From IMG/VR virus record IMGVR_UViG_3300029922_000038, positions 25,353 to 89,352 of that record: a stretch of 64,000 nucleotides of DNA. One strand, written 5' to 3'. This document shows, one piece after another, positions 1-64,000 of this stretch (position 1 is the stretch's first letter; each line of letters starts with the position of its first letter). This DNA comes from a virus. Under the pieces are notes generated by a model. That model made no database searches, was not told where the DNA came from, and was given only the letters and a program-made list of their open reading frames with translations. A program made the translations under genes and the position numbers.

Positions 1-35
1 CTTTTATTCTTAATAGAATTACAGAAATAGAAATA

Positions 36-965
36 ATGGAGAGATATTTAGGTTTAAAAGTAGATACTAATAAACTATATAAATCTCCACTTAGAGTTGA
101 TAAACACCCCACATGTAAATATACATATTGGAATGGTAGACTTTATTTTAAAGATTTTAATGGTAGTTTTAATGGTGATTGTTTTAATGTTGTACAAAAA
201 ATACATAGTACTAATTTCTTAGATTCTTTATATATTATAGCAAACGACTTTAATATATTAAAGAAACCTAAGAAAGAATTAGTAGAATATATATTTGATA
301 AACCACCTGTTCAGGAAAAACTATCAATAGGTATTAAATCACAACCATTTACAGATATAGATAAACAATACTGGGATTCTTATTTTATATCAGAACAATC
401 ATTAGAGAAATATTTTGTATATAGTTGTAAACAAGTATTCATTGGAGAGAATATTATTTATAATTATAGCAAGAAAGACCCAGCTTATGCTTATTACTTT
501 GGTAATGGCAACTATAAAATTTATTTTCCATTTAGAAAGAAAGAAGAAAAAAGATTTATTAATAACTGTAATAATACTATTATTCAAGGGTATTGGCAAT
601 TGCCAAAGGAGAATAACTTATTAATTATTACTAAGTCTTATAAAGATGTTATATGTTTAAGTGAATTTAATATTCATTCAATTGCTCCTCAAAGTGAAAC
701 ATGTGGGCTAACACATGGATTAATACGAGAGTTATCTCAAAGATTTAAAACTATTATAAGTTTATATGACTTTGATTTAACAGGAATAAGAGGGGCAAAT
801 AAATTATATAAAGAAGAAAATATAAAACCTATCTTTTTTACCAATGGGAGATTTAATTCTATAGATTATCAGGCAAAAGACTTTTCAGATTATTTGCATG
901 ATAATGGATTTTTAAAAACAAAAGAGTTAGTAGATGGTCTACTAACACAAAAACTAATTAATTAA
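36..965 (+). CDS. DnaG-like primase (Toprim)
   Basis: Probably synthesises RNA primers for phage DNA replication. The N-terminus resembles the zinc-binding region of DnaG-type primases (SPLRVDKHPT near residue 17, FKDF near 38, then GDCFNVVQ), but the usual CHC2 cysteines are mostly missing. A Toprim-like core follows: a strand ending IAPQSE near residue 220 and LYDFDLTGIRG near 246, which supplies the DxD-type acidic pair and a glycine turn. At 309 aa it is shorter than cellular DnaG and has no obvious helicase-interaction domain. It is the first gene in the window, and the ubiquitin-like gene starts 6 bp after its stop. The start is the first ATG after an A-rich leader. Confidence 0.75.
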   Translation: MERYLGLKVDTNKLYKSPLRVDKHPTCKYTYWNGRLYFKDFNGSFNGDCFNVVQKIHSTNFLDSLYIIANDFNILKKPKKELVEYIFDKPPVQEKLSIGIKSQPFTDIDKQYWDSYFISEQSLEKYFVYSCKQVFIGENIIYNYSKKDPAYAYYFGNGNYKIYFPFRKKEEKRFINNCNNTIIQGYWQLPKENNLLIITKSYKDVICLSEFNIHSIAPQSETCGLTHGLIRELSQRFKTIISLYDFDLTGIRGANKLYKEENIKPIFFTNGRFNSIDYQAKDFSDYLHDNGFLKTKELVDGLLTQKLIN

Positions 966-971
966 TTTTTT

Positions 972-1532
972 ATGAGTTCTCGTAAAATTACTGTGTACTC
1001 TACACAGACTAATAAAAAGAGTGAAGTAAATACAGATGTAGCAACATGGGCAGAACTGCAAGCAGTAATGACAGATGCTGGTATTACCCATGAAGGTCTA
1101 ACTGCAACAGAAAACAGGACAAAAACTAATTTGTCTTTAGGAGCAGCAGTTCTGCCAGAAGGAGAATTTGTTCTATTTCTTTCGCCAAGTACTAAAATTA
1201 AGAGTGGTACTTCTTGGAGAGATATGTCTTATAATGACATCAGGAAACACGCTACTTCAATTGGTGTATCTGGTTTAGGTACAACCGCAGAAATTGGTCA
1301 AAGGATTGAAAACTGGGAGAAAACTAACAAGAATACATCATCTTCAAATGATATTCTTAATACTAAATTTCCTACAGTAGCTGCTAAACTTGATGCTTTT
1401 ATTAAGCATACAGATAAACAATTTGCAGAAGTATCAGAAGCTGTTAATAATAGTGATTATTTTGATAATACTCCTTTTGGAGAAGATGACAATTCTAATC
1501 TTGCAAATGAAGCTGCAAGTCTTGGATTGTAA
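972..1532 (+). CDS. Ubiquitin-like (beta-grasp) protein with SAP-like domain
   Basis: Residues 4-79 alternate strands and one helix as in beta-grasp proteins of the ThiS/MoaD/prokaryotic-ubiquitin type (RKITVYSTQ, ATWAELQAVM, FVLFLSPSTKIKSG). Residues 86-115 (YNDIRKHA, GVSGLGTTAEIGQRI) look like a SAP/HeH helix-extended-helix DNA-binding motif. The remainder is polar and ends NEAASLGL, with no C-terminal GG. The next genes resemble E2, JAB and E1 proteins, so the context supports a ubiquitin-like partner. The missing diglycine makes covalent conjugation uncertain unless the tail is trimmed or the role is non-covalent. A strong terminator follows the gene. The fold assignment is from pattern alone. 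Confidence 0.55.
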   Translation: MSSRKITVYSTQTNKKSEVNTDVATWAELQAVMTDAGITHEGLTATENRTKTNLSLGAAVLPEGEFVLFLSPSTKIKSGTSWRDMSYNDIRKHATSIGVSGLGTTAEIGQRIENWEKTNKNTSSSNDILNTKFPTVAAKLDAFIKHTDKQFAEVSEAVNNSDYFDNTPFGEDDNSNLANEAASLGL

Positions 1533-1554
1533 TAAGTTTCATATTTTTAATAGT

Positions 1555-1590
1555 AAAATAGGGGTAGAAATGCCCCTATTTTATTTTAAT
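1555..1590 (+). terminator. Intrinsic terminator after the ubiquitin-like gene
   Basis: A 10-bp stem (AAAATAGGGG at 1555-1564 with CCCCTATTTT at 1573-1582) has an 8-nt loop and runs into a T-rich tract. It lies 23 bp after the stop of the beta-grasp gene. It would uncouple that small protein, in higher amount, from the E2/JAB/E1 genes downstream. Confidence 0.85.
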
Positions 1591-1599
1591 ATTTAATAT

Positions 1600-3144
1600 A
1601 TGTATGAATATAAAGCAGGAGATATAGTAAAAATAATAAATGGGAAAGGAAGTGATTTAGGTAGTATGCTAAATGGTAAAGAGGTTATATTAGATACTCA
1701 ACCAGATGATGGCTATAGATTAGGTACAGATAGTAAATATAATCAAAAATTAGTATTTTCTTATTTTGATAGGGATGGAGATTTAGTAGATTCATTATAT
1801 TTTAGAGATGAAGATATAGAACTTGTAGGTTGGACATATATACCAGATTATGAATTAATAAAAGATAAAAGGTTTAAATTAATAGAAACTGATTTAAATG
1901 AACAATTTGTTAATCCTAATTATATAAATAGTGAAGAAGTTTATAAGCATGGACTTATAGAGTTAGATTCAAGAGGATATTTTTGTAGTTTTGGAGGATC
2001 TATGATTGATTTACAAATTAGAGTATCTTCAAATTCAGATAGCCCGAATTATAATATTTTTAATGAACTTCAATATAAAGTAGAAATAAGATTAGATAAT
2101 ACTATTAAGATATTTTATAAAGAGCCTCAAGTAATATTTGATATTTCTATTATAGAAGAATATAAAACTATATTTAATGATTATTTTAAAGAAGATTGTG
2201 AAATTAGAAAAATAAATAATATAGAATATGAATTTGTAATTCATTTTCCTGATATAATTATAAAAAATGAGTTAGATAAAACTCATCCAATTAAAGACTT
2301 ATATGTATTTTTTAATCTTAAGGTATTACAAAATAATAGATTTGTCTTTATGAGAGAAAATCAATCAGATTATTATTTAAGTGGTTGTAGAGGAACAGTA
2401 ACAGATAGAGAATATGCTGTAAAATATCAACATTCTCATTTATCTTCTGGTTATCATAATTCTAAATTTTGTTTAGGGACTGGCCCCATTTTAACTAATA
2501 TTGCTGCATTTAATATGCGGAATGATAGTTTATTATTTGAAAAAATAATGTTGGATATTATAGATTATATAAGTGTTGAAAGTATAGAAGGTACTCCATA
2601 TATTGAATTTAAATGTGTTTATACCCCAAGAAATCAACAAAGAATTAATATAAGTGATTTACAATTACGACAAGAATATCTAAATTTCTTATCTTATTAT
2701 GATAATTTACCTGTATCTATTAGTAATTTAGAAATAAAAGTAGATGAAAATAATCCTGAATTTATTAAACAGGTATCTGCTATTACTAATTTTATAAATG
2801 GTCAGGAATCAGAAATACAAATTAGTAATAGCGATAAGAATAAATTAATGTTAATATTTAAAAATGAAGAAGTTAGACTTAAAATTATTAAAGAAGAAAA
2901 AACAGATGAGCAAAATAAAGAGCAGCTACAAAGAGTTGCAAATACAAGAGTCCTCCAATATATCGCAAAAAAACTTAGTGAAGACTTATCAGACAAAGCC
3001 ATTAGTGGAATTACCAGGAAGAGCGAAGCTGGTTATTTCACAGGAACTTTGGTTGAAGATACATCAACTTCACTTGAATGTAGGGAAAATAGAGTGGTCA
3101 GGAGTATTGTTTCTAAAAGTGGAAGGAAACTTACTAAATTATAA
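1600..3144 (+). CDS. E2-like (UBC/RWD-type) protein
   Basis: A 514-aa protein at the E2 position of a ubiquitin-like cassette. The central part has strand-rich sequence followed by HSHLS (His278, His280) and FCLGTGPI (Cys291). This spacing recalls prokaryotic E2-like families, in which an HxH-type segment precedes the active-site cysteine; Cys291 would be the candidate catalytic residue. The N-terminal third and the helical C-terminus (from about residue 400) are not recognised. From about residue 456 the reading frame overlaps the JAB frame by 281 nt, and the last ~55 residues look like out-of-frame sequence. The natural product may therefore end earlier or continue into JAB by slippage on the A7 tract at 2967-2973. 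The family assignment is inference. Confidence 0.5.
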   Translation: MYEYKAGDIVKIINGKGSDLGSMLNGKEVILDTQPDDGYRLGTDSKYNQKLVFSYFDRDGDLVDSLYFRDEDIELVGWTYIPDYELIKDKRFKLIETDLNEQFVNPNYINSEEVYKHGLIELDSRGYFCSFGGSMIDLQIRVSSNSDSPNYNIFNELQYKVEIRLDNTIKIFYKEPQVIFDISIIEEYKTIFNDYFKEDCEIRKINNIEYEFVIHFPDIIIKNELDKTHPIKDLYVFFNLKVLQNNRFVFMRENQSDYYLSGCRGTVTDREYAVKYQHSHLSSGYHNSKFCLGTGPILTNIAAFNMRNDSLLFEKIMLDIIDYISVESIEGTPYIEFKCVYTPRNQQRINISDLQLRQEYLNFLSYYDNLPVSISNLEIKVDENNPEFIKQVSAITNFINGQESEIQISNSDKNKLMLIFKNEEVRLKIIKEEKTDEQNKEQLQRVANTRVLQYIAKKLSEDLSDKAISGITRKSEAGYFTGTLVEDTSTSLECRENRVVRSIVSKSGRKLTKL

Positions 3145-3307
3145 AGATATGGAGTTTACTGCTGTAGATATGTATCTTATGGATATAGGAGATGCGACAA
3201 GTACAGAGTTTGATTTCCAAGATACAGCTTGGCTAAATGCTTTTGATGAAAACCCAGATTTAATGGGATTAAAAATGGGATTATGTCACAGTCATCATTC
3301 AATGGCT
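2864..3307 (+). CDS. JAB/JAMM metallopeptidase, exon 1
   Basis: First exon of a JAB (MPN+) isopeptidase-like gene. The domain starts near nt 3000 (KLVISQELW), has the catalytic-type glutamate in KIEWSGVLFL, and ends at CHSHHSMA, the first half of the JAMM signature. Read straight on, the frame stops at 3316. Joined to exon 2 it gives HSHHSMA-TFFSGTD, an exact H-x-H-x7-S-x2-D zinc motif. Family members remove ubiquitin-like proteins or trim them. The start is uncertain: ATG at 2864, ATG at 2906, or no separate start if the upstream E2 frame slips +1 into this one. The exon ends in phase 0 after an alanine codon. Confidence 0.8.
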
Positions 3308-3336
3308 AAATATTAGTTATTTCAATAAATATTGTT

Positions 3337-3344
3337 TATATTTG
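3337..3344 (+). promoter_or_regulatory. Promoter inside the intron for the endonuclease
   Basis: TATATTTG (followed by TAC) fits the Bacteroidetes -7 element TAnnTTTG. It lies 22 bp before the ATG at 3366, so the endonuclease could be expressed separately from the JAB transcript. No clear -33 TTTG is visible. Confidence 0.5.
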
Positions 3345-3365
3345 TACATAATAAAATGTATAAAT

Positions 3366-4193
3366 ATGAAATTACTTTCAAAACAAGAAAAAGAAAAAAT
3401 TGCAGAATTATATGATTCTGGATTAAATGCAGTAGAGATTAAAAGAGAGATGGGTTTAAAAAATCATCAACAAGTATATAATGTATTAAAATATTTACCT
3501 CAATATCAAGCATATAAATATGGTAGAGGGGATAATAGAAAATATACACTAAATGAAGATTATTTTAAAATTATTAATTCAGAAGAAAAAGCATATATAT
3601 TTGGTTTTATATGTGCAGATGGACATGTAGCTTTTAATAGACTAAGAATATTAGTAGCAACAAAAGATAAAGATATACTTGAAAAAATTAGAGTATGTTT
3701 AGAGTCTTCTGATGAAGTAGAAGATGTAATTAGAGAATCCAGATTTTCTTATGGAAAAAGATTATTCTATCATTCGCAAATAGCATTTAATTCAATTAAA
3801 CTTGCAAAAGATTTGTTAAATTTAGGATTAGATAGTAGAAAAACTTATTCTTTATCATCAAAAATATTAGAAAATATTCCTCTTAATTATATGAAGGATT
3901 TTTTAAGAGGATATTTTGATGGAGATGGGAATGTTATGTATGGGAATAAATATAGTTCTGGTAAGAAATATCTTATTCAGATAGCTGGGAATAAAGAGTT
4001 TTTAGAAAATTCTTTTGGAAAATATTTTCCAACAACTAATAAGTATTATTTTTTCCCTAAATCTATACAAACTTGGTGTTATAAACTATCATCTAAAGAA
4101 AATGTGAATAAATTTTTAGAATATATTTACAAAGATTCTACAATTTTTCTTAATAGAAAGTATAATATTTATAAAAATAATGTGGCCATTTAA
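3366..4193 (+). CDS. LAGLIDADG homing endonuclease (intron-encoded)
   Basis: A 275-aa intron endonuclease that would cut intronless JAB alleles and spread the intron. The N-terminus is a helix-turn-helix (residues about 5-42, EKIAELYDSG then LKNHQQVYNV). Two LAGLIDADG-type helices follow at about 76-87 (AYIFGFICADG) and 179-190 (LRGYFDGDGNV), each ending in the acidic residue that binds the catalytic metal. ATG 3366 is preferred over the upstream non-ATG codon because the promoter-like element ends at 3344. The last codons (Val-Ala-Ile-stop) overlap the intron's guide sequence, so gene and ribozyme share bases. Confidence 0.9.
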   Translation: MKLLSKQEKEKIAELYDSGLNAVEIKREMGLKNHQQVYNVLKYLPQYQAYKYGRGDNRKYTLNEDYFKIINSEEKAYIFGFICADGHVAFNRLRILVATKDKDILEKIRVCLESSDEVEDVIRESRFSYGKRLFYHSQIAFNSIKLAKDLLNLGLDSRKTYSLSSKILENIPLNYMKDFLRGYFDGDGNVMYGNKYSSGKKYLIQIAGNKEFLENSFGKYFPTTNKYYFFPKSIQTWCYKLSSKENVNKFLEYIYKDSTIFLNRKYNIYKNNVAI

Positions 4194-4453
4194 AACACAT
4201 TGAATTGCTGGAAACCTAAGTCTATTTATAGATATGGCAATCAGCAGCTAAGATTAATCTTATGATTAATAAAGTTCAGAGACTATCGAAAACACAGTTT
4301 AAAAACTGGAAGTTAGTAGAGTACATCCAAGTGGATGGAAGCGGTGTGACTTTACACTTAGTAAAGTATGATATAGTCCGATACCACGTAACTACTGAAG
4401 TTACTATACCGAAAGGGTGGAAGTTGTCTAACGAACAACAGGTAAATTTATTG

Positions 4454-5251
4454 ACATTTTTTTCAGGTACAGATATAGGGCATTTACATTCTCAATCTCC
4501 AGATCATAATTACTTTCTATCTTTAATTGTTAATTTTGCGTGTGAACCAATTGCTAAAGTAGCTTTTGCTTCTACGCGAAAATTAGCTTCATCATCTTCT
4601 TTTAGTTTTAGAGATGATGAAGGGAATATACAATTTCAAGAAGATAATAGTAATAAAGAAGAAGATATTACAGTAGTATTTAATTGTGATGTATTTGTAG
4701 AAATAGAACCTAAACTTCTTGATAGAATAGATGAATTAAAAGAAGCTAAGAAAAATAGGTATAAACAATTTACAAATAATTGGAATACTAAAAAACAAAA
4801 TTATATTCATACTGATTTTGATTGGGAAAAATGGAAAGCTGAACAAAATGGAGAAGGAATAGCTACTGTTTGGGATACTGAAGGTAAGAGATTAAATGCT
4901 ACTGATATTCAAACGGAGTTTGATTTTAGTAATCATGAAAAACTTATTGCAGATTCACAAATAGAATATTTTACTAAATGTTTACTTGCTGATACTTATA
5001 ATGATTATGAGAAAACAGTAGAATTATTAGTAGAAGATAGAAATGCTTGTGTAGATACAAATGCTGAAGCAAGACAATGTTGTATGGCCATGCACATGAT
5101 GTATGATTCTGTTTTTCATGATGATACTTATTTTACTGAAGTCATGACTAAAGTTATAGCTCTATTAGGTAAATATAAAAGTGATTTTACAACAAAGATG
5201 ATTTCTATCATTAAACAAGAATTAAAAGAATATGTCAGCACAGAATTATGA
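4454..5251 (+). CDS. JAB/JAMM metallopeptidase, exon 2
   Basis: Second exon, starting TFFSGTDIGHLH. It supplies the serine and aspartate of the JAMM motif (S in FFSG, D in GTD) and the rest of the domain to about residue 50. A 200-residue C-terminal extension follows, with a charged helix (about 95-125), DFDWEKWKAEQ, and a cysteine/methionine-containing stretch (CVDTNAEARQCCMAMHMM). The extension is unrecognised and may bind the E1-like partner. Bases 4262-4453 are open in the same frame but belong to the ribozyme core, so a start at 4262 would give a false gene. The 3' end overlaps the E1-like gene by 20 nt, which suggests translational coupling. Confidence 0.85.
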   Translation, partial: TFFSGTDIGHLHSQSPDHNYFLSLIVNFACEPIAKVAFASTRKLASSSSFSFRDDEGNIQFQEDNSNKEEDITVVFNCDVFVEIEPKLLDRIDELKEAKKNRYKQFTNNWNTKKQNYIHTDFDWEKWKAEQNGEGIATVWDTEGKRLNATDIQTEFDFSNHEKLIADSQIEYFTKCLLADTYNDYEKTVELLVEDRNACVDTNAEARQCCMAMHMMYDSVFHDDTYFTEVMTKVIALLGKYKSDFTTKMISIIKQELKEYVSTEL

Positions 5252-5939
5252 TAGATTTAAAGATGCTCCTTGGTTCAAACCCCTTAAAGTAATTGTAGGG
5301 GGTGCTGGAGGTATAGGTTCCAATCTTATTTATCTCTTAGCTAAAATGCCATATCGAATTTATATATATGATTTTGATGTAGTAGAAGCACATAATAGTT
5401 GTCAAATGCTTGGAGGTTTTACTAATATAGGTAAGTTAAAAACAAGAGCAGTAAGAGAACTTGCACAAAAATTATCAGATAATTATGGTATTAGAGAGTT
5501 TGGAGAATATACTTCAGAAGGAATGGTAGACGATATTATGTTTGCTGGATTTGATAATATGAAAGCAAGGAAGTTAATGTATGATAACTGGAAACAATAT
5601 CAATTAACTAAAGTAGAAGAACCTGCTATAGAAGAACCTAAGAAAGAGGTTAATTTATTTGTAGATATGAGATTAGCAGCAGAAACAGGTATTATATATT
5701 TTATAGACTCTAAAGAAAGAATGGAAAGATATGAAGCTGAATTATTTGATGATTCAGAAGTTCCAGATGAACCATGTACTTTTAGAGCTACTGCTCATGC
5801 TTCTATGTTAATAGCTTCTTATGCTGTTGCAGGGTTAGTTAATAAGGTAACTAATGTTGAATGGGGAATAGAGGCAAGAGAAGTACCATTTAAACTTAAT
5901 TTTGAATTACCATTATTTAATATGAAAACAATTGTATGA
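5232..5939 (+). CDS. ThiF/E1-like adenylyltransferase
   Basis: A Rossmann-fold ATP-binding protein of the ThiF/MoeB/E1 superfamily, expected to adenylate the C-terminus of a ubiquitin-like protein. The nucleotide loop GGAGGIGSN spans residues 23-31. YDFDVVEAHNSCQ (46-58) and IGKLKTRAV match the family's DxDxV...N..Q and K positions. It is 235 aa, a single domain, without the CxxC zinc pairs of MoeB. The cysteine in PCTFRATAHA near residue 181 is the only obvious thioester candidate. It overlaps the JAB gene upstream and the next gene by 4 nt. It resembles proteins often annotated 'PRTRC system ThiF'. Confidence 0.8.
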   Translation: MSAQNYDRFKDAPWFKPLKVIVGGAGGIGSNLIYLLAKMPYRIYIYDFDVVEAHNSCQMLGGFTNIGKLKTRAVRELAQKLSDNYGIREFGEYTSEGMVDDIMFAGFDNMKARKLMYDNWKQYQLTKVEEPAIEEPKKEVNLFVDMRLAAETGIIYFIDSKERMERYEAELFDDSEVPDEPCTFRATAHASMLIASYAVAGLVNKVTNVEWGIEAREVPFKLNFELPLFNMKTIV

Positions 5940-6964
5940 TAGAGCAATTACATATAGAAAATAATTTTGGATTTATATTACAAAATCATGGCATTAAAGA
6001 AAGTAATTCTTATTGTGAATATGTTCCTTTTTATATATTAAAGCAGAATACAGATTCTTTAATAAAATTAGAACAAGAGAATAGGCAAGGTATAGAAGAA
6101 ATATATAATAATTTATATCATGAGTTTCAATTATGTCAAGATCAAACTTTTTCTCAATATTATACTATTGCTGAATTACCTGCTTTATTTCAAGAAAATG
6201 ATATTATTAGTCATAGATTTAGATTAAGAAATTATGAAGAAGGAATATATTCTCCTTTTAATTTAGAAATAGAAGAAAATATAATTAGGCAATATGAAGA
6301 TACTAAAAAATTTATATCTTTATTTTCATTAGTAATTCCTATTAAATATGTACCTTATGTACAAATATGTTTAATGTTAGAAGAACCTATTGATTTAAGA
6401 GTATATGAATTTTGGATTAAAGAAGATTTTGATATTAAAGATTCTATTTATACTAATTATAGAAAACTATATAGAAAGTATTTATTACCTGATTTAAAAG
6501 AGAATAATGTTCCTATTGTAGTTAAAAAAGATATAGATAAAGAACTTTATTTCTTTCCTGAAATGCCTAAATTTAAAAGAACTTCTGATTATGATAAATA
6601 TGTAGAAGAACTTGTTAAAGATAGTATTATTAAATTAAGGATAGATAATGGTATACAAGGTATTAATAATGATTTTCGTGTAACTTTTGAAAGTAATGAT
6701 TATATATTAGAAGAAGGTACATTAAATGTTAATGGTACTACTTGGAGAACTTTTAATAATTCTGGAGATAATTTAGTATCACAAATAATGAGTACTGATA
6801 CTTATCAACCGTTAACTGCTGCAAGATTAGATTCATTTATATCAAATTTAACTTTTAATTCAAATAGTTCATTAGGTAGTAATATGCCCCCTGAAGAAAA
6901 TCTAAATCATATTAATAATGAATTATATCAAGAAGCATTAAGGAGTATGGAAACTTCTGAATAA
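5936..6964 (+). CDS. Unknown protein of the ubiquitin-like cassette
   Basis: A 342-aa protein, not recognised. It starts 4 nt inside the E1-like gene, so it is probably translated with it and may belong to the same complex. It is rich in Asn, Glu, Ile and Tyr, with mixed strand/helix sequence and no membrane segment or catalytic motif that I can see. After its TAA the same frame stays open for 25 acidic codons to 7042 (EEQEIENGAL...GDEF), so the stop may be a recent nonsense change. Confidence 0.7.
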   Translation: MIEQLHIENNFGFILQNHGIKESNSYCEYVPFYILKQNTDSLIKLEQENRQGIEEIYNNLYHEFQLCQDQTFSQYYTIAELPALFQENDIISHRFRLRNYEEGIYSPFNLEIEENIIRQYEDTKKFISLFSLVIPIKYVPYVQICLMLEEPIDLRVYEFWIKEDFDIKDSIYTNYRKLYRKYLLPDLKENNVPIVVKKDIDKELYFFPEMPKFKRTSDYDKYVEELVKDSIIKLRIDNGIQGINNDFRVTFESNDYILEEGTLNVNGTTWRTFNNSGDNLVSQIMSTDTYQPLTAARLDSFISNLTFNSNSSLGSNMPPEENLNHINNELYQEALRSMETSE

Positions 6965-7054
6965 GAAGAACAAGAAATAGAAAATGGTGCTCTTGAAGAA
7001 GAATGGTATGGAATAGGATTTGAATTAGGAGATGAATTTTAAAAATTAAATATT

Positions 7055-7186
7055 ATGAGAATTATAAAATATTTTAGTCATAGTTTTAAAAGTTCTATAA
7101 AACATAGAATTGGGTCTAATAAAACTAATACTGAACATCAGTATTATAATATTTGGACTAATAAAACATGGCTTGAAAAACAATAA
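7055..7186 (+). CDS. Small basic protein, 43 aa
   Basis: ATG at 7055 to TAA at 7186 encodes a 43-aa Lys/His-rich protein (starts MRIIKYFSHS, ends TWLEKQ). It fits tightly between the previous frame and the RusA-like gene, whose ATG is 3 bp downstream, which supports it being a gene. Function unknown. Confidence 0.5.
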   Translation: MRIIKYFSHSFKSSIKHRIGSNKTNTEHQYYNIWTNKTWLEKQ

Positions 7187-7189
7187 CAG

Positions 7190-7807
7190 ATGGAATTAAT
7201 AACAAGTATTGTTATTCCTAAATACATAAGACAAATACAAGTATCTAAACATAGAAGAGCTACTTATTATAAAGTAGGAGAAAAGAAAATACCTAAAAAG
7301 TATGATACTTTCCCATTTGAAAAGTTTGGTAATACTTTGTTTTTATGTAATCCAGGAACTAAAACAAGAGTAATTAAAAATAGTAAATCTGTTGGTACTC
7401 CAAGATATTTAGCTATAAATGGTCAAAAATTCTATAGTGGTTTTGCTTCTGAACATGAAAGAATGGCAATTGTATATGGTCTAAAAGATTATTATGAAGA
7501 AATAATAACAGCTTTAGCACCAATAACTGTATTTCCAATATATATTAAATATATATATTTTGCTAAAACTGAAATAGGTGATAGTATAGCAGATTTAGAT
7601 AATTTATCTTACTGCTATACTAAAACCTTTCAAGATTGGTTAACTTTAACTAAGAAGATACCAGAAGATAATACAAGATATATCAGAAGTTTTCAACCAG
7701 AAGTATTTCCAGTAGAAACTGATGAAGAAAGGAGATTAATTATATTAATATATAAGTATAATCCTAATATTACAATTAAAGAATTAAAGAAATTAAATTT
7801 ATATTAA
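7190..7807 (+). CDS. RusA-like Holliday junction resolvase
   Basis: 205 aa. The segment SIADLDNLSYCYTKTF, then DWL, then IPEDNTRYI matches the RusA pattern, in which paired aspartates (D-x-DN) and a second acidic segment bind Mg2+ for junction cleavage. The N-terminal half has the basic, strand-rich character of the family, and the protein is longer than E. coli RusA. It probably resolves recombination or replication intermediates before packaging, in line with the exonuclease downstream. The stop abuts the next ATG. Confidence 0.7.
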   Translation: MELITSIVIPKYIRQIQVSKHRRATYYKVGEKKIPKKYDTFPFEKFGNTLFLCNPGTKTRVIKNSKSVGTPRYLAINGQKFYSGFASEHERMAIVYGLKDYYEEIITALAPITVFPIYIKYIYFAKTEIGDSIADLDNLSYCYTKTFQDWLTLTKKIPEDNTRYIRSFQPEVFPVETDEERRLIILIYKYNPNITIKELKKLNLY

Positions 7808-8026
7808 ATGAAAAGAGAAACATTAATAAGAGCTAATGAAGTAGATAATAAACTTAGAAGATGGGAAGCCATATTAGAAGGATGCACAAGAAAAGGTAGT
7901 CTTTCAGTAAATGACATTCATATTAATAATGTAACTTTAAATTCAATTGAATTATTTGCTATAGCAGATTTAGCTAAAGATAAAATTGCTCAACTTGAAA
8001 TATTATTAACTGCTATAAAAGATTAA
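7808..8026 (+). CDS. Small unknown protein, 72 aa
   Basis: Starts directly after the RusA-like stop and ends 3 bp before the nuclease gene, so it is in the same transcript. It reads as helix, short strands, helix, with regularly spaced Leu/Ile in the C-terminal helix. Not recognised. Confidence 0.65.
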   Translation: MKRETLIRANEVDNKLRRWEAILEGCTRKGSLSVNDIHINNVTLNSIELFAIADLAKDKIAQLEILLTAIKD

Positions 8027-8029
8027 CAT

Positions 8030-8983
8030 ATGAATTATTTTGAAGTAAAAGCAATTAGCAATAGTGCTTTAAATGCACTTGACCCAGAGATGGGTGGAAG
8101 TCCTGCTAAATTTAAAAAATATATGGATGGAGTATATGAAAGTAAAGAATCCCTTTCTTTGGAGAGGGGTTCTTTATTACATTCATGGTTAGAACATCAG
8201 GATAATTTTATAGTAGCAGACTTAGATAAACCTACTGGGCAAATGGGGGCTTATGTAGAGAGTTATTATAAGAATTTGATAGCTGGATATGATTCTGTAT
8301 CTGCAAGTGAAATAGCATATGCAGAAGTAGGATTTAAGAGAGATAAAATAGAAACAGTATTAAAGAAATTTACTGAACCTGAAAATGCTGAATATTTTCA
8401 TTTTTTAGAAGAAGCTACTGGTAAAAATGTATTAACAAAAGCTACTAAAGAAATATTAGAGGCTTGTAAACAGTCTATACAAAATAATAAGATAGCTTGG
8501 GAATTAATTTGTAAACCTTGGCCACATAAAGAGAAAGAATTATATTGGTGTGATAATTTAGAATTACAGAGAAAAGTTAAAATAGATCATTTAACTATAG
8601 ATAATAATAAAGGTATTATATGGCTTACTGATTATAAAACTACTTCTAAATCAGCTTATAATTTTAAAGATACTTTAGATTATTGGAGATATTATAGACA
8701 ATTAGAATATTATAAAGAGGCCATACTGTCAGTTGATTCTCATACATATTTTGTAGAAGATGATATTAAAGATTATACAGTTATTTGCAATATAATAGTT
8801 TGTGAGACATTTGGAGATTTTAATACAGTTGTATATAATATAAATCAATCTTACTTGGATAAAGGTAGAGAAGAATTAGATTCTCTATTACAAAGAGCTA
8901 AATGGCATATAGATAATGATATTTGGAATCAATCTAAAGAAGAATATCCTCAAGGTTATATTAGCCTTTCTTTCACTAAATAA
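8030..8983 (+). CDS. PD-(D/E)XK exonuclease
   Basis: 317 aa. The core is KIDHLTI (about residue 186) followed by IWLTDYKTTSK (about 198), the D...(D/E)XK catalytic pair. The QLEYYKEAI helix downstream fits the QxxxY motif of RecE/RecB/Cas4-type nucleases. The N-terminal ISNSALNAL and ERGSLLHSWLE segments are typical of RecE/exonuclease VIII-like phage proteins. Probably resects DNA ends for recombination. Separated by 3 and 7 bp from its neighbours. Confidence 0.78.
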   Translation: MNYFEVKAISNSALNALDPEMGGSPAKFKKYMDGVYESKESLSLERGSLLHSWLEHQDNFIVADLDKPTGQMGAYVESYYKNLIAGYDSVSASEIAYAEVGFKRDKIETVLKKFTEPENAEYFHFLEEATGKNVLTKATKEILEACKQSIQNNKIAWELICKPWPHKEKELYWCDNLELQRKVKIDHLTIDNNKGIIWLTDYKTTSKSAYNFKDTLDYWRYYRQLEYYKEAILSVDSHTYFVEDDIKDYTVICNIIVCETFGDFNTVVYNINQSYLDKGREELDSLLQRAKWHIDNDIWNQSKEEYPQGYISLSFTK

Positions 8984-8990
8984 TTAAATT

Positions 8991-9464
8991 ATGAATTCTT
9001 TAAAACCTGTTTTATTTTTATTTATTAGTATTAGTATTATATTAGGTTTTTTATTATACCCCTATCATTTAAGTTATATTAAAGATAAACCTATTATAAT
9101 TAATAATACCGATACTTTCTTTGTTATGAATGTTACTTGTTATAGAATAACTAATTCTAAATGTTGGAATAATAAAAGTGCTTGTAATAAACCTATTAAT
9201 AGAATTAACCCTATAGATAGTAAAGTTATAGCTTTACCAAGAGAAATGATTAAGAAATATAATAAGAATGCTTATTTCTCTTATGGGGATAGCGTAGAAC
9301 TAATAGGTAAAGACTTTATATATGCTGGAAAGTATATAGTAGGAGAAACTACAGCTACTAATATACATAATAGTATAGATATAGAAGTAGGTAAAAGTAA
9401 TAAAATAGGAGTTTGGAAAGGTATTTTCATTAAAAAGATTAAAAATAATTTGATGGTTAACTAA
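8991..9464 (+). CDS. Membrane-anchored 3D/DPBB cell-wall protein
   Basis: 157 aa with one N-terminal transmembrane or signal-anchor helix (about 5-24). An exported domain follows that resembles the 3D (MltA/RlpA-like double-psi beta-barrel) fold: NPIDSKVIALPREMI, then YGDSVEL, then GETTATNIHNSIDI. Three cysteines (TCYRITNSKCW, SACNK) could form disulfides. Family members bind or cleave peptidoglycan, so a role in lysis or wall remodelling is likely. The DxD-type catalytic acid of MltA is not clearly conserved. Confidence 0.6.
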   Translation: MNSLKPVLFLFISISIILGFLLYPYHLSYIKDKPIIINNTDTFFVMNVTCYRITNSKCWNNKSACNKPINRINPIDSKVIALPREMIKKYNKNAYFSYGDSVELIGKDFIYAGKYIVGETTATNIHNSIDIEVGKSNKIGVWKGIFIKKIKNNLMVN

Positions 9465-9479
9465 AAAGAGTTAACTTTG
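9449..9479 (+). promoter_or_regulatory. Bacteroidetes-type promoter with palindromic spacer
   Basis: TTTG (9449-9452), a 19-nt spacer, then TAACTTTG (9472-9479) matches the Bacteroidetes primary-sigma consensus (TTTG-N19-TAnnTTTG). The spacer holds an inverted repeat, GTTAACT (9456-9462) and AGTTAAC (9469-9475), which could be an operator. It points at the co-chaperonin gene starting at 9495. Confidence 0.7.
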
Positions 9480-9494
9480 AACAAAATATAAAAA

Positions 9495-9974
9495 ATGAGT
9501 ACAAATAAGAAAGTAAATCCAAAAGTAGTGCAAGTAGCACAACCACAAAAAGAACAACCTTTGAATGGAGATCATAATCCAAATGGTATTAAAAAAGTAG
9601 ATTTTAAACCTAATGATGGTATGATTATGTTTGATTATATTAAACCACCAAAAGAAGGTGTAACTAAAGGGGGAATTGTTATACCTGAAAGTTTACAAAA
9701 AAGTTCTATATTAAAAGCTATAGTAGTAGCAGTAGGGGATGATGTAAAATATGAAGTAGGAGATTTAATTGCCCTTATGCCAGCCCCTGACCACTGGGTA
9801 TTATTTGAACATAGAAATTATAAATTCTTTCTTTGTTATAATAATATGATATTTGGTAAATATACAGATGTCAAATATACTGAAGAAGAAGAATACCCAG
9901 TAGAATCTTCTATTTTGCAATTAGAAACTCCAGGTCTTATTCTACCATTCTCTAATATACAAGGAGAAGCATAA
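9495..9974 (+). CDS. GroES-like co-chaperonin
   Basis: 159 aa. Residues about 35-140 follow the Cpn10 pattern: GMIMFDYIKPP, the mobile-loop-like EGVTKGGIVIPESLQ with its GGIxxP core, ILKAIVVAVGD, YEVGDLIAL and a closing MIFGKY. N- and C-terminal extensions are polar. Phage GroES homologues (T4 gp31 type) pair with host GroEL to fold the major capsid protein, which is plausible here. It has its own promoter and overlaps the next gene by one base. Confidence 0.78.
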   Translation: MSTNKKVNPKVVQVAQPQKEQPLNGDHNPNGIKKVDFKPNDGMIMFDYIKPPKEGVTKGGIVIPESLQKSSILKAIVVAVGDDVKYEVGDLIALMPAPDHWVLFEHRNYKFFLCYNNMIFGKYTDVKYTEEEEYPVESSILQLETPGLILPFSNIQGEA

Positions 9975-10525
9975 TGGAACAAGGGGAGATTGCCCACTTG
10001 GTCATTGAAAGTACAAGAATAGCTAAAGAAAAAGGGTTTCATGAAAATTTTAACCTTAAAGAAAAGCTATTCTTACTAATTTCAGAATTAAGTGAAGCTA
10101 TGGAAGCAGATAGAAATAGTGAACATGCTATGTTGGATGAATATAAAGAGGCAAATGAGGATCCTCTTTTAGATTTTAATTCTGAATCATATGTTTACTA
10201 TATTAAAGACACATTTGAGGCAGAATTAGCGGGTACATTTATAAGATTAGGACATATTTGTGGTTATCTTAATCAAATGCCTGTTATAATAGACAAATTC
10301 TATTTAGAAAATAAGAGAACATTTGCTGAAGCTTGCTTTGATTTATGCCCAGCTATACTTATGATTCATGTAGATAGGGTTAATCTAAATACTAATCTTA
10401 GTGTTATACTTACTTCACTTATACAAACATGTAATCAATTTGGAGTAGCTAATATACAAGAGTATATAGATTTAGAATTAAAATTCTTTGAAAGTAGACC
10501 TTTTAAACATAATAAAAAATACTAA
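9974..10525 (+). CDS. MazG-like NTP pyrophosphohydrolase
   Basis: 183 aa, all-helical. KLFLLISELSEAMEADR (about residues 32-48) and TFEAELAGTFIRL (about 76-88) give the ExxE...E/D pattern that binds Mg2+ in MazG/all-alpha NTP-PPases. Such phage enzymes hydrolyse (d)NTPs or alarmones. ATG overlaps the TAA of the co-chaperonin gene. Confidence 0.75.
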   Translation: MEQGEIAHLVIESTRIAKEKGFHENFNLKEKLFLLISELSEAMEADRNSEHAMLDEYKEANEDPLLDFNSESYVYYIKDTFEAELAGTFIRLGHICGYLNQMPVIIDKFYLENKRTFAEACFDLCPAILMIHVDRVNLNTNLSVILTSLIQTCNQFGVANIQEYIDLELKFFESRPFKHNKKY

Positions 10526-10526
10526 A

Positions 10527-10775
10527 ATGAAATTTGAAGATATTGGAAGTGGTTGGTTAAAAGATGCCGCTTATAGAAATTCTAAATTAACTAAAGATGA
10601 AATGAGAAGATCTATTCTAAAATTATCTTCTTTTAAAGATAAATTAGCAAGTGATTATGTAGAATTTGATCTTAGGGAAGAAGATGGGGATGAAATGATT
10701 GCCCATAAAAAAGTACAAGCAGTATTTGTAGAAGGGGTATTTTATATACCTACAATAAATTATAATAAATGTTAA
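10527..10775 (+). CDS. Small acidic unknown protein
   Basis: 82 aa from ATG 10527; an ATG at 10488 inside the MazG-like gene is possible but less likely. It starts MKFEDIGSGW, with a helix KDEMRRSILK and a strand-rich C-terminus (VQAVFVEGVFYIP). It abuts the next gene. No family recognised. Confidence 0.65.
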   Translation: MKFEDIGSGWLKDAAYRNSKLTKDEMRRSILKLSSFKDKLASDYVEFDLREEDGDEMIAHKKVQAVFVEGVFYIPTINYNKC

Positions 10776-10776
10776 T

Positions 10777-11037
10777 ATGAGTATATACATACAAAAAGAA
10801 CCAGGACAAGTAGAAGCTATTCAGTTCACTGGATTAAATTTTAATGAGTGTGAAGAGTTTGCAGAAGGTATTATATTTCATATAGTAAGAACTCCTGGTG
10901 GAGAGAGATATGGTATTATTGATAATAAAAGAGTGAACCCTACAGATTATATTGAAAGATTTGAATATGAAGGGGAAATGGAATATACTGTTTCAGATAA
11001 AGAAGATTTTGAACAATATTATAAATTATTAAAATAA
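10777..11037 (+). CDS. Phage protein of the 'AIQFTG' type
   Basis: 86 aa. The sequence EAIQFTGLNFNECEEF, then VNPTDYIERF and EDFEQYY, recalls a very common small phage protein with pattern (V)EAIQ(F/W)xG...PGDYI...FxxxY. Its function is not established. One base separates it from the previous stop. Confidence 0.65.
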   Translation: MSIYIQKEPGQVEAIQFTGLNFNECEEFAEGIIFHIVRTPGGERYGIIDNKRVNPTDYIERFEYEGEMEYTVSDKEDFEQYYKLLK

Positions 11038-11041
11038 AATT

Positions 11042-11251
11042 GTGTTTCAAATAAGAGGCAAGGATTTTATAAGTGAAGAAGATAGTAATTCAGTAGTAGA
11101 AGTGAGTAAAATAGACATAACTAATATGGAATGGAAAAAAATTGCTGAATTGCTTAATTTGAAACTTATAGATCCTTGTCTTTCTTTATATGAGAATATA
11201 GATGGAATATTTGTATTAGGTAAATATGGTTTTGTTAAACAAATAAAATAA
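11042..11251 (+). CDS. Small unknown protein (GTG start)
   Basis: 69 aa, apparently from GTG at 11042, since no ATG fits and the spacing to both neighbours is tight. Its last base overlaps the next ATG. Mixed strand/helix, not recognised. Confidence 0.5.
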   Translation: MFQIRGKDFISEEDSNSVVEVSKIDITNMEWKKIAELLNLKLIDPCLSLYENIDGIFVLGKYGFVKQIK

Positions 11252-11559
11252 TGACAAGAGAAGAATTTCTCCAAAGCGCAGATACTCTTTGGAGTGAAAT
11301 AATGGTAGTTAATAAAGAAAAAGGTAGAGATTATACTGTAAATAGTGAAGATGCTCTTGCTAACTTTAAAGTTAGTGGAGAAGATTTTAACATAGAACCT
11401 ATGAAAGTATTGGGTATATTAATGTCTAAACATGATAAAGCTATATATTCATATATTAAATCAGGAGGACAGAATGAATCAGAACCCATAAGAGGAAGAC
11501 TTCACGATAGTATTCTTTATAAATTTCTATTAAACGCTTTAATAGAAGAACAAATATAA
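11251..11559 (+). CDS. DUF1599-like (nucleotide-modification-associated) protein
   Basis: 102 aa. The pattern NKEKGRDYT...NF...IEPMKVLGILMSKHDKAI...RLHDSILY matches DUF1599, also described as nucleotide modification-associated domain 1. Conserved Asp and His (KHDKAI, LHDSI) lie where family members have them. It lies two genes after the MazG-like enzyme, consistent with nucleotide metabolism. The activity is unknown. Confidence 0.68.
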   Translation: MTREEFLQSADTLWSEIMVVNKEKGRDYTVNSEDALANFKVSGEDFNIEPMKVLGILMSKHDKAIYSYIKSGGQNESEPIRGRLHDSILYKFLLNALIEEQI

Positions 11560-11566
11560 TAATAAA

Positions 11567-11809
11567 ATGAGAGGAGTAATAGAGGTTTTTATGCAACCAA
11601 AAAAGAAGAAATTAACTTGTGATGGATATTATATGATACAAGATAGAATGGGAGATTTTACACCTGATTGGTGTGATGGAACTATAAAACATAATCAATC
11701 TTATATATCTATATCTATAAATGATGGAGAATATAAAACAAATTGGCATGATTGTAAAACATGTCATGAATATATAAAAGTATATGAACTTGATTTAGTA
11801 GAAGCATGA
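11567..11809 (+). CDS. Small Cys/His protein, possible zinc binder
   Basis: 80 aa from ATG 11567; ATG 11591 would also fit (MQPKKKKLT). It has four cysteines and several histidines (LTCDGYY, DWCDGTI, WHDCKTCHEY), suggesting a small zinc-binding fold. Overlaps the next gene by 4 nt. Confidence 0.6.
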   Translation: MRGVIEVFMQPKKKKLTCDGYYMIQDRMGDFTPDWCDGTIKHNQSYISISINDGEYKTNWHDCKTCHEYIKVYELDLVEA

Positions 11810-12015
11810 ATAATAAACAAATAGAAGATATATTATCTCTGAAAACAGAGAAGGATAGATTAGAAGATTTTTTATCTAAAAAACCAAATACTAATAAGTT
11901 AGATTGGGATTATGGTTCTCTATACCTAAACGAATTTCCAGTATTTAGAGATAGAATAAATACTCTTGTAAAATTTAGGATAGGTGAAATTAAAAATATA
12001 TTAACCAAATTATGA
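11806..12015 (+). CDS. Small helical unknown protein
   Basis: 69 aa, helical with alternating charges (EDILSLKTEKDRLEDFLS). Overlaps neighbours by 4 nt on both sides, so it is translated in a coupled series. Not recognised. Confidence 0.6.
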   Translation: MNNKQIEDILSLKTEKDRLEDFLSKKPNTNKLDWDYGSLYLNEFPVFRDRINTLVKFRIGEIKNILTKL

Positions 12016-12638
12016 GAAATATATTAACATTAATTGGATGGGGATTGGCTATTCTATTTTGTACATTATTTTTACTTAAATGTAATAACAATGTTACTAC
12101 AAAATTAGAATATAAAAATCCTAAAGATTCTACTAAAATAACTATAGTGGATACTACTCATAAAAAACCTATTCTTATATATAAAGATAGTTTTATTAAA
12201 GGGGATACAAAATACATAAAAGGAGAAACTATATATCAAAAAGGGGATACAGTTTATATTCCCGTTAAGTCTATGTATTTGACTACTGGAGATACTTTAG
12301 CAATAGTAAATGATTATTATCTTAAAAAGATATTTAAAGGCACTTTTTCTGTAGATTCAGTAAATGTAACTTGGTATGATAGTGTATCTCAAAATAGAAG
12401 TTTAGGACATAAATTTGTTATACAAAACCTAAGACCTACTTTACAAATACCTACTGTTAATACTCACAAAAGAGTATTATATTTTGGTGGAAGTTTAGGT
12501 TGGTCTTTAAATAGTAGATTACCCTCATTGGCTCCTACTATGGTTTATACAGATAAACAAGAAAGAGGATTTGTATTATCTTATGATTTAATTAATAGAA
12601 CTACTCAAATAGGAATAGTTGCAAAATTACATTTTTAG
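12012..12638 (+). CDS. Membrane-anchored exported protein, spanin-like candidate
   Basis: 208 aa. An N-terminal hydrophobic helix (about 4-23) ends LFLLKCN, which could be a signal anchor or a poor lipobox. The exported part is strand-rich with repeating IKGDTKYIKGETIYQKGD units and ends in alternating hydrophobic residues (GIVAKLHF), like an outer-membrane-strand terminus. An envelope-spanning lysis (spanin) or superinfection role is possible. This is inference from topology only. Confidence 0.5.
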   Translation: MRNILTLIGWGLAILFCTLFLLKCNNNVTTKLEYKNPKDSTKITIVDTTHKKPILIYKDSFIKGDTKYIKGETIYQKGDTVYIPVKSMYLTTGDTLAIVNDYYLKKIFKGTFSVDSVNVTWYDSVSQNRSLGHKFVIQNLRPTLQIPTVNTHKRVLYFGGSLGWSLNSRLPSLAPTMVYTDKQERGFVLSYDLINRTTQIGIVAKLHF

Positions 12639-12893
12639 ATGAGTAAGGCAGAATATGATTATAATAAATACTTTGAAGGGAGACCAGTAAATATATATTG
12701 GTATGAGACAGATGAATTATTTATGGAATGTCATTCTATTAATAAAGCAGCTTCTATATTAGGATGTAGTTCAGGTCAAGTTACAAAATGTTTAAACAAT
12801 AAACCTAAAACAGAAGGTAAGAAAGCATTAAGTATAACTTCATCAAGAGGTACATTTTATGTAAAAGATAAGAAAGTAGAGAAAAATGGGTAA
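12639..12893 (+). CDS. NUMOD1-like DNA-binding protein
   Basis: 84 aa. VNIYWYETDELFMECHSI, then NKAASILGCSSGQVTKCLN, matches NUMOD1, a helix-turn-helix module normally fused to homing endonucleases. Here it stands alone with no nuclease domain. ATG follows the upstream TAG directly. It may be a remnant of a mobile endonuclease or a recruited regulator. Confidence 0.6.
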   Translation: MSKAEYDYNKYFEGRPVNIYWYETDELFMECHSINKAASILGCSSGQVTKCLNNKPKTEGKKALSITSSRGTFYVKDKKVEKNG

Positions 12894-13179
12894 TATTAAA
12901 ACTTCTAAAGTTACTTTTTTAAAAGGTGCAGTTGGTAATACTGAATGGTGGACTGAACATGATTGGGAAGAACATAGAAAGAATGTAATGGAGCTAAAAG
13001 CTATTGGGGAATATTTAAAACCAGTAGAAATAACTGTTTCTTGGACAGATTTTCCAGAATCATTTAATATTACTAAAGAAGATCCTTCATTAGTATCTTA
13101 TGGATATGGTCTTATAGATACTTCTGATTATTACCCAAGTAGAATGATATATTCAAATAAAAAAGAAGATGGAGAATGA
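12886..13179 (+). CDS. Unknown protein, 97 aa
   Basis: Overlaps its neighbours by 8 and 11 nt. Trp-rich N-terminal half (NTEWWTEHDWEEH) followed by short strands. No recognised family. Confidence 0.6.
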   Translation: MGNIKTSKVTFLKGAVGNTEWWTEHDWEEHRKNVMELKAIGEYLKPVEITVSWTDFPESFNITKEDPSLVSYGYGLIDTSDYYPSRMIYSNKKEDGE

Positions 13180-13378
13180 AGATTTAAAAATTAGTAGTCT
13201 AAATAGTGAAATGTTACAATACAAAATAATTGGATATTTAAAAATATTAAAAAGTGAAAGAGTAAAAGCTATGTTTAAAGCCAACAATGTAAATTTAGGT
13301 ATATTAGAAGAATTTATATATAGTTATAAAAAACATTTTGATATTAAAGAAGAAACTAATGGAAAAGCTAATATATAA
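13169..13378 (+). CDS. Unknown helical protein, 69 aa
   Basis: Helical, Lys-rich protein overlapping the previous gene by 11 nt and the next by 20 nt. Not recognised. Confidence 0.55.
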   Translation: MENEDLKISSLNSEMLQYKIIGYLKILKSERVKAMFKANNVNLGILEEFIYSYKKHFDIKEETNGKANI

Positions 13379-13562
13379 AGATAAAGAATACTCTGATTGT
13401 ATTTATACTAAACAAGATATTAAATTACCTTTTAGATTTAAACTAAAAATACTATTTAGTGATTTATTACAAGTAGATATAAAAATATATACAGAAAAAG
13501 AAGTAGGGGAAGCTAAATCAGAGATAAACCTACATACATTTAAAAAAGATAAAAAGAAATGA
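13359..13562 (+). CDS. Small basic unknown protein
   Basis: 67 aa from ATG 13359 (MEKLIYKDKEYS); an upstream ATG at 13338 is possible but adds an implausible tail inside the previous gene. Basic and strand-rich, ending in lysines. Overlaps the next gene by 4 nt. Confidence 0.5.
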   Translation: MEKLIYKDKEYSDCIYTKQDIKLPFRFKLKILFSDLLQVDIKIYTEKEVGEAKSEINLHTFKKDKKK

Positions 13563-13984
13563 TTAACTATATAATATTTTGGGTATTGGCATTATTTACA
13601 ATACTTGCAAATGCCCTATTTGATAAAAATGATGATATAAATAAGAATATTTATGTTAATCATTTAGAAGAAGGAATATTTAGTGGATTTATAATAGCTG
13701 TAATATGTTTTGCATGTTTTAGTTATGATATAGTAAATTTCCATAATTGGTATCCTTTTATATTTAATCTAAGTTTATATCTTCCTGTAAGGTGGATAGT
13801 ATTTGACTTATTCTTAAATGATATAAGAAATAAGCCCCTTTTATATATTGGGGAATTGAAACCTACAAGTTCAATAACTGATAAATTCTTACATTGGGTA
13901 GGAAAAGATTTTCAAATACCTATGAAACTATTACTATTAATAATAGTAATTGTTGTAAATTTGTTAATAATTAAAAAAATATAA
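13559..13984 (+). CDS. Multi-pass membrane protein
   Basis: 141 aa with about four hydrophobic segments (near 4-18, 42-58, 65-85, 122-138). Not recognised. With the next small membrane protein it closes the + strand block, where a holin or a membrane-modifying early protein would be plausible. Confidence 0.6.
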   Translation: MINYIIFWVLALFTILANALFDKNDDINKNIYVNHLEEGIFSGFIIAVICFACFSYDIVNFHNWYPFIFNLSLYLPVRWIVFDLFLNDIRNKPLLYIGELKPTSSITDKFLHWVGKDFQIPMKLLLLIIVIVVNLLIIKKI

Positions 13985-13985
13985 A

Positions 13986-14165
13986 ATGACATTAAGTAAA
14001 GTAAGTACAGGAGTTGTACTATTTTTAATAGCTTTAGCTATTATACCAGCAGCAGTAAATTTTATGGATTACCCTAAAAATACATATGGGGGTTGGTGGA
14101 CTGCTCCAGTATTAGCAGTAGTAATCTATTTTGCTTTTGCTATATTTGGTAAAGGAAAAGAATAA
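13986..14165 (+). CDS. Small two-helix membrane protein, holin-like
   Basis: 59 aa, ATG 13986 to TAA 14165. Two transmembrane helices (about 8-25 and 38-54) are separated by a short polar turn (DYPKNTYGGWW) and followed by a basic tail (GKGKE). Size and topology match class II holins, but there is no endolysin beside it and the evidence is topological only. Confidence 0.55.
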   Translation: MTLSKVSTGVVLFLIALAIIPAAVNFMDYPKNTYGGWWTAPVLAVVIYFAFAIFGKGKE

Positions 14166-14208
14166 TTAGCTATGCCCCATCAGGTATAAAACCTTCAGAA
14201 TAGATTGA

Positions 14209-14230
14209 TTTATACCCTATAGGGTATAAA
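14209..14230. repeat. Perfect 22-bp palindrome between convergent blocks
   Basis: TTTATACCCT-AT-AGGGTATAAA reads identically on both strands. It lies 43 bp after the last + strand gene. With almost no loop it fits an operator better than an RNA hairpin, though it could end the + strand operon. Confidence 0.6.
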
Positions 14231-14231
14231 A

Positions 14232-14257
14232 TTTGTCGCAAATATTTACTACTTTTG
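14232..14257 (+). promoter_or_regulatory. Promoter-like element for a possible small RNA
   Basis: TTTG (14232-14235) and TACTTTTG (14250-14257) resemble the Bacteroidetes promoter, although the 14-nt spacer is shorter than the usual 19. It would start a roughly 100-nt + strand transcript ending at the terminator at 14361, with no reading frame inside. Confidence 0.45.
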
Positions 14258-14335
14258 CAACAAAATATAAAGAAATCTGCCTTCAGTGAGAAGAATTGTT
14301 CGTAATTTAAGTGTGTTAAAAGTGGTAAAAGTGGT

Positions 14336-14367
14336 AAAAGGGGTTAGAAATAACCCCTTTTATTTTT
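14336..14367. terminator. Bidirectional terminator between convergent blocks
   Basis: An 11-bp stem, AAAAGGGGTTA (14336-14346) with TAACCCCTTTT (14351-14361), loop GAAA, is followed on the + strand by ATTTTTAA. It lies 5 bp after the end of the - strand giant gene, so it stops the long structural transcript and any + strand transcript arriving from the left. Confidence 0.85.
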
Positions 14368-17300
14368 AATATGTTTTAGTAAGTGATTCCTCTGTAGAAA
14401 GAACTTGGTCAGTAAGAGGTAAAGCCTTCTTCACAGCCCTTCCAATTCTTGATTGACCACTATACTCACCACCAGTTATTTTATCCTTACCAGTAGAAGC
14501 ATATTGCCCTACAGCATGAAATATTTTACCAAAGTTAGTTACTGTTTGTACAGCAGGTATTACGTTCTTACTCATATCTACAAATGAACCTGGATTATAG
14601 TAAAATGAAAGTTCATCTAAATTCCTATGTAAGATATTAGACATATAAGTAAGCATCTTAGGATGATTTTTATCTTTATCTTTTTTAATAGCCATAAATG
14701 CAATCAGCATAGTTGACATTAACATCATCTCTTTAATATTAGCTCTCATATTAGCAATATCAACAGGAGATAAACCATCTATTTCAGTATCTCTATTTAA
14801 TAACTGATTTTTAGCTATTTTAAAAAATGATTGCATAGATTTAGTAATGCTATTATTATTTGCCCTATACATATCTCTAATAGATAACCATCTTCCTTTA
14901 AATTCTCTACCTAAGTCTTCATCATAATAAGATTCTGCTAACCTATTATTGAATGTATTAGGTATCCAGTTTCTAAATGTGAAAGCTAATCTACCAATTG
15001 CATTCTTTTTAGCTAATACTGCATAAGCATTATGGTAGTTACCGTGTATAATTTCAGATAACTTTTTAACCCGTAAAGCAGCATCCTTCATTATCCTACT
15101 ATCTTCTAAGTGTGAGAACTCTGGTTTAAATCCAGTACTTGTTCTTGCATCCCATAAATTATAGAATTGTTGTTTACCTTTAGCATCAATATAATAAGTT
15201 TCTCCTTTATCATTAGATACAGGCATATGTAGAAGTGCAGCAACCATCATTCTACCCTGACCTATAATTTCCTGATTCTTCATCATGAACATAAGCTTGT
15301 TCATAACTCCTTTTGCTTTAGATTGCCCTATTTCTTCAAATTCTCCAATAGTGCCCATCTTTTGCATCATATCATTAAATTTGGCTCTTGTTTCTTTATT
15401 TACTGAATTAGTAATTAAACCAGCTTTCCTATATTCTTTAGTACTAAAATCAGTACCATAAGAAGCATGTATTCTATTAGTAATACCAAGTAGCGTATGC
15501 CTTGTAATAGCCGCAAGTGGGTTCATTGCAAGTCTTGTAAATACAGTTGTATGAAGAAGTGCATCTATTGCTTTAGCTCCTGAAAATACTTTACCATTTT
15601 CATCAGGTTTACCTTCCATTTCTTCTGCTTTTCTATTACCATAGAAAGCATCTACACTATATTCTGCTCTTTCAATAGTATGTTTGAGGTCTTTATTACC
15701 TTTAATATTCTCTTGATTTCTAATAACATCTAAGCCATTAAGGATAGCATCTTCAACTTCAGTTTTAACCTTAACTGCTGCTCCCATTTCTACATATTTC
15801 TTAAATATAGTAGGAATATCATCTAATCTATCCTCTTGTGAAAGCTTGTCTCCCATCATACCATTTCTTAATCTTGCAATGGGTTTATTAGTAGCAGGGT
15901 CAATAGCATCATTTGTATGGTCAACAGCATCTTTATAAAGAGTATCTTGAGCTTCTTTTTTTAATCTACCAAATACTCCATCTACATCAAATAAGTTTTT
16001 CATAAGAGGTCTTGCAAGTTCAGGTAAATCCGACTTCTTCATAGATTTACCCATATCAAGATAAGGATCATATTTCTCTCTAAGTGAAAAAAGATATTTA
16101 TAATATTCTTGTAATTTTGGATTACTCTCAAGTGCATTATATTTAGATTCTACCCATTCATCATTTACTTTCTCTGGGATAAGATACTTTTGCCCCCCTT
16201 TTTTCCATAAGGCTTTTGTATTAGCTTCCCCATTCCTAATGTCATTTTCAGTAGAATATCTTATAAATGGACTATTTTCATGTTCCCATTCTTTTAATCT
16301 ATCTGTTTTAGCTTTTAAGTAAACAGCTTCATTTTCAGATTTAGTTTCTCCAAATTCAATATCTAAAGTATTATCAAGATGTTTAATATAATTAGTTCTA
16401 TCTTCTTCATACTTATCTAATAATTCTTTCTGTCTTGCATGAGAATCTTCACTAAATCTATCATCAGTTTCTCCATTTTTAACCTTATTAATATCTATCC
16501 TATATTTATTATTTAGTCTAAATAGACTCAATTCCCCTATTTTAGATTTATCTCCTTTATTAATTTCATCTTGAATTTCTTTTTCTTTAATATAATATTC
16601 AAGTCCAGTTCTTGTAATAAGTTCTTTCTTATTATCTAAGCCAGTTCTTGTAATCCTATCATGAAAATCTTTACCTAATGATTTAGTAAGGTCTTTATTA
16701 TATTCTTCTAATTTCTTTTTAATATCATGACTTTCATTTTCTCCATCTTGTGTAGATTCAGATATATATCTTTGTACAAGTCTTTCATTTGCATTATGGG
16801 ATAAACTACTATTTACAAATCTTGAACCTGCCCATCCAGTATCCTTATCTGCATTAAACATATCTTCTTTATAGATATTACCAAAGGTATTATTACCTTC
16901 TTTAAGGGCAACTATTCTTTGAGCACTTAATAATCTTTTTTCTGCATCTGAAAACTTAACTAAGAATTTACCAACAGCTTCTGATTCAGGATTATCTTCA
17001 CTATGGTCAAAACTCTTTAATAGTGAATCATATCCCCCCATATAAATCTTAGCTATTTTAAGATTATGAGAAGTAGGATTACCATTTATTAATTGATTAG
17101 CTTTAGTAAGATTATCATTAGACAAGGAGAGAACAGATTGTAAATCCTGTTTAGCTACTAATTTCTTAATTTGAACATTAATATTCTGCAAAGCTTCATC
17201 TTTAGCTGTTACTTCATTAGAAGTAATTACTTTTTGATTTTCCCAGGTTCTCTTTTGATTTTCTAATTGCATAAGTACTTTTCTAATACCAGGATCAGTA

Positions 17301-20300
17301 ATAGAATCATATTTATCTTTCTTATTTTCATCTTTAAAAGAAGGACTTTCGGCAGTTAGATTTACATCTTCTAACTTTTTATTAAGAACTTCTTTTAATT
17401 TATTCCAATTCTCTTGAAAATCAGTCTTTCTACCTTCTAAATTATCTTCTACCCAATTTGCAATAGCTATTTTAGCCTTTTCTCCAGGAGTTGCATTTGG
17501 ATTATCTAATACTGTTTGTTTATATTGTTCAGTTTTATTAATCTTACCATATAAATTACTGATAATAGGATTTTTATCCCCTAATAGTTCTATAACTTTA
17601 TTACCAGAACCCCTATCTACTTCTGATGGATTAGAAAGAGCATATTTAATTTGAGATAGTCCAGTATCTATTTTTTCAGGTTCTACTATATTTTGTTTTT
17701 CTTTTTCCCCATCTAAAGAAGTAAGTTTTAATACATTAGATACTAATTCTGATAAAGCAGAGCCTTCTTTAAGATTAGGAAATACAATAGTTTTAATAAG
17801 GTCAACTATTCTTTGAAGAATAGATTTACCACCATATTCTAAATTATTAAGCTCTCTTTGTAATCTTGGATCAGATAAACCATAAGATATAAGTTCTCCT
17901 ATACCATATTGCTTATTATCAGAACCTTTATCATGAGCATTATTAAATATATGGTCTAATAGAGCCTTAGTATTATCCTCTCCACCTACTTCAGTACCTC
18001 TATGTAACTGTATTTTATCTTGATTCTTATCTACAAATTCATATAATTTCTCTAATGATTTAATCGCAGTTACTTTTTTAATATCTGTAATTTTACCATC
18101 ATAATAATCATGTAAATCTTTTAGAGTTAATCCATGTAAAGCTTCATGGAAGATGGTTTCTTGTTGCCTACCTTCATTTTCTTCTTCTAAAGGATTAAAT
18201 TTAAGTGTAGTATCTCCACTTTCCTGACCTACATGAGCACTACCTTTAACTTTGAGTGTAGTAAATTCATTTTTCATATCTCCTATTTTTGGTAAAATAA
18301 GAGAAGCTAATTCTTTATAAGCAGGAGTAGCAGGGTCTTCTATAATAGCCCTAAGTGTATCTTCTGTTTTACCTCCATCTAAATGATATTTTTGACCTAA
18401 TTGATAAGCAGTAGGTAATTCTTTAAAATTAGTAGGTTGTTTTTCAGGAATATCTGCTCCAGGTAAAGTATTATTTTCTACTTTTTGATAGCTATCTATA
18501 TTATTCTCTTTATATAAAGAATGATTTACATCTTTATCAAAACTATATTCATACATATTACCAGTGCCAAGAGTATTTATCTTTTGATATACACCATCTT
18601 CTCTATCTTCATATAATCTATATTTATTAGATGTTTTAGAATATCTTGAAAGATACTTAGGTGCTTGCCATACATCATTAACTTTATCCCTTCTAAAAGA
18701 TACCATATCATTAGAATCCAAATTCTTTAATTTAAAAGAATCTATATCCCCATCTTTACCTTTAACATCAGTAATTTGAGTAACATCTTGTTTAACCCTC
18801 GTTGCTTGAGTAGGATTATGTTGAAATACTTGTCTTTGTACTCTATTAAAAGCTAAAGAATCATTGAAATCTATTTTACCTTTTTCAGAAATAAGATTTT
18901 CTTTAGCCCAATCAATAGGAATATATTTAACAAAAGAACTTCTTGATTGTACTCCACCATTAAGATAGGAATAAGTAATTAAATCTTTTGCTATTTCTCT
19001 AACTTCAGGGTCTTTAGAATGAATAGCATTATACCATTTTAAACTATTATCAAATGAAGTATTATCATCCTCTGCTTTTGCAGCATCATAATTAATTTCA
19101 TCAGGATTACCATAAGATTTAGATAATTTAATACCAGAAGCTAATCTATCTAACCAAGGATCTTTAGTTCTTGCTTCCATAACTCTGATGGCAAGGGATT
19201 TATTAGAATAAATTTTATTACCGTTTTCATCAAGAGTATATTCACTTACATTTAATCTTTTTCTATCCCCCTCTATATCATTAGATATAAAACCTTCTTT
19301 AGTAAAAGAAGAAGCCTTCATATTAGTGTGCATGAGGTCATACACTTTAGAAGTAAGAAAGTTAGATTTACCCACTTCTTTTAGAAAACTATTTTCAAAT
19401 CCCTCATAGGATTTAGTATAATAAGGAAATAATGTGCCTAATGTTTCTGCTGCATCTAATCCTGTTTTAATAATATTACCCTCTCTTGTCCTCTGCCCAT
19501 CTTTAGCAAAAAATTCATTTCCACCATTAATATGAGGAAGGCCATCTTGAAGAATACTACTTATTTTTTCATTAGCTAATTTAACATCAGATATAGATTT
19601 ACCTAACCCTTGTGAAGCAGGAGTCATAGCAGACTTTAAAGTTGTCATATCTCCAGCTATTTTATCATAAGCAATAAAGTTATAAAGTGCTTGATTTTGT
19701 ACTTTAGTATCCCCATTAGTGAGAGAATCATTCATCTCCTGCCTTGAAAGAGCTTTTACTTCAGTAACTCCTCTACTTTTTAAATCAGCTAAAGTTTTAT
19801 CTGTAAGCTGTCTTTTAGTAAGTTTATCTTCAAAAGATAATGTAGGATCATTAAGAGATTCTAATTTAGATATATAATTTTCAATAGAAGGTTGTCTTAG
19901 AAAAGGTACAGTAAAAGTTTCATCAAATCCTGTTTTATTAAGTAATTCATTAACTCCAAAAGTAAAAGTATTAATACCAGCTTTTGCAAGTATTTGAGCT
20001 TTAGCTTGGTCAACTGCTGATTGAAGTATTTCCCCTATATAAGAGGATATTGGTTTTCCATTAAACCCTTGTGTTTTATTAAGAATATATGCACCTTTTC
20101 TAATTTCACTATTATCATGATATATAGAACCATTATCTTGTTTAAATAAGACTGCATCATCATGGGTATTACCATTTTTATCTTCTAATCCTTGTGCAAT
20201 ATGTAGAGAAGTTTCTTGAGATAAAGTATGATTTCTAAGTGAAGAAGCTGCCATTGCAGTAATATCTTTACCTGCTTTATTATCTTTAAATACTTTATCT

Positions 20301-23300
20301 GTAGTACCCCAATAGAGAATGGAACCCTGTTTAGTATCTTTATTAATAAGGGCATCTATTCTATCAGATTCTGTTTTAAGATTACTAAAATCAGCAGGAG
20401 ACATAGTTTTATTAAGTAACTCTTCAGAACCTGCTATTTTATGATTAATATCTATAATCTTATTTTGTTTAGATTCTACTGTATCCTGATTAGAGTCTAC
20501 TTTTGATAATTTACCATCTTCTTCTAAATCATAATTATAAGTAAGATTATAAAGTTTATCAATATCAAAGTCAGACCCCATCTGTTTAACAATTTCATGG
20601 GGTACTAAAGCCATATCCTGATGACGTGGATCTAAATATCTAACTACTTTAAATCTCATTGTAGAATTATGTGGAAGGTGTGGTATCCTCATTCCTATAT
20701 GAAAATGAAGTTCATCATCCATCATACCTTCTTTTGGAGTACCATCTTTATTTATATACTTAGTATAATCAAGTAAATTACCTTCTTTATCTTTAAATCT
20801 CCAAGGAAGTGCTATTTCAGAATATCTTGAATTATCTTTAGGGTCTATTAATTGATAACCTAATCTTTTATATCCTACGGAAGAAGTCTGAATATATGAA
20901 TGTCCTGGAAGTTGAATATCCATCAAATTATTACTTATAAGGGAAGTAATCATAGGTTCAATCTTCTCTGCTTTAGTAGAATATGCCATATCAATAGCAA
21001 ATTTACCAGTTGCAGAATTAATTTTAAGTGCAGCAAGTTCATTAGGATTCCAGCCTAATGATTCTCCTTGTTTAATAAGATAGTTGCTTAGTTTAGTAAG
21101 ATCTTTTAACTGACCATCTTTTACACCCCATTCTTCATTAAGTTTAGTATGGGCATTATTAATTAACCATGAGTGAGCTTCATTATAAGGAGTTCTTAAT
21201 TCTCCAATAGTAGTATCCCCAATTTTAAAATCATCTGATAAATCAGCAAATAAGTTTACCCTTTCTTGTGTAGGTTGAGCAATAGTATTATCATCATGAT
21301 GAGGCATATCTTGCTGAATACCCCATCCCTCTCTTGGGATAGTTACACTATTATTAGCAATTAAATCTTCTAAATTATCTACTATATTACCATCTTCATC
21401 CCATATAGAAATAGGAGATTGCATGCCTAATTTAGCACCAGATTCATAAATAGCAGAAGCTATATCATACTTCTCCATCATCTTTCTCAAAGCATCCATT
21501 GAATGACCTTCTGTAATATCTTGTGATAATACTGCTTGTGAAGTCTTGTTATAGATAGCTTTATTAATACCATTATCAATATCAGAAGAAGTATCAACTG
21601 GCTTATTAGGTTGTAAATGTATATCTTCTTCTGGGCTAAGTTCTATGTGATGACTACCATCTTCTACTGACTTATCTATCTTTGATATAATAGAGTTATA
21701 AATAGAAGGTTCTATTTTACCCATTTTATATTGCCCATATAAATATTCTTTTCTTGTAGAAAGTTCTTGAGCATCAGTAGCATTAATAGCATTCTTTTCT
21801 TTATATTGATCAAGGGTTTCATTAAGAACTTTACCATCTAAATCATCTGATATAAATTTAGGATAGAAATCTTTAAGATAAATAACTTTTCTTGTTTCTC
21901 CTTTACCAAAGTTAGGTACTTCTCTTGGTGCTATTTGCATAGCTGCTCTTTTATGAAAATTATCAAGGGTTTCTTGAATAGACTTTTTACCAAATTGAGC
22001 AGGATCATTAAATAAGGTAGCTAATAAATTAGCTTTATTTATAGCATCATTTACTAAGAAATCAACTGCTGAATGTTTAATAACATCTTGTAATTTATCA
22101 GCTATATTTGTAGATGCGCTATTTTTAATAACATCTTGTTTATATGATTTATCCCCAAGTATATCTTCTATCCCAGATTTATTATTAGATATAATGCCAG
22201 ATTTCCTCCAATCTTCAATAGTCTGTTTAACCATTCCATCAAGTTCAGTTCTGATTATATCTTTTACATGATTCATAATATCATGTGCAAATGGTACTTG
22301 TGTCTCCTGTTTACCACTTATTTTATCAAATGCTTCAGGACTAACTTTAAATACTTCAGGATTTATTTTACCATTCTTTAAATATAATCCTATATCTCCA
22401 GGTTTTTCACTGATAGAATCATTCATTGAAGGGAATAAGAAGAATTTTAATCCTGCTTTTGCCCCAGTGTGATAGTTTTGTAGATATTGTTTTTTAGTAA
22501 AAGTTTTATCTTCTTCTTTAGTAGTAGTATCCTCTGCTTGTTCTATTTGTTTAGCTGTTTGCCTAACCCTATACATTTCTCCAGCAACAGCATTATAGAA
22601 ATTATCTATAACATGTTCAGGGAAATTATATTTACCATCCTGAAAGTTCCAACCATCTATATTAACTTTAGCGTCATTAATACTTTGAGTCATAGATTTA
22701 TCAGATAAAGTATATCCAGTAAATTTACCATAATTAGTACCTTGATTCTGAAATAAAACTAATTGTGTAAGTTGTCTTACTTTATCATTCATATCACCTT
22801 TAGTAATAGGATCTTCTTTAGACCCCCACATATCAGTAGTATCAAATAATTTAATGACAAAGTTTTTAGCTCTTTCAGTATCCCTTACAAATGATTTAAT
22901 AAGAGGATTGTTAGTAGCAAAAGCTGTTTGTTCAAGTTCTGCTGCCCTACCAGTAGATTGTAAATTATTAAGAGTATCACTTTGATAAGTAGTCTTATTT
23001 ATTAAGAATACACTATTCCCTTCTCCATTTCTATAAGAAGCCCCCCAATTGTCACTTTCTTCTTTAGCTGCTGCTCTTGCAAGCATATTTAAAGATGAAG
23101 TTTCAGTAGAAAAAGGATTATTCTTATCAAATAAATCATCTGTATTCTTTTCATCACTCTTTAATCCAGCAAGTCTTTGAAAAATATAAATAAGTTTACC
23201 ACTAAATATTTCTTTATCTGTTAAAGGTCTTTTAGTATCATCATTAGGATTATATTTAATATTCTCCTTATCTCCACTTACATTTCTAAGCATTTTGGGG

Positions 23301-26300
23301 GTAACATCTATGCCTACTTCATTAAAATGTTTGGCAATATCTGCCATTTGTTCATCTGAATAATACCCATTTGGGGTAGCAGAATTAACTAATTTAGTAT
23401 AACTATTAAGCAATTCTTTAGCTTTATCAGTATTTATTTGATAACCCCCTCTATTTTCTCCTGTTTCAGAAGATTTTATATATTCACTACCTAATAATTG
23501 ATTTTTCCATCTTTCACTAATCCTATTAGTAAGACCACTTTTGCTTGCATTTTGTATGTAAGCTGCCATTTCCCCCTTCTTATTATCTAAAAGTACAGAA
23601 TCATAATCAGATAATTTCTTTCTAAAGTTAGTGTTAAACTCATTTATAAGTTGAATATCTGCTTTTTGAATATCCCCACCACCTGTTAATTTGTCATATA
23701 ATGCTTTTAAGTTAGGATTTTTAGCTGCCAATTCTTGTAATTTGCCTAATATATTATAAGAAGGTGTATCTACAAGGTGCATAAGTACCCTATTATAGAG
23801 TGCTGTATAATCCTGAAACTTTTGAGTACCTAAAATAGATTCTACAGGTTTACCTTCTTTATCCATTTCTGGTATAAAGTACATAAACTTTCTCATATTA
23901 GCAGAAGCACTATCTTTAGGATTAATCTTTAAAGATGCCCCATCGCTATAATTAATTCCGGCAACTCTTTCTTCTTCAGATAGGGTTTCTCCTTTAATAG
24001 AAGTTTTAAAATTATTAAGATTTTGTTCTATTAAACTTTTAAACCCTATAAAACCATCTTCTTTTGCATCCCAATGAGCAAGGGCAAGAGTTATAAAAGG
24101 TTTAGCAGAATCATTGGTAGTTTTAGAATTTAAACTATTTAAAAATATATCATATACATTATCAAAGGCATCTGCTACACTTTCTCCTTTATTATTAACC
24201 TGATCTAAGAAATGATAAGTAAGTTCATCTACTATCTGGCTTTGTTGGGATAGGGATACATTTTCTAACTTATAATCTTTTATATTTAAAGAAGGTACTG
24301 GGCTTTCAGCAGACAGAGTCTTATTAAGGGTAGTAATTACTTCATTGGTTTTACCCCTCTTTGGAGTAAATTGATGAGTAGTTTCTTCTACCTTAGTTGG
24401 TTCTACCCCTGCTACATGAGTAGTTATAGGTTCTTCAATAGGTTTAATTTCAGATGGTAATATATCAGTATCAAAAGTAACAGTAGGTTGTACAAAGTAA
24501 GACCTACTACCATCTTTTTGTATAATAGGAGATAGATCTGTACTAAGTATATTATTCTTTAATAAGAAATCCATATAATTAGGATAATTCTTAACTATAT
24601 GTGAACCATTTTCATCTACTTGAGAATGGTTATATTCATCCTTAGAATCAATAAGATCAGCTTTTACAGTATGGGTTTTACTATCAAGTACAGTAGTTAT
24701 AGAAGTATTATGTTGGTCTAAATTATATTTAGATTCATCATAAGATTCTCCTTCTACAAACTTACCAGAAGTACCATAATTAATAATAAGTTTATCATTA
24801 ACCAATGATATATTAAATGTTTGACTATTAAGTTTTAGGTTCTTAAAGTCATCACTTACATAAGTAAATTGTTTAATAAAATCTTGTAGCCCTTTTAAAG
24901 AACCTACATTATAACCATTAATAATAGTATTACCCTGATGCTTTAAGTATGTATTAATAGCTCCAAGAATTAAACTTTTATCATTATTAGATATTTTTGC
25001 AATATCTAAAATATGCCCAAAATTAACATCTTGTACAGGAGTTTTAGTAACCATAACTACAGTACCAGCTATTGCTTGGTTAGTTATAGTTTTATCACTG
25101 CCTTGCAGTAACCCATTTGCTTTTACAATAGCTAATTCCCCATCTTCAAATCTATTAAGATTATTTTTACCAAATGCTTCAGTAGGGGTATTAGTAGTAC
25201 CTTCTTCTAATATATTCCTATAACCAATACTTTTATCATTTATAACTGATTTAAGCGTTTTACCTGGATTTTTTATTAACCAATCCCTTATTAAAGCATG
25301 TTCTTTAAATATACTTTCATTTCTATCTTTTAATTCATCACTTGTTCCAAGATTTTTATTTAGCCAATCTTTTGTATGGAGATATAAATCAGGTTTCCCC
25401 TCTTGTGTTATTTTAATAGGTACATTATATATATCTTCTTTATTGGCTTCATAATCTTCATGTTTAGTATCTAATGATAATTCTATTTCAGAACCCATTT
25501 CATAAGAACCAGGAGCAGACATTTGAATATATTTTTGTTCTATTTTAGGAGTTCCATCTTCATTAAAACTTCTTACTATTGTGTAATGTTCATTTCCTTT
25601 AGTATCTATAATAGTATCAACATGAAAATCTGCACTATGAAATGCCGCTTGTGCTCCTACATTAACTTGTTTACCTTCTTCATCAGTAAGAGGTTTACCA
25701 GTTATAGGATTAGTTATTTGACTTTTTTCTCCAACAGTAACATTTTTATTAGTTACTTTTTCTTCCTCAATATTAGGATTTTTAACATCCCCTTTAATTA
25801 TTTTATCTTCTGATACAGGGGATTTTATAAATCCACTATCTCCAAGAAATCCTTCTGGATTACCTACCTGATTATCAGCTTCTGTAATTCCCTCTTCACT
25901 TGTTGGAGTTCCTTTTCCAATTGTTCCTTCAGTTTCATTAACTCCTGTATTTTTTGTATCATCTTCTATTTCTGATTGTTTATTTGTTTTTTTAGTATTA
26001 TCTTTTCTATCTAATTCTTCTACTCTATCTGTAATTACTTTTTTAACCTCTGGCTTTTCATCAGAAATTTCATTTGACAAATCTACTAATTTAGTTTTAT
26101 TAGTTTCATTTTTAACTTCTTTTTTTAAATCTTTAACTCCTTGCTTATTCTTTTCAACAATTGCTTGTTTAGTATCTTCAATATTTTTTTTAATAGTTTC
26201 AGGATCAGTTGCATCTCTAAACTTATCTCTTGAAATCTTTAATGAGTTTTCAAGTTCTGCCTTTAGGCCAGCTTTTTGTTTGGTAAAATGTTCAGCTAAT

Positions 26301-28558
26301 GGGTCATCTACTTTAAATGTTCCATCAGTATTCTTTTCTAAATCAGGATTCTTAGTTTCAATATCAGAAACAGATTGTGTTTTACTATCTATAAGTTCTT
26401 GAGTAGATTTTATTTGTTTTTCTAAAGAGTTTTTTATATTAAAATTAAGAGGATGGTTAGAATGACTATTATCAAACTTATCTTGTAATTCAGTTAATGT
26501 TTTATTAAGTTCTTCAATTCCACCTAAGTGTACATTTGCTTTAATGGCATCAGGATTACCACCACTATATTTAAGTATATCCGTATTAACTTCAGAGAGT
26601 TTATCTCTTAATATCTTTTGCCTAAGAGCTTCTGTAAGGGCAATATCATTATTAGGGAAAGCAGTTTTAACAGTATTATAAACAGCTTCTAAGTCTTTAG
26701 CTTTCTGTTTATATTCATCTGCTATTTCTTGTGGAGACATAGGATCTCCTGTTTGCTGATTTGTTTTAAAATCAGTAATACCTGCTTGTAAAAATTCATC
26801 TGGTTTCTTTTGCCCTTCTAAAGTAAGCTTATCTTGTAGAGACCTACCTAATCCAGCATCAAAATGAGCTTTTGCAAAATCAGCAAATTGTAATTTAGAA
26901 TATATATCATAAGCATCATAATCTGGAGAAGATACTAATTCTCCAGTTTCAGGATGTACACTTTTTTGATTTAATGCTTCATTCTTTAGATTCTCCCACA
27001 TATAATGGGTAGTAGCATCTTTTAATACTTTCTTACCTTGTTCATCTGTAACAGTAGTACCATCTTCATTTTTCTTATATATGTCTTCTCCAAAGAATTT
27101 CCCTACTTTATCTTTATAAGTATCTATTATTGCTTGATGATCAGTAGGTTCTTCATGTTCAAATGCTGCAAAAGGTAATCCTAATAAAAAACCTTGCAGC
27201 ATTGTACTTGCATATTTAGGGTCTGAAAAATGTGAAAGAAGTTGTTGAAATACTTGAGCAGTAGCACCAAGGACATCAGTTCTTTCTTCTGACCTTTCTT
27301 CAGATACATCATTAATAGCTTGTTGTACACCCATTTTAGGGACTTGTACAAGAGCATTTTTAAATAATTTACCTGTTTTAAGTGCCCCCTGTTCAAACTT
27401 ATTTACACTTTGATTAGCTACATCTTCTTCTACATCTGAACCAAGTTTTCCTTCAAGTTCAGATAATATTTGACTACTTAATTTAGGACTTTTAAATAGA
27501 GAGCCATATTGAAATTCTGCTAATGGCAGCATAGCCATATTAAGTACAAAAGACTCTTTACCCGCAGCTAATGCTTTTTCTTGTATTTGGTCATTAGATA
27601 ACTTTTGTTCATCTGGTAAACTATCATTTTTTTGTTTAAGTTGTTGTAGAACATCTATATATTCCCCTCTACCCATAAAACCAGCCATTGTATAAGCATT
27701 TATAGTAGAGGCTACATGTTTAGGTAATTGATTTAAGAATTGGGCTACACCTCTTGTAACAGGGTTTACACTTTCAGCAGAACCTTCAACAGATGATTTT
27801 AAAAGGGTAGAACCTAAATCAGAAATAGCAGATTTAGCTACCCCTGTTGACCAAACATTTACTCCTCCAGTTTCAGCGGCTTCACTTAATCCTTCTATAG
27901 CTTTTGTACCTTGTAAAGCTTTACTGCCTAAGCCTACCATACCTAATTTAGATACTAAAGCACCTGCCCCTAAACCTGTTAGCCAAGCAGAACCTATAAA
28001 AGAACCACCTTCCCCAAGTAAATCCCCAAATATAAATTTATTAGATATAAGATTATCTAAAGACATAGAGGATTCTTGTTGAGTAGTAGTAGTTTGATAA
28101 ATAGGAGTAGCATTTTCAGTTGCCTTATTTATACTTTCCCCCCATTGAACTAATGGATTATCAATTACCTTACTAAAATCCATAGTAAGTAATCCTGGAA
28201 TAGCTCCTGCAATATACCCAGCAGATTGTACTAAATTACCTGCCGTTTTACCTAATGCTCTCCCAAGACCATTTAGAGCTGCTTCTGGTGTAGTTTGATT
28301 ATTAGCTCTTGCATCATTTAAACCAGAGTTTACAAATACTCCACCAGGAAGTTTTTTAGAATAATCATTTACATCTAAATTATAAACACCTTGTTTATCA
28401 GAAACATTTGGACTTTGATTAAATAAGTCAGTTGACTTTAACAAACTTGTTAATGGTGTACCATTAGAAGTATCAGTATTTTCAGGATTTGGTTTTTCAG
28501 GATCAGTAGTTACAGGAGTTGTATCTACTGGTTTCAATAGTGAATTTATATCTGCCAT
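14366..28558 (-). CDS. Giant virion RNA polymerase / polyvalent protein
   Basis: 4730 aa. MGSDFDIDKLY places three aspartates at 2663, 2665 and 2667. This is the DFDID active-site loop of crAss-like virion RNA polymerases (Cellulophaga phi14:2 gp66 type, related to YonO/RDR double-psi-barrel enzymes). That enzyme is packaged, ejected into the host and transcribes early genes. Further on, HEALH at 3471-3475 is a zincin (HExxH) signature, as in metallopeptidase domains of phage polyvalent proteins. Residues about 640-880 are Lys/Glu-rich coiled coil. The last ~650 residues look like another domain with helical, partly hydrophobic segments. It is roughly twice the length of gp66, so several ejected activities may be fused. 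It is last in the late transcript. Confidence 0.85.
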   Translation of the reverse strand: MADINSLLKPVDTTPVTTDPEKPNPENTDTSNGTPLTSLLKSTDLFNQSPNVSDKQGVYNLDVNDYSKKLPGGVFVNSGLNDARANNQTTPEAALNGLGRALGKTAGNLVQSAGYIAGAIPGLLTMDFSKVIDNPLVQWGESINKATENATPIYQTTTTQQESSMSLDNLISNKFIFGDLLGEGGSFIGSAWLTGLGAGALVSKLGMVGLGSKALQGTKAIEGLSEAAETGGVNVWSTGVAKSAISDLGSTLLKSSVEGSAESVNPVTRGVAQFLNQLPKHVASTINAYTMAGFMGRGEYIDVLQQLKQKNDSLPDEQKLSNDQIQEKALAAGKESFVLNMAMLPLAEFQYGSLFKSPKLSSQILSELEGKLGSDVEEDVANQSVNKFEQGALKTGKLFKNALVQVPKMGVQQAINDVSEERSEERTDVLGATAQVFQQLLSHFSDPKYASTMLQGFLLGLPFAAFEHEEPTDHQAIIDTYKDKVGKFFGEDIYKKNEDGTTVTDEQGKKVLKDATTHYMWENLKNEALNQKSVHPETGELVSSPDYDAYDIYSKLQFADFAKAHFDAGLGRSLQDKLTLEGQKKPDEFLQAGITDFKTNQQTGDPMSPQEIADEYKQKAKDLEAVYNTVKTAFPNNDIALTEALRQKILRDKLSEVNTDILKYSGGNPDAIKANVHLGGIEELNKTLTELQDKFDNSHSNHPLNFNIKNSLEKQIKSTQELIDSKTQSVSDIETKNPDLEKNTDGTFKVDDPLAEHFTKQKAGLKAELENSLKISRDKFRDATDPETIKKNIEDTKQAIVEKNKQGVKDLKKEVKNETNKTKLVDLSNEISDEKPEVKKVITDRVEELDRKDNTKKTNKQSEIEDDTKNTGVNETEGTIGKGTPTSEEGITEADNQVGNPEGFLGDSGFIKSPVSEDKIIKGDVKNPNIEEEKVTNKNVTVGEKSQITNPITGKPLTDEEGKQVNVGAQAAFHSADFHVDTIIDTKGNEHYTIVRSFNEDGTPKIEQKYIQMSAPGSYEMGSEIELSLDTKHEDYEANKEDIYNVPIKITQEGKPDLYLHTKDWLNKNLGTSDELKDRNESIFKEHALIRDWLIKNPGKTLKSVINDKSIGYRNILEEGTTNTPTEAFGKNNLNRFEDGELAIVKANGLLQGSDKTITNQAIAGTVVMVTKTPVQDVNFGHILDIAKISNNDKSLILGAINTYLKHQGNTIINGYNVGSLKGLQDFIKQFTYVSDDFKNLKLNSQTFNISLVNDKLIINYGTSGKFVEGESYDESKYNLDQHNTSITTVLDSKTHTVKADLIDSKDEYNHSQVDENGSHIVKNYPNYMDFLLKNNILSTDLSPIIQKDGSRSYFVQPTVTFDTDILPSEIKPIEEPITTHVAGVEPTKVEETTHQFTPKRGKTNEVITTLNKTLSAESPVPSLNIKDYKLENVSLSQQSQIVDELTYHFLDQVNNKGESVADAFDNVYDIFLNSLNSKTTNDSAKPFITLALAHWDAKEDGFIGFKSLIEQNLNNFKTSIKGETLSEEERVAGINYSDGASLKINPKDSASANMRKFMYFIPEMDKEGKPVESILGTQKFQDYTALYNRVLMHLVDTPSYNILGKLQELAAKNPNLKALYDKLTGGGDIQKADIQLINEFNTNFRKKLSDYDSVLLDNKKGEMAAYIQNASKSGLTNRISERWKNQLLGSEYIKSSETGENRGGYQINTDKAKELLNSYTKLVNSATPNGYYSDEQMADIAKHFNEVGIDVTPKMLRNVSGDKENIKYNPNDDTKRPLTDKEIFSGKLIYIFQRLAGLKSDEKNTDDLFDKNNPFSTETSSLNMLARAAAKEESDNWGASYRNGEGNSVFLINKTTYQSDTLNNLQSTGRAAELEQTAFATNNPLIKSFVRDTERAKNFVIKLFDTTDMWGSKEDPITKGDMNDKVRQLTQLVLFQNQGTNYGKFTGYTLSDKSMTQSINDAKVNIDGWNFQDGKYNFPEHVIDNFYNAVAGEMYRVRQTAKQIEQAEDTTTKEEDKTFTKKQYLQNYHTGAKAGLKFFLFPSMNDSISEKPGDIGLYLKNGKINPEVFKVSPEAFDKISGKQETQVPFAHDIMNHVKDIIRTELDGMVKQTIEDWRKSGIISNNKSGIEDILGDKSYKQDVIKNSASTNIADKLQDVIKHSAVDFLVNDAINKANLLATLFNDPAQFGKKSIQETLDNFHKRAAMQIAPREVPNFGKGETRKVIYLKDFYPKFISDDLDGKVLNETLDQYKEKNAINATDAQELSTRKEYLYGQYKMGKIEPSIYNSIISKIDKSVEDGSHHIELSPEEDIHLQPNKPVDTSSDIDNGINKAIYNKTSQAVLSQDITEGHSMDALRKMMEKYDIASAIYESGAKLGMQSPISIWDEDGNIVDNLEDLIANNSVTIPREGWGIQQDMPHHDDNTIAQPTQERVNLFADLSDDFKIGDTTIGELRTPYNEAHSWLINNAHTKLNEEWGVKDGQLKDLTKLSNYLIKQGESLGWNPNELAALKINSATGKFAIDMAYSTKAEKIEPMITSLISNNLMDIQLPGHSYIQTSSVGYKRLGYQLIDPKDNSRYSEIALPWRFKDKEGNLLDYTKYINKDGTPKEGMMDDELHFHIGMRIPHLPHNSTMRFKVVRYLDPRHQDMALVPHEIVKQMGSDFDIDKLYNLTYNYDLEEDGKLSKVDSNQDTVESKQNKIIDINHKIAGSEELLNKTMSPADFSNLKTESDRIDALINKDTKQGSILYWGTTDKVFKDNKAGKDITAMAASSLRNHTLSQETSLHIAQGLEDKNGNTHDDAVLFKQDNGSIYHDNSEIRKGAYILNKTQGFNGKPISSYIGEILQSAVDQAKAQILAKAGINTFTFGVNELLNKTGFDETFTVPFLRQPSIENYISKLESLNDPTLSFEDKLTKRQLTDKTLADLKSRGVTEVKALSRQEMNDSLTNGDTKVQNQALYNFIAYDKIAGDMTTLKSAMTPASQGLGKSISDVKLANEKISSILQDGLPHINGGNEFFAKDGQRTREGNIIKTGLDAAETLGTLFPYYTKSYEGFENSFLKEVGKSNFLTSKVYDLMHTNMKASSFTKEGFISNDIEGDRKRLNVSEYTLDENGNKIYSNKSLAIRVMEARTKDPWLDRLASGIKLSKSYGNPDEINYDAAKAEDDNTSFDNSLKWYNAIHSKDPEVREIAKDLITYSYLNGGVQSRSSFVKYIPIDWAKENLISEKGKIDFNDSLAFNRVQRQVFQHNPTQATRVKQDVTQITDVKGKDGDIDSFKLKNLDSNDMVSFRRDKVNDVWQAPKYLSRYSKTSNKYRLYEDREDGVYQKINTLGTGNMYEYSFDKDVNHSLYKENNIDSYQKVENNTLPGADIPEKQPTNFKELPTAYQLGQKYHLDGGKTEDTLRAIIEDPATPAYKELASLILPKIGDMKNEFTTLKVKGSAHVGQESGDTTLKFNPLEEENEGRQQETIFHEALHGLTLKDLHDYYDGKITDIKKVTAIKSLEKLYEFVDKNQDKIQLHRGTEVGGEDNTKALLDHIFNNAHDKGSDNKQYGIGELISYGLSDPRLQRELNNLEYGGKSILQRIVDLIKTIVFPNLKEGSALSELVSNVLKLTSLDGEKEKQNIVEPEKIDTGLSQIKYALSNPSEVDRGSGNKVIELLGDKNPIISNLYGKINKTEQYKQTVLDNPNATPGEKAKIAIANWVEDNLEGRKTDFQENWNKLKEVLNKKLEDVNLTAESPSFKDENKKDKYDSITDPGIRKVLMQLENQKRTWENQKVITSNEVTAKDEALQNINVQIKKLVAKQDLQSVLSLSNDNLTKANQLINGNPTSHNLKIAKIYMGGYDSLLKSFDHSEDNPESEAVGKFLVKFSDAEKRLLSAQRIVALKEGNNTFGNIYKEDMFNADKDTGWAGSRFVNSSLSHNANERLVQRYISESTQDGENESHDIKKKLEEYNKDLTKSLGKDFHDRITRTGLDNKKELITRTGLEYYIKEKEIQDEINKGDKSKIGELSLFRLNNKYRIDINKVKNGETDDRFSEDSHARQKELLDKYEEDRTNYIKHLDNTLDIEFGETKSENEAVYLKAKTDRLKEWEHENSPFIRYSTENDIRNGEANTKALWKKGGQKYLIPEKVNDEWVESKYNALESNPKLQEYYKYLFSLREKYDPYLDMGKSMKKSDLPELARPLMKNLFDVDGVFGRLKKEAQDTLYKDAVDHTNDAIDPATNKPIARLRNGMMGDKLSQEDRLDDIPTIFKKYVEMGAAVKVKTEVEDAILNGLDVIRNQENIKGNKDLKHTIERAEYSVDAFYGNRKAEEMEGKPDENGKVFSGAKAIDALLHTTVFTRLAMNPLAAITRHTLLGITNRIHASYGTDFSTKEYRKAGLITNSVNKETRAKFNDMMQKMGTIGEFEEIGQSKAKGVMNKLMFMMKNQEIIGQGRMMVAALLHMPVSNDKGETYYIDAKGKQQFYNLWDARTSTGFKPEFSHLEDSRIMKDAALRVKKLSEIIHGNYHNAYAVLAKKNAIGRLAFTFRNWIPNTFNNRLAESYYDEDLGREFKGRWLSIRDMYRANNNSITKSMQSFFKIAKNQLLNRDTEIDGLSPVDIANMRANIKEMMLMSTMLIAFMAIKKDKDKNHPKMLTYMSNILHRNLDELSFYYNPGSFVDMSKNVIPAVQTVTNFGKIFHAVGQYASTGKDKITGGEYSGQSRIGRAVKKALPLTDQVLSTEESLTKTY

Positions 28559-28560
28559 TT

Positions 28561-30729
28561 TTATTGATTTGTGGTTAAGTACAGTTTATTTCTTACATCT
28601 GTTTGACTTAATCCATTATAAGGTACATATTTTCCATCTGAATCTTTATAAGTAACTGGTTTTCCATCACTGCCATAAAGAGTATATACTTCTTGAGTTT
28701 TTCCAGTAGGATTTTTAATCTTTGACTTATTCATATAAAATCCTTCTCCAGACATTCCATTAATATTTAGATCAAATTTTCTACTATCCCCATAGCCACC
28801 TTGACCCTGATAATCATCTTCTAATTTATCATTAATGACATTACCAAAAGCAGCATGGGAACTCATATTTAACCCTCTTTGATAATTTGCTCTTTGAGAA
28901 ACATCATCTTGCTTATAATATTTTTTCATTAAATAATTACCTACTGTTGCTTCATCTTCTGTATTCTTAGGATAAATAGGTACAGTGGCTACTGTTCTTT
29001 CATTCTTATCTTTTATAGTAAGTTGATGGGCATAGATACCATCAATAGGTTGATCTAATGCGGATACATGTAATGTACCACCTTCTTTTGGCATTTTATC
29101 ATTAACAAATTGGTCTAATTGAGTACCATCAGGAAGTATATAATTAGTAGAATTTTCAGTTACCCTTTTAGTAAGTGGTTCATTTACATCTTTATCAAAA
29201 GTAGTTCCTGTTAATACATTTGCAGTATATGCTTTTGGATTACTATTTTGTACTTCCATACCACCCTTAGATAAATAATCTTTTGTCTGTTGAACAGTTT
29301 GATTATAAAATCCAAGTAAATTAGGATTACTTTTAAATCTATCTGTCCAATTATATCCTTTATTTACAGCAGCTTCAAATTCTCCATATGTAGGTTGATT
29401 AGGATTATTACCAAAATCTCCATTTTTACTAAGAGTAAGCATAGTTTGATATGCTTTTTGTAAAGCATTTTTACCATCTGAACTGTTTGCATATTGATTG
29501 GCTGCATTTTTTAATGTAGAATTTTGAATATCTACAATATTTTGAAGTTCTTGTCTTCTTTGTCTATCTTGGGGATTACCAGATTGTCCATTATTAGTAA
29601 GAGTATTAAGATTTTTAAGCTCTTCCTGATTAGCTTTTACTCCTGCTTGAATTTGATCTCCTGTTTGAATAGAACCAGCAGTAGCTGCATTTTCATTAGG
29701 AAATATTAGATCTGGATTATCTTTTTTATCTTGTTTATTTTTTTGTGCTTCTTCCCAAGCAGGATCAAATCTCCAACTTCTTTCTACATTAGTAAATCCA
29801 TATTTATTGGATGCAAAATTAGCACCTTCATTCATTCTTCTTTGTGGGTCTAAATAATTAATAAATTGATTATCTGAAAGATTTGGATGTTTAGCTCTTA
29901 ATTCATTTGCATAATCTTCTGGTTTTTCTTTACCTGAAAGACCATTAGTAGCAATATATGATTCTAAATTAGGATATTTAGAACCTGGATTATTTAATCT
30001 TGTATCTTGATTAAGGTATGAGTTTACTTCAGGGTCAGCATTTAATGCTTTTAAAGCGGCATCTCTAATTTCAGAAGGGCTTGCAGATTCTACTGTTTTT
30101 TGAGTATATACTTGTGCCCCACTTGGAAGAGTACTTAATACTGGAATACTTTGATTTTTATCTGATTTCCAACCTTCAATTAATTTAGCTGCTTTCTCAT
30201 CAATATTAACTTCTTTTGTTGGAAGAATACCACTATATCTATTATATACACCATTAGCACCACCATCCCCAATACCTTGATAATTATGTTCTGCTTCTGC
30301 TTTTAATTTACTTCCTGTTTCTGGACTAATGTTTCCCTTAGTAACTGCATCATCAACTTCTTTATAATAAGCACTTGTAGAGGCTACATTACCTTGCATA
30401 GCTGCAAGTCTACCCATAGTCATATCTTTATGTATTCTATTGGTAATCATTGATACTTGTGGGCCTATCTTCTCATATGCTCCATTATTATCTTTAACTG
30501 TTTGTGCTAATTGGTCAGTATATCCACCTAAAATTTTATTTCTTTCAGGTATATCCTGATCTTTTGCATCTACATGTAATAGATTATCTTCATCATATAA
30601 TGCCTTATTGGCACTATATTTATCATCTAATGTTTTACCTAATACAGCAAGTTCATCAATAGGGGCAGGTATATAATTACTTTTATATTGGTTATATGTA
30701 AAATCATCAAAATTTATAGGTTGCTCCAT
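28561..30729 (-). CDS. Cargo-type internal virion protein
   Basis: 722 aa, immediately upstream of the giant polymerase with a 2-bp gap. Hydrophilic, Asn/Gln/Asp-rich and largely helical, without a transmembrane segment or catalytic motif. In crAss-like virions the genes next to the polymerase encode cargo proteins carried in the capsid and tail and ejected with DNA, so this is the likely role. Inferred from position and composition. Confidence 0.6.
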   Translation of the reverse strand: MEQPINFDDFTYNQYKSNYIPAPIDELAVLGKTLDDKYSANKALYDEDNLLHVDAKDQDIPERNKILGGYTDQLAQTVKDNNGAYEKIGPQVSMITNRIHKDMTMGRLAAMQGNVASTSAYYKEVDDAVTKGNISPETGSKLKAEAEHNYQGIGDGGANGVYNRYSGILPTKEVNIDEKAAKLIEGWKSDKNQSIPVLSTLPSGAQVYTQKTVESASPSEIRDAALKALNADPEVNSYLNQDTRLNNPGSKYPNLESYIATNGLSGKEKPEDYANELRAKHPNLSDNQFINYLDPQRRMNEGANFASNKYGFTNVERSWRFDPAWEEAQKNKQDKKDNPDLIFPNENAATAGSIQTGDQIQAGVKANQEELKNLNTLTNNGQSGNPQDRQRRQELQNIVDIQNSTLKNAANQYANSSDGKNALQKAYQTMLTLSKNGDFGNNPNQPTYGEFEAAVNKGYNWTDRFKSNPNLLGFYNQTVQQTKDYLSKGGMEVQNSNPKAYTANVLTGTTFDKDVNEPLTKRVTENSTNYILPDGTQLDQFVNDKMPKEGGTLHVSALDQPIDGIYAHQLTIKDKNERTVATVPIYPKNTEDEATVGNYLMKKYYKQDDVSQRANYQRGLNMSSHAAFGNVINDKLEDDYQGQGGYGDSRKFDLNINGMSGEGFYMNKSKIKNPTGKTQEVYTLYGSDGKPVTYKDSDGKYVPYNGLSQTDVRNKLYLTTNQ

Positions 30730-30730
30730 A

Positions 30731-33100
30731 TTAATTCAAATTTTGCGTTTGGTTAGGGTAAGCAATTTTCATTTTAGCTTTTAAAGCTGCTGATAAAGTA
30801 GGCCAAGATTTTTCAAGTCCTGTCCTATCTAATTCTCCTTCATTGTTAAATATACCAGCTACAATTAATGCTTTTTTACTATCGGCATCTATTAAATCTT
30901 GGTCATGATTTTGATTATAATATTTAGTAGCAGCGTCATCAACATTATTAGAAAGTGATTTGTTAATAGACATTAATCTTGCTGTTTTTAAATAATTATA
31001 ATCATTAGTAGTTTTATTATTACCTTGGTCTATCCCACTATTTTCAAGTACTTGTTGGTTATCTATACCATTTTTATAATTAGCAGCATTTGCATATACT
31101 TTATTCTTTTCATCTTGTGATTTAGAATATAAATCTCCAGCAGTTGCCCTATATACACTTCCTGAATTAGTTCTACCAGCAATAGCATTAAGAGTACCTC
31201 TTGCACTATTGTTAATATCATCTAATTGAGGTTGTATTTCTAATCTATTATTAAGAGCAATATGATTATTTAATACTGGATTTGCGTATTTAGGAGTATT
31301 TGCAGTTAGTATAGCATTTGTGATATTAGAAGCATAAGGAATTAATTTCTTAGCATCAAATCCATTATTAGTAGTATTTGGATTAGAAATTCCTACTGGG
31401 CCTACCATAGCAGGAGTTAATCCAGCTAAAGAGGGATTTTGATTTCCAAGAGGATTAGTATCTACAGGTCTTACAGGAGACCAACTATTATATCTATTCT
31501 GTGTATCAATTGGATTAACTTCTGGATATATATTACCATTAGTTATATTATTTGCATATATAGAGGGAGTATCAGCATTAATAGGTTGACCAGTTCTTGT
31601 ATCTAAAGTATTACTATTAGTACTAATTGTTTGAGCAGGGCCAACATACCCATTCATTGATAAATCTGTTAAATCTGGTTGGCTGTTAGGTAATACTGGA
31701 GACCAAGTAGTTCCACCATCATCAAATTTACCTACATACCCACCTTCAGCAAATTTTCTATTTGCAAATTGTTGTCTTTTATTCTGATCAGATTTAAGAT
31801 TAGATTCTATCTCTTTTCTTTTAATAAGGTCAGCACCTATATATTTACTTCTCATATGGGCAGGTATAATAGTATTACCTTTTTGAGCAATAGTATTACC
31901 TTGTGGGTTCATAGAACCATCATTAGGATGTTTAGGTTTATTACTAAAATCAGTTATCATTCTACCACCTTTAGTTTCAAGTTCATTCTTTTCTACATTA
32001 ATAGTAGTATTTGGGGATACTTGCCCCCCATTAGCAAATTTATTGCCATATGCAGGAGGAGGAAGATTTTGAAGAGTATTTTGAGGTTGCATAGCTTTTA
32101 ATTTCTCTTGCTGAACATCATAATCATTTTTACCTTTAAAAAAGCCACCTATACCACCTACAAGAGCACCACCAATAGCACCTATGGGGACAGATAATCC
32201 AGCAGTTAATGGAGCAAGTGCTAATCCAGCAGTAACCCCTGTAGCAGCACCTGAAAGTGCTCCAGTAGCTGCATCTGCTCCTTCTATACTACCACCATCA
32301 TCAAATTTATAAACCTTACCTCCTTGAGCAAATAAAGGGTTAGTTTGAGGTAATCTATATGCCATAGCTGCTTGAGGAGACATTACACCAGCTTTTTTTA
32401 ATCTATTAGCTCCTTGTTCAGCTATTACATTCATAGAATTACCTATTTGAATAGGGGTATTAGGAAGATAAGGTTTAGATAGAGAAATATTAGACATTGG
32501 TTGTACATTACCACCATCTGCCCTAATCATATTTTCTTCAGGGTTAGGGAAAGTTATAGATGGCCCATTTAATCTATTATTTTCATACCAAGGAGCTTGT
32601 TTACCAAAAGATCCTGGATTAGAAGACATTGGTATAGGAGTACTTGCATTATAGTCAGGAGTATATTTAACAAAATTATCACCATCCCAATGACCTTTTG
32701 GTAAATCCTTAACCATATTTGCATATTGGCTTTCGTTACTAAAAGTTTCATGGTTAGGCTTCTTAAAAGTATCTGGAAAATGTCCATTTCCACCATCCCT
32801 ATTAATACCTGCTAAGAAAGCACCTTTATAATCATAATCATAACCATTACCCTCTTTATCAAAATCACTAACTCCATTTTTATTTAACCAATTCTGATAA
32901 GTATCATGATATTTTTCGTCTAATGGGGTATCAAATGTTTGAGTAGGAAGGTTTTTTAAATCTTTTAATGATGTAATAACACCACCATCTGCAAATAGTC
33001 TTTGTTTCTTAGGTTTACCAGCAGCAAAAGGTTGATTACCAAAGAAGTTCTGGTCTACTACTCCACCAGCATCATATTTTTTTAGTTTTTTTAGTTTCAT
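30731..33100 (-). CDS. Ejection/cargo protein with glycine zipper and repeated [FY]-x-x-GG motif
   Basis: 789 aa. A short motif ending in GG recurs at residues 9-13 (YDAGG), 36-40 (FADGG), 193-197 (RADGG), 257-270 (FAQGG and FDDGG), 355-359 (FANGG) and 450-463 (FAEGG and FDDGG). Residues 274-322 are a long Gly/Ala small-residue zipper followed by GFFKGK, like a membrane-inserting ejection segment. The rest is Asn/Pro-rich and probably extended. Position between muzzle and polymerase genes suggests an internal protein that helps DNA or cargo cross the envelope. The GG motifs might be processing sites; that is speculation. Confidence 0.6.
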   Translation of the reverse strand: MKLKKLKKYDAGGVVDQNFFGNQPFAAGKPKKQRLFADGGVITSLKDLKNLPTQTFDTPLDEKYHDTYQNWLNKNGVSDFDKEGNGYDYDYKGAFLAGINRDGGNGHFPDTFKKPNHETFSNESQYANMVKDLPKGHWDGDNFVKYTPDYNASTPIPMSSNPGSFGKQAPWYENNRLNGPSITFPNPEENMIRADGGNVQPMSNISLSKPYLPNTPIQIGNSMNVIAEQGANRLKKAGVMSPQAAMAYRLPQTNPLFAQGGKVYKFDDGGSIEGADAATGALSGAATGVTAGLALAPLTAGLSVPIGAIGGALVGGIGGFFKGKNDYDVQQEKLKAMQPQNTLQNLPPPAYGNKFANGGQVSPNTTINVEKNELETKGGRMITDFSNKPKHPNDGSMNPQGNTIAQKGNTIIPAHMRSKYIGADLIKRKEIESNLKSDQNKRQQFANRKFAEGGYVGKFDDGGTTWSPVLPNSQPDLTDLSMNGYVGPAQTISTNSNTLDTRTGQPINADTPSIYANNITNGNIYPEVNPIDTQNRYNSWSPVRPVDTNPLGNQNPSLAGLTPAMVGPVGISNPNTTNNGFDAKKLIPYASNITNAILTANTPKYANPVLNNHIALNNRLEIQPQLDDINNSARGTLNAIAGRTNSGSVYRATAGDLYSKSQDEKNKVYANAANYKNGIDNQQVLENSGIDQGNNKTTNDYNYLKTARLMSINKSLSNNVDDAATKYYNQNHDQDLIDADSKKALIVAGIFNNEGELDRTGLEKSWPTLSAALKAKMKIAYPNQTQNLN

Positions 33101-33104
33101 AAGA

Positions 33105-36100
33105 TTATCTTAATACCTTTCTAAATATATGGGTAATATCATACAAAGATAGTTTAAAATTGTTAGTATTATTAAATATAAAGCGAGTTACTATATAATT
33201 ATCTGTAAATCTTTTCTTTAGATTATAGTTTTTAGAAGAACTCACGTTAATAGGATTTTTATTAGAATCAAAGAAAGGAAGAGCATAATTAACTACTAAA
33301 TCTCTAAACTTATTAATATTCCAAATCCCCCTTACATAAGAAGAAGTACCTCTATTTGTAATAGGTACTAATCCAGAAGATTGATAACTGTTATAAATAA
33401 TTACATCATCAAAAGTAGCTATTTGTAAAACACCATTGTTATCTATGCACTTAGTATCTAATAGAATAGATTGAGTTTGTTTATGTCCTTGTGTAGAATC
33501 AGTAAGAAGTGCATTTTCCACATATGGGGAACCCCCAGACTTATTATTCATTTGACCATAATTACCCATTCTATTAAGGGTAGCTTCTACTATAAAAGGG
33601 TAAACAGTACCAAAACTACCATATGGAGCACTATGGTGGAGTACTACATGATTAGCATTTCCAGGAGTTACATAAGGTACAGAATAAAAATTGAGTGAAT
33701 TATACATAAACATAGGACTATAATCATGAAAAGATGTCCATGATTTAGTATCTAATGAATATGAAAGGGTAAAACTATTATTTACAAAATAAGAAGTATT
33801 ATCTAATGAAAGTAGATTAGCATAGATAGTAACTAACCCTAAAAATGGATCCATGTAAGTAGTAGACCATGAATCTGGGCCTTGAGTACCTTCAGTTTCT
33901 GACCATACATAGAAATAACCATTTGTATAATAAAATTGATTAGGGGAAGGATTAGTAGAAGAGTTATATAATCCAGGATTTACAAGTGTGTAATCTTTCT
34001 TATAAACAAGTATTCTTCTATATTTAGCATCATAAGCACATGAATAACCTATACCATTAGGAACCCACCCATTTTCAGGAATTAATTTAGCAAGTGAATC
34101 TAAACCATTTATTTGCTGGGCAATAGAAAAATAAGCGTTATTTAGAAAGAAAGATCTCATACCAACTTCTGATATTCTTTCATCTTCTCCAGTAAATAAA
34201 AAAGCTTCACATCTACGAGTATCTATTGAAAAATAACCTTTTGGTGTTAATATATTAGCATATGCAGTAGGTAATCCTAAATAACCATCTTCAGATGATT
34301 TAAGTTCAATGGGAGTTTGTTCTAAGAAAGCCCCTGTACCTACATTAACAGTACCTTCAGTAGTACCAAACTTTAATTCATCTGTTGATATTACATAAAG
34401 CGTATTTTCAAGATGTATATAAACCCTATTATGATCTACCCATATATCTTTAATATTACCTTTCTCTCTTGGCATATCCTTATAATTATTTATAAGAAAT
34501 TGTCTATAAGCATTAAATACATCTTCATCTCCTCTCATAACAGAATAAGCTATTCTATTAAGAAGTTGATTTTCTTCACTTATATTAAGTGGTTTTGGTA
34601 TATATTGAGTTACTGTATTTTCAGCAGAATAATCTATATTATAAGCATAAAAATTATCTACTGTTACAGGTAATTCTAATATTGTACCACTTGGAGAACC
34701 AGAATAAATTCCTGTCTTTGGGTAATATGATTTAGCCATAGAATTATCTACGGGGTTCATATCTGCCCCACCATTTCTAAGAGATACATTAACTGTAGAT
34801 TCAATAGGTACATAGTTAATAGCTGCAATAAAAGTTTTTGTACCGTTTACAAGACCTGATTCAACAGTAGAAGATGCAAAAGTAGTAGCATCTCCTTGTA
34901 CACTTCTTCTAAAATAGAAATTTGATATAAAAGTATCTCCTTGACTATTTAAAACAGTATATGAATTAATACCTCCTGAAGTAAGTGCAGCATAAGTAGC
35001 GATAGATGCTGGTGTAGGTAAAAATACTGTTGCTCCAGCATACATATAACTAAGCTGGTCTAATGTATTATATTGGGCACTATATTCTTTCTTTAAATTA
35101 GTAATATAATAAGCTGCCCAATTTCCAGTATTTACGGTTGAGGTAATAACACCTTGGCCAGAAGCAAATGGGTTTCCTGTAATATCATAAGCATGAGAAG
35201 GAACAGCAGTTAATCCAAATTGAGGAGTAGTTGCTGATGCAACGCCATCTCCACTTAATACTTCATCTGGATAATTTAATTGATTATATGGAGTTCCTGC
35301 ACCAGAAGTATCAATAGACATAAAAGAAGGCCCACCATCATTATTAATAAAAACTCCACTTGGAGAACTTAGTACTTCAACAGAACTATTTGCTTGTATT
35401 TGTTTAACTGTATTTATTAATCTCTTTTGTTGAGCATGGCCATTTGATAGGGGATATATATTAATTCCTGTAATTGGCCCAGTAACTTGGGCAAGACCTA
35501 CTTGAAGTGGCCTATTTACTACACCTGGATCTGTTAAAAAATGAGATGTATTAGCTATTAGCCCACTATATAGATGAACATCTGCATTATTAAATGCTGG
35601 ATCATTCTGTGTAGCATAAGCAATATACTCATTAGATAAATAATCAGGAATTACTTGAGAAACAGTATTAAATCTATCTTCTGGGCTAAAAAAAGAAAAT
35701 TGATTTTTAATATCACCAAAATAAGAACCAAGATAAGTATTTACGCATTGTGTTCTACCAGAATAAGGAAAACTATTAATTACATGTCCTCCAGAGGCTC
35801 TTTCAGTAAAATTAAATAATGCCCCCTGCATAAGAATACTTTTATTGGAGGAATTTCTTTGAACTCTTACAATAGAGTATCCTGTTATTTTATTAAGTAA
35901 AACAGTAGGAAGATTAATATTTGTAATATTTAATCTAAGTATCCTTCCTATTCTTTCAGTAACATTATTAGAACCATCTCTTGTAACCCTATAATGAGGA
36001 CTTTTAGCAATAGATGGCATTCTATGATGTCTAACAGGAGTACCCGCAAGTGATCCCCATTCTGCTGTATTTGGATATAATTCTGTTGATTGCCAATAAG

Positions 36101-37433
36101 CAAGTAGATTAGTATTACCTGAAACTTCTGTATCTGCTGTATTATAAGCTTTCCAAGTAGGACATCCAGCACCATAAATAGTATCTGTTACAGTACCATC
36201 ATCTCTTCCAGGAATTAATGCTCTACCTGGAATATGATAAGCATAACTACTTGTAGCATCATCAAAATGCCAAACAATAGCAAGAGCATATACTTCATCC
36301 TTCATATAAGAACGAGAATCATTATTTATGGATTCTCCATCCATTGCTCCTGGATTATTATAAGCACTTTTATAATTAACCGTATCACTATCAAGATTAA
36401 ATTCTTCAGTATAATAATATACTTTTATTTGATTAGCTATTTGCTGATATTCAATATCTGTAGTTTGAGTTAAGCCACCAAGTATGAGTGTATTATTTAA
36501 TTGAGATATAGTATTAGCTGTACCATAAGTAGAATAAGTTTGAGTAACTGCACTTACTGTGGTAGGTATTAAAGTAGCAGTATTAGTAACTTGATAGGTC
36601 GTATTAAATAAAGAAGAAGATACTGGTATATTAGGTGTTTGATAGTAAGTTTTAACACCGTTTATACTTTGTATAATAATAAGATTATAATAAGCTATAT
36701 CCCCACCTAAATTAGATATAGCAAAAGTAATAGCTTTCTCAGTAGCCAAACCACTTTCAGCACCATCATAATCATAGTTATCTAATGAATTAAGATTAAT
36801 ATCAGAGGTTGGCTTATTAGTAATAGAAATAGGGTCACACACAAACATATAGTTTGATGGTTGAAAGTCACTATTTAAAACCTGAATAGTTGCTTGGTAA
36901 GAACCTGCTTCTAATTGTCCACTACCATCCTGAACAGAATCTAAGGATACTTGAGGCCATACACTTAAATAAAATAAAGATAAATCTTCTTGCGTAATTG
37001 TAGAAGCATCAAAATTATCTATATTTAGATATGATGGTGGATTAAAACCATCTGTCCAATAAATTTCTCTTTCATTATAGTCATTTATATAAAATGTACC
37101 TCTTATTTGATGAAGTGGAGAGAAGTTTAATAAGTCAGATGAAAAAATGATAGATAAATTACCATAATTATCTACTAACGCTATCTTAGAAGCAGGAGTT
37201 ACCGTAGAATATCCTATATAGGATAAAAAAAGTATTGTATTTCCATCCCCAAAGTTTATCTTACCTATTGGGGTAAAATCAGCAGGTAAATTGGCAAAAT
37301 TAGAATAACCTTTCTCATTTGTAAGGTTATAATTGCCTTGTTCATCATAAATTACTGCATTTCTGGCATCACTCCAAAACCCAGGTGGTACAAATCTACT
37401 ATCTCCATCTACCCACAGTCCTTTATTAAGCAT
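33105..37433 (-). CDS. Muzzle/tail stabilisation-like virion protein
   Basis: 1442 aa, strand-rich. The N-terminus (LNKGLWVDGDSRFVPPGFW, then DARNAVI and TNEKGY) follows a pattern seen at the start of large podovirus tail 'stabilisation' and crAss-like muzzle proteins: NKG..xD...P.G.W..ARN....G...TNE.G. Repeated Tyr/Asn/Ser-rich strands suggest beta-propeller-like domains. It has its own promoter-like element (37456-37463) and precedes the cargo and polymerase genes, as expected for a tail-end protein that gates ejection. Confidence 0.62.
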   Translation of the reverse strand: MLNKGLWVDGDSRFVPPGFWSDARNAVIYDEQGNYNLTNEKGYSNFANLPADFTPIGKINFGDGNTILFLSYIGYSTVTPASKIALVDNYGNLSIIFSSDLLNFSPLHQIRGTFYINDYNEREIYWTDGFNPPSYLNIDNFDASTITQEDLSLFYLSVWPQVSLDSVQDGSGQLEAGSYQATIQVLNSDFQPSNYMFVCDPISITNKPTSDINLNSLDNYDYDGAESGLATEKAITFAISNLGGDIAYYNLIIIQSINGVKTYYQTPNIPVSSSLFNTTYQVTNTATLIPTTVSAVTQTYSTYGTANTISQLNNTLILGGLTQTTDIEYQQIANQIKVYYYTEEFNLDSDTVNYKSAYNNPGAMDGESINNDSRSYMKDEVYALAIVWHFDDATSSYAYHIPGRALIPGRDDGTVTDTIYGAGCPTWKAYNTADTEVSGNTNLLAYWQSTELYPNTAEWGSLAGTPVRHHRMPSIAKSPHYRVTRDGSNNVTERIGRILRLNITNINLPTVLLNKITGYSIVRVQRNSSNKSILMQGALFNFTERASGGHVINSFPYSGRTQCVNTYLGSYFGDIKNQFSFFSPEDRFNTVSQVIPDYLSNEYIAYATQNDPAFNNADVHLYSGLIANTSHFLTDPGVVNRPLQVGLAQVTGPITGINIYPLSNGHAQQKRLINTVKQIQANSSVEVLSSPSGVFINNDGGPSFMSIDTSGAGTPYNQLNYPDEVLSGDGVASATTPQFGLTAVPSHAYDITGNPFASGQGVITSTVNTGNWAAYYITNLKKEYSAQYNTLDQLSYMYAGATVFLPTPASIATYAALTSGGINSYTVLNSQGDTFISNFYFRRSVQGDATTFASSTVESGLVNGTKTFIAAINYVPIESTVNVSLRNGGADMNPVDNSMAKSYYPKTGIYSGSPSGTILELPVTVDNFYAYNIDYSAENTVTQYIPKPLNISEENQLLNRIAYSVMRGDEDVFNAYRQFLINNYKDMPREKGNIKDIWVDHNRVYIHLENTLYVISTDELKFGTTEGTVNVGTGAFLEQTPIELKSSEDGYLGLPTAYANILTPKGYFSIDTRRCEAFLFTGEDERISEVGMRSFFLNNAYFSIAQQINGLDSLAKLIPENGWVPNGIGYSCAYDAKYRRILVYKKDYTLVNPGLYNSSTNPSPNQFYYTNGYFYVWSETEGTQGPDSWSTTYMDPFLGLVTIYANLLSLDNTSYFVNNSFTLSYSLDTKSWTSFHDYSPMFMYNSLNFYSVPYVTPGNANHVVLHHSAPYGSFGTVYPFIVEATLNRMGNYGQMNNKSGGSPYVENALLTDSTQGHKQTQSILLDTKCIDNNGVLQIATFDDVIIYNSYQSSGLVPITNRGTSSYVRGIWNINKFRDLVVNYALPFFDSNKNPINVSSSKNYNLKKRFTDNYIVTRFIFNNTNNFKLSLYDITHIFRKVLR

Positions 37434-37455
37434 CTATAATTAGAAAATATAACTA

Positions 37456-37463
37456 CAAATATA
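37456..37463 (-). promoter_or_regulatory. Promoter-like element before the muzzle-like gene
   Basis: On the - strand TATATTTG (followed by TAG) lies 22 bp upstream of the ATG at 37433, inside an A+T-rich 65-bp gap. It matches the TATATTTGTA form seen before several other genes here. Confidence 0.55.
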
Positions 37464-37498
37464 ATGAAAATATAATTATGAGATATAAATATTATTTA

Positions 37499-38200
37499 TT
37501 AAAAAAGCCCACCATGAAAATCTATATGTTCTCTTTCTTCAAGACCTTTACCAAAGTTATGGTTAGGATGAGTTAGAGGTACTAATCTTTTCCAGCTATT
37601 TATAAAAGCTATCATTTTAGGCTTATCTGGTAAAGATCCTTTAAACATAGCTTTTCTTACATATGAGTCATACATTTCCTTTGCCTCTTTAAAGTTAAGT
37701 GCTGGATGTTTATAACCTAACCCTATTAATTTTAATATACAATAATATAAACAAGCTTCATTAAAAAGATACATATCTGGTATCATAAGATAACCATTTT
37801 CATCTAATTCATGTGCTTCATATGATATTTGAAAAGTTACACATTCCTCATCTGTTTTAATCCAACCAGGTTCTATAGTAAATCCTTTAGGAGAGTGATT
37901 ATACATATCATCTTCTGATTGTATATCTCTTTGATTGGTAAAATCACCAGTAGAATAGTTCATTGGCCTATGATGATGCCCTAAGTTATTAATTTTAATA
38001 CAATTAATAGGGATTTCAACTCTATGATCATGGGAAGTAAATGTTTCTTCTATTGTAATAGTTTGCCCACATATGCCAACATCTTCCATAACTTCTCCAA
38101 TCCACTCAATAGCAGGAAGTATAAGCCCATCATCAAATTGTTTAAAATCTCTAAATAATTTAGCTATTACTGTATAAGAGGATACTAATTGATAAATCAT
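37499..38200 (-). CDS. Ring/connector structural protein
   Basis: 233 aa, part of the consecutive - strand set between fibre and muzzle genes. It contains IPINCIKINNLGHHH and a surface-type loop (SEDDMYNHSPKG). Gene position and size match the ring proteins of crAss-like necks. Overlaps the upstream gene by 4 nt. No direct family hallmark seen. Confidence 0.5.
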   Translation of the reverse strand: MIYQLVSSYTVIAKLFRDFKQFDDGLILPAIEWIGEVMEDVGICGQTITIEETFTSHDHRVEIPINCIKINNLGHHHRPMNYSTGDFTNQRDIQSEDDMYNHSPKGFTIEPGWIKTDEECVTFQISYEAHELDENGYLMIPDMYLFNEACLYYCILKLIGLGYKHPALNFKEAKEMYDSYVRKAMFKGSLPDKPKMIAFINSWKRLVPLTHPNHNFGKGLEEREHIDFHGGLF

Positions 38201-38700
38201 ACTATTTCTTTTTTAACTTTTGGTATTCTAATTATTCTTTTTTGCAATTCAAATCTTTCATTAATCATAGTAACCTTATTAAATATCTCTCTCATTCTTG
38301 GCATAGAGCCCTTAGTACCTCTTACCATTCTTAATCTATATAGTTTACCATGTTTGATATTGGTTTTCTTTTTATTCCAATATAATAAAGGAAACCATTT
38401 ATCAGTATAATAAATAATTATAGGTTTTCCTTCTTCATCTCTTGGTACTTCCCCATTTATCCTTGTTTTATTAGTAGTTGGCCAATCAGGTTTAGGTTTA
38501 GCTGGATTTCTTTCTATTCTTTTTATTTGAAGAAAAGTAAGATTGTTCCCCATATAAAACTTTTTACCAGTAAATAGAACCTCATCCATTATTTTATCAG
38601 AGAAATCCATACATAGTTTTTTATAGGTATAAAAATCTATAGTAATAGAAGGATTATCCCTTATAAAACTTTTATATGAGTGTTTTAGGGTATAAGTCAA
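38197..38700 (-). CDS. Neck/tail-associated structural protein
   Basis: 167 aa, basic. The segment IIYYTDKWFPLLYWNKKKT followed by IKHGKLYRLRMVRGTKG resembles a protein common beside ring proteins in crAss-like phages. Overlaps the PQ-loop gene by 29 nt. Structural role inferred from context. Confidence 0.5.
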   Translation of the reverse strand: MTYTLKHSYKSFIRDNPSITIDFYTYKKLCMDFSDKIMDEVLFTGKKFYMGNNLTFLQIKRIERNPAKPKPDWPTTNKTRINGEVPRDEEGKPIIIYYTDKWFPLLYWNKKKTNIKHGKLYRLRMVRGTKGSMPRMREIFNKVTMINERFELQKRIIRIPKVKKEIV

Positions 38701-38944
38701 TTTTTCTATATTTTAAAATTAGAAATATAATAAGAGATGCTGCTAAAGTATCATAAATACCAAGGCTTTCTACAAACACAGCTTTAATTGTAAATCCATA
38801 AATAGTACTACATATAGCCCCAGATAATAGTAATATATAAGACCATAGAGATACTCCAGTAGTATTCTTGGTTTTAAATAACTTATATATCTGTGGTAAT
38901 GTACACATTATAATAAAAATATTATATAGTAAACCAAATATCAT
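38672..38944 (-). CDS. PQ-loop (SemiSWEET-like) membrane protein
   Basis: 90 aa with three transmembrane helices and a PQ motif at Pro17-Gln18 (CTLPQIYKLFKTK), then TTGVSLWSYILLLSG. Size, topology and motif match a SemiSWEET/PQ-loop unit, a half-transporter that dimerises to move small solutes. A transporter-like gene between neck genes is unexpected. It overlaps the downstream gene by 29 nt and touches the upstream stop, so it is co-expressed late. Confidence 0.7.
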   Translation of the reverse strand: MIFGLLYNIFIIMCTLPQIYKLFKTKNTTGVSLWSYILLLSGAICSTIYGFTIKAVFVESLGIYDTLAASLIIFLILKYRKIDLYPKTLI

Positions 38945-39633
38945 TATCTTTCTTTTATTGTATTAACTGGTAATCCATCATCATCAGTATCAATAGGCAT
39001 TTCTTTACTCATTTTAAGATCTCCACTAAGAATAGCTTGCCTCATTTGAGTAATCATATCTAAAGGCATGGGAAAAGGAGAATTATCATCAAAATCTGCC
39101 CCTCCTATATTTGGAAAATAATTAGCTGCTACTTTAGGGTTTTCAGCCACTACTCTCACTTTTATATCTCTTAACATCTTAGTACCAAAAATATAACCAT
39201 ATCCATTAAGATATAAAGATCTTATAGCTTTTCCTGTATATTTAGAAAAACCAAAATAATTCTGCTCCCCCATTCTAATAGGTTGTATTCTTGTTTTAGA
39301 ATCTACCCTATAAAATTCTATAATATCTCTTTTCTTACTTCTAATAGGTGCTGGTAATGGATTTACAGTTCTAAGAACATAATCTCCTGTATCTAATCCC
39401 ACTTCTGATGCTTCTACAAGAACTAATGGTACTGCACCATTTAACCATTGCCATAGAGAATCAGATAAGAATTTATTTTCATCTTCATCTCTTCTAATAA
39501 GAGTGGCTCTCCAATCATATATGAGATATTTAACTGTTCTTTTAGAAAGACCATATTGATCAGATAGTTTACCCCCATTAAATATTTGAAGAACTATATC
39601 AGTTATTTCAGTAAGAGATTTTAATATACGCAT
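38944..39633 (-). CDS. Ring/connector structural protein
   Basis: 229 aa. The N-terminus is a helix with QYGLSKRTVKYLIYDWRATLIR, followed by strand-rich middle (TGDYVLRTVNPLPAP) and IRSLYLNGYGYIFG. This layout resembles connector/ring proteins that dock on the portal. One-base overlap with both neighbours. Function inferred from context. Confidence 0.5.
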   Translation of the reverse strand: MRILKSLTEITDIVLQIFNGGKLSDQYGLSKRTVKYLIYDWRATLIRRDEDENKFLSDSLWQWLNGAVPLVLVEASEVGLDTGDYVLRTVNPLPAPIRSKKRDIIEFYRVDSKTRIQPIRMGEQNYFGFSKYTGKAIRSLYLNGYGYIFGTKMLRDIKVRVVAENPKVAANYFPNIGGADFDDNSPFPMPLDMITQMRQAILSGDLKMSKEMPIDTDDDGLPVNTIKER

Positions 39634-39923
39634 TATTCTACTTTTTCTTTTTCTTTAAATAATTCATTAAACCTACCAGTAATAAGAGGGGCAGCTATCA
39701 TTTTATGAATGCAATACATAATATCTGCTTTTTCTGTTAAATTTATATCAATTTCATCTATTGCAGTTCTTATTTTAAGAGCAAGTGCAAATCTATCAAG
39801 TTGTTGTACTTCTGTTCTATCTTTTTCAGGGGCACTTAATGCCATTACTGCATAGTTTTCAAACATTTCACAATCAGTAACACCATCTAAATCTTTAAGT
39901 TTTTGTTTAAAATTAACTTTCAT
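39633..39923 (-). CDS. Small helical virion-cluster protein
   Basis: 96 aa, helical, with LDRFALALKIRTAID and a C-terminal Lys/Glu tail. It heads the ring-protein operon and could be a small assembly factor. Not recognised. Confidence 0.55.
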   Translation of the reverse strand: MKVNFKQKLKDLDGVTDCEMFENYAVMALSAPEKDRTEVQQLDRFALALKIRTAIDEIDINLTEKADIMYCIHKMIAAPLITGRFNELFKEKEKVE

Positions 39924-39951
39924 TTTATATTTATTTATAATTTTTACAAAG

Positions 39952-39959
39952 ATACGAAA
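39952..39959 (-). promoter_or_regulatory. Promoter-like element before the ring-protein operon
   Basis: On the - strand TATCTTTG, about 29 bp before the ATG at 39923, matches TAnnTTTG. It lies in the 126-bp gap separating the tail-fibre genes from the ring/muzzle/polymerase operon. Confidence 0.55.
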
Positions 39960-40049
39960 TTATATTATAATTATTGTCTGACCTTCTTCTAAAATTGATT
40001 CTAACCCGAAAAACTAAGTTCCTGAATATCCTTGATTTGCGTCCTTCTT

Positions 40050-40370
40050 CTATTCGTTAGCTACATTATTCCATTGATTTAGTACTGCTGTATTATAGTC
40101 AGCCTGAACTGAATCAAAACTTATCCCTTCATTGTTTAAAATCCTTGAAGGAAAATCTTTAACATCACTATAAACTGTGATGTCAGGAACACCGAGGTTA
40201 CTGCTTGTATTTTGCATATACTTCGCTAATGCGTAGCGGTTTAAATGATTTGCAGTTGAAGCATCTTCTGCAAATATTACAGGTATAGCCTCGGCTATTG
40301 CATTGTTAACAAATTCAGCAAAATATCCTGGTAATTGAATTGCCTCTATCATATTCTCCGTCATTTCCAT
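40050..40370 (-). CDS. Tail-fibre-associated small protein
   Basis: 106 aa, 27 bp downstream of the 920-aa fibre. Helical N-terminus (EAIQLPGYFAEFVNNAIAEA) and mixed C-terminus. It shares the higher G+C and codon choice of the fibre's C-terminal part, so the two probably arrived together. A fibre chaperone or tip protein is possible. Not recognised. Confidence 0.5.
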   Translation of the reverse strand: MEMTENMIEAIQLPGYFAEFVNNAIAEAIPVIFAEDASTANHLNRYALAKYMQNTSSNLGVPDITVYSDVKDFPSRILNNEGISFDSVQADYNTAVLNQWNNVANE

Positions 40371-40397
40371 AGTATCGGTTGTTTTTAGGTTTTGGGT

Positions 40398-43160
40398 TTA
40401 GAAAGAATTAACTATAATATAATCGAATGTACTTGTATCTAAGGAGTTGACAGATGTAACTGTAAAGGTTCCTGTTCCTTTTGCACTAATCTGCAATGAA
40501 CCTACATTGGTAGTAGAACTGGATGTATCTGACAGGAATATCTTTGAAGAAGCTACAACATTAGAATTTGAAATAGTTACAGTTCCTGCTACCAATGTTC
40601 CTGTTCCGGAAGGCTGATTACTGCCACTTTTTAAAGCAAAACAGCCATTAATATCAAACTGTGCTTTGGTTACACCATTTGCCATAAACAATGCAATAGG
40701 AGAACTTTGAGCCACATTATCAGCTATCAATGCCGCAGAGACTGTTGCAACATAAGTAGATGCCAGTGCAAACAATCCTCCAACCTGAACAGGACTTGTA
40801 CCACCATTTAACCCAAGTCCTTTAACACCTACATTTACAGCGGAATTTTTAGAAGTAACAGCTTCTCCCCGAACTCCTGTATTATCATTCCCATTTAGTG
40901 CCTGAAATAAACCACCTTGGTTAACCCCTGTGGTTGTACCATAACTATATCCATTTATACCCACATTTGTTGAAGTTCCTGCTGAACTATTTAGAAATAT
41001 ACCAGCAATCGTAGATGTACTGCCGGTATACCCACTGGCCGAGTAGTTAACCCTGAATATCTGAATGTTAGAAGGACTGCCTGTGCCTATTGTCTGCGTA
41101 ATTTCATAATCAATAACTCCAATCAATGAACCTGATGTTAGGTTAGGAACGGTATAAGAGAAATAGTTAACAGCAGATGCACCCTGTGGGGCTGTAATCA
41201 CCTGTGAAAGCAATCCGTTGGATGTAACAGCAAATTTTGTACTGTTTATTGCAAAAGATCCAGATGTAGAGATATTGCCTGCACTACTTACACTAAATTG
41301 AAAAGTGCTTCCTGCATATATCGAACCTGTTGTTTGTATAGTGTTAAAAGCAAAAATACTGTTTGCTCCTATCCCAAACGCATTATTTGAAGTATAGCCG
41401 CTCACAATCGGGTCAGCTGCAAACACATTAAAAGTAAACCCTGTAGAACCAGTTCCTGCAAAAGTCGGAGCATCAAAAGAATTCGCAACAAGTACAGAAG
41501 CACCACCTGACGGTACAGCACCACCTGTTAAAGTATAAGCTGCCACCCTTAAACCAATTCCTAAATAAGAACTTGAAAAGGTTATCCCTGATTTCGTTAA
41601 GACTAAATGATGAACAGCAGATGCACTGCTTACGCCCTGATAGAAATTTGTGCCGTCAAAACCAAAATTAGCAGTTGTAGCTAAAGCACCACCTGTTGTA
41701 GAGTAGATTATTTTACTTGCAGTAGGGGTAAACCAAGAAGGAGCTGTAGAGGCTCCTGAAATTAAGGCTAATCCCGCTGTGGTTGTACCTGCAAGTATAG
41801 CACCTGCACTTGCGGTAGAATAGAATATACCTCCATTGGAAGCTGTAAGGTTAGCATTTAGACCGGCGTTTGCAAGGGGTAATAAGCCAGTAACTTTTGC
41901 TGTTAGATCAATAGTACCTGCGGCAATCATAGCATTTGTAACCGCTAAATTTGCAATAGTAGTAGGAAAACTACCTGTCCCGCTTCCTGTCACATTACCT
42001 GTAAGAACAATGGTTTGATCCCCTGTATTAACACCTGAAACTGACACTGCTCCTGCCCCAATAGTAAGAACAGAAGTGTTAGCGGCATTTGCTGTTAAAG
42101 TTAATGTGCCACCATTTACTGTTAATGCAGTTGTAAAAGTAGCATTGGTTACTGTTCCTGCATTTCCTGTTACTGAACCTGTGATTGCATTGGTAACAGT
42201 TAAATCAATAAACCACCCTTTTACTATTCTTGTACCTGTTGAACCTATAATACCACTTGAATCTGTTGCAAGAATTGATGCTGCGGCTCCAGGTGCAGAG
42301 GAAGAAGTAATGGCATGGGTATGAGAAGTAGATGTGAGAGCATTTGATGTAGAAACTGTTAAAGTGGAGGGTGTTCCCATTGTAACAACTCCTGTACTTG
42401 TAATAGTAGTAAAGTTCATCCCATTGCCTGATGTAATAGATGTAACAGTTCCGCCTGTACCTGTACTAACTAAAGTTGAACCTGAAAAAGATAACCCACT
42501 TCCGAGTGTAATTTCCTGAATATTTGCTATTCCCCCTGTTGGATTTCCAACTAAGCTAACAACAGCTACTTGTTGAAATTTAGCATAAGTTACTTTATTA
42601 GTTCCAATAGTAGGGTTGGCGTATGTTCCTGTTAAGTCTCCTCCTGCAATGATACCTGATATTGTAGAAATACCACCAAGGCCAGCAAGCGTATAAGTAG
42701 GAATATTTAATACATTTGCTGCTAAAGAGGCTGAACCAGAAGAACCTGTAGTAGTTAATGAAGTTATTTCATTAGTATATGCAGAGTTCCAGTTAGATTC
42801 ATCTGTTGTGGAAGGTATATAGTAACCAGCAGTTAATGAAAATACACCAGTTATATTACTATAAGTAATAGCTGCTATAGAAGAGAATATTGCAGTAAGA
42901 GCAATATAAGAAGCTGGGTTTGCTGCATCATATGGTGTATAGCCAAGAGTTGCTATAATTTCAGCATATGTTAAATCAGTAGATAAATTAGCTTTAATAA
43001 GACTAAGAATAGCAGTCTTATCAAATTCTTTTAAATACCCATCTACTGTACCAACATACTCTAACCCCGAAGTACCAGTATAGAATTGTAAATAGGTTGC
43101 ATTTTTTAACCTATTTATATTCTTTATTTGTACATCAGTTAGAGAAGGAGTATTTGCCAA
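40398..43160 (-). CDS. Tail fibre / receptor-binding protein, mosaic
   Basis: 920 aa. The N-terminus (about 1-190), with LGYTPYDAANPASY, resembles fibre-attachment repeats of tail fibres. The remainder is a Gly/Ser/Thr-rich chain of short strand repeats (GGDLTGTYANPTIG, SGSGLSFSGSTL-like units), typical of trimeric shafts and receptor-binding tips. Base composition changes within the gene: the part encoding about residue 190 to the end is clearly richer in G+C than the phage average, while the N-terminal part matches the phage. Exchange of the tip by recombination is the simplest explanation. Confidence 0.75.
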   Translation of the reverse strand: MANTPSLTDVQIKNINRLKNATYLQFYTGTSGLEYVGTVDGYLKEFDKTAILSLIKANLSTDLTYAEIIATLGYTPYDAANPASYIALTAIFSSIAAITYSNITGVFSLTAGYYIPSTTDESNWNSAYTNEITSLTTTGSSGSASLAANVLNIPTYTLAGLGGISTISGIIAGGDLTGTYANPTIGTNKVTYAKFQQVAVVSLVGNPTGGIANIQEITLGSGLSFSGSTLVSTGTGGTVTSITSGNGMNFTTITSTGVVTMGTPSTLTVSTSNALTSTSHTHAITSSSAPGAAASILATDSSGIIGSTGTRIVKGWFIDLTVTNAITGSVTGNAGTVTNATFTTALTVNGGTLTLTANAANTSVLTIGAGAVSVSGVNTGDQTIVLTGNVTGSGTGSFPTTIANLAVTNAMIAAGTIDLTAKVTGLLPLANAGLNANLTASNGGIFYSTASAGAILAGTTTAGLALISGASTAPSWFTPTASKIIYSTTGGALATTANFGFDGTNFYQGVSSASAVHHLVLTKSGITFSSSYLGIGLRVAAYTLTGGAVPSGGASVLVANSFDAPTFAGTGSTGFTFNVFAADPIVSGYTSNNAFGIGANSIFAFNTIQTTGSIYAGSTFQFSVSSAGNISTSGSFAINSTKFAVTSNGLLSQVITAPQGASAVNYFSYTVPNLTSGSLIGVIDYEITQTIGTGSPSNIQIFRVNYSASGYTGSTSTIAGIFLNSSAGTSTNVGINGYSYGTTTGVNQGGLFQALNGNDNTGVRGEAVTSKNSAVNVGVKGLGLNGGTSPVQVGGLFALASTYVATVSAALIADNVAQSSPIALFMANGVTKAQFDINGCFALKSGSNQPSGTGTLVAGTVTISNSNVVASSKIFLSDTSSSTTNVGSLQISAKGTGTFTVTSVNSLDTSTFDYIIVNSF

Positions 43161-43161
43161 T

Positions 43162-43755
43162 TTATTTTAATAAATCATAAAAGAAATTAAACTTAGTAAT
43201 TCTATCTTGTAATTGGTTTAGAGCAGGATTTATTCTTTTGGTTACAGATGATACTACAGCATCTGTATCTCCTAAATCTGCAATAAGATTAAGGGTATGA
43301 GTATCCCAGAACCACCCAGAAGTAAATAAAGGATATTTAATAGCTACTAAATTTGGTATATTTACTATATTATCAGGAGAAGGTATTTTCTTATTACAAG
43401 CAGTATAATTCCACTTACCTGTTAATTGAATATACCCTCTCCCTCTATAATCCCAACCATCAGTAGAGCCATTATTACCATTTCTATTACCATACACATA
43501 ATTAGCTATCTTCTCTGGTTGATGCGCATAGTCATCTGGGTTTTGTACATGAAAATAATTAGGAAAAACAGCAAGTAATTCAGCAGATGTATAGTTAAGA
43601 TTTTCAGTAGTTCTTGTAAAATTCATACTCTCATGGCTACACTGACTCATGAAGTGAGCTATTCTAAGTTCACTATTTATATCATACTTATCAAATACTG
43701 ATTGTAATTGATTATAAACAACATCTGGTATATGTCCTTTAAGTTTTTCTATCAT
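43162..43755 (-). CDS. GH19 endolysin
   Basis: 197 aa, single glycoside hydrolase family 19 (chitinase/lysozyme-like) domain. SQCSHESMNFTRTTENLNY carries the two family glutamates (Glu42, Glu51) and WDYRGRGYIQLTGKWNY is the family substrate-cleft signature. No signal peptide, so release needs a holin. It would cleave peptidoglycan glycan strands. A TATATTTGTAC element ends only a few bases before the ATG, suggesting an almost leaderless transcript. Confidence 0.87.
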   Translation of the reverse strand: MIEKLKGHIPDVVYNQLQSVFDKYDINSELRIAHFMSQCSHESMNFTRTTENLNYTSAELLAVFPNYFHVQNPDDYAHQPEKIANYVYGNRNGNNGSTDGWDYRGRGYIQLTGKWNYTACNKKIPSPDNIVNIPNLVAIKYPLFTSGWFWDTHTLNLIADLGDTDAVVSSVTKRINPALNQLQDRITKFNFFYDLLK

Positions 43756-43762
43756 GGTAGTA

Positions 43763-43770
43763 CAAATATA
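43763..43770 (-). promoter_or_regulatory. Promoter-like element before the endolysin
   Basis: On the - strand TATATTTG (continuing TAC) lies 7 bp before the endolysin ATG at 43755. If used, the mRNA would have little or no 5' leader. Confidence 0.55.
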
Positions 43771-43778
43771 ATAAAATT

Positions 43779-45080
43779 CTACAAATTATAATTTAATTCA
43801 CATTCACATCCTCTTTCCTTACTCCATAAGTAAGCTTCTGCTGATCTTATAGAACCTACATAACCATGTTGCACATGCCAATCATCAGCAGCACATAAGG
43901 AAGGAATAACTCTAATTCTAACCCCTTTATGTTCAGATATATCTTTAAATTGAATAGATTGTTTAGTATGAAGATGTCCAATGTGTACTTCTCTATATTT
44001 AGTATTAGCCCACATTTCTTTTTCTTCTGTAGCCATAAGAAGTGGTAAATCAGCTATCTTTTCTTCTGAACCATGTGTAAAAAGTAACATATTCTGCCCA
44101 TATTGATGATATTTCCTAAGTTTAGGACTATTATCAATAAATACATCTTTACAATTAGAAAACCAACCTTCTAAAGCTTCTCCAAGATAAAAACATCTTT
44201 CTCTATCATGATTACCAGGAACTATTTTAACAACTACTGGGGCTATAACCATGAGTTTTTCAATAGCTTCTACACACATCTGTCTTGCTATCCTGAACAT
44301 CTTATGATAACGAGTATCAGTAGTTACAGCAGTACCAGAAGTAGTAGTATCATTACCATTATCTGTATGAAGAATATCATTACCTATTGGAAATATAATT
44401 TGAGATATATTATATCCCTGAACCCTTTTAATAAATTCTTCTACTGTTTGAATAAAAAGAGAAGAGCTAATCTTACAGTCATAATTTTCTCCTGATTCTT
44501 CATCCCATGCGAGTTTACCAATATGTATATCTGGTATAGATACTTCTAAAAGATATGAATCTTTAGATTTACTATATTTAATAGGTTCATATTTAGGAGC
44601 ATAATTCTTAGAATCTTCAATAAGTTGCTTTTTAAGTTCTTCATAATCAAAAGCAACCTTATTTTTCTTTAACCAAGCCTTTATCTGATAAAGTTCTTCT
44701 GTTATTATTTTACCATCTGGGGTTTTAGAACCTACTTCCCACTTATTAATAACATGTCTTTCTACTTCCCATATTTTAGTATCTACTTTTGATTTCTCTA
44801 ATAATTGTTCAAGAGTAAATATTCTACCATTAGATTCAAGTTCTACATTATCCCCTTTTTGAGCATAATTAACTTTATCTTTTGGTTTTGTGTTATCTGT
44901 AATTTTCATATTATCATTTTTATGGTGTTTAGCGATGATTCTTCTTGCAAATATTCTTGCCCTTTCATCACTCCAATCATGTAGTTTATATTCTTCTTTA
45001 ATAGTTCTTCCAATATCTGCTTTAGATAGAGTTCCTTCATTAAAGAGTCCTATTACTCTTTCTTTAATATTTAATATCAT
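43779..45080 (-). CDS. Calcineurin-like metallophosphoesterase
   Basis: 433 aa. The full metal-binding set is present in the C-terminal two-thirds: PDIHIGK, GNDI, GNHDRE, THGS and GHLHT. The N-terminus is an HTH-like segment (GTLSKADIGRTIKEEYKL) plus a charged linker. Family members hydrolyse phosphodiesters, including nucleic acids and nucleotides. In a lysis/tail context it may be a virion or host-takeover nuclease. Substrate unknown. Confidence 0.8.
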   Translation of the reverse strand: MILNIKERVIGLFNEGTLSKADIGRTIKEEYKLHDWSDERARIFARRIIAKHHKNDNMKITDNTKPKDKVNYAQKGDNVELESNGRIFTLEQLLEKSKVDTKIWEVERHVINKWEVGSKTPDGKIITEELYQIKAWLKKNKVAFDYEELKKQLIEDSKNYAPKYEPIKYSKSKDSYLLEVSIPDIHIGKLAWDEESGENYDCKISSSLFIQTVEEFIKRVQGYNISQIIFPIGNDILHTDNGNDTTTSGTAVTTDTRYHKMFRIARQMCVEAIEKLMVIAPVVVKIVPGNHDRERCFYLGEALEGWFSNCKDVFIDNSPKLRKYHQYGQNMLLFTHGSEEKIADLPLLMATEEKEMWANTKYREVHIGHLHTKQSIQFKDISEHKGVRIRVIPSLCAADDWHVQHGYVGSIRSAEAYLWSKERGCECELNYNL

Positions 45081-45089
45081 ATTTTAAAA

Positions 45090-45416
45090 TTAAGAATTTT
45101 GATTATTATCTTTACAATCATCATCAGAAACTACAGGATGTAGTTCTCCTTTTGCATCTTGCCCTTTTCTATAACCTAAAAGACCAGCACATATACTTGC
45201 AAAAGTAAGCGTATATAACATAATATCAGGGGTTTTAGAGCCCCATATCTTATCATATACACCAAATATAAATGAAATACCTATTATAAATCCCCAAAAT
45301 ACTCCTATTGTACCAGAACCAGATGTTTTACCAGTTGAAGAATTAGAAGTTGCTTGTGCAAGAGAGAACTTATTACTATTTTGTAGAATTTTGTCCAGTG
45401 AAATCTGCTGTATCAT
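45090..45416 (-). CDS. Two-helix membrane protein, holin-like
   Basis: 108 aa. Two hydrophobic segments (about 37-57 and 66-84), a Ser/Gly-rich N-terminus and an acidic tail. It lies two genes before the endolysin in transcription order, where a holin is expected, and overlaps the other small membrane gene by 41 nt. Topology is the only evidence. Confidence 0.5.
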   Translation of the reverse strand: MIQQISLDKILQNSNKFSLAQATSNSSTGKTSGSGTIGVFWGFIIGISFIFGVYDKIWGSKTPDIMLYTLTFASICAGLLGYRKGQDAKGELHPVVSDDDCKDNNQNS

Positions 45417-45726
45417 CGTCTTCTATAGTTTTAATTGTTTCTATAACAGGTACAGCTTCTTTGGTTTTTGAAAAAAATGTTTTATATAACTTTATCCAAT
45501 TTATAATTGCAGTTGCAAGAACAGTTATAAAAACAAGATAGATACTTATAATCCCTACAGTACTTCTAAGCGAAGGCTCTTTACTTAGAAACCAAGAAGT
45601 CACCCCACTTATACTCATAATAGGAAGAGAGTTCTTTTTTACTGTATTTGAGAGGTTAATAAATGAATCTTGAACTATTAAACCAAAAAGCAAAACAAAG
45701 TTAAACATATTTTTTATAATCCCCAA
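45376..45726 (-). CDS. Small membrane protein, holin/antiholin-like
   Basis: 116 aa with hydrophobic segments near 6-24 and 55-75. It overlaps the collar-fibre gene upstream and the second small membrane gene downstream. The pair could act as holin and antiholin. Function inferred from position. Confidence 0.5.
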   Translation of the reverse strand: MGIIKNMFNFVLLFGLIVQDSFINLSNTVKKNSLPIMSISGVTSWFLSKEPSLRSTVGIISIYLVFITVLATAIINWIKLYKTFFSKTKEAVPVIETIKTIEDDDTADFTGQNSTK

Positions 45727-46688
45727 GAATATTTAATAATAAAATTTAATCCATAAAAAGGGGGAACTATTGCAAGGGTAGTTGAACCACCTGATTGAAC
45801 ACCCCCTGAAGAAATAGTATGTGTATGAGAACCAGCATCTGACATAGTCCCTGAAAAAGTATGGGTATGGTCAGACACTACCACCCCTGTAAAAGTTCCA
45901 GTTGGGGTTGTGCCTCCAGCAGAAGCATTTGTTCCAACAGCAGTACTTATACTTGTTACAGTTGGTGTTACTACAGATGTAACCCCCTCTGTAGTATTTA
46001 TACTAATACTTGGAACTACTAAAGTATCCGAGTTAGGGGTTCCTGTAAAACTATGGGTATGGTCTGAAATAGCATTCATTGTAATACTACCAGAGGGGGT
46101 AAATCCACCAGCCGCCCCCGTAGTTCCAGATACTGTACCATGATTATGTGCAGCTACTGTAGTAAGAACTATATTATTGGTATGTGTATGAGAACTATCT
46201 ACTGTTGCGGCCCCACCTTGTTGATTAAGTGTAGTAGCTATACTTGCAGCAGATAAACCTACAGGGAAAGTATTTCTTAAATCAGGTAAAGCTATAATAT
46301 ATAATCCTGCCCAAGCAGTAGCTGCTGAAACAGGGGAAGATGAAAAATTAATAGGGTTAGAAGAAGCATCATAAGCTGTAAGAGCAGTTGCAGGAGAAAC
46401 TACACACGCATTCCAAAGTAAAGTAAAAAGTCTTACATATTGAACATTTGAACTATCTGCTGCTGAACTTGTATTACCTATAGTAGAACCATTTGTAAGA
46501 AGCCACCCAGAGGGAGAAGAAGTACCATAATAAGGTACAATTGCCCCTGTTGGTATAACATCATAACTACGTTGAAGTAAACCTATCCAATTAGTATCTA
46601 CTTGAGCATCTGTTAATGTAGTTGCTTCATTTGGAAGTGTTTCATACCCAGAATAAGATTGTTGTCTTAAAACTACTGCTGTTGTCAT
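45714..46688 (-). CDS. Phage tail collar domain fibre protein
   Basis: 324 aa. Residues about 48-68 (GAIVPYYGT, then SGWLLTNGST) are the tail collar signature. The C-terminal half has recurring His-rich turns (DHTHSFTG, DHTHTFSG, SHTHTISS, AHNHG), like metal-chelating trimeric fibre shafts. A short tail or head fibre involved in host contact is likely. Confidence 0.78.
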   Translation of the reverse strand: MTTAVVLRQQSYSGYETLPNEATTLTDAQVDTNWIGLLQRSYDVIPTGAIVPYYGTSSPSGWLLTNGSTIGNTSSAADSSNVQYVRLFTLLWNACVVSPATALTAYDASSNPINFSSSPVSAATAWAGLYIIALPDLRNTFPVGLSAASIATTLNQQGGAATVDSSHTHTNNIVLTTVAAHNHGTVSGTTGAAGGFTPSGSITMNAISDHTHSFTGTPNSDTLVVPSISINTTEGVTSVVTPTVTSISTAVGTNASAGGTTPTGTFTGVVVSDHTHTFSGTMSDAGSHTHTISSGGVQSGGSTTLAIVPPFYGLNFIIKYSWGL

Positions 46689-46689
46689 A

Positions 46690-47028
46690 TTAACTTACAT
46701 AACCAGTTGATGAATAATCAGGCATCCAGTAGGTAGTTGGTATTGTAACTGTTACTGGTGGAACACATCTACAAACCTCATTAATATAATTAATTATATT
46801 ATCTCTATCAGATATGGTTATATTATTATTTAAAGTTTCAGTTTGCTCTGCATCCTGATTCCATTTTTGTAATAGATATAAAAATAAATATAGTTTTCTT
46901 GATATTGTTTCTAAGTCAACATAACCTTTACCATATCCAATAAAATTATCAATATGTAAGATCTTTTTGCCTAAACAATAATATCCTTTATTTAATACAG
47001 CATTTATTTCTAATTGACTATATATCAT
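46690..47028 (-). CDS. Small virion-cluster protein
   Basis: 112 aa with a Cys pair (EVCRCVPP) and a Trp/Pro-rich end. Overlaps the upstream gene by 11 nt and precedes the collar fibre by 1 bp, so it is probably a fibre or neck assembly component. Not recognised. Confidence 0.5.
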   Translation of the reverse strand: MIYSQLEINAVLNKGYYCLGKKILHIDNFIGYGKGYVDLETISRKLYLFLYLLQKWNQDAEQTETLNNNITISDRDNIINYINEVCRCVPPVTVTIPTTYWMPDYSSTGYVS

Positions 47029-47563
47029 CCCAACAGAAATTACCAGTTGTATAATTAGTTAAAGTGTTAATTACTTGTTGAGCATCTACTAAAGCTCCAT
47101 AACTAACTAACAGATAAGCCCCCTGTAATTGAAGCCACATTGAAAATACCTCATTTACTCTTTCTTCTTCTACTATAGTATCATTATCTGCCCATCTGGT
47201 GGATAATCTTGCTATAATTGGGTCTAATGTTTGTTTTAAAGTATAATCTACAATAGTATCAAGTTCTAAAGAAGTATAAACATTTGTTGCATCTCCTGTT
47301 TGATGTATTCTTATTTCCATTTTATATACACCATCCCCAAGAGTAGAACCAGTAAAACCTAATTGTGAAGGTAATACTGTTTGCGGTATATTAGAAACAA
47401 GCCCTGTAAGTTGTATTGTGTATAGGATACCAGAAGGAGGGGTTATTAATACTTCATAATATGAAATACTAAACCCACTAAAATCAAATGTATCACTAAA
47501 AACAAAACTTGCCGCAAGAGGACTAACTACAACAGTAGTAGTTGCTGTAAAAGGTGTACTCAT
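47018..47563 (-). CDS. Virion-cluster protein with beta-rich N-terminus
   Basis: 181 aa. The first ~115 residues form short strands like an Ig/fibre-attachment domain (YYEVLITPPSG, GVYKMEIRIHQTG). The rest is helical with WADNDTIVEE and ends NFCWDDI. It follows the terminator of the 448-aa gene. Not recognised. Confidence 0.5.
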   Translation of the reverse strand: MSTPFTATTTVVVSPLAASFVFSDTFDFSGFSISYYEVLITPPSGILYTIQLTGLVSNIPQTVLPSQLGFTGSTLGDGVYKMEIRIHQTGDATNVYTSLELDTIVDYTLKQTLDPIIARLSTRWADNDTIVEEERVNEVFSMWLQLQGAYLLVSYGALVDAQQVINTLTNYTTGNFCWDDI

Positions 47564-47577
47564 AATAAAAGAAAGAA

Positions 47578-47602
47578 GGGGTTTTTACACCCCTTCTCTA
47601 TA
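47578..47602 (-). terminator. Terminator after the 448-aa virion gene
   Basis: On the - strand GAAGGGGT pairs with AACCCCTTC around a short A-rich loop and is followed by TTTCTTTT. It lies just after the stop at 47614, suggesting the 448-aa gene is expressed as a discrete, abundant transcript. Confidence 0.8.
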
Positions 47603-47613
47603 TTAATTAATTA

Positions 47614-48960
47614 TTAGCTAAGAGCAGCAGCAGGATAAGGAACTGGAAGAGAAGCAGTCCAAGTATTCAAATATGTAGTAAAGGTAGAAGCGTATTCAGA
47701 TACATTTGCAACAGGTACAGCAATATTCAAAGTTTTTTGAAATTTATTTTCATCTCCATTAGAAGGATTAGCTCCTTCAAATATTTTATTCCAAGTAATT
47801 GTAAGAATAGCATAAGTTTCACCACTTACAGTATAAGTAGGTGGGGGATCAGGGAAAGTAGCACCTGGTTTATAGATACTCCTTGAGAAGTACGCTTTTT
47901 GTTCCAAATCCCTAACTTCACTTGAACTACCAGAACCTACAGTTGGAAGAGTAGTATATGATTTATATACACCTTGAAGAGTATCTTGCAGTGCAATTTC
48001 TACTTTATATCCAAGATAAGTTACTGTACCTTGTACGCCATAAACAGTAGGATTAGCAGAGTTATAGAATTTAAAGTTAGATGCAGCAGCAGTACTAAGA
48101 GTTGCCCCTACATATGGTCTATCAAGAGTAATACCAAGTGTAATTGCTCCTGTTGCCCCAATTGCAGCAATTGCATAAGTTGTACCAGCTATATTAATAA
48201 GATCTCCTACTGCAAAATTTACAGAACTTACAGTAGAACCAGCAAGAGTAAAAGTTAAAGCAGTAGAACCTTGTGCAATACTACCTGTTACTGCTTCAGC
48301 ACCTGTAGCATTTACTATAATACTTTTATTTGTTCCAGAAGAAGCAGAAGTTACAGTAGTAGCAGTACCATTGCCTATAATATCAGCAGTTGCAATCCAG
48401 CCAAAGGTTGAAAGATCTGCTGCATTTTTAGTATTCATATCCTGTACCATTTGAGAAGCAATACTATATTGCGTAGCCCCAGTTGCAGGAGAAGTGATTA
48501 CAGAGTTTTTCCTAATAAAATAAGGATCATATTGCTTGGTTATATTTACAAGGGTTGTGGTATAATCAGCACTTGCTGTTACTGGAATACCAGAGCCAGA
48601 AGTACCATCATACCCAATATTAAATACCATTGCATTTGGTGCAAGATATGCTTTACCAGTGTAAACTTTTACATCTTGTCCTTCTACTTGAACACTAATT
48701 GGGTTAGTAGTTGGATTAGATGTTTGTGGTACACCTTGTACAAACAAGATTTTCTTGTAAGCAGGATAAGTAAAAGTACCAGGAGTTCCTGATTTTACCA
48801 ATTCCCAATCATTATTTGTTTCATTAAAGTAAAACATAGCAATCGCACCAGATGCTACATTTACAGGAGTTGTGGCAGTTTCAACTGATGCAGAACCTAC
48901 AGAGGCTGCATAATTTACACCATTGAGAGCTACCATTAGAGAGCGTTGTGCTGTACTCAT
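47614..48960 (-). CDS. Abundant virion protein candidate, 448 aa
   Basis: Rich in Ala/Thr/Ser/Val with strand-type sequence and no catalytic motif. It is isolated by a 132-bp upstream gap and a strong terminator, an arrangement typical of a highly made structural protein (decoration, head fibre or tail-tube-like). No tail-sheath or known-fold signature is visible. The C-terminus (ITWNKIFEG, then FQKTLNIAVPVANV) is beta-rich. Confidence 0.55.
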   Translation of the reverse strand: MSTAQRSLMVALNGVNYAASVGSASVETATTPVNVASGAIAMFYFNETNNDWELVKSGTPGTFTYPAYKKILFVQGVPQTSNPTTNPISVQVEGQDVKVYTGKAYLAPNAMVFNIGYDGTSGSGIPVTASADYTTTLVNITKQYDPYFIRKNSVITSPATGATQYSIASQMVQDMNTKNAADLSTFGWIATADIIGNGTATTVTSASSGTNKSIIVNATGAEAVTGSIAQGSTALTFTLAGSTVSSVNFAVGDLINIAGTTYAIAAIGATGAITLGITLDRPYVGATLSTAAASNFKFYNSANPTVYGVQGTVTYLGYKVEIALQDTLQGVYKSYTTLPTVGSGSSSEVRDLEQKAYFSRSIYKPGATFPDPPPTYTVSGETYAILTITWNKIFEGANPSNGDENKFQKTLNIAVPVANVSEYASTFTTYLNTWTASLPVPYPAAALS

Positions 48961-49092
48961 TTAATTTTCTTTGTTTTATTTGTTAATAGAAATTTATAGA
49001 CTAATTTATATACTACAATAATAATAAAATTATTGTTTATATTCTAATATTGTTATTTTTAATAGTTGTTATATTTATATAACATATTCTTA

Positions 49093-49689
49093 TTATACTG
49101 TTACTATTCTATATGCAACTCTTACTTTAAAAGAACCAAGCCCTGCTGTTGGATTTGAAGCAGAATATAACCATAATCCTTGATTAGCAGCACTTGCAAC
49201 AATACCTGCCCCAAGACTATTTCTAAGAATAGTGCCACTTGCACTACCACTAAAATCTGCTGAAGCAAATGTTAATATTGCATTTACTCCACCATTATCA
49301 TAAGCTAAAACAATAGTATCTGTTATAGTATAAGCAGATGTTAAATAATTATAATCAATAATACAACTTATAATATCATATTCAAATGCTGCACCCGCAA
49401 GAGGTAATAGGGATATTGGTACGGAATGTATTGTTTGAAATGCTGCTGAACTTACTACAAAATCTATATGTTTAATATCATCCACTATTGGAGTATAATA
49501 AGTATCTGCAAGAGCTTTAGTTAAATCCCCAATTCCATTATTAATATAAGAGATTATAGTACTAAGTAAAGTTACTTTCTTTAAACCTTGTTGTTCTATT
49601 ACTACTGCTTCTGTACCATCAATTGAAGTTGCTTGTGTAGCATTACTTGTTAATTGAAATAGTGTTGTTTTATCTTTATCTGTTGCCAT
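49093..49689 (-). CDS. Head-fibre/decoration-like protein
   Basis: 198 aa. The N-terminal helix region (residues about 1-70, ending ALADTYYTP) resembles virion-anchoring parts of short fibres. The C-terminal ~120 residues are strand-rich with GSASGTILRN and FKVRVAYRIVTV, compatible with a jelly-roll knob. Overlaps the upstream gene by one base. Function inferred. Confidence 0.5.
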   Translation of the reverse strand: MATDKDKTTLFQLTSNATQATSIDGTEAVVIEQQGLKKVTLLSTIISYINNGIGDLTKALADTYYTPIVDDIKHIDFVVSSAAFQTIHSVPISLLPLAGAAFEYDIISCIIDYNYLTSAYTITDTIVLAYDNGGVNAILTFASADFSGSASGTILRNSLGAGIVASAANQGLWLYSASNPTAGLGSFKVRVAYRIVTV

Positions 49690-50759
49690 TATTCTGATTT
49701 ATTTGATTCATTTTGTGCAGCTTGATATTCTTGAGGGGAAGATTGTATTACTTCATTTAAGTGTGCAACTAATTGTGCTATAATTTCATACACACAATGA
49801 TCTGCAAGTTCACAATCTACTTGAAGCCCTAAAGATACCTGATTTGGTTGCCTTATATAAGTAAGATATAGTTTTTCAACTATAAAATCATTATAACAAT
49901 ATACAGAAATATACCTACCACTTCTTGTAATAAGAGGTTCTTCTGCTGTAGGTCTTTCTGTTGTTTCTGATAATAGTTCTTTAATATACATTTGCTGGGT
50001 TTCAATACCAGCAGGATAAGAATAAGAACCACCAGATGTACCAGTTAAGTATGTATTTGTAACTGTACTAAAAGTAGGAACAATAAAAGTAGAATTATCC
50101 CAGGAATATTTTATAGATAATACTCCAGAATTTGCTTTTACTACTATTAATTGATTAGGATAATAAACACCTCCATAATTTTCCCAATAAATAGAGTATC
50201 CAGTTATAGGGGTAAGTTTAAGAATTGCATATATAAAATTCAGATAATTATCTGGATATAAATATAAGGAAGGAGAATTTGTAAGAGTAGAAGTATCTAT
50301 AATATTTGAACTACCACTTGTCTGTAACCTGAAATTAGATAAATTTACTTGGCTACCAGCATTAAAGGGTATAGTAGCAATTATAGAACTAAGAGTATTA
50401 GTTGTACTAACTAAAGAAGTAGTATAGGAAGTAGCCCCATATATCTTTAAAGAAGAATTTCCATAATACATATAATTATTAGGAACAGCAAAAAGATATT
50501 TATTTGGGAAATTAGAAAGATAAGCAGTATCTACATAATCTTCTATAAGTAGATTTGAAAGGTCTTCTTTTCTTTTATTAGATTGTTCAAATCCTTCTTT
50601 CTTAGAATTACCTTTATTATCATATCTTGTAGAAATATACTTTGATTGTTCTTGATTAAAGAAAACATCAATTTCTTCATCAAGAAAATCATCATAAAGG
50701 TTAGAGTTAATTTTATTTAACTCCAACCTTATGAGATTATGTATAGTTGCTATCTTCAC
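49689..50759 (-). CDS. Head-tail connector-like structural protein
   Basis: 356 aa. The N-terminus (IHNLIRLELNKINSN, then EIDVFFNQEQSKYI) looks like the helical start of adaptor/ring proteins. The middle is Ser/Thr/Tyr strand-rich and the end is helical. Adjacent to the MCP module with 7 bp to the upstream gene. Exact role not visible. Confidence 0.5.
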   Translation of the reverse strand: MKIATIHNLIRLELNKINSNLYDDFLDEEIDVFFNQEQSKYISTRYDNKGNSKKEGFEQSNKRKEDLSNLLIEDYVDTAYLSNFPNKYLFAVPNNYMYYGNSSLKIYGATSYTTSLVSTTNTLSSIIATIPFNAGSQVNLSNFRLQTSGSSNIIDTSTLTNSPSLYLYPDNYLNFIYAILKLTPITGYSIYWENYGGVYYPNQLIVVKANSGVLSIKYSWDNSTFIVPTFSTVTNTYLTGTSGGSYSYPAGIETQQMYIKELLSETTERPTAEEPLITRSGRYISVYCYNDFIVEKLYLTYIRQPNQVSLGLQVDCELADHCVYEIIAQLVAHLNEVIQSSPQEYQAAQNESNKSE

Positions 50760-50766
50760 TTATTAA

Positions 50767-51654
50767 CTATTTTACAGTCAATAGTGATTCTAATTTTGCT
50801 TTCATGTGTAGATATTTCTTAGAGTTAGCAGCAGCTTTAACAAAACCAACTACTTGTTCTACTGATTTACCTACTTCTTCACCACCAAATTGATAACTAT
50901 TTCCAACTGTCTCTATAACACCAGCATCTATAAGTTCATAAACTTCTGCTTTAGTTTCAAGAGTTTTATCTGAAGCAGTTTCTATAAACAAAGAAGGTTC
51001 TTTGATTGCAATATCTGCAAGCATAGTTTGCCTTTGTGCTTCACTCATAGAATTATAATCTGCTTTTGGTACAATAGAAGTTTTATCATCCTTAGTTTTT
51101 CCTTTAAGAATAGTAAGAATAGATTTAACAACTGCTGGATTTTCAGATATAGAAGAGTATTCAGCGATTGCTTTTACCTTCTGTTTAGCTTTTTCATTAT
51201 CTTTTTCAATGGTAACTTCTTCATCAAAGAGATACATAATAGCTGTATTAGAACTATTAAATCCTTCAATTGAATCTACACAAGCTGAATATCCACTACA
51301 ATATTTCCAAAGAATGTAATCTTCAACTACTTTAGGAAGGTTCTTAACATCAAGTGGTTTAGAATCATCCTCTAAAGATACATTAAGTTTAATACCACCA
51401 AGGGGCACATGTTTGTGCATCCTAATAAAGTAATCATTAGACTCTTTTGTAAAAGTTACATCTTCAACAGGTACACCTATAATAAAAGGCATTAAAAGCC
51501 TCTCTTCAATAAAAGAGAGACCTTTATATACTGCCCCAGATTCTGTTAATGAACCACCAATATTGTATTTATCTTCCGCAGCTATTGAGTTATCTTTAGC
51601 TACTTTCCCTCTTGTATAGGGTTTTCTTTTAACATAAATTATTTTATCTGACAT
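50767..51654 (-). CDS. MCP-adjacent structural protein
   Basis: 295 aa, basic N-terminus (KIIYVKRKPYTRGKV) and mostly helical, with Lys-rich C-terminus. It is 15 bp downstream of the MCP and probably co-expressed with it; a head-completion or auxiliary capsid role is likely. Not recognised. Confidence 0.5.
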   Translation of the reverse strand: MSDKIIYVKRKPYTRGKVAKDNSIAAEDKYNIGGSLTESGAVYKGLSFIEERLLMPFIIGVPVEDVTFTKESNDYFIRMHKHVPLGGIKLNVSLEDDSKPLDVKNLPKVVEDYILWKYCSGYSACVDSIEGFNSSNTAIMYLFDEEVTIEKDNEKAKQKVKAIAEYSSISENPAVVKSILTILKGKTKDDKTSIVPKADYNSMSEAQRQTMLADIAIKEPSLFIETASDKTLETKAEVYELIDAGVIETVGNSYQFGGEEVGKSVEQVVGFVKAAANSKKYLHMKAKLESLLTVK

Positions 51655-51669
51655 AAATGTTTTTTAATA

Positions 51670-53097
51670 TTAAGACAAGGTACACTGCAAATCAATGCTT
51701 GTATTAGGTCTACGGATAACAACACCACAAGACTTCATATAGTGAATAGAGTGAGCATGTACATCTGAACTCCTGTTAGAAGTTGAAGGGAATCCTGGAG
51801 GAACTGAACCCACACCAAGAACTGCATCACGAGAGAATTGTATATTCTCATCATACAATCCCATGATATTAGGTGCTCCATCATAATGAGCAGTATCCAA
51901 GAAAGTCAACCTATGAGATTCAAGAGACAGACCAGTAATAGGGTGTTTAGGACTATTTACTGCTACAGGCCCAAAATCATTAAGGTCAGTTTTCTTAACT
52001 ACAATCTTATAACCATCCCGATGGTCATATGCAGCAAAGTAACCAGTAGACCTCAATTGATAACCAGCACCTTCAATGAAAGTTTTATCAGTAATAACTG
52101 TGAAACCAGAACCCAAGATACCAGCTTTGATGGCTTTATCAAAATCTTGTGCCCCACCTAAACCAGTCATAAGAGTGATAACCTTATTTTCAGCATCCTT
52201 CATACCGGTATAAGTATCCCTAACTACTTGGTCAATTTTAGATTCTGAAAGCAAACCAAAAGTATCCTTAGATCCAATTTGTGCAAACAAACCATCACCT
52301 TCTATAATAGGATTACCATTTTCATCATATTGATTATAGGTATTATCATCAGCCCTATTTGAAGTTGAATAGACAAGTGAGTTTTCAACTTCCATTTGCC
52401 ATTGTTTTTCAATCTGATATTGTTGAAAGGGCCAGAACAATTTAGAACCATTAAATTCAATGGTCATTGTTTTGTTAGCAACTGCACCTTCCCAAGCATA
52501 TGATTTCCTAAGTACACCAATCTGTCCACGAATTTTAGCAGGAGCAGTGATGTTAGAAGAGTTACCCCTTGAACCACCAGCAGCTACGTTAGCATAAAGA
52601 TTAGTGAAGAATGTACCTTGGGTCAATTCAGAAGCTGGTACAAAAGCATTAGGATTACCATTACCTGCAATTACTACAATATATTCCCAATTAGTCCCTA
52701 CAAGTTTAGGATCACCTACTACACGTAGTTTATATTTATTAGGAGATATAATTGTATAACCATTTGCAAAATGCTTTTCAGCAAATTGAATTTTAAATGA
52801 TTGATAGCCAATACCACAAGTAGTTCCAGTTGTAGTAACTGCAATTGGAATCTGTTTTACGATATTAGACATTACATCATATTCATAATCCTGACCTTTA
52901 AGTGGAGTCATTACTGCTCCAACACCTTCAGTCATCATTGTAATAGGGTTAAGGGATATATTATCCTTACCTAACATGAATGTAATTGCAGGGCCAATTT
53001 TAGTTGGTGCATCAAGATACATACGTGAAAAATCAGCGTTAGTAAATTTAGCATTTTCCTGCCACGGTTGTTCATAGACATATCTATTAGCTGCCAT
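51670..53097 (-). CDS. Major capsid protein
   Basis: 475 aa. Length, position downstream of portal and scaffold-like genes, and the sequence fit HK97-fold MCPs of crAss-like phages: FTNADFSRMYLDAPTKIGP near the N-terminus, long strands, and C-terminal VRRPNTSIDL-type ending with conserved Gly/Pro turns. The coding sequence has slightly higher G+C and less skewed codons than its neighbours, as is common for highly expressed capsid genes. Confidence 0.75.
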   Translation of the reverse strand: MAANRYVYEQPWQENAKFTNADFSRMYLDAPTKIGPAITFMLGKDNISLNPITMMTEGVGAVMTPLKGQDYEYDVMSNIVKQIPIAVTTTGTTCGIGYQSFKIQFAEKHFANGYTIISPNKYKLRVVGDPKLVGTNWEYIVVIAGNGNPNAFVPASELTQGTFFTNLYANVAAGGSRGNSSNITAPAKIRGQIGVLRKSYAWEGAVANKTMTIEFNGSKLFWPFQQYQIEKQWQMEVENSLVYSTSNRADDNTYNQYDENGNPIIEGDGLFAQIGSKDTFGLLSESKIDQVVRDTYTGMKDAENKVITLMTGLGGAQDFDKAIKAGILGSGFTVITDKTFIEGAGYQLRSTGYFAAYDHRDGYKIVVKKTDLNDFGPVAVNSPKHPITGLSLESHRLTFLDTAHYDGAPNIMGLYDENIQFSRDAVLGVGSVPPGFPSTSNRSSDVHAHSIHYMKSCGVVIRRPNTSIDLQCTLS

Positions 53098-53131
53098 AGT
53101 TTGTTATTGTTTTATTTTTGTTTTATTTTTT

Positions 53132-54301
53132 TTAAATATTGATTCCACTTGATTTCCTTAAATCATCAAACATTGTGTTTGGATTTATAATACTATCTTG
53201 AGTTCCTTTTGGTTGTGCTCCACTTTCAATCTTTTGTTGTCCTGCTGATTTAAAAGCTAATTTCTTAGTTTCCGCTACTTGTGTTTTAGCTACATTAGCT
53301 ACAAGTTTAGATATATCAAACTTATTCATCCTTAGATAGGCAAGAGTAATTCTTGTATCTACATCTTCAGTTCTCATATCTATTTGCTCTTGTGATAGTC
53401 CATCTTTAACAGGAACTGCCATATAAGTAAATACATTCTTTTTATCCTTAATCGGAATATTAAGATTTTTGATAGCTTCAGTACTTGAAAGTTTAGCATT
53501 TATAGCATTCCAATAATTGTCATTATCCTGTTTATCTTTAAGGGCAGCAGCTTTTTGTGAAGCCAATAATTGTTCTTTTTCTGTCTTTTGACCATCAGTA
53601 AGAACTTTTAATGACATCTTAGCTTGTGCTTCAAGTAATCCACCAGCTTCATATTGTTCAATGGCACTATTAATTTCAGCAGTTTTAAAACCCTGCTTCA
53701 TTAAATACTTTTGAATAATAACTCTCTGGTTAGCTTCATTATCTTTACCTTCAACAGTAACCTTTGAATAATCAAGTTCTTCCTGTGAAAGATTAAAGAG
53801 TTTTTCTTTATCTCCGCCAGCTTGAATGAAATCTGCATACTCACGAAGACCAGGAATAGAATCTAAATAAGCATTTACTTTATCAACTGCTTTTGCATCT
53901 GATATGGCATCTACTACATTATCAAGTCCTGCTTCTGATTCTTCAAATTGAACATCAGTATCAAATCCTTGCCTTTTAAGTAATCCACCTATAAGACCAA
54001 GTGCATCTGCATCTTCTTGTTCTTTTAATAGTCTTGCTGTTTCAGCATCTGCCGCATCTTTGGCAACTTTAGCTTCTTCTGCAATTTGTTCAGCAGTTTT
54101 ACCTTCATTTGCTTTAGCTAATTCATCAGCAGCAAGTTTATCGGCTTCTGCTTTTTGAGTAGCTTCATCGGCAATCCTTGCCTTTTCTGCTATTTGTTCT
54201 GGGGTTTCTACTACTATTGGGTTAATTGCATCTGGTGCATATTTTCCAAATCCTGCCTCCTTGGTTATATTATCAAGGACATCTAATTGATTTATTTCCA
54301 T
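53132..54301 (-). CDS. Scaffold-like coiled-coil protein
   Basis: 389 aa from ATG 54301; a further upstream TTG (54316) is less likely. Residues about 30-105 form an Ala/Lys/Glu-rich coiled coil (EQIAEKARIADEATQKAEAD). The C-terminal part is acidic then basic, ending in a Gln/Lys-rich segment. Composition and position between portal and MCP genes match capsid scaffolding proteins. Confidence 0.65.
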   Translation of the reverse strand: MEINQLDVLDNITKEAGFGKYAPDAINPIVVETPEQIAEKARIADEATQKAEADKLAADELAKANEGKTAEQIAEEAKVAKDAADAETARLLKEQEDADALGLIGGLLKRQGFDTDVQFEESEAGLDNVVDAISDAKAVDKVNAYLDSIPGLREYADFIQAGGDKEKLFNLSQEELDYSKVTVEGKDNEANQRVIIQKYLMKQGFKTAEINSAIEQYEAGGLLEAQAKMSLKVLTDGQKTEKEQLLASQKAAALKDKQDNDNYWNAINAKLSSTEAIKNLNIPIKDKKNVFTYMAVPVKDGLSQEQIDMRTEDVDTRITLAYLRMNKFDISKLVANVAKTQVAETKKLAFKSAGQQKIESGAQPKGTQDSIINPNTMFDDLRKSSGINI

Positions 54302-54313
54302 AAATGTATTGTA

Positions 54314-54321
54314 CAATAATA
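54314..54321 (-). promoter_or_regulatory. Possible promoter for the scaffold-MCP operon
   Basis: On the - strand TATTATTG (continuing TAC) differs from TAnnTTTG by one base. It lies 13 bp before the ATG at 54301, in the 160-bp gap downstream of the portal terminator. Confidence 0.4.
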
Positions 54322-54414
54322 ATTATTATATTTATCATATGTATCTATTATATATTCCTAACCTTTATGTTATTAATTTATATAGCATTTTTTAATATCA
54401 CTATTTTTAATATA

Positions 54415-54450
54415 AACAAAAATAGCCAGTATTTCTACTGGCTATTTCCA
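54415..54450 (-). terminator. Terminator after the portal gene
   Basis: On the - strand AAATAGCCAGTA pairs with TACTGGCTATTT around GAAA and is followed by TTGTTTATA. It separates the TerL-portal transcript from the scaffold-MCP transcript. Confidence 0.85.
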
Positions 54451-54476
54451 AATATAAAAATGAAAGAAGAAAACCC

Positions 54477-56786
54477 TTATTTGGAAGCAGATTTATAAGC
54501 ACCTGCTTTAATTTTCATTTGTTCTATATTTTCATTTGAAGCTAACTTCTCTCTTTCTATACTTGCCTCTTCATCATTCTTAATTTGTTGCTGACTAAGT
54601 TCTTTCTCTTTTTGATCTAATTTCTTATCTTCAAGGGCAAGCTTAGCTTCAGCCATAGCATCTTGTGGGTCTTGACTTCTACCAAGAGCAGTAATTTCAG
54701 CAACCCTAATATCCTTAACCCTATCTTGTTCTTTATTATAGTCAGTCCTATTAAGACCTTCTTCAATCATATCAATCTTAGATTTCTCAATAGCTGCTTC
54801 TTGTTGTTGCTCTTGTTGAGTTTCCTGTTGTTTTTGCTTAGCTTGTAAATCTTCTGCATTCTTAATGAGTTCTTTAATCTTACTCATATTTTCAGAATCT
54901 ATCATTTCAATGATAGCTGAAGCAGGAACACCTTGCTGTAACATTCTTTCACCAAGAGATTGTATGTATTTAAACTTAGCTTCATCTTTAGAGCTATTAG
55001 ATACAAATATGCCATAATTAGTTTCTGAATGCTGAATACCATCTACATCTAAAAATTGTTGCCCATATTCAGGAAGATAGAACCATGCTTTCTTCCCCTC
55101 TATCCAAGTAACCTTAGAAGTATCAAGTAGTCCATTATATTCCCTTTCTTCAAAATCTTCATATAGATTATTATATATTTCAGTACTAAGAGCAGACTGA
55201 TTAATAGCTTTTTCAGTAGAACCAAATGTTTCAGAAGCCATTGTCTGACCTTTTCTCTGTTTAGTTATACCTGCTAATTCATCCCACTCTTCTTTAACAG
55301 ACCTTAATAGTTCCCCAATTACAGATAGTGATTGCGAGAATTCTAAGTCTAATACCCCCTGTTGCCCAGATACATTGCCCATATCTGTTTCTTCAACCAT
55401 AAAGCCTAACTCTTGAGCATAGAACAGCCATTCTTCAAAAGACCAGTCTTTAGGTTTAGCATTTAAGTTAAGTTTAACTATCTTGCCTTTATTCTTTTTA
55501 ACTAAGTCTTCTTGCCTACTCTTATATATATTATATATAATCTGAAAAGGGATACCAAAAGAACCAAGGGATAACTGTCTTGCATTTCTTGCATAATAAT
55601 TTCTACCATTAATAGGTAGTTTACATTTAGAAGGATTATCAAGTGATGTTCTTTGTACATCAAATGGTTTAATTCTTTTATATATCTTACCTGCTATACG
55701 AGTACCTTCCCATACTTCATTTACCCATGTCCATTCTACACTTTCAACAGGTAAACCATCTTCCCCTATTGTTTTATCTATTTTATAAGATTCATCTACT
55801 TCTTTAGTTTGTTTTTTCCCAAACTCATCTATATAAGTAACAAATCCTAATTTCTTCATTGATTTCCAGAATACCCTTACTACTTCTACTTCATTAGGAT
55901 TTAGTAGATACCTATCCTTATCTGTAAAAGATGTAAAAGCACTATCTGCATAAGACATAGTAGTATTCTTAAACAGATTGTTTATCTCATCTGCATCTTC
56001 CATATCTTTATAGAATACATCTATAATTTGAGATACAGTAGATCTATATCTTACTAAAGCCCATCCACCATCTTCTATAAAATCATTATAAGCATTCTTA
56101 TCATAATCTACATCTCTTGGGTCAAGAGTCATATAATCTAACTCATTTCCATTAGCTTCTTTAAGTGTGGATACTACACCAGCTATAAGAAAATCCAAGA
56201 ATCCTTTCTTAAACTTCCTATGTACTTCATTACTCTTTAATATATAATTAAGTGCACTCTGACCAGTATTAGCTCTTTTATCTTTCCAATTAGTTCTTGA
56301 GAAAGAATCAGTTATTTGTTGAAGTGTTTGAGTTTGTATAGAAGGTTTACCTGTATCTATCCCCCTACTGTTAAGATCATTAATAGCCATTTGTTGAGTA
56401 GCAGAAGTAAGAGCATCATTCATTTCTGATAATCTCATAGTTTCAACATCTGCATCTATAGCAAGTACAGTAGCATTTTTAGGTTTTAATACATAAGTAT
56501 CATATATTAAATCTATAGTAGGTTTAATAATAGGAAAATTCCTTACTTTTAATTCTGGCCCTATATTCTTAGGAGTATTTATTCCAAGTGGTTCAAGTAT
56601 ATCTCTATACTCTTCCATATTAAGATCTCCATCATATGCTTCATAAGCTTTCTGCATTTCAAGTTTATTATTATAAACCTGATTTGTAGTACCAAATATA
56701 GACATCCCTATAAAGTAATCTATATTTTTAATTGCCCAATCTAAATCTTTTTTGGCAAAGGGTATTGCCTGTGGTTGCATTTCCAT
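54477..56786 (-). CDS. Portal protein
   Basis: 769 aa from ATG 56786 (ATG 56780 is equally possible; TTG 56795 less so). Size and place directly after TerL fit the crAss-like portal, which forms the dodecameric DNA channel. It contains a long helical hairpin region (SVIGELLRSVKEEWDELAGI) and KGQTMASETFGSTEKA, similar to portal stem/wing segments, and ends in a Gln/Glu/Lys coiled coil (from about residue 665). TATACTTG just upstream in the TerL 3' end may give it an extra promoter. Confidence 0.75.
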   Translation of the reverse strand: MEMQPQAIPFAKKDLDWAIKNIDYFIGMSIFGTTNQVYNNKLEMQKAYEAYDGDLNMEEYRDILEPLGINTPKNIGPELKVRNFPIIKPTIDLIYDTYVLKPKNATVLAIDADVETMRLSEMNDALTSATQQMAINDLNSRGIDTGKPSIQTQTLQQITDSFSRTNWKDKRANTGQSALNYILKSNEVHRKFKKGFLDFLIAGVVSTLKEANGNELDYMTLDPRDVDYDKNAYNDFIEDGGWALVRYRSTVSQIIDVFYKDMEDADEINNLFKNTTMSYADSAFTSFTDKDRYLLNPNEVEVVRVFWKSMKKLGFVTYIDEFGKKQTKEVDESYKIDKTIGEDGLPVESVEWTWVNEVWEGTRIAGKIYKRIKPFDVQRTSLDNPSKCKLPINGRNYYARNARQLSLGSFGIPFQIIYNIYKSRQEDLVKKNKGKIVKLNLNAKPKDWSFEEWLFYAQELGFMVEETDMGNVSGQQGVLDLEFSQSLSVIGELLRSVKEEWDELAGITKQRKGQTMASETFGSTEKAINQSALSTEIYNNLYEDFEEREYNGLLDTSKVTWIEGKKAWFYLPEYGQQFLDVDGIQHSETNYGIFVSNSSKDEAKFKYIQSLGERMLQQGVPASAIIEMIDSENMSKIKELIKNAEDLQAKQKQQETQQEQQQEAAIEKSKIDMIEEGLNRTDYNKEQDRVKDIRVAEITALGRSQDPQDAMAEAKLALEDKKLDQKEKELSQQQIKNDEEASIEREKLASNENIEQMKIKAGAYKSASK

Positions 56787-56801
56787 ACAGTACAAGTATA
56801 A

Positions 56802-58802
56802 TTATTTTCTTTGAAACATTTCTCTAAACTTCATAGAATTTGATTTTGTATCTTTATTAATCATTACATTTATATTTTCTCTTCTTACATATTGCCCTAT
56901 TAGAGCACAAGAAACAGCATCATAGTTTCCTTGCATATCAAACTTTAAAAGTTGCTTTAATAAATAAAGGTTATAAATAGTATGCAAAGTTAAAATCTGA
57001 TTTCCTTGTTCATCTTTACTTCTTTTTCTAAAAAGCCAGTCCTTATAATAGATAACTCCTTGTAATTTTGTATCTGCATCACTCATTGAAACACCATATC
57101 CTCTACCAAGTACATTTCTAATAGTACCTTTATTACTAAGTATAGGAAATTCATGTTGTAATTGTTGAAGAAGTTTATGATGCCTCGCATAATCTACTAT
57201 ATTCCCCCTATCATTTTCAGGTGTAAGTTTAGCATTATAGTATTCACATAAAGAAAAAGTCTGCTCATTCCAGTAATCCTGGTCATTTGGTCTACCTACA
57301 TATATGGCTACAAGTGTATCCGCTGGGTGTTTAGTAAAGTTATTTTCATTAACATATATTTCAGTTACTCCTAAAGACTTGCCACCAGTAGTAGTAAGAC
57401 CATAGGGATCTGAACACGCATAATACAGATTATCAGGTACTTGCCCTTTAGCATCTCTATGTGGAGACCAATAAGTAGTTATACAACCAGTTAAATCTTG
57501 TCCTTTTTTAAGTGGAAAGTTATCTATAGGTTGTAAATCTTCATCCATTTCAAATTTTAAACCTTCATTAGTTCTAACCATTACCCCATTAATACCTACT
57601 TGGCTAAGTTTATCACTTGATTCTATCTGTCTAATCCATTGTTTAATAGCAGTAGATGGAAAGAAGTTACCTGCAACTTTTTGCATGGCTTCTTGTGGAG
57701 TCTTAGGTTTTTCAGCTATAATCCTTGAAAGAGCATCTGGGTCATTAGTCTTCTTTAATATCTTTTCTCTATCTGCATCAATAGATGCAATTGCAGCTTC
57801 TATATCAGAATTACCATCTGCATCTGCAAACCCCTTCATATTCATATATTGGGGTACAAAGAATCCACTTAATTTATCTTCACTATTCTCATCCCATATA
57901 TTAGGAACACCATGAACATTATATCCTTCTGGATTATAATATAATTCCTCAAGTCCTGCATAATCAGATTCTTCTGACCCTCCAGTACCGTAGGAAATCA
58001 TAAGCCCGTAAACAAATCCCTCTTGTTCTACTGAAGATCTTGCTATATCCCAAAGAGTAGATAAATCAGGAAACATACCTGATTCCTCCCATAGAATAAG
58101 TTTACCACGTTTACCTCTAATCTTATCAGGATCATCTTTAACAGCTATTCCAATGATTTCAGATTTATATCCCTGTTCATTAGGAGTACCATTAATATAC
58201 TTCATATAAGAAGCCTTCTTGTGCATAATAGAAGTAGTATAATCCCTCTTCTTAGTCCAGGCAGTATTATTATCTACAAAATCCATTACTTCCCAAGCCT
58301 TATTTAAAAGACCATCTTTAATAAGATATTCCTTATTATAAGCAATAGCGTAACTTAAAGATTTAGGGATAAGAAAGTAGTTCCTGCATAACATAGAACC
58401 ACCTTTATAAGAATAACCCCTGCCTCTGGCTTTCAAGACTACAGCGTGTTCTCCTTCATTTTCAGCTTCTTCTATATAGTGAAAGTAATCATAATCACTA
58501 TCCCAAAATTCAGGGAAGTCTGTTTTCCTTTCAGATTTAATCTTACCAGACTTTGATTTCTCTGCTCCTTCTACTGGTATAACTATTTGTATCTGACAAT
58601 AGTTTAAATAGAAATAATGATAACCAGTTATCCAATCATCATCAACAACATACCCTTTTAAACATCTTCTTTTCTCTTCTTTCCAGAACTCTTTCCAAGC
58701 ACTTGATTTTGGGTATAAATGAGTATATACACCATATTTCTTAAAATATAATGCAGAAGGTCTCCATTTATCAGTATTAAAATGTTTTTTGGTTTCTATC
58801 AT
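56802..58802 (-). CDS. terL: Terminase large subunit
   Basis: 666 aa from ATG 58802; the in-frame TTG at 58823 lies inside the upstream gene. The ATPase domain has a deviant Walker A (KARGRGYSYKGG near residue 103) and Walker B KLILWEESGMFPDL. The nuclease domain has ACSDPYGLTT with the first metal-binding aspartate. It drives DNA packaging and cleaves the genome at the portal. Overlapped slightly by the putative TerS gene. Confidence 0.88.
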   Translation of the reverse strand: MIETKKHFNTDKWRPSALYFKKYGVYTHLYPKSSAWKEFWKEEKRRCLKGYVVDDDWITGYHYFYLNYCQIQIVIPVEGAEKSKSGKIKSERKTDFPEFWDSDYDYFHYIEEAENEGEHAVVLKARGRGYSYKGGSMLCRNYFLIPKSLSYAIAYNKEYLIKDGLLNKAWEVMDFVDNNTAWTKKRDYTTSIMHKKASYMKYINGTPNEQGYKSEIIGIAVKDDPDKIRGKRGKLILWEESGMFPDLSTLWDIARSSVEQEGFVYGLMISYGTGGSEESDYAGLEELYYNPEGYNVHGVPNIWDENSEDKLSGFFVPQYMNMKGFADADGNSDIEAAIASIDADREKILKKTNDPDALSRIIAEKPKTPQEAMQKVAGNFFPSTAIKQWIRQIESSDKLSQVGINGVMVRTNEGLKFEMDEDLQPIDNFPLKKGQDLTGCITTYWSPHRDAKGQVPDNLYYACSDPYGLTTTGGKSLGVTEIYVNENNFTKHPADTLVAIYVGRPNDQDYWNEQTFSLCEYYNAKLTPENDRGNIVDYARHHKLLQQLQHEFPILSNKGTIRNVLGRGYGVSMSDADTKLQGVIYYKDWLFRKRSKDEQGNQILTLHTIYNLYLLKQLLKFDMQGNYDAVSCALIGQYVRRENINVMINKDTKSNSMKFREMFQRK

Positions 58803-58806
58803 ATTG

Positions 58807-59361
58807 TTAATCAGGATCTTCAAATGATCCTATTGCCTGGCCCCCTCTAACTTTGGCAGTTGATAATGCTTGTTTTTTAACTTTCTCTTCTAATTCAGAT
58901 ATAGAAGTAATAAGTTCACTTGCCTTACCTATATTCATTACCAAGTCTTTAGCTGAATATACAGGTTTACCATTACCATCAAGTTCTGATAAATCTATCT
59001 CTTCTATATACTTTCTTATCTTCTCTAAACCTGTATAACAAGATTTAAGAAACTTAATAAAGGGTTTATTAGACTCTGTCTGTTTAACATATTCCACTAT
59101 TGCGTCTTCGATATACTTATCTATTACCCAATTATCAGGTAGTTTAAGTTCTTGTTTACATACATCTAATCTCTCTGCATCTGGCAAACCAGTAAAATCA
59201 GAATTATAATTACAATATAAGAACAAAAAAGCAAGTTCTTTCTTAGCCAATTCTTTAAATCTATCCTTATCTCTTGTAACTATCTTCTTAAAAGCAGGTA
59301 TTAACAGTGCTTGTGGAGTAACTACAGGCAACATATTTTCATCAAGTTCAAATAACTCCAT
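58807..59361 (-). CDS. Putative terminase small subunit
   Basis: 184 aa, helical, with a helical centre (EKIRKYIEEIDLSEL) and a C-terminal coiled coil (KASELITSISELEEKVKKQA) that could oligomerise. It lies immediately before terL. No clear HTH is visible. TerS is the positional inference. Confidence 0.5.
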   Translation of the reverse strand: MELFELDENMLPVVTPQALLIPAFKKIVTRDKDRFKELAKKELAFLFLYCNYNSDFTGLPDAERLDVCKQELKLPDNWVIDKYIEDAIVEYVKQTESNKPFIKFLKSCYTGLEKIRKYIEEIDLSELDGNGKPVYSAKDLVMNIGKASELITSISELEEKVKKQALSTAKVRGGQAIGSFEDPD

Positions 59362-59699
59362 TATTCTTTTCCATTAATATCACCTATTTTAATATATTTT
59401 TCAAATAATCTATCTTTTAAAACACTTAATTTATTTGTAATATCCTCAATTGGATTGATTAAAGGATTTAAATAATCAGTTGTTTTACCACATTGAACAC
59501 ATACCTCCTTAAGTTTTCTATCCCCATATTGATTTAAATAAGAAACTATTTCACTATTAGTATGTTTACAATCTATAGGAATTATTTTAATTAGCTTATT
59601 AGTTCTAATTTCATATTGTTTTTTATCTCTATTATAATAGAGAGTGTCTTCATAATACTCATTATTTTTTGAATACATATATTTATTATCTATATACAA
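59361..59699 (-). CDS. Zinc-ribbon-like small protein
   Basis: 112 aa. CKHTNSEI followed by EVCVQCGKTTDYL gives a C-H...CxxC pattern suggestive of one zinc site. The C-terminal part is helical. Overlaps the upstream ParB-like gene by 14 nt and the downstream gene by one base. Function unknown. Confidence 0.55.
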   Translation of the reverse strand: MYIDNKYMYSKNNEYYEDTLYYNRDKKQYEIRTNKLIKIIPIDCKHTNSEIVSYLNQYGDRKLKEVCVQCGKTTDYLNPLINPIEDITNKLSVLKDRLFEKYIKIGDINGKE

Positions 59700-60051
59700 T
59701 TACACATTTAACATCTTCATCTTCAGAAGTATAAAATACTGCACTCTCTCTATGTGCTCCATCTGCAATTATAAGTTTGAGATCAACTACTAATAACATT
59801 GGACTCATTAATATACCTCTTTTAATCTTCTTTATATTCTCTTTAACATGTTTATTATCTTCAGGAAATAATTCTAATCCAGATGCCCTCCTTATATCTT
59901 TTGACTTCCTTATAGTTATTTTAGTATTTTTTAACTTTTCTATAAGTATTTCTGCATCTTCTGGATTATATATTAAAGTAAGATAATCTAAAGCTGCATC
60001 ATAATCATGTTTATCAACTGATTTCTTCCAAATTGATTTTTTCTTTGTCAT
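59686..60051 (-). CDS. ParB/sulfiredoxin-like domain protein
   Basis: 121 aa. LKLIIADGAHRESAVFY with the DGxHR core, then DVKCVIV, matches the ParB N-terminal (CTPase/Srx) fold. The N-terminal half is helical and basic. There is no visible HTH, so a partition role is not shown; many phage members of the fold have nuclease or regulatory roles. Confidence 0.65.
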   Translation of the reverse strand: MTKKKSIWKKSVDKHDYDAALDYLTLIYNPEDAEILIEKLKNTKITIRKSKDIRRASGLELFPEDNKHVKENIKKIKRGILMSPMLLVVDLKLIIADGAHRESAVFYTSEDEDVKCVIVYR

Positions 60052-60053
60052 AC

Positions 60054-60251
60054 TTATCTACTATTAATACAAGTTACTACATATGGGTTTATTTGCCTAT
60101 GGTAAGGATCTATCCATTGCCCTTGTGGGTAATAAGGGATATATACTTTCTTTTCTACTTGTTCTACTTCTTTAAGTAATAAAAGAGCTTCTTCGATATT
60201 AATCTTATCTTCTTTAATAAGTTTTTGTACAAGTATTTGTTTATCTGTCAT
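60054..60251 (-). CDS. Small unknown protein, 65 aa
   Basis: Helical N-terminus (QILVQKLIKEDKINIEEALLLL), then a Tyr/Pro-rich tail (YIPYYPQGQWIDPYH). Overlaps the upstream gene by 11 nt. Not recognised. Confidence 0.55.
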   Translation of the reverse strand: MTDKQILVQKLIKEDKINIEEALLLLKEVEQVEKKVYIPYYPQGQWIDPYHRQINPYVVTCINSR

Positions 60252-60480
60252 TTTCTTCTTGTTTTAATTTCCATTCTAAATAATTCTTCTTTTTAACTGG
60301 GTTAACTGAAAAATGTATAAAACCATTAATCATTACCTTATTAGCATTACCTTCTTGCATTATCTCTTTAACAAACCTATAAGGGGAATAAGCTATCTTC
60401 CTCATAGTAGCAAAAGGTATATTGTTCTTTAATGCTAACTCTTTTATAATCTCTATCTGATAATCAGGTTCATTAGTCAT
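60241..60480 (-). CDS. Small unknown protein, 79 aa
   Basis: Contains IPFATMRKIAYSPYRFVKEIM and a basic C-terminus. It is the size of small crAss-like proteins beside terminase genes. Overlaps both neighbours. Function unknown. Confidence 0.55.
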   Translation of the reverse strand: MTNEPDYQIEIIKELALKNNIPFATMRKIAYSPYRFVKEIMQEGNANKVMINGFIHFSVNPVKKKNYLEWKLKQEENDR

Positions 60481-60682
60481 TCTTTCTTTCTTTTAATATA
60501 TATACCACTAAGTTGAACAACTTATCTGGTTTATTACTGATTTCAACATTATATTCACATTGAAGCCCATGTTTAGCAAGTTCTTCAACTGTTTTATTCA
60601 AATGAAATTTAACTACTTCAAAACTCTCAAATGGGAATTCCATTTTACTTGAGTATAAACTTGATTCCAAATGTAGTGTCAT
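60473..60682 (-). CDS. Small unknown protein, 69 aa
   Basis: Mixed alpha/beta, ends VVYILKERKND. Overlaps the wHTH gene by 38 nt and the next by 8 nt. Not recognised. Confidence 0.5.
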   Translation of the reverse strand: MTLHLESSLYSSKMEFPFESFEVVKFHLNKTVEELAKHGLQCEYNVEISNKPDKLFNLVVYILKERKND

Positions 60683-60980
60683 CTTGTGGTATTAGTATTC
60701 TTGATATTTCTGATACTCCTTCTATATCCTTAATTACATTCTTCTTTCTTAACCCTGTTACAACCTTATACATATTAGTCTTCTTAGTTAAACCTGATTC
60801 TTCATATACCCTATTATAAGAAGTAGCATTGAAAACATATTCCCAATCCTGTACTTCTAAGTATATCCTAACCAAAGAAGATACTACCTTTAATTCAAGT
60901 TTAGTAAGAGTTCCCATAGAAGCTACCTGTACATAGTCAGAAACAAAGGTTTCCTGTGTAGAAGGATAATTATATATCAT
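60645..60980 (-). CDS. Winged-helix-like regulator
   Basis: 111 aa. LTKLELKVVSSLVRIYL, then YNRVYEESGLTKKTNMYKVVTGLRKKNVI and a strand hairpin, follows a winged-helix layout (wH recognition helix KTNMYKVVTGL). It is the first gene of the - strand block, next to a divergent promoter pair, so it is a candidate transcription or replication regulator. Confidence 0.55.
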   Translation of the reverse strand: MIYNYPSTQETFVSDYVQVASMGTLTKLELKVVSSLVRIYLEVQDWEYVFNATSYNRVYEESGLTKKTNMYKVVTGLRKKNVIKDIEGVSEISRILIPQDDTTFGIKFILK

Positions 60981-60997
60981 ATCTTAAAAATATTGTA

Positions 60998-61005
60998 CAA
61001 ATATA
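60998..61005 (-). promoter_or_regulatory. Divergent promoter, leftward
   Basis: On the - strand TATATTTG continuing TAC, 17 bp before the wHTH gene ATG at 60980. Forms a back-to-back pair with the rightward element at 61028. Confidence 0.6.
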
Positions 61006-61027
61006 TATAATTTTAAGATATAAAATG

Positions 61028-61035
61028 TATCTTTG
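61028..61035 (+). promoter_or_regulatory. Divergent promoter, rightward
   Basis: TATCTTTG on the + strand, 17 bp before the ATG at 61053, matches TAnnTTTG. An upstream start codon (GTG at 61035) overlaps this element and is therefore unlikely. Confidence 0.6.
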
Positions 61036-61052
61036 TGATATATTTTTATAGA

Positions 61053-61436
61053 ATGAAAGAATTTAAGATCTCTGGGATGCCTTACACCCCCACCATATTA
61101 TTCTTTATGGGGGAAAATGAAGAAACAAGGGCTTATATAAAGAAAAAGTATAAATATACAATCTTTGATGGAGATCCAGACTTTAAATATATAGAAGGCG
61201 GGTGTATCCAATTTCTAAGACAGAATAAATATTATACGCCTTGTATATGGATAAGTTCATATAGCTCTCCTATAATAGCTCATGAAACACTTCATTTAAC
61301 TTTTAAAATTCTAAATAGAGCAGGTATATATCATACTCCTAATTCTGAAGAAGCATTTACTTACTATCAACAATATCTCTTTGACCAGATAATAGATAGG
61401 TATAATAAACTATTCCCAGAAGATTGGATTGAATAA
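61053..61436 (+). CDS. Mini-zincin metallopeptidase-like protein
   Basis: 127 aa. IIAHETLHLTFK gives the HExxH zinc motif and EEAFTYYQQYL downstream supplies a candidate third-ligand glutamate. The rest is a short alpha/beta scaffold. Small phage zincins of this type are known but their substrates generally are not. The domain is distinct from the HEALH site in the giant protein. It is the first rightward gene after the divergent promoters. Confidence 0.68.
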   Translation: MKEFKISGMPYTPTILFFMGENEETRAYIKKKYKYTIFDGDPDFKYIEGGCIQFLRQNKYYTPCIWISSYSSPIIAHETLHLTFKILNRAGIYHTPNSEEAFTYYQQYLFDQIIDRYNKLFPEDWIE

Positions 61437-61441
61437 TAAAT

Positions 61442-61514
61442 GGATTCTAAGCTAATCTGGTGAAAACGTTAGTTTGAAGAACTAAAGAGCTTGGATCAAA
61501 ACCAAGAGAATCCA
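61442..61514 (+). tRNA. tRNA-Phe (GAA), degenerate
   Basis: A 73-nt cloverleaf: 7-bp acceptor (GGATTCT with AGAATCC), 5-bp anticodon stem (TTAGT/ACTAA) with loop TTGAAGA giving anticodon GAA, and 5-bp T stem (CTTGG/CCAAG) with loop ATCAAAA. Discriminator A, no encoded CCA. The D stem is poor (only two of four pairs), U8 is A and T54 is A, so it may be a weakly functional or diverged phage tRNA. Confidence 0.68.
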
Positions 61515-61536
61515 CTAACTAATAAATAAATATAAA

Positions 61537-61821
61537 ATGGAAAAAGTAAGATGTAAATTTAAAATTGAGAGTATTACAAAACACTCTTCAAGTAAAAGTG
61601 AAAAACAAGAAGATGGTAATTATAAAAGCTATCCAGTATTAAGATACTCACTTGATGCTAATCCCGTATATGCAAATGGAGACCCTAATCATGAAAATAG
61701 TAAATTCTGGGAAGCAAGCCCTGGGGGTAAGTTTAGTCTATCATGGATTAATCCAGAAATAGCTACTTTATTTGAACCAGGAGATGAAATATATATTGAT
61801 ATAATTAAAGCAAATAAATAA
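61537..61821 (+). CDS. Small phage protein, 94 aa
   Basis: Strand-rich, starting KVRCKFKIESI and containing FWEASPGGKFSLSWINPE and FEPGDEIYIDI. This pattern occurs in many phages as a hypothetical protein of about this size; the role is unknown. One base before the Tad2-like gene. Confidence 0.65.
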   Translation: MEKVRCKFKIESITKHSSSKSEKQEDGNYKSYPVLRYSLDANPVYANGDPNHENSKFWEASPGGKFSLSWINPEIATLFEPGDEIYIDIIKANK

Positions 61822-61822
61822 T

Positions 61823-62290
61823 ATGAAACAGTACATTGGAACAAAACTAATTAAAGCTCATCCGCAAACACTTGGAGAGTATAATTTATCTAAAGGTTGG
61901 ACTATTCCAGCTAATGAAGACCCTAATACAAAAGGATACAGAGTAGAGTATTCTGATAGTTATATCAGTTGGTCTCCTAAAGATGCTTTTGAAGAAGCAT
62001 ATAGAGTATATCATAATATGACCTTTGGATTAGCTATTGAAGCATTAAAGAAAGGTTTAAAAGTTGCAAGAACTGGCTGGAATGGTAAAAATATGTATCT
62101 TTGGCTTCTACCGGAAGCAGAAGTAAAGAAAGAATGGGTTAAAGATCCAATGTTATTGGAAGTATTTGGTGATAAAGACACTTTATTTTGTTTAGGTAGT
62201 ATTAGAATGAAAACTGCTGATGGATCTATACTTACAGGCTGGTTAGCTTCTCAATCAGATATTTTGGCGGAAGACTGGACTATAATTTAA
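61823..62290 (+). CDS. Tad2-like (DUF2829) anti-Thoeris protein
   Basis: 155 aa. Residues about 70-155 are DUF2829: FGLAIEALKKGLKVARTGWNGK, YLWLLPEA and the ending WLASQSDILAEDWTII. Tad2 proteins of this family bind the cADPR-type signal of Thoeris defence and so block it. The first ~65 residues (GTKLIKAHPQTLGEYN, YISWSPKDAFEEAYR) are a common phage domain often fused to DUF2829. Activity here is inferred from the family; the conserved Gly-Trp-Asn-Gly and C-terminal Asp-Trp are present. Confidence 0.8.
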   Translation: MKQYIGTKLIKAHPQTLGEYNLSKGWTIPANEDPNTKGYRVEYSDSYISWSPKDAFEEAYRVYHNMTFGLAIEALKKGLKVARTGWNGKNMYLWLLPEAEVKKEWVKDPMLLEVFGDKDTLFCLGSIRMKTADGSILTGWLASQSDILAEDWTII

Positions 62291-62297
62291 TAATAAT

Positions 62298-62432
62298 ATG
62301 AATATTGAAACTATCATACTTGCTATAGACAGGTTAACTAATCTATATAAAGCTTATATGGAGTATAACGCTTTTGATGAAGCTAAAGCTATTAGAGAGA
62401 AGATAAATGAACTTGTATATCTAATTAAGTAA
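62298..62432 (+). CDS. Small helical protein, 44 aa
   Basis: ATG 62298 to TAA 62432, 7 bp after the Tad2-like gene. A single amphipathic, helix-rich chain (LAIDRLTNLYKAYM, AKAIREKINELVYL). It ends just before the hairpin at 62438. Unknown function. Confidence 0.55.
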   Translation: MNIETIILAIDRLTNLYKAYMEYNAFDEAKAIREKINELVYLIK

Positions 62433-62437
62433 CCTTT

Positions 62438-62479
62438 TCAAACTCCAGATAAAAATAATTAAGAATTTATTTGGAGTTT
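62438..62479 (+). terminator. Long hairpin after the 44-aa gene
   Basis: AAACTCCAGATAAA pairs with TTTATTTGGAGTTT (14 bp, one G.U that is a true pair only in + strand RNA) around a 12-nt A/T loop. No U-run follows directly. It probably ends or protects the Tad2 operon transcript. Confidence 0.6.
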
Positions 62480-62501
62480 ATAATACTTCATACTATATTT
62501 G
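62470..62501 (+). promoter_or_regulatory. Promoter before the structured RNA region
   Basis: TTTG (62470-62473), 20-nt spacer, TATATTTG (62494-62501) followed by TAC: a near-consensus Bacteroidetes promoter. No gene starts for over 400 bp downstream, so the first product is probably non-coding RNA. Confidence 0.65.
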
Positions 62502-62507
62502 TACAAT

Positions 62508-62760
62508 ATTTCTTTAAAGGTTATAGCTGAAACCTTCCCCAAATAGGCAAAACTTCTATCTCGGTGTCAATAGTAGAGTGGTTGGATAGGATAAAGCTAC
62601 ATGTTTGGTGGTAATGATCTATACTACTTTGTACCTGCATAGTTCAAACAAGGTTTAATAGTAAACAATCTAAACTATATTGACCACCCAACTCTACAGC
62701 CTTTGGGCCTAAGCTGTATATCCTTACAAGGGTTAAATGAGTTGTTTCCTTAGGCCCATT
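62508..62760 (+). ncRNA. Structured non-coding RNA candidate A
   Basis: No reading frame. Nested pairings: hairpin AAGGTT/AACCTT (about 62517-62536); long-range CCCAAA-ta-GGC (62538-62548) with GCCTTTGGG (62699-62707); inside it GTAGAGT (62573-62579) with ACTCTAC (62691-62697) and ACTTTGT/ACAAGGT with one G.U. GGGCCTAAG (62705-62713) pairs with CTTAGGCCC (62749-62757) and competes for the GGG of the long-range helix, so two exclusive folds are possible. The rest of the gap to 62925 is A+T-rich with no further signal except the hairpin at 62887. Confidence 0.6.
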
Positions 62761-62886
62761 CCTTTAACACCATGAATAGATAATTACTTCTATTACAATA
62801 ATTTAAACTAAAATACATATAGAATATTATATAATATAATATTTCTGATATACATATAACATAGTAGTGAAAAGAGGGGAGAACCA

Positions 62887-62909
62887 TTTAAGCACACTAT
62901 GCTTAAAAT
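62887..62909 (+). promoter_or_regulatory. Leader hairpin before the 98-aa gene
   Basis: TTTAAGCA and TGCTTAAA form an 8-bp hairpin with a CACTA loop, ending 17 bp before the ATG at 62926. It could affect translation or be a protein-binding site. Confidence 0.5.
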
Positions 62910-62925
62910 TTAAAATAACAGAAAT

Positions 62926-63222
62926 ATGACTATTAAAACAAGAAAGAAGAAAGTAATATTTAACAAGTTTGATGCAGATATTCAATTCTTAAACCCTAAT
63001 AGGCCTTTACCAAGATATATCTTATCCTATGATGATAAACAATTATTAAAAGACTCTCTATATCTATTCTATAAAGCATTTAGTAGTAAAACTGAAAAAT
63101 GCTTCGTTAAACAAGAAGATAGAACCTACAGATTTCATGATGATGAGTTTTTTAGATTATGTGGAGAAGAATACTATAATAATGTAGGTATATCACCTAA
63201 ACATAGAAAATTTATTAGATAA
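62926..63222 (+). CDS. Unknown protein, 98 aa
   Basis: Basic protein beginning TIKTRKKKVIFNKFD and ending SPKHRKFIR; contains RPLPRYILSYDD and YRFHDDEFFRLCGEEYY. Codon use matches the phage. It sits alone between two gene-free structured regions. Not recognised. Confidence 0.6.
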   Translation: MTIKTRKKKVIFNKFDADIQFLNPNRPLPRYILSYDDKQLLKDSLYLFYKAFSSKTEKCFVKQEDRTYRFHDDEFFRLCGEEYYNNVGISPKHRKFIR

Positions 63223-63282
63223 AAATTTTTATAGTAAAAATATTTTTTACCCAAAATTATATACACAAGATTCTATTAAGCA

Positions 63283-63987
63283 GAATGCACGTCCTTATTT
63301 AATCCCCCACTTAATTTTGAGGTTGTGCATAGGGGTATCCCTATTTCATTGGTGTTTTTCACCAGTGTAAGCATTCCTTTAGCCTTTAGATGATAGATAA
63401 ACAGTAGGTTTCCAATGGTAGAATTGGGTAATCACAAAGCTCCTACTGGTTTATTAATAGGTATCTCAAGTGAAGCTTGAAATTAAAGCTGCACCTATTA
63501 TGAACTATCTATCATCTATTGGCTTTCTTATTTGAATATTGTATCCAGAATCTGTAATAATACCACAGATATAAGCTATGTTGATAACATACTCTGGATA
63601 TTTAGTTATATTACTTGACATGGTAGTAGGGTTAGCATTTCTCTTTACTAAAATGCAATATTAATTAGGTTGAAATACCTAATAGGTGTAACTGCAAATT
63701 ACCTGACTTCTAATCAGGGTTATAATCAGTACCAGTTACACCTTTATTATATTATATACAGCAAGTATCATCTGTATATCCTTATTGAGATACATTAGTT
63801 ATCTCTTTATTATATATTTTATATCTTAGGATATTTAATGGTAATATTGAGATAACTATTTCTATTGAATTAAGATTGTGAAAGTCTATAACTAATTGAG
63901 AGTTAGGGAAAGAGAGTTGATTATCTAAAGATTTACATTAACTTTTAGTATGTAAGTGATTGATGAACAGCTTCATTACCTAACTCT
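63283..63987 (+). ncRNA. Large structured non-coding RNA candidate B
   Basis: No gene in 63223-64000. Helices in order: GAATGC/GCATTC (63283/63371) around hairpins 63329-63344 and 63350-63364; a 13-bp stem (63387-63399/63506-63518) enclosing arms 63402-63448 and 63455-63500; a three-way junction (8 bp 63542-63549/63593-63600 with two 6-bp hairpins); hairpins 63635-63656 and 63664-63683; an 11-bp stem 63684-63694/63733-63743 with an anticodon-like arm; hairpin 63754-63779; a 10-bp stem 63796-63805/63849-63858; a 9-bp stem 63899-63907/63979-63987 enclosing hairpins. It may run past the window. Size and phage/tRNA context recall GOLLD- or ROOL-type RNAs, not proven. Confidence 0.6.
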
Positions 63988-64000
63988 TACTTAGTTTTCT

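Follow-up and report, generated by a model that had tools for sequence, protein, structure and literature searches.

Bil is a bacterial ubiquitin-like (Ubl) pathway that functions in anti-phage defence, and the protein that becomes conjugated in type II CBASS is the CD-NTase. Both Bil/BUB and type II CBASS (Cap2–Cap3) carry an E1, an E2-like protein, a modifier and a JAB-type protease in one operon, and the CBASS Ubl pathway acts against phages (PMC10097602). The PRTRC system of plasmids has the order ParB-E-C-F-B-A-ThiF, in which C is a Ubl with a terminal glycine and B an E2 (Prok-E2_D); operon type 6d of Iyer 2006 resembles this system (PMC1779556). In lambda-type tail assembly, the phage Ubl TAPI is extended at its C-terminus, and cleavage at its glycine has been proposed for the JAB-NlpC protein TAPK (PMC1779556).

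The window analysed here is a 64-kb portion of an 89-kb crAss-like phage genome. It contains a cassette in the order Ubl, E2-like, JAB, ThiF/E1 and gene X, which adjoins primase; all features described below are on the + strand. The order of modifier, E2-like protein, JAB and ThiF is common to the cassette and the PRTRC core (C-B-A-ThiF), and both adjoin replicon maintenance genes. The two ThiF proteins were significantly related (hhalign 98.4%, E 7e-15, 185 columns), which indicates homology and not subfamily membership. PRTRC A may be weakly related to the cassette JAB: five members matched TIGR03735 (best 9.4e-4), and hhalign gave P 45% and E 2e-4 across 20 columns. PRTRC B did not match the cassette E2 in Pfam or NCBIfam, and hhalign gave E-values of 0.17–0.62 with 6–21 of 100 shuffles scoring equally high; PRTRC C did not match the cassette Ubl (E 0.31). 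Some versions of the E2–PRTRC B alignment placed the phage and PRTRC Cys residues in the same column, an observation that was not counted as evidence. Homologues of ParB, E and F were not found in the cassette, and gene X was unlike PRTRC F or E by hhalign. The cassette also differs from PRTRC in having gene X after ThiF, in being phage-borne, and in a much longer Ubl that carries a SAP/HeH-like tail and lacks a glycine at its end. An earlier note on this DNA had compared the cassette with PRTRC-type systems. As the E2-like protein and Ubl did not significantly resemble PRTRC B and C, and as ParB, E and F were not found, we rejected membership of PRTRC.

The cassette resembles Bil/BUB and CBASS in its set of components. 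Unlike those systems, it lies outside a defence-gene neighbourhood, in a phage replication block, with a separate small ThiF and with E2 and Ubl proteins that lack a family match. It shares with TAPI/TAPK a JAB and a C-terminally extended phage Ubl, whereas TAPI and TAPK are tail-assembly genes without an E1 or E2 and the cassette lies in the replication block.

Conservation and genomic setting of the gene set

The same set was found in crAss001 (gp79–75), other Steigviridae, Flavobacterium phages and ~80 viral contigs. The earlier description of the cassette as phage-borne is supported. Contigs seeded with ThiF contained E2 and JAB in 74/74 cases and Ubl in 72/74 by profile, the remaining two being recognized by eye. 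When contigs were seeded with E2, JAB and ThiF were present in 49/49 and Ubl in 62/62. The order of the set was fixed across >70 contigs, which is far above chance. Among nine records examined the cassette was all-or-none. Five other Crassvirales lacked the set, and its presence among Crassvirales is patchy. From these data we conclude that the cassette is a real, conserved gene set. When viral sequences were scanned with the window ThiF as the sole query, no match was returned, and a scan of genome contigs with ThiF identified only two MAG contigs, which are probably misbinned phage. The literature searched, which covered few subscription papers, did not mention ThiF, JAB or ubiquitin in connection with crAss-like phages.

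Genes for primase, UDG, resolvase and exonuclease neighbour the cassette, and UDG, RNR and dUTPase are the nucleotide and DNA metabolism genes annotated around it in relatives. Its position is fixed inside the replication block, beside primase, and not in a variable accessory region. The earlier note had raised modification of a virion protein as a possibility. This suggestion is not supported: the genes belong to the replication block, and the crAss001 virion atlas does not name them in its main text.

The candidate modifier and its enzymes

The five genes were found at the positions given previously. The first (972..1532) encodes a 186-aa protein with beta-grasp-like residues 1–77, a SAP/HeH-like region and a variable tail (alignments A2 and A8; phrog_15560, 8e-17). 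The tail following the Ubl-like part agrees with the earlier description of a fusion to a SAP-like domain, and one of 59 relatives had a SAP domain match (3e-4). The protein had also been described as a Ubl without a GG end. This is correct for the window polypeptide, which ends in SLGL without a terminal glycine, but an invariant Ser78-Gly79 (codons 1203..1208) stands where GG is expected. In the alignment Gly79 was present in 59/59 relatives and Ser78 in 57/59, and the pair marks the end of both the last predicted strand and the beta-grasp-like part. GG replaces Ser-Gly in the Ubl of two divergent members (L078 and L079), and two other relatives have natural ends just past Ser-Gly, with the L015 Ubl ending in RVKSGEVV and the L010 Ubl ORF in KIKSGKF. 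We propose that Ser78-Gly79 is the functional C-terminus or processing site, equivalent to a diglycine. The motif had been overlooked in the earlier note. Searches of Pfam, NCBIfam and PDB, as well as hhalign, did not match the protein to known Ubl families. The hhalign comparison with ThiS/MoaD gave an E-value of 0.08 with 4/100 shuffles equally high, a test of low power since PRTRC C likewise fails against ThiS. We regard the first gene product as a Ubl-like candidate, an assignment that is supported indirectly.

A hairpin resembling an intrinsic terminator (1552..1585) separates the Ubl gene from the enzyme genes. It has a 15-bp stem and a T-rich tail (−20 kcal/mol, z −4.7), and had also escaped notice. 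The hairpin was kept in 60/64 unique Ubl–enzyme gaps compared to 2/63 and 5/64 controls.

The second gene (1600..3144) encodes a 514-aa protein containing H278, H280 and C291 (codon 2470–2472) in a Y-x-H-S-H-x(n)-C-x-G pattern, which reads H278-S-H280...C291-L-G in the window. The E2-like HxH...Cys291 features reported previously were thus present. In alignment A7, Y276, S279, H280, C291, G293 and N223 were conserved in 60/60 sequences and E327, S328, G331 and P333 in 61/61; the protein, with its invariant Cys, was present in every complete cassette. Pfam, NCBIfam, PDB and hhalign gave no match to E2 families, and Prok-E2_B and Prok-E2_D searches of ~400 genomes yielded too few sequences for a reference. 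A second JAMM protease was considered and rejected, as the Ser and Asp are missing at the required spacing after HSH. The invariant active-site-like residues make the 514-aa protein a candidate E2, for which we infer the corresponding fold.

The 235-aa ThiF/E1-like enzyme (5232..5939) contains GGAGGIGS, DFDVV, D47-x-D49, N55, K70 and C182 (codon 5775–5777), and passes the Pfam cut-off (PF00899, 1.1e-10); its PDB matches included MccB, UBA5 and Cap2. C182 was present in 74/74 sequences and aligned with the PRTRC ThiF Cys. These features, which include the two motifs named in the earlier note, support an E1-like enzyme with a nucleotide-binding motif and a catalytic-type Cys. Cassette genes are annotated in part of the Crassvirales as 'thiamine biosynthesis', 'metalloprotease' or 'hypothetical'. 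We rejected thiamine biosynthesis, the GenBank label of ThiF, as ThiS, ThiG, ThiH and ThiC are not annotated in the neighbourhoods of relatives, unlike in a true thi operon. Gene X (5936..6964; 342 aa) is fast evolving (alignment A5), and a related gene followed ThiF in 52/76 contigs. Its start overlaps the ThiF stop, in keeping with its earlier description as a coupled fifth gene.

A group I intron in the JAB catalytic motif

The JAB had been recorded as a single gene, but its coding sequence is divided into two exons around an intron. Exon 1 (2906..3307, with an alternative start at 2864) ends in HSHHSMA and overlaps the E2-like ORF by ~240 nt, the median overlap in relatives being 68 nt. 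The 1146-nt group I intron (3308..4453) matched RF00028 at 4138–4398 with 54.5 bits (E 1e-12), above the gathering score of 50, and contains a 283-aa LAGLIDADG homing endonuclease ORF (3342..4193, TTG start as listed; PF14528, LAGLIDADG_3, 3.9e-10; phrog_4645, 3.9e-45). Exon 2 (4454..5251) begins with TFFSGTD, such that the intron splits the codons of the JAMM motif (HSHHSMA^TFFSGTD). The internal guide sequence AATGTGGCCATT (4179..4190) can base-pair, including one U.G, with the junction of the ligated exons, AATGGCT/ACATT. It pairs with both exon ends, forming a 7-bp P1 with a terminal U.G and a 5-bp P10; a U is present at the 5' splice site and a G at the intron end. Splicing restores the full JAMM motif, E63 and H128-S-H130-x7-S138-x2-D141. 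As the exact motif is regained and the guide sequence fits, we rejected the possibility that this is a broken gene. The earlier note had overlooked the intron within the catalytic motif.

Prok-JAB matches were obtained for 9 members of the A6 set, the comparison with JAMM1 and CSN5 gave an E-value of 0.02, and gene junctions in relatives couple JAB to ThiF. The spliced sequence supports assignment of JAB as a protease-family member with a complete JAMM motif.

Other JABs, and one E2, have related introns in their HSH motifs. The main text of a study of group I introns in crAss-like phages names MCP, PolB, primase, ATP_43b and TerL (an intein in the case of TerL), but not JAB or E2 (PMC7886860); here one intron lineage is found in the HSH codons of both enzymes. 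They offer a clear example of mobile elements that exploit the most highly conserved codons, in this case those of two enzymes of a single proposed pathway.

Proposed pathway and alternatives

The cassette is probably a self-contained, phage-encoded pathway of Ubl conjugation and deconjugation acting at the replication stage, with reversible tagging of a replication-stage protein as its most likely role. Many transcripts are proposed to end at the hairpin after the Ubl gene, so that Ubl would be produced at higher levels than its enzymes, and JAB would be produced only once the intron has left the catalytic-motif codons. JAB could then trim the Ubl precursor just past Ser-Gly, freeing the beta-grasp part from the SAP/HeH-like tail. 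ThiF would adenylate the exposed glycine and hold Ubl as a thioester on C182, from which it would be handed to C291 of the E2-like protein, where H280 would lie close to the active site. The final acceptor might be an amine on a protein, of phage or host, that acts in DNA replication or repair. Target choice may be the role of gene X, and JAB would later strip the conjugates.

Sets of ThiF, Ubl and JAB also exist in sulfur metabolism (Iyer 2006, PMC1779556). In a sulfur-carrier system, ThiF would give Ubl a C-terminal thiocarboxylate, and a nucleotide, RNA or cofactor would receive the sulfur. JAB would have a Mec+-like part in cysteine or thio-transfer chemistry, and the 514-aa protein would be a sulfur-accepting enzyme and not an E2. 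Such a system would suit both the nearby UDG, RNR and dUTPase genes and the predicted status of the E2 fold. We consider it unlikely, as no rhodanese, SirA or sulfurtransferase was present among annotated neighbours of relatives, and every complete cassette has the 514-aa protein with its invariant Cys and E2-like H...C arrangement. Slightly less probable is a counter-defence or superinfection device that, instead of regulating the phage's own replication, would tag a protein of the host or of a rival phage or turn a host Bil/CBASS-type Ubl defence to its own ends. The anti-phage function of bacterial Ubl pathways (CBASS, PMC10097602) and the patchy distribution are consistent with such a device, but PADLOC matched only JAB and odd single hits, and the place beside primase is not that of a variable accessory gene. 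A RiPP-like, peptide-adenylating system of the MccB/PaaA type, with ThiF modifying the first gene product and the others as tailoring enzymes, is very improbable: MccB and PaaA are among the PDB chains closest to the ThiF profile, but UBA5 scores close to MccB, the first product is a domain-sized conserved protein and not a short precursor, and the set always includes JAB and the E2-like gene.

Returning to conjugation, a Bacteroidota phage lineage that includes the cultured crAss001 may, on evenly balanced expectation, run its own complete Ubl pathway at replication, with a Ser-Gly-ended modifier, a new E2 family, and one lineage of self-splicing introns that has invaded the His-Ser-His active-site codons of deconjugase and E2-like enzyme alike. 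Crassvirales form the dominant group of the human gut virome. Should the cassette prove to be a conjugation pathway, it would represent a self-sufficient Ubl system encoded by a virus, would add a new family of E2-like proteins and a modifier ending in Ser-Gly, and could be studied in cultured models (crAss001, DAC15 and Flavobacterium psychrophilum phages), so that what a phage tags, and why, would become directly testable.

Phage identity and distribution of the cassette

The virus record totals 89,352 bases, of which the window covers bases 25353–89352. Because the window terminase matched Crassvirales and Flavobacterium phage terminases (top identity about 39–41%), and the terminase, portal and major head protein matched PHROG families, the source is assigned on sequence to a crAss-like phage divergent from the named genera. 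A 4730-aa ORF on the minus strand (14366–28558) is comparable in size to the giant crAss-like transcription proteins and is a candidate for one; a tRNA at 61442–61514 was positive with Rfam (46 bits) and negative with ARAGORN.

All five genes of the cassette proposed in the earlier note were found in their places, i.e. the Ubl candidate (972–1532), E2-like (1600–3144), JAB, ThiF/E1 (5232–5939) and X (5936–6964) genes. The order primase-Ubl-E2-like-JAB-ThiF-X also occurs in crAss001 (gp80–gp75), and is identical in DAC15, cr85, cr106, cr111, cr126, cr128, bajarodcaudo virus 1 and Flavobacterium phage FpV4, the last also having a uracil-DNA glycosylase gene that separates Ubl from the toprim (primase-like) gene. 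Genes for a uracil-DNA glycosylase, a resolvase and an exonuclease lie downstream of X in the Crassvirales.

Scanning viral contigs with a ThiF alignment yielded 80 contigs, 74 of which had sufficient upstream sequence. E2 and JAB were present in all 74 and Ubl was detected by profile in 72, each with the same cassette order; the other two (L078 and L079) had a Ubl-like ORF, unmatched by the profile, at the expected place. An E2-seeded scan, which had many contigs in common with the first, identified JAB and ThiF in 49/49 and Ubl in 62/62. With crAss001 as the positive control, ThiF, JAB and E2 were all missing from three Suoliviridae, crAss002 (Intestiviridae) and Cellulophaga phage phi14:2 (Steigviridae). 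We conclude that the cassette genes travel as a set. Bacterial genomes searched with the ThiF pattern returned only two small MAG contigs. A distant ThiF was also observed in Xanthomonas phage PhiXhv-12 (L011:5932–6615), where the other cassette genes had no profile match in the fetched stretch.

A split JAB gene and its introns

The JAB gene is present as proposed, although not as one open gene: the ORFs listed at 2864–3316 and 4262–5251 are halves of a single gene interrupted by a group I intron (3308–4453; RF00028, 54.5 bits) that contains a LAGLIDADG ORF. When base 3307 is joined to 4454 (exons 2906, or 2864, to 3307 and 4454–5251), the product counted from the 2906 start is about 400 aa long and contains HSHHSMATFFSGTD, which is an exact JAMM motif. 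An independent fix on the splice sites comes from the guide sequence AATGTGGCCATT (4179–4190), whose pairing covers 7 bp at the 3' end of exon 1, with a U.G pair at the splice site, and 5 bp at the 5' end of exon 2. Nine family members matched Prok-JAB and five matched PRTRC A. H130, S138 and D141 were conserved in 67/67 sequences and H128 in 64/67; as E63 occurred in all 64 rows with a letter at that position, the exceptions fit exon-2-only fragments.

Introns interrupt JAB at HxHxxMx^ in the window and three relatives (L041, L074 and L022), and at H^SH in L067, L036, L058 and L022, as well as in L175 from a profile split only. L022 thus carries introns at both sites. Its tandem group I introns (L022:5500–6035; 85 and 62 bits) divide the JAMM motif over three exons, and the mini-exon between them is about 18–21 bases, the 3' end of the second intron being approximate. 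A group I intron also lies within the E2-like gene of L084 (3231–4364), at YMH^SH. It shares 68% identity across 890 nt with the JAB intron that L067 has at H^SH, and the LAGLIDADG gene it carries in antisense is 56% identical to that of L067. Thus, a single intron lineage has come to occupy the HSH codons of two enzymes within one cassette. Homing introns are known to prefer conserved codons; JAB and E2 are not named as an intron target pair in the papers on crAss-like phages that were consulted.

E1, E2-like and candidate Ubl proteins

The proposed ThiF/E1 assignment was borne out, the window protein exceeding the Pfam cut-off. D49, N55, K70 and R113 were invariant in 75/75 sequences and C182 in 74/74, and the profile matched MccB, UBA5, TcdA and Cap2, among others, in the PDB. 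Comparison with the PRTRC ThiF profile (98.4%, E 7e-15) aligned C182 with the invariant PRTRC Cys.

The E2 assignment is the weakest link of the pathway reading. Profile and PDB searches with the E2-like protein gave no match; visual inspection suggests an E2-like arrangement, with H...C in that order and then a predicted helix. Y-x-x-S-H...C-x-G was present in 60/60 sequences covering the region (three have F in place of the first H), and 61/61 had E327, S328, G331 and P333.

The Ubl candidate matched no Ubl family, and the identification of the first gene as a putative Ubl is indirect. Gly79 is the sole invariant residue over 59 divergent sequences. It falls within KIKSG, where the last predicted strand ends and where GG is found in ThiS, MoaD and ubiquitin; two additional divergent members have KSKGGA at this position. 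In uncultured phage cr106_1 (L010:2722–3925) an HNH endonuclease ORF splits the gene directly after KIKSG into two ORFs, one of 92 aa and the other SAP-like, with no group I core above the Rfam cut-off, and the L015 protein terminates in RVKSGEVV. T25 precedes a predicted helix and shows conservation of 90% or more; Iyer et al. (PMC1779556) describe such a residue as a trait of beta-grasp families. The tail is variable among relatives. In uncultured phage cr126_1 (L007:3332–4258) it carries an apparent ribosomal L7/L12 C-terminal domain (PF00542, 5e-12), assigned by eye from a set-level match.

Expression and the proposed pathway

Across relatives, E2 and JAB overlap by a median of 68 nt and ThiF is coupled to JAB (median spacing −4), whereas Ubl and E2 are nearly always separated (median gap 65 nt). 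A hairpin with a T-rich tail occurred in this gap in 60/64 unique cases, compared to 2/63 upstream of Ubl and 5/64 shuffles. The window has just 14 bases between hairpin and E2 start, which cannot accommodate a sigma-70 promoter; expression of the enzymes would therefore require read-through, or else a promoter located inside or upstream of the end of the Ubl gene. The simple reading is that the modifier would be made in excess of the enzymes.

PRTRC-type membership, raised in the earlier note, was not upheld: tests for the B, C, ParB, E and F features came out negative, and the cassette is therefore not classed with PRTRC. Its mode of working is likened to PRTRC or Bil-type systems. The best reading, which we consider somewhat probable, is a phage-run pathway of Ubl conjugation and deconjugation acting at the replication stage. 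A DNA-linked protein may be the target that is tagged, as suggested by the cassette's location in the replication block and by the SAP/HeH-like Ubl tail.
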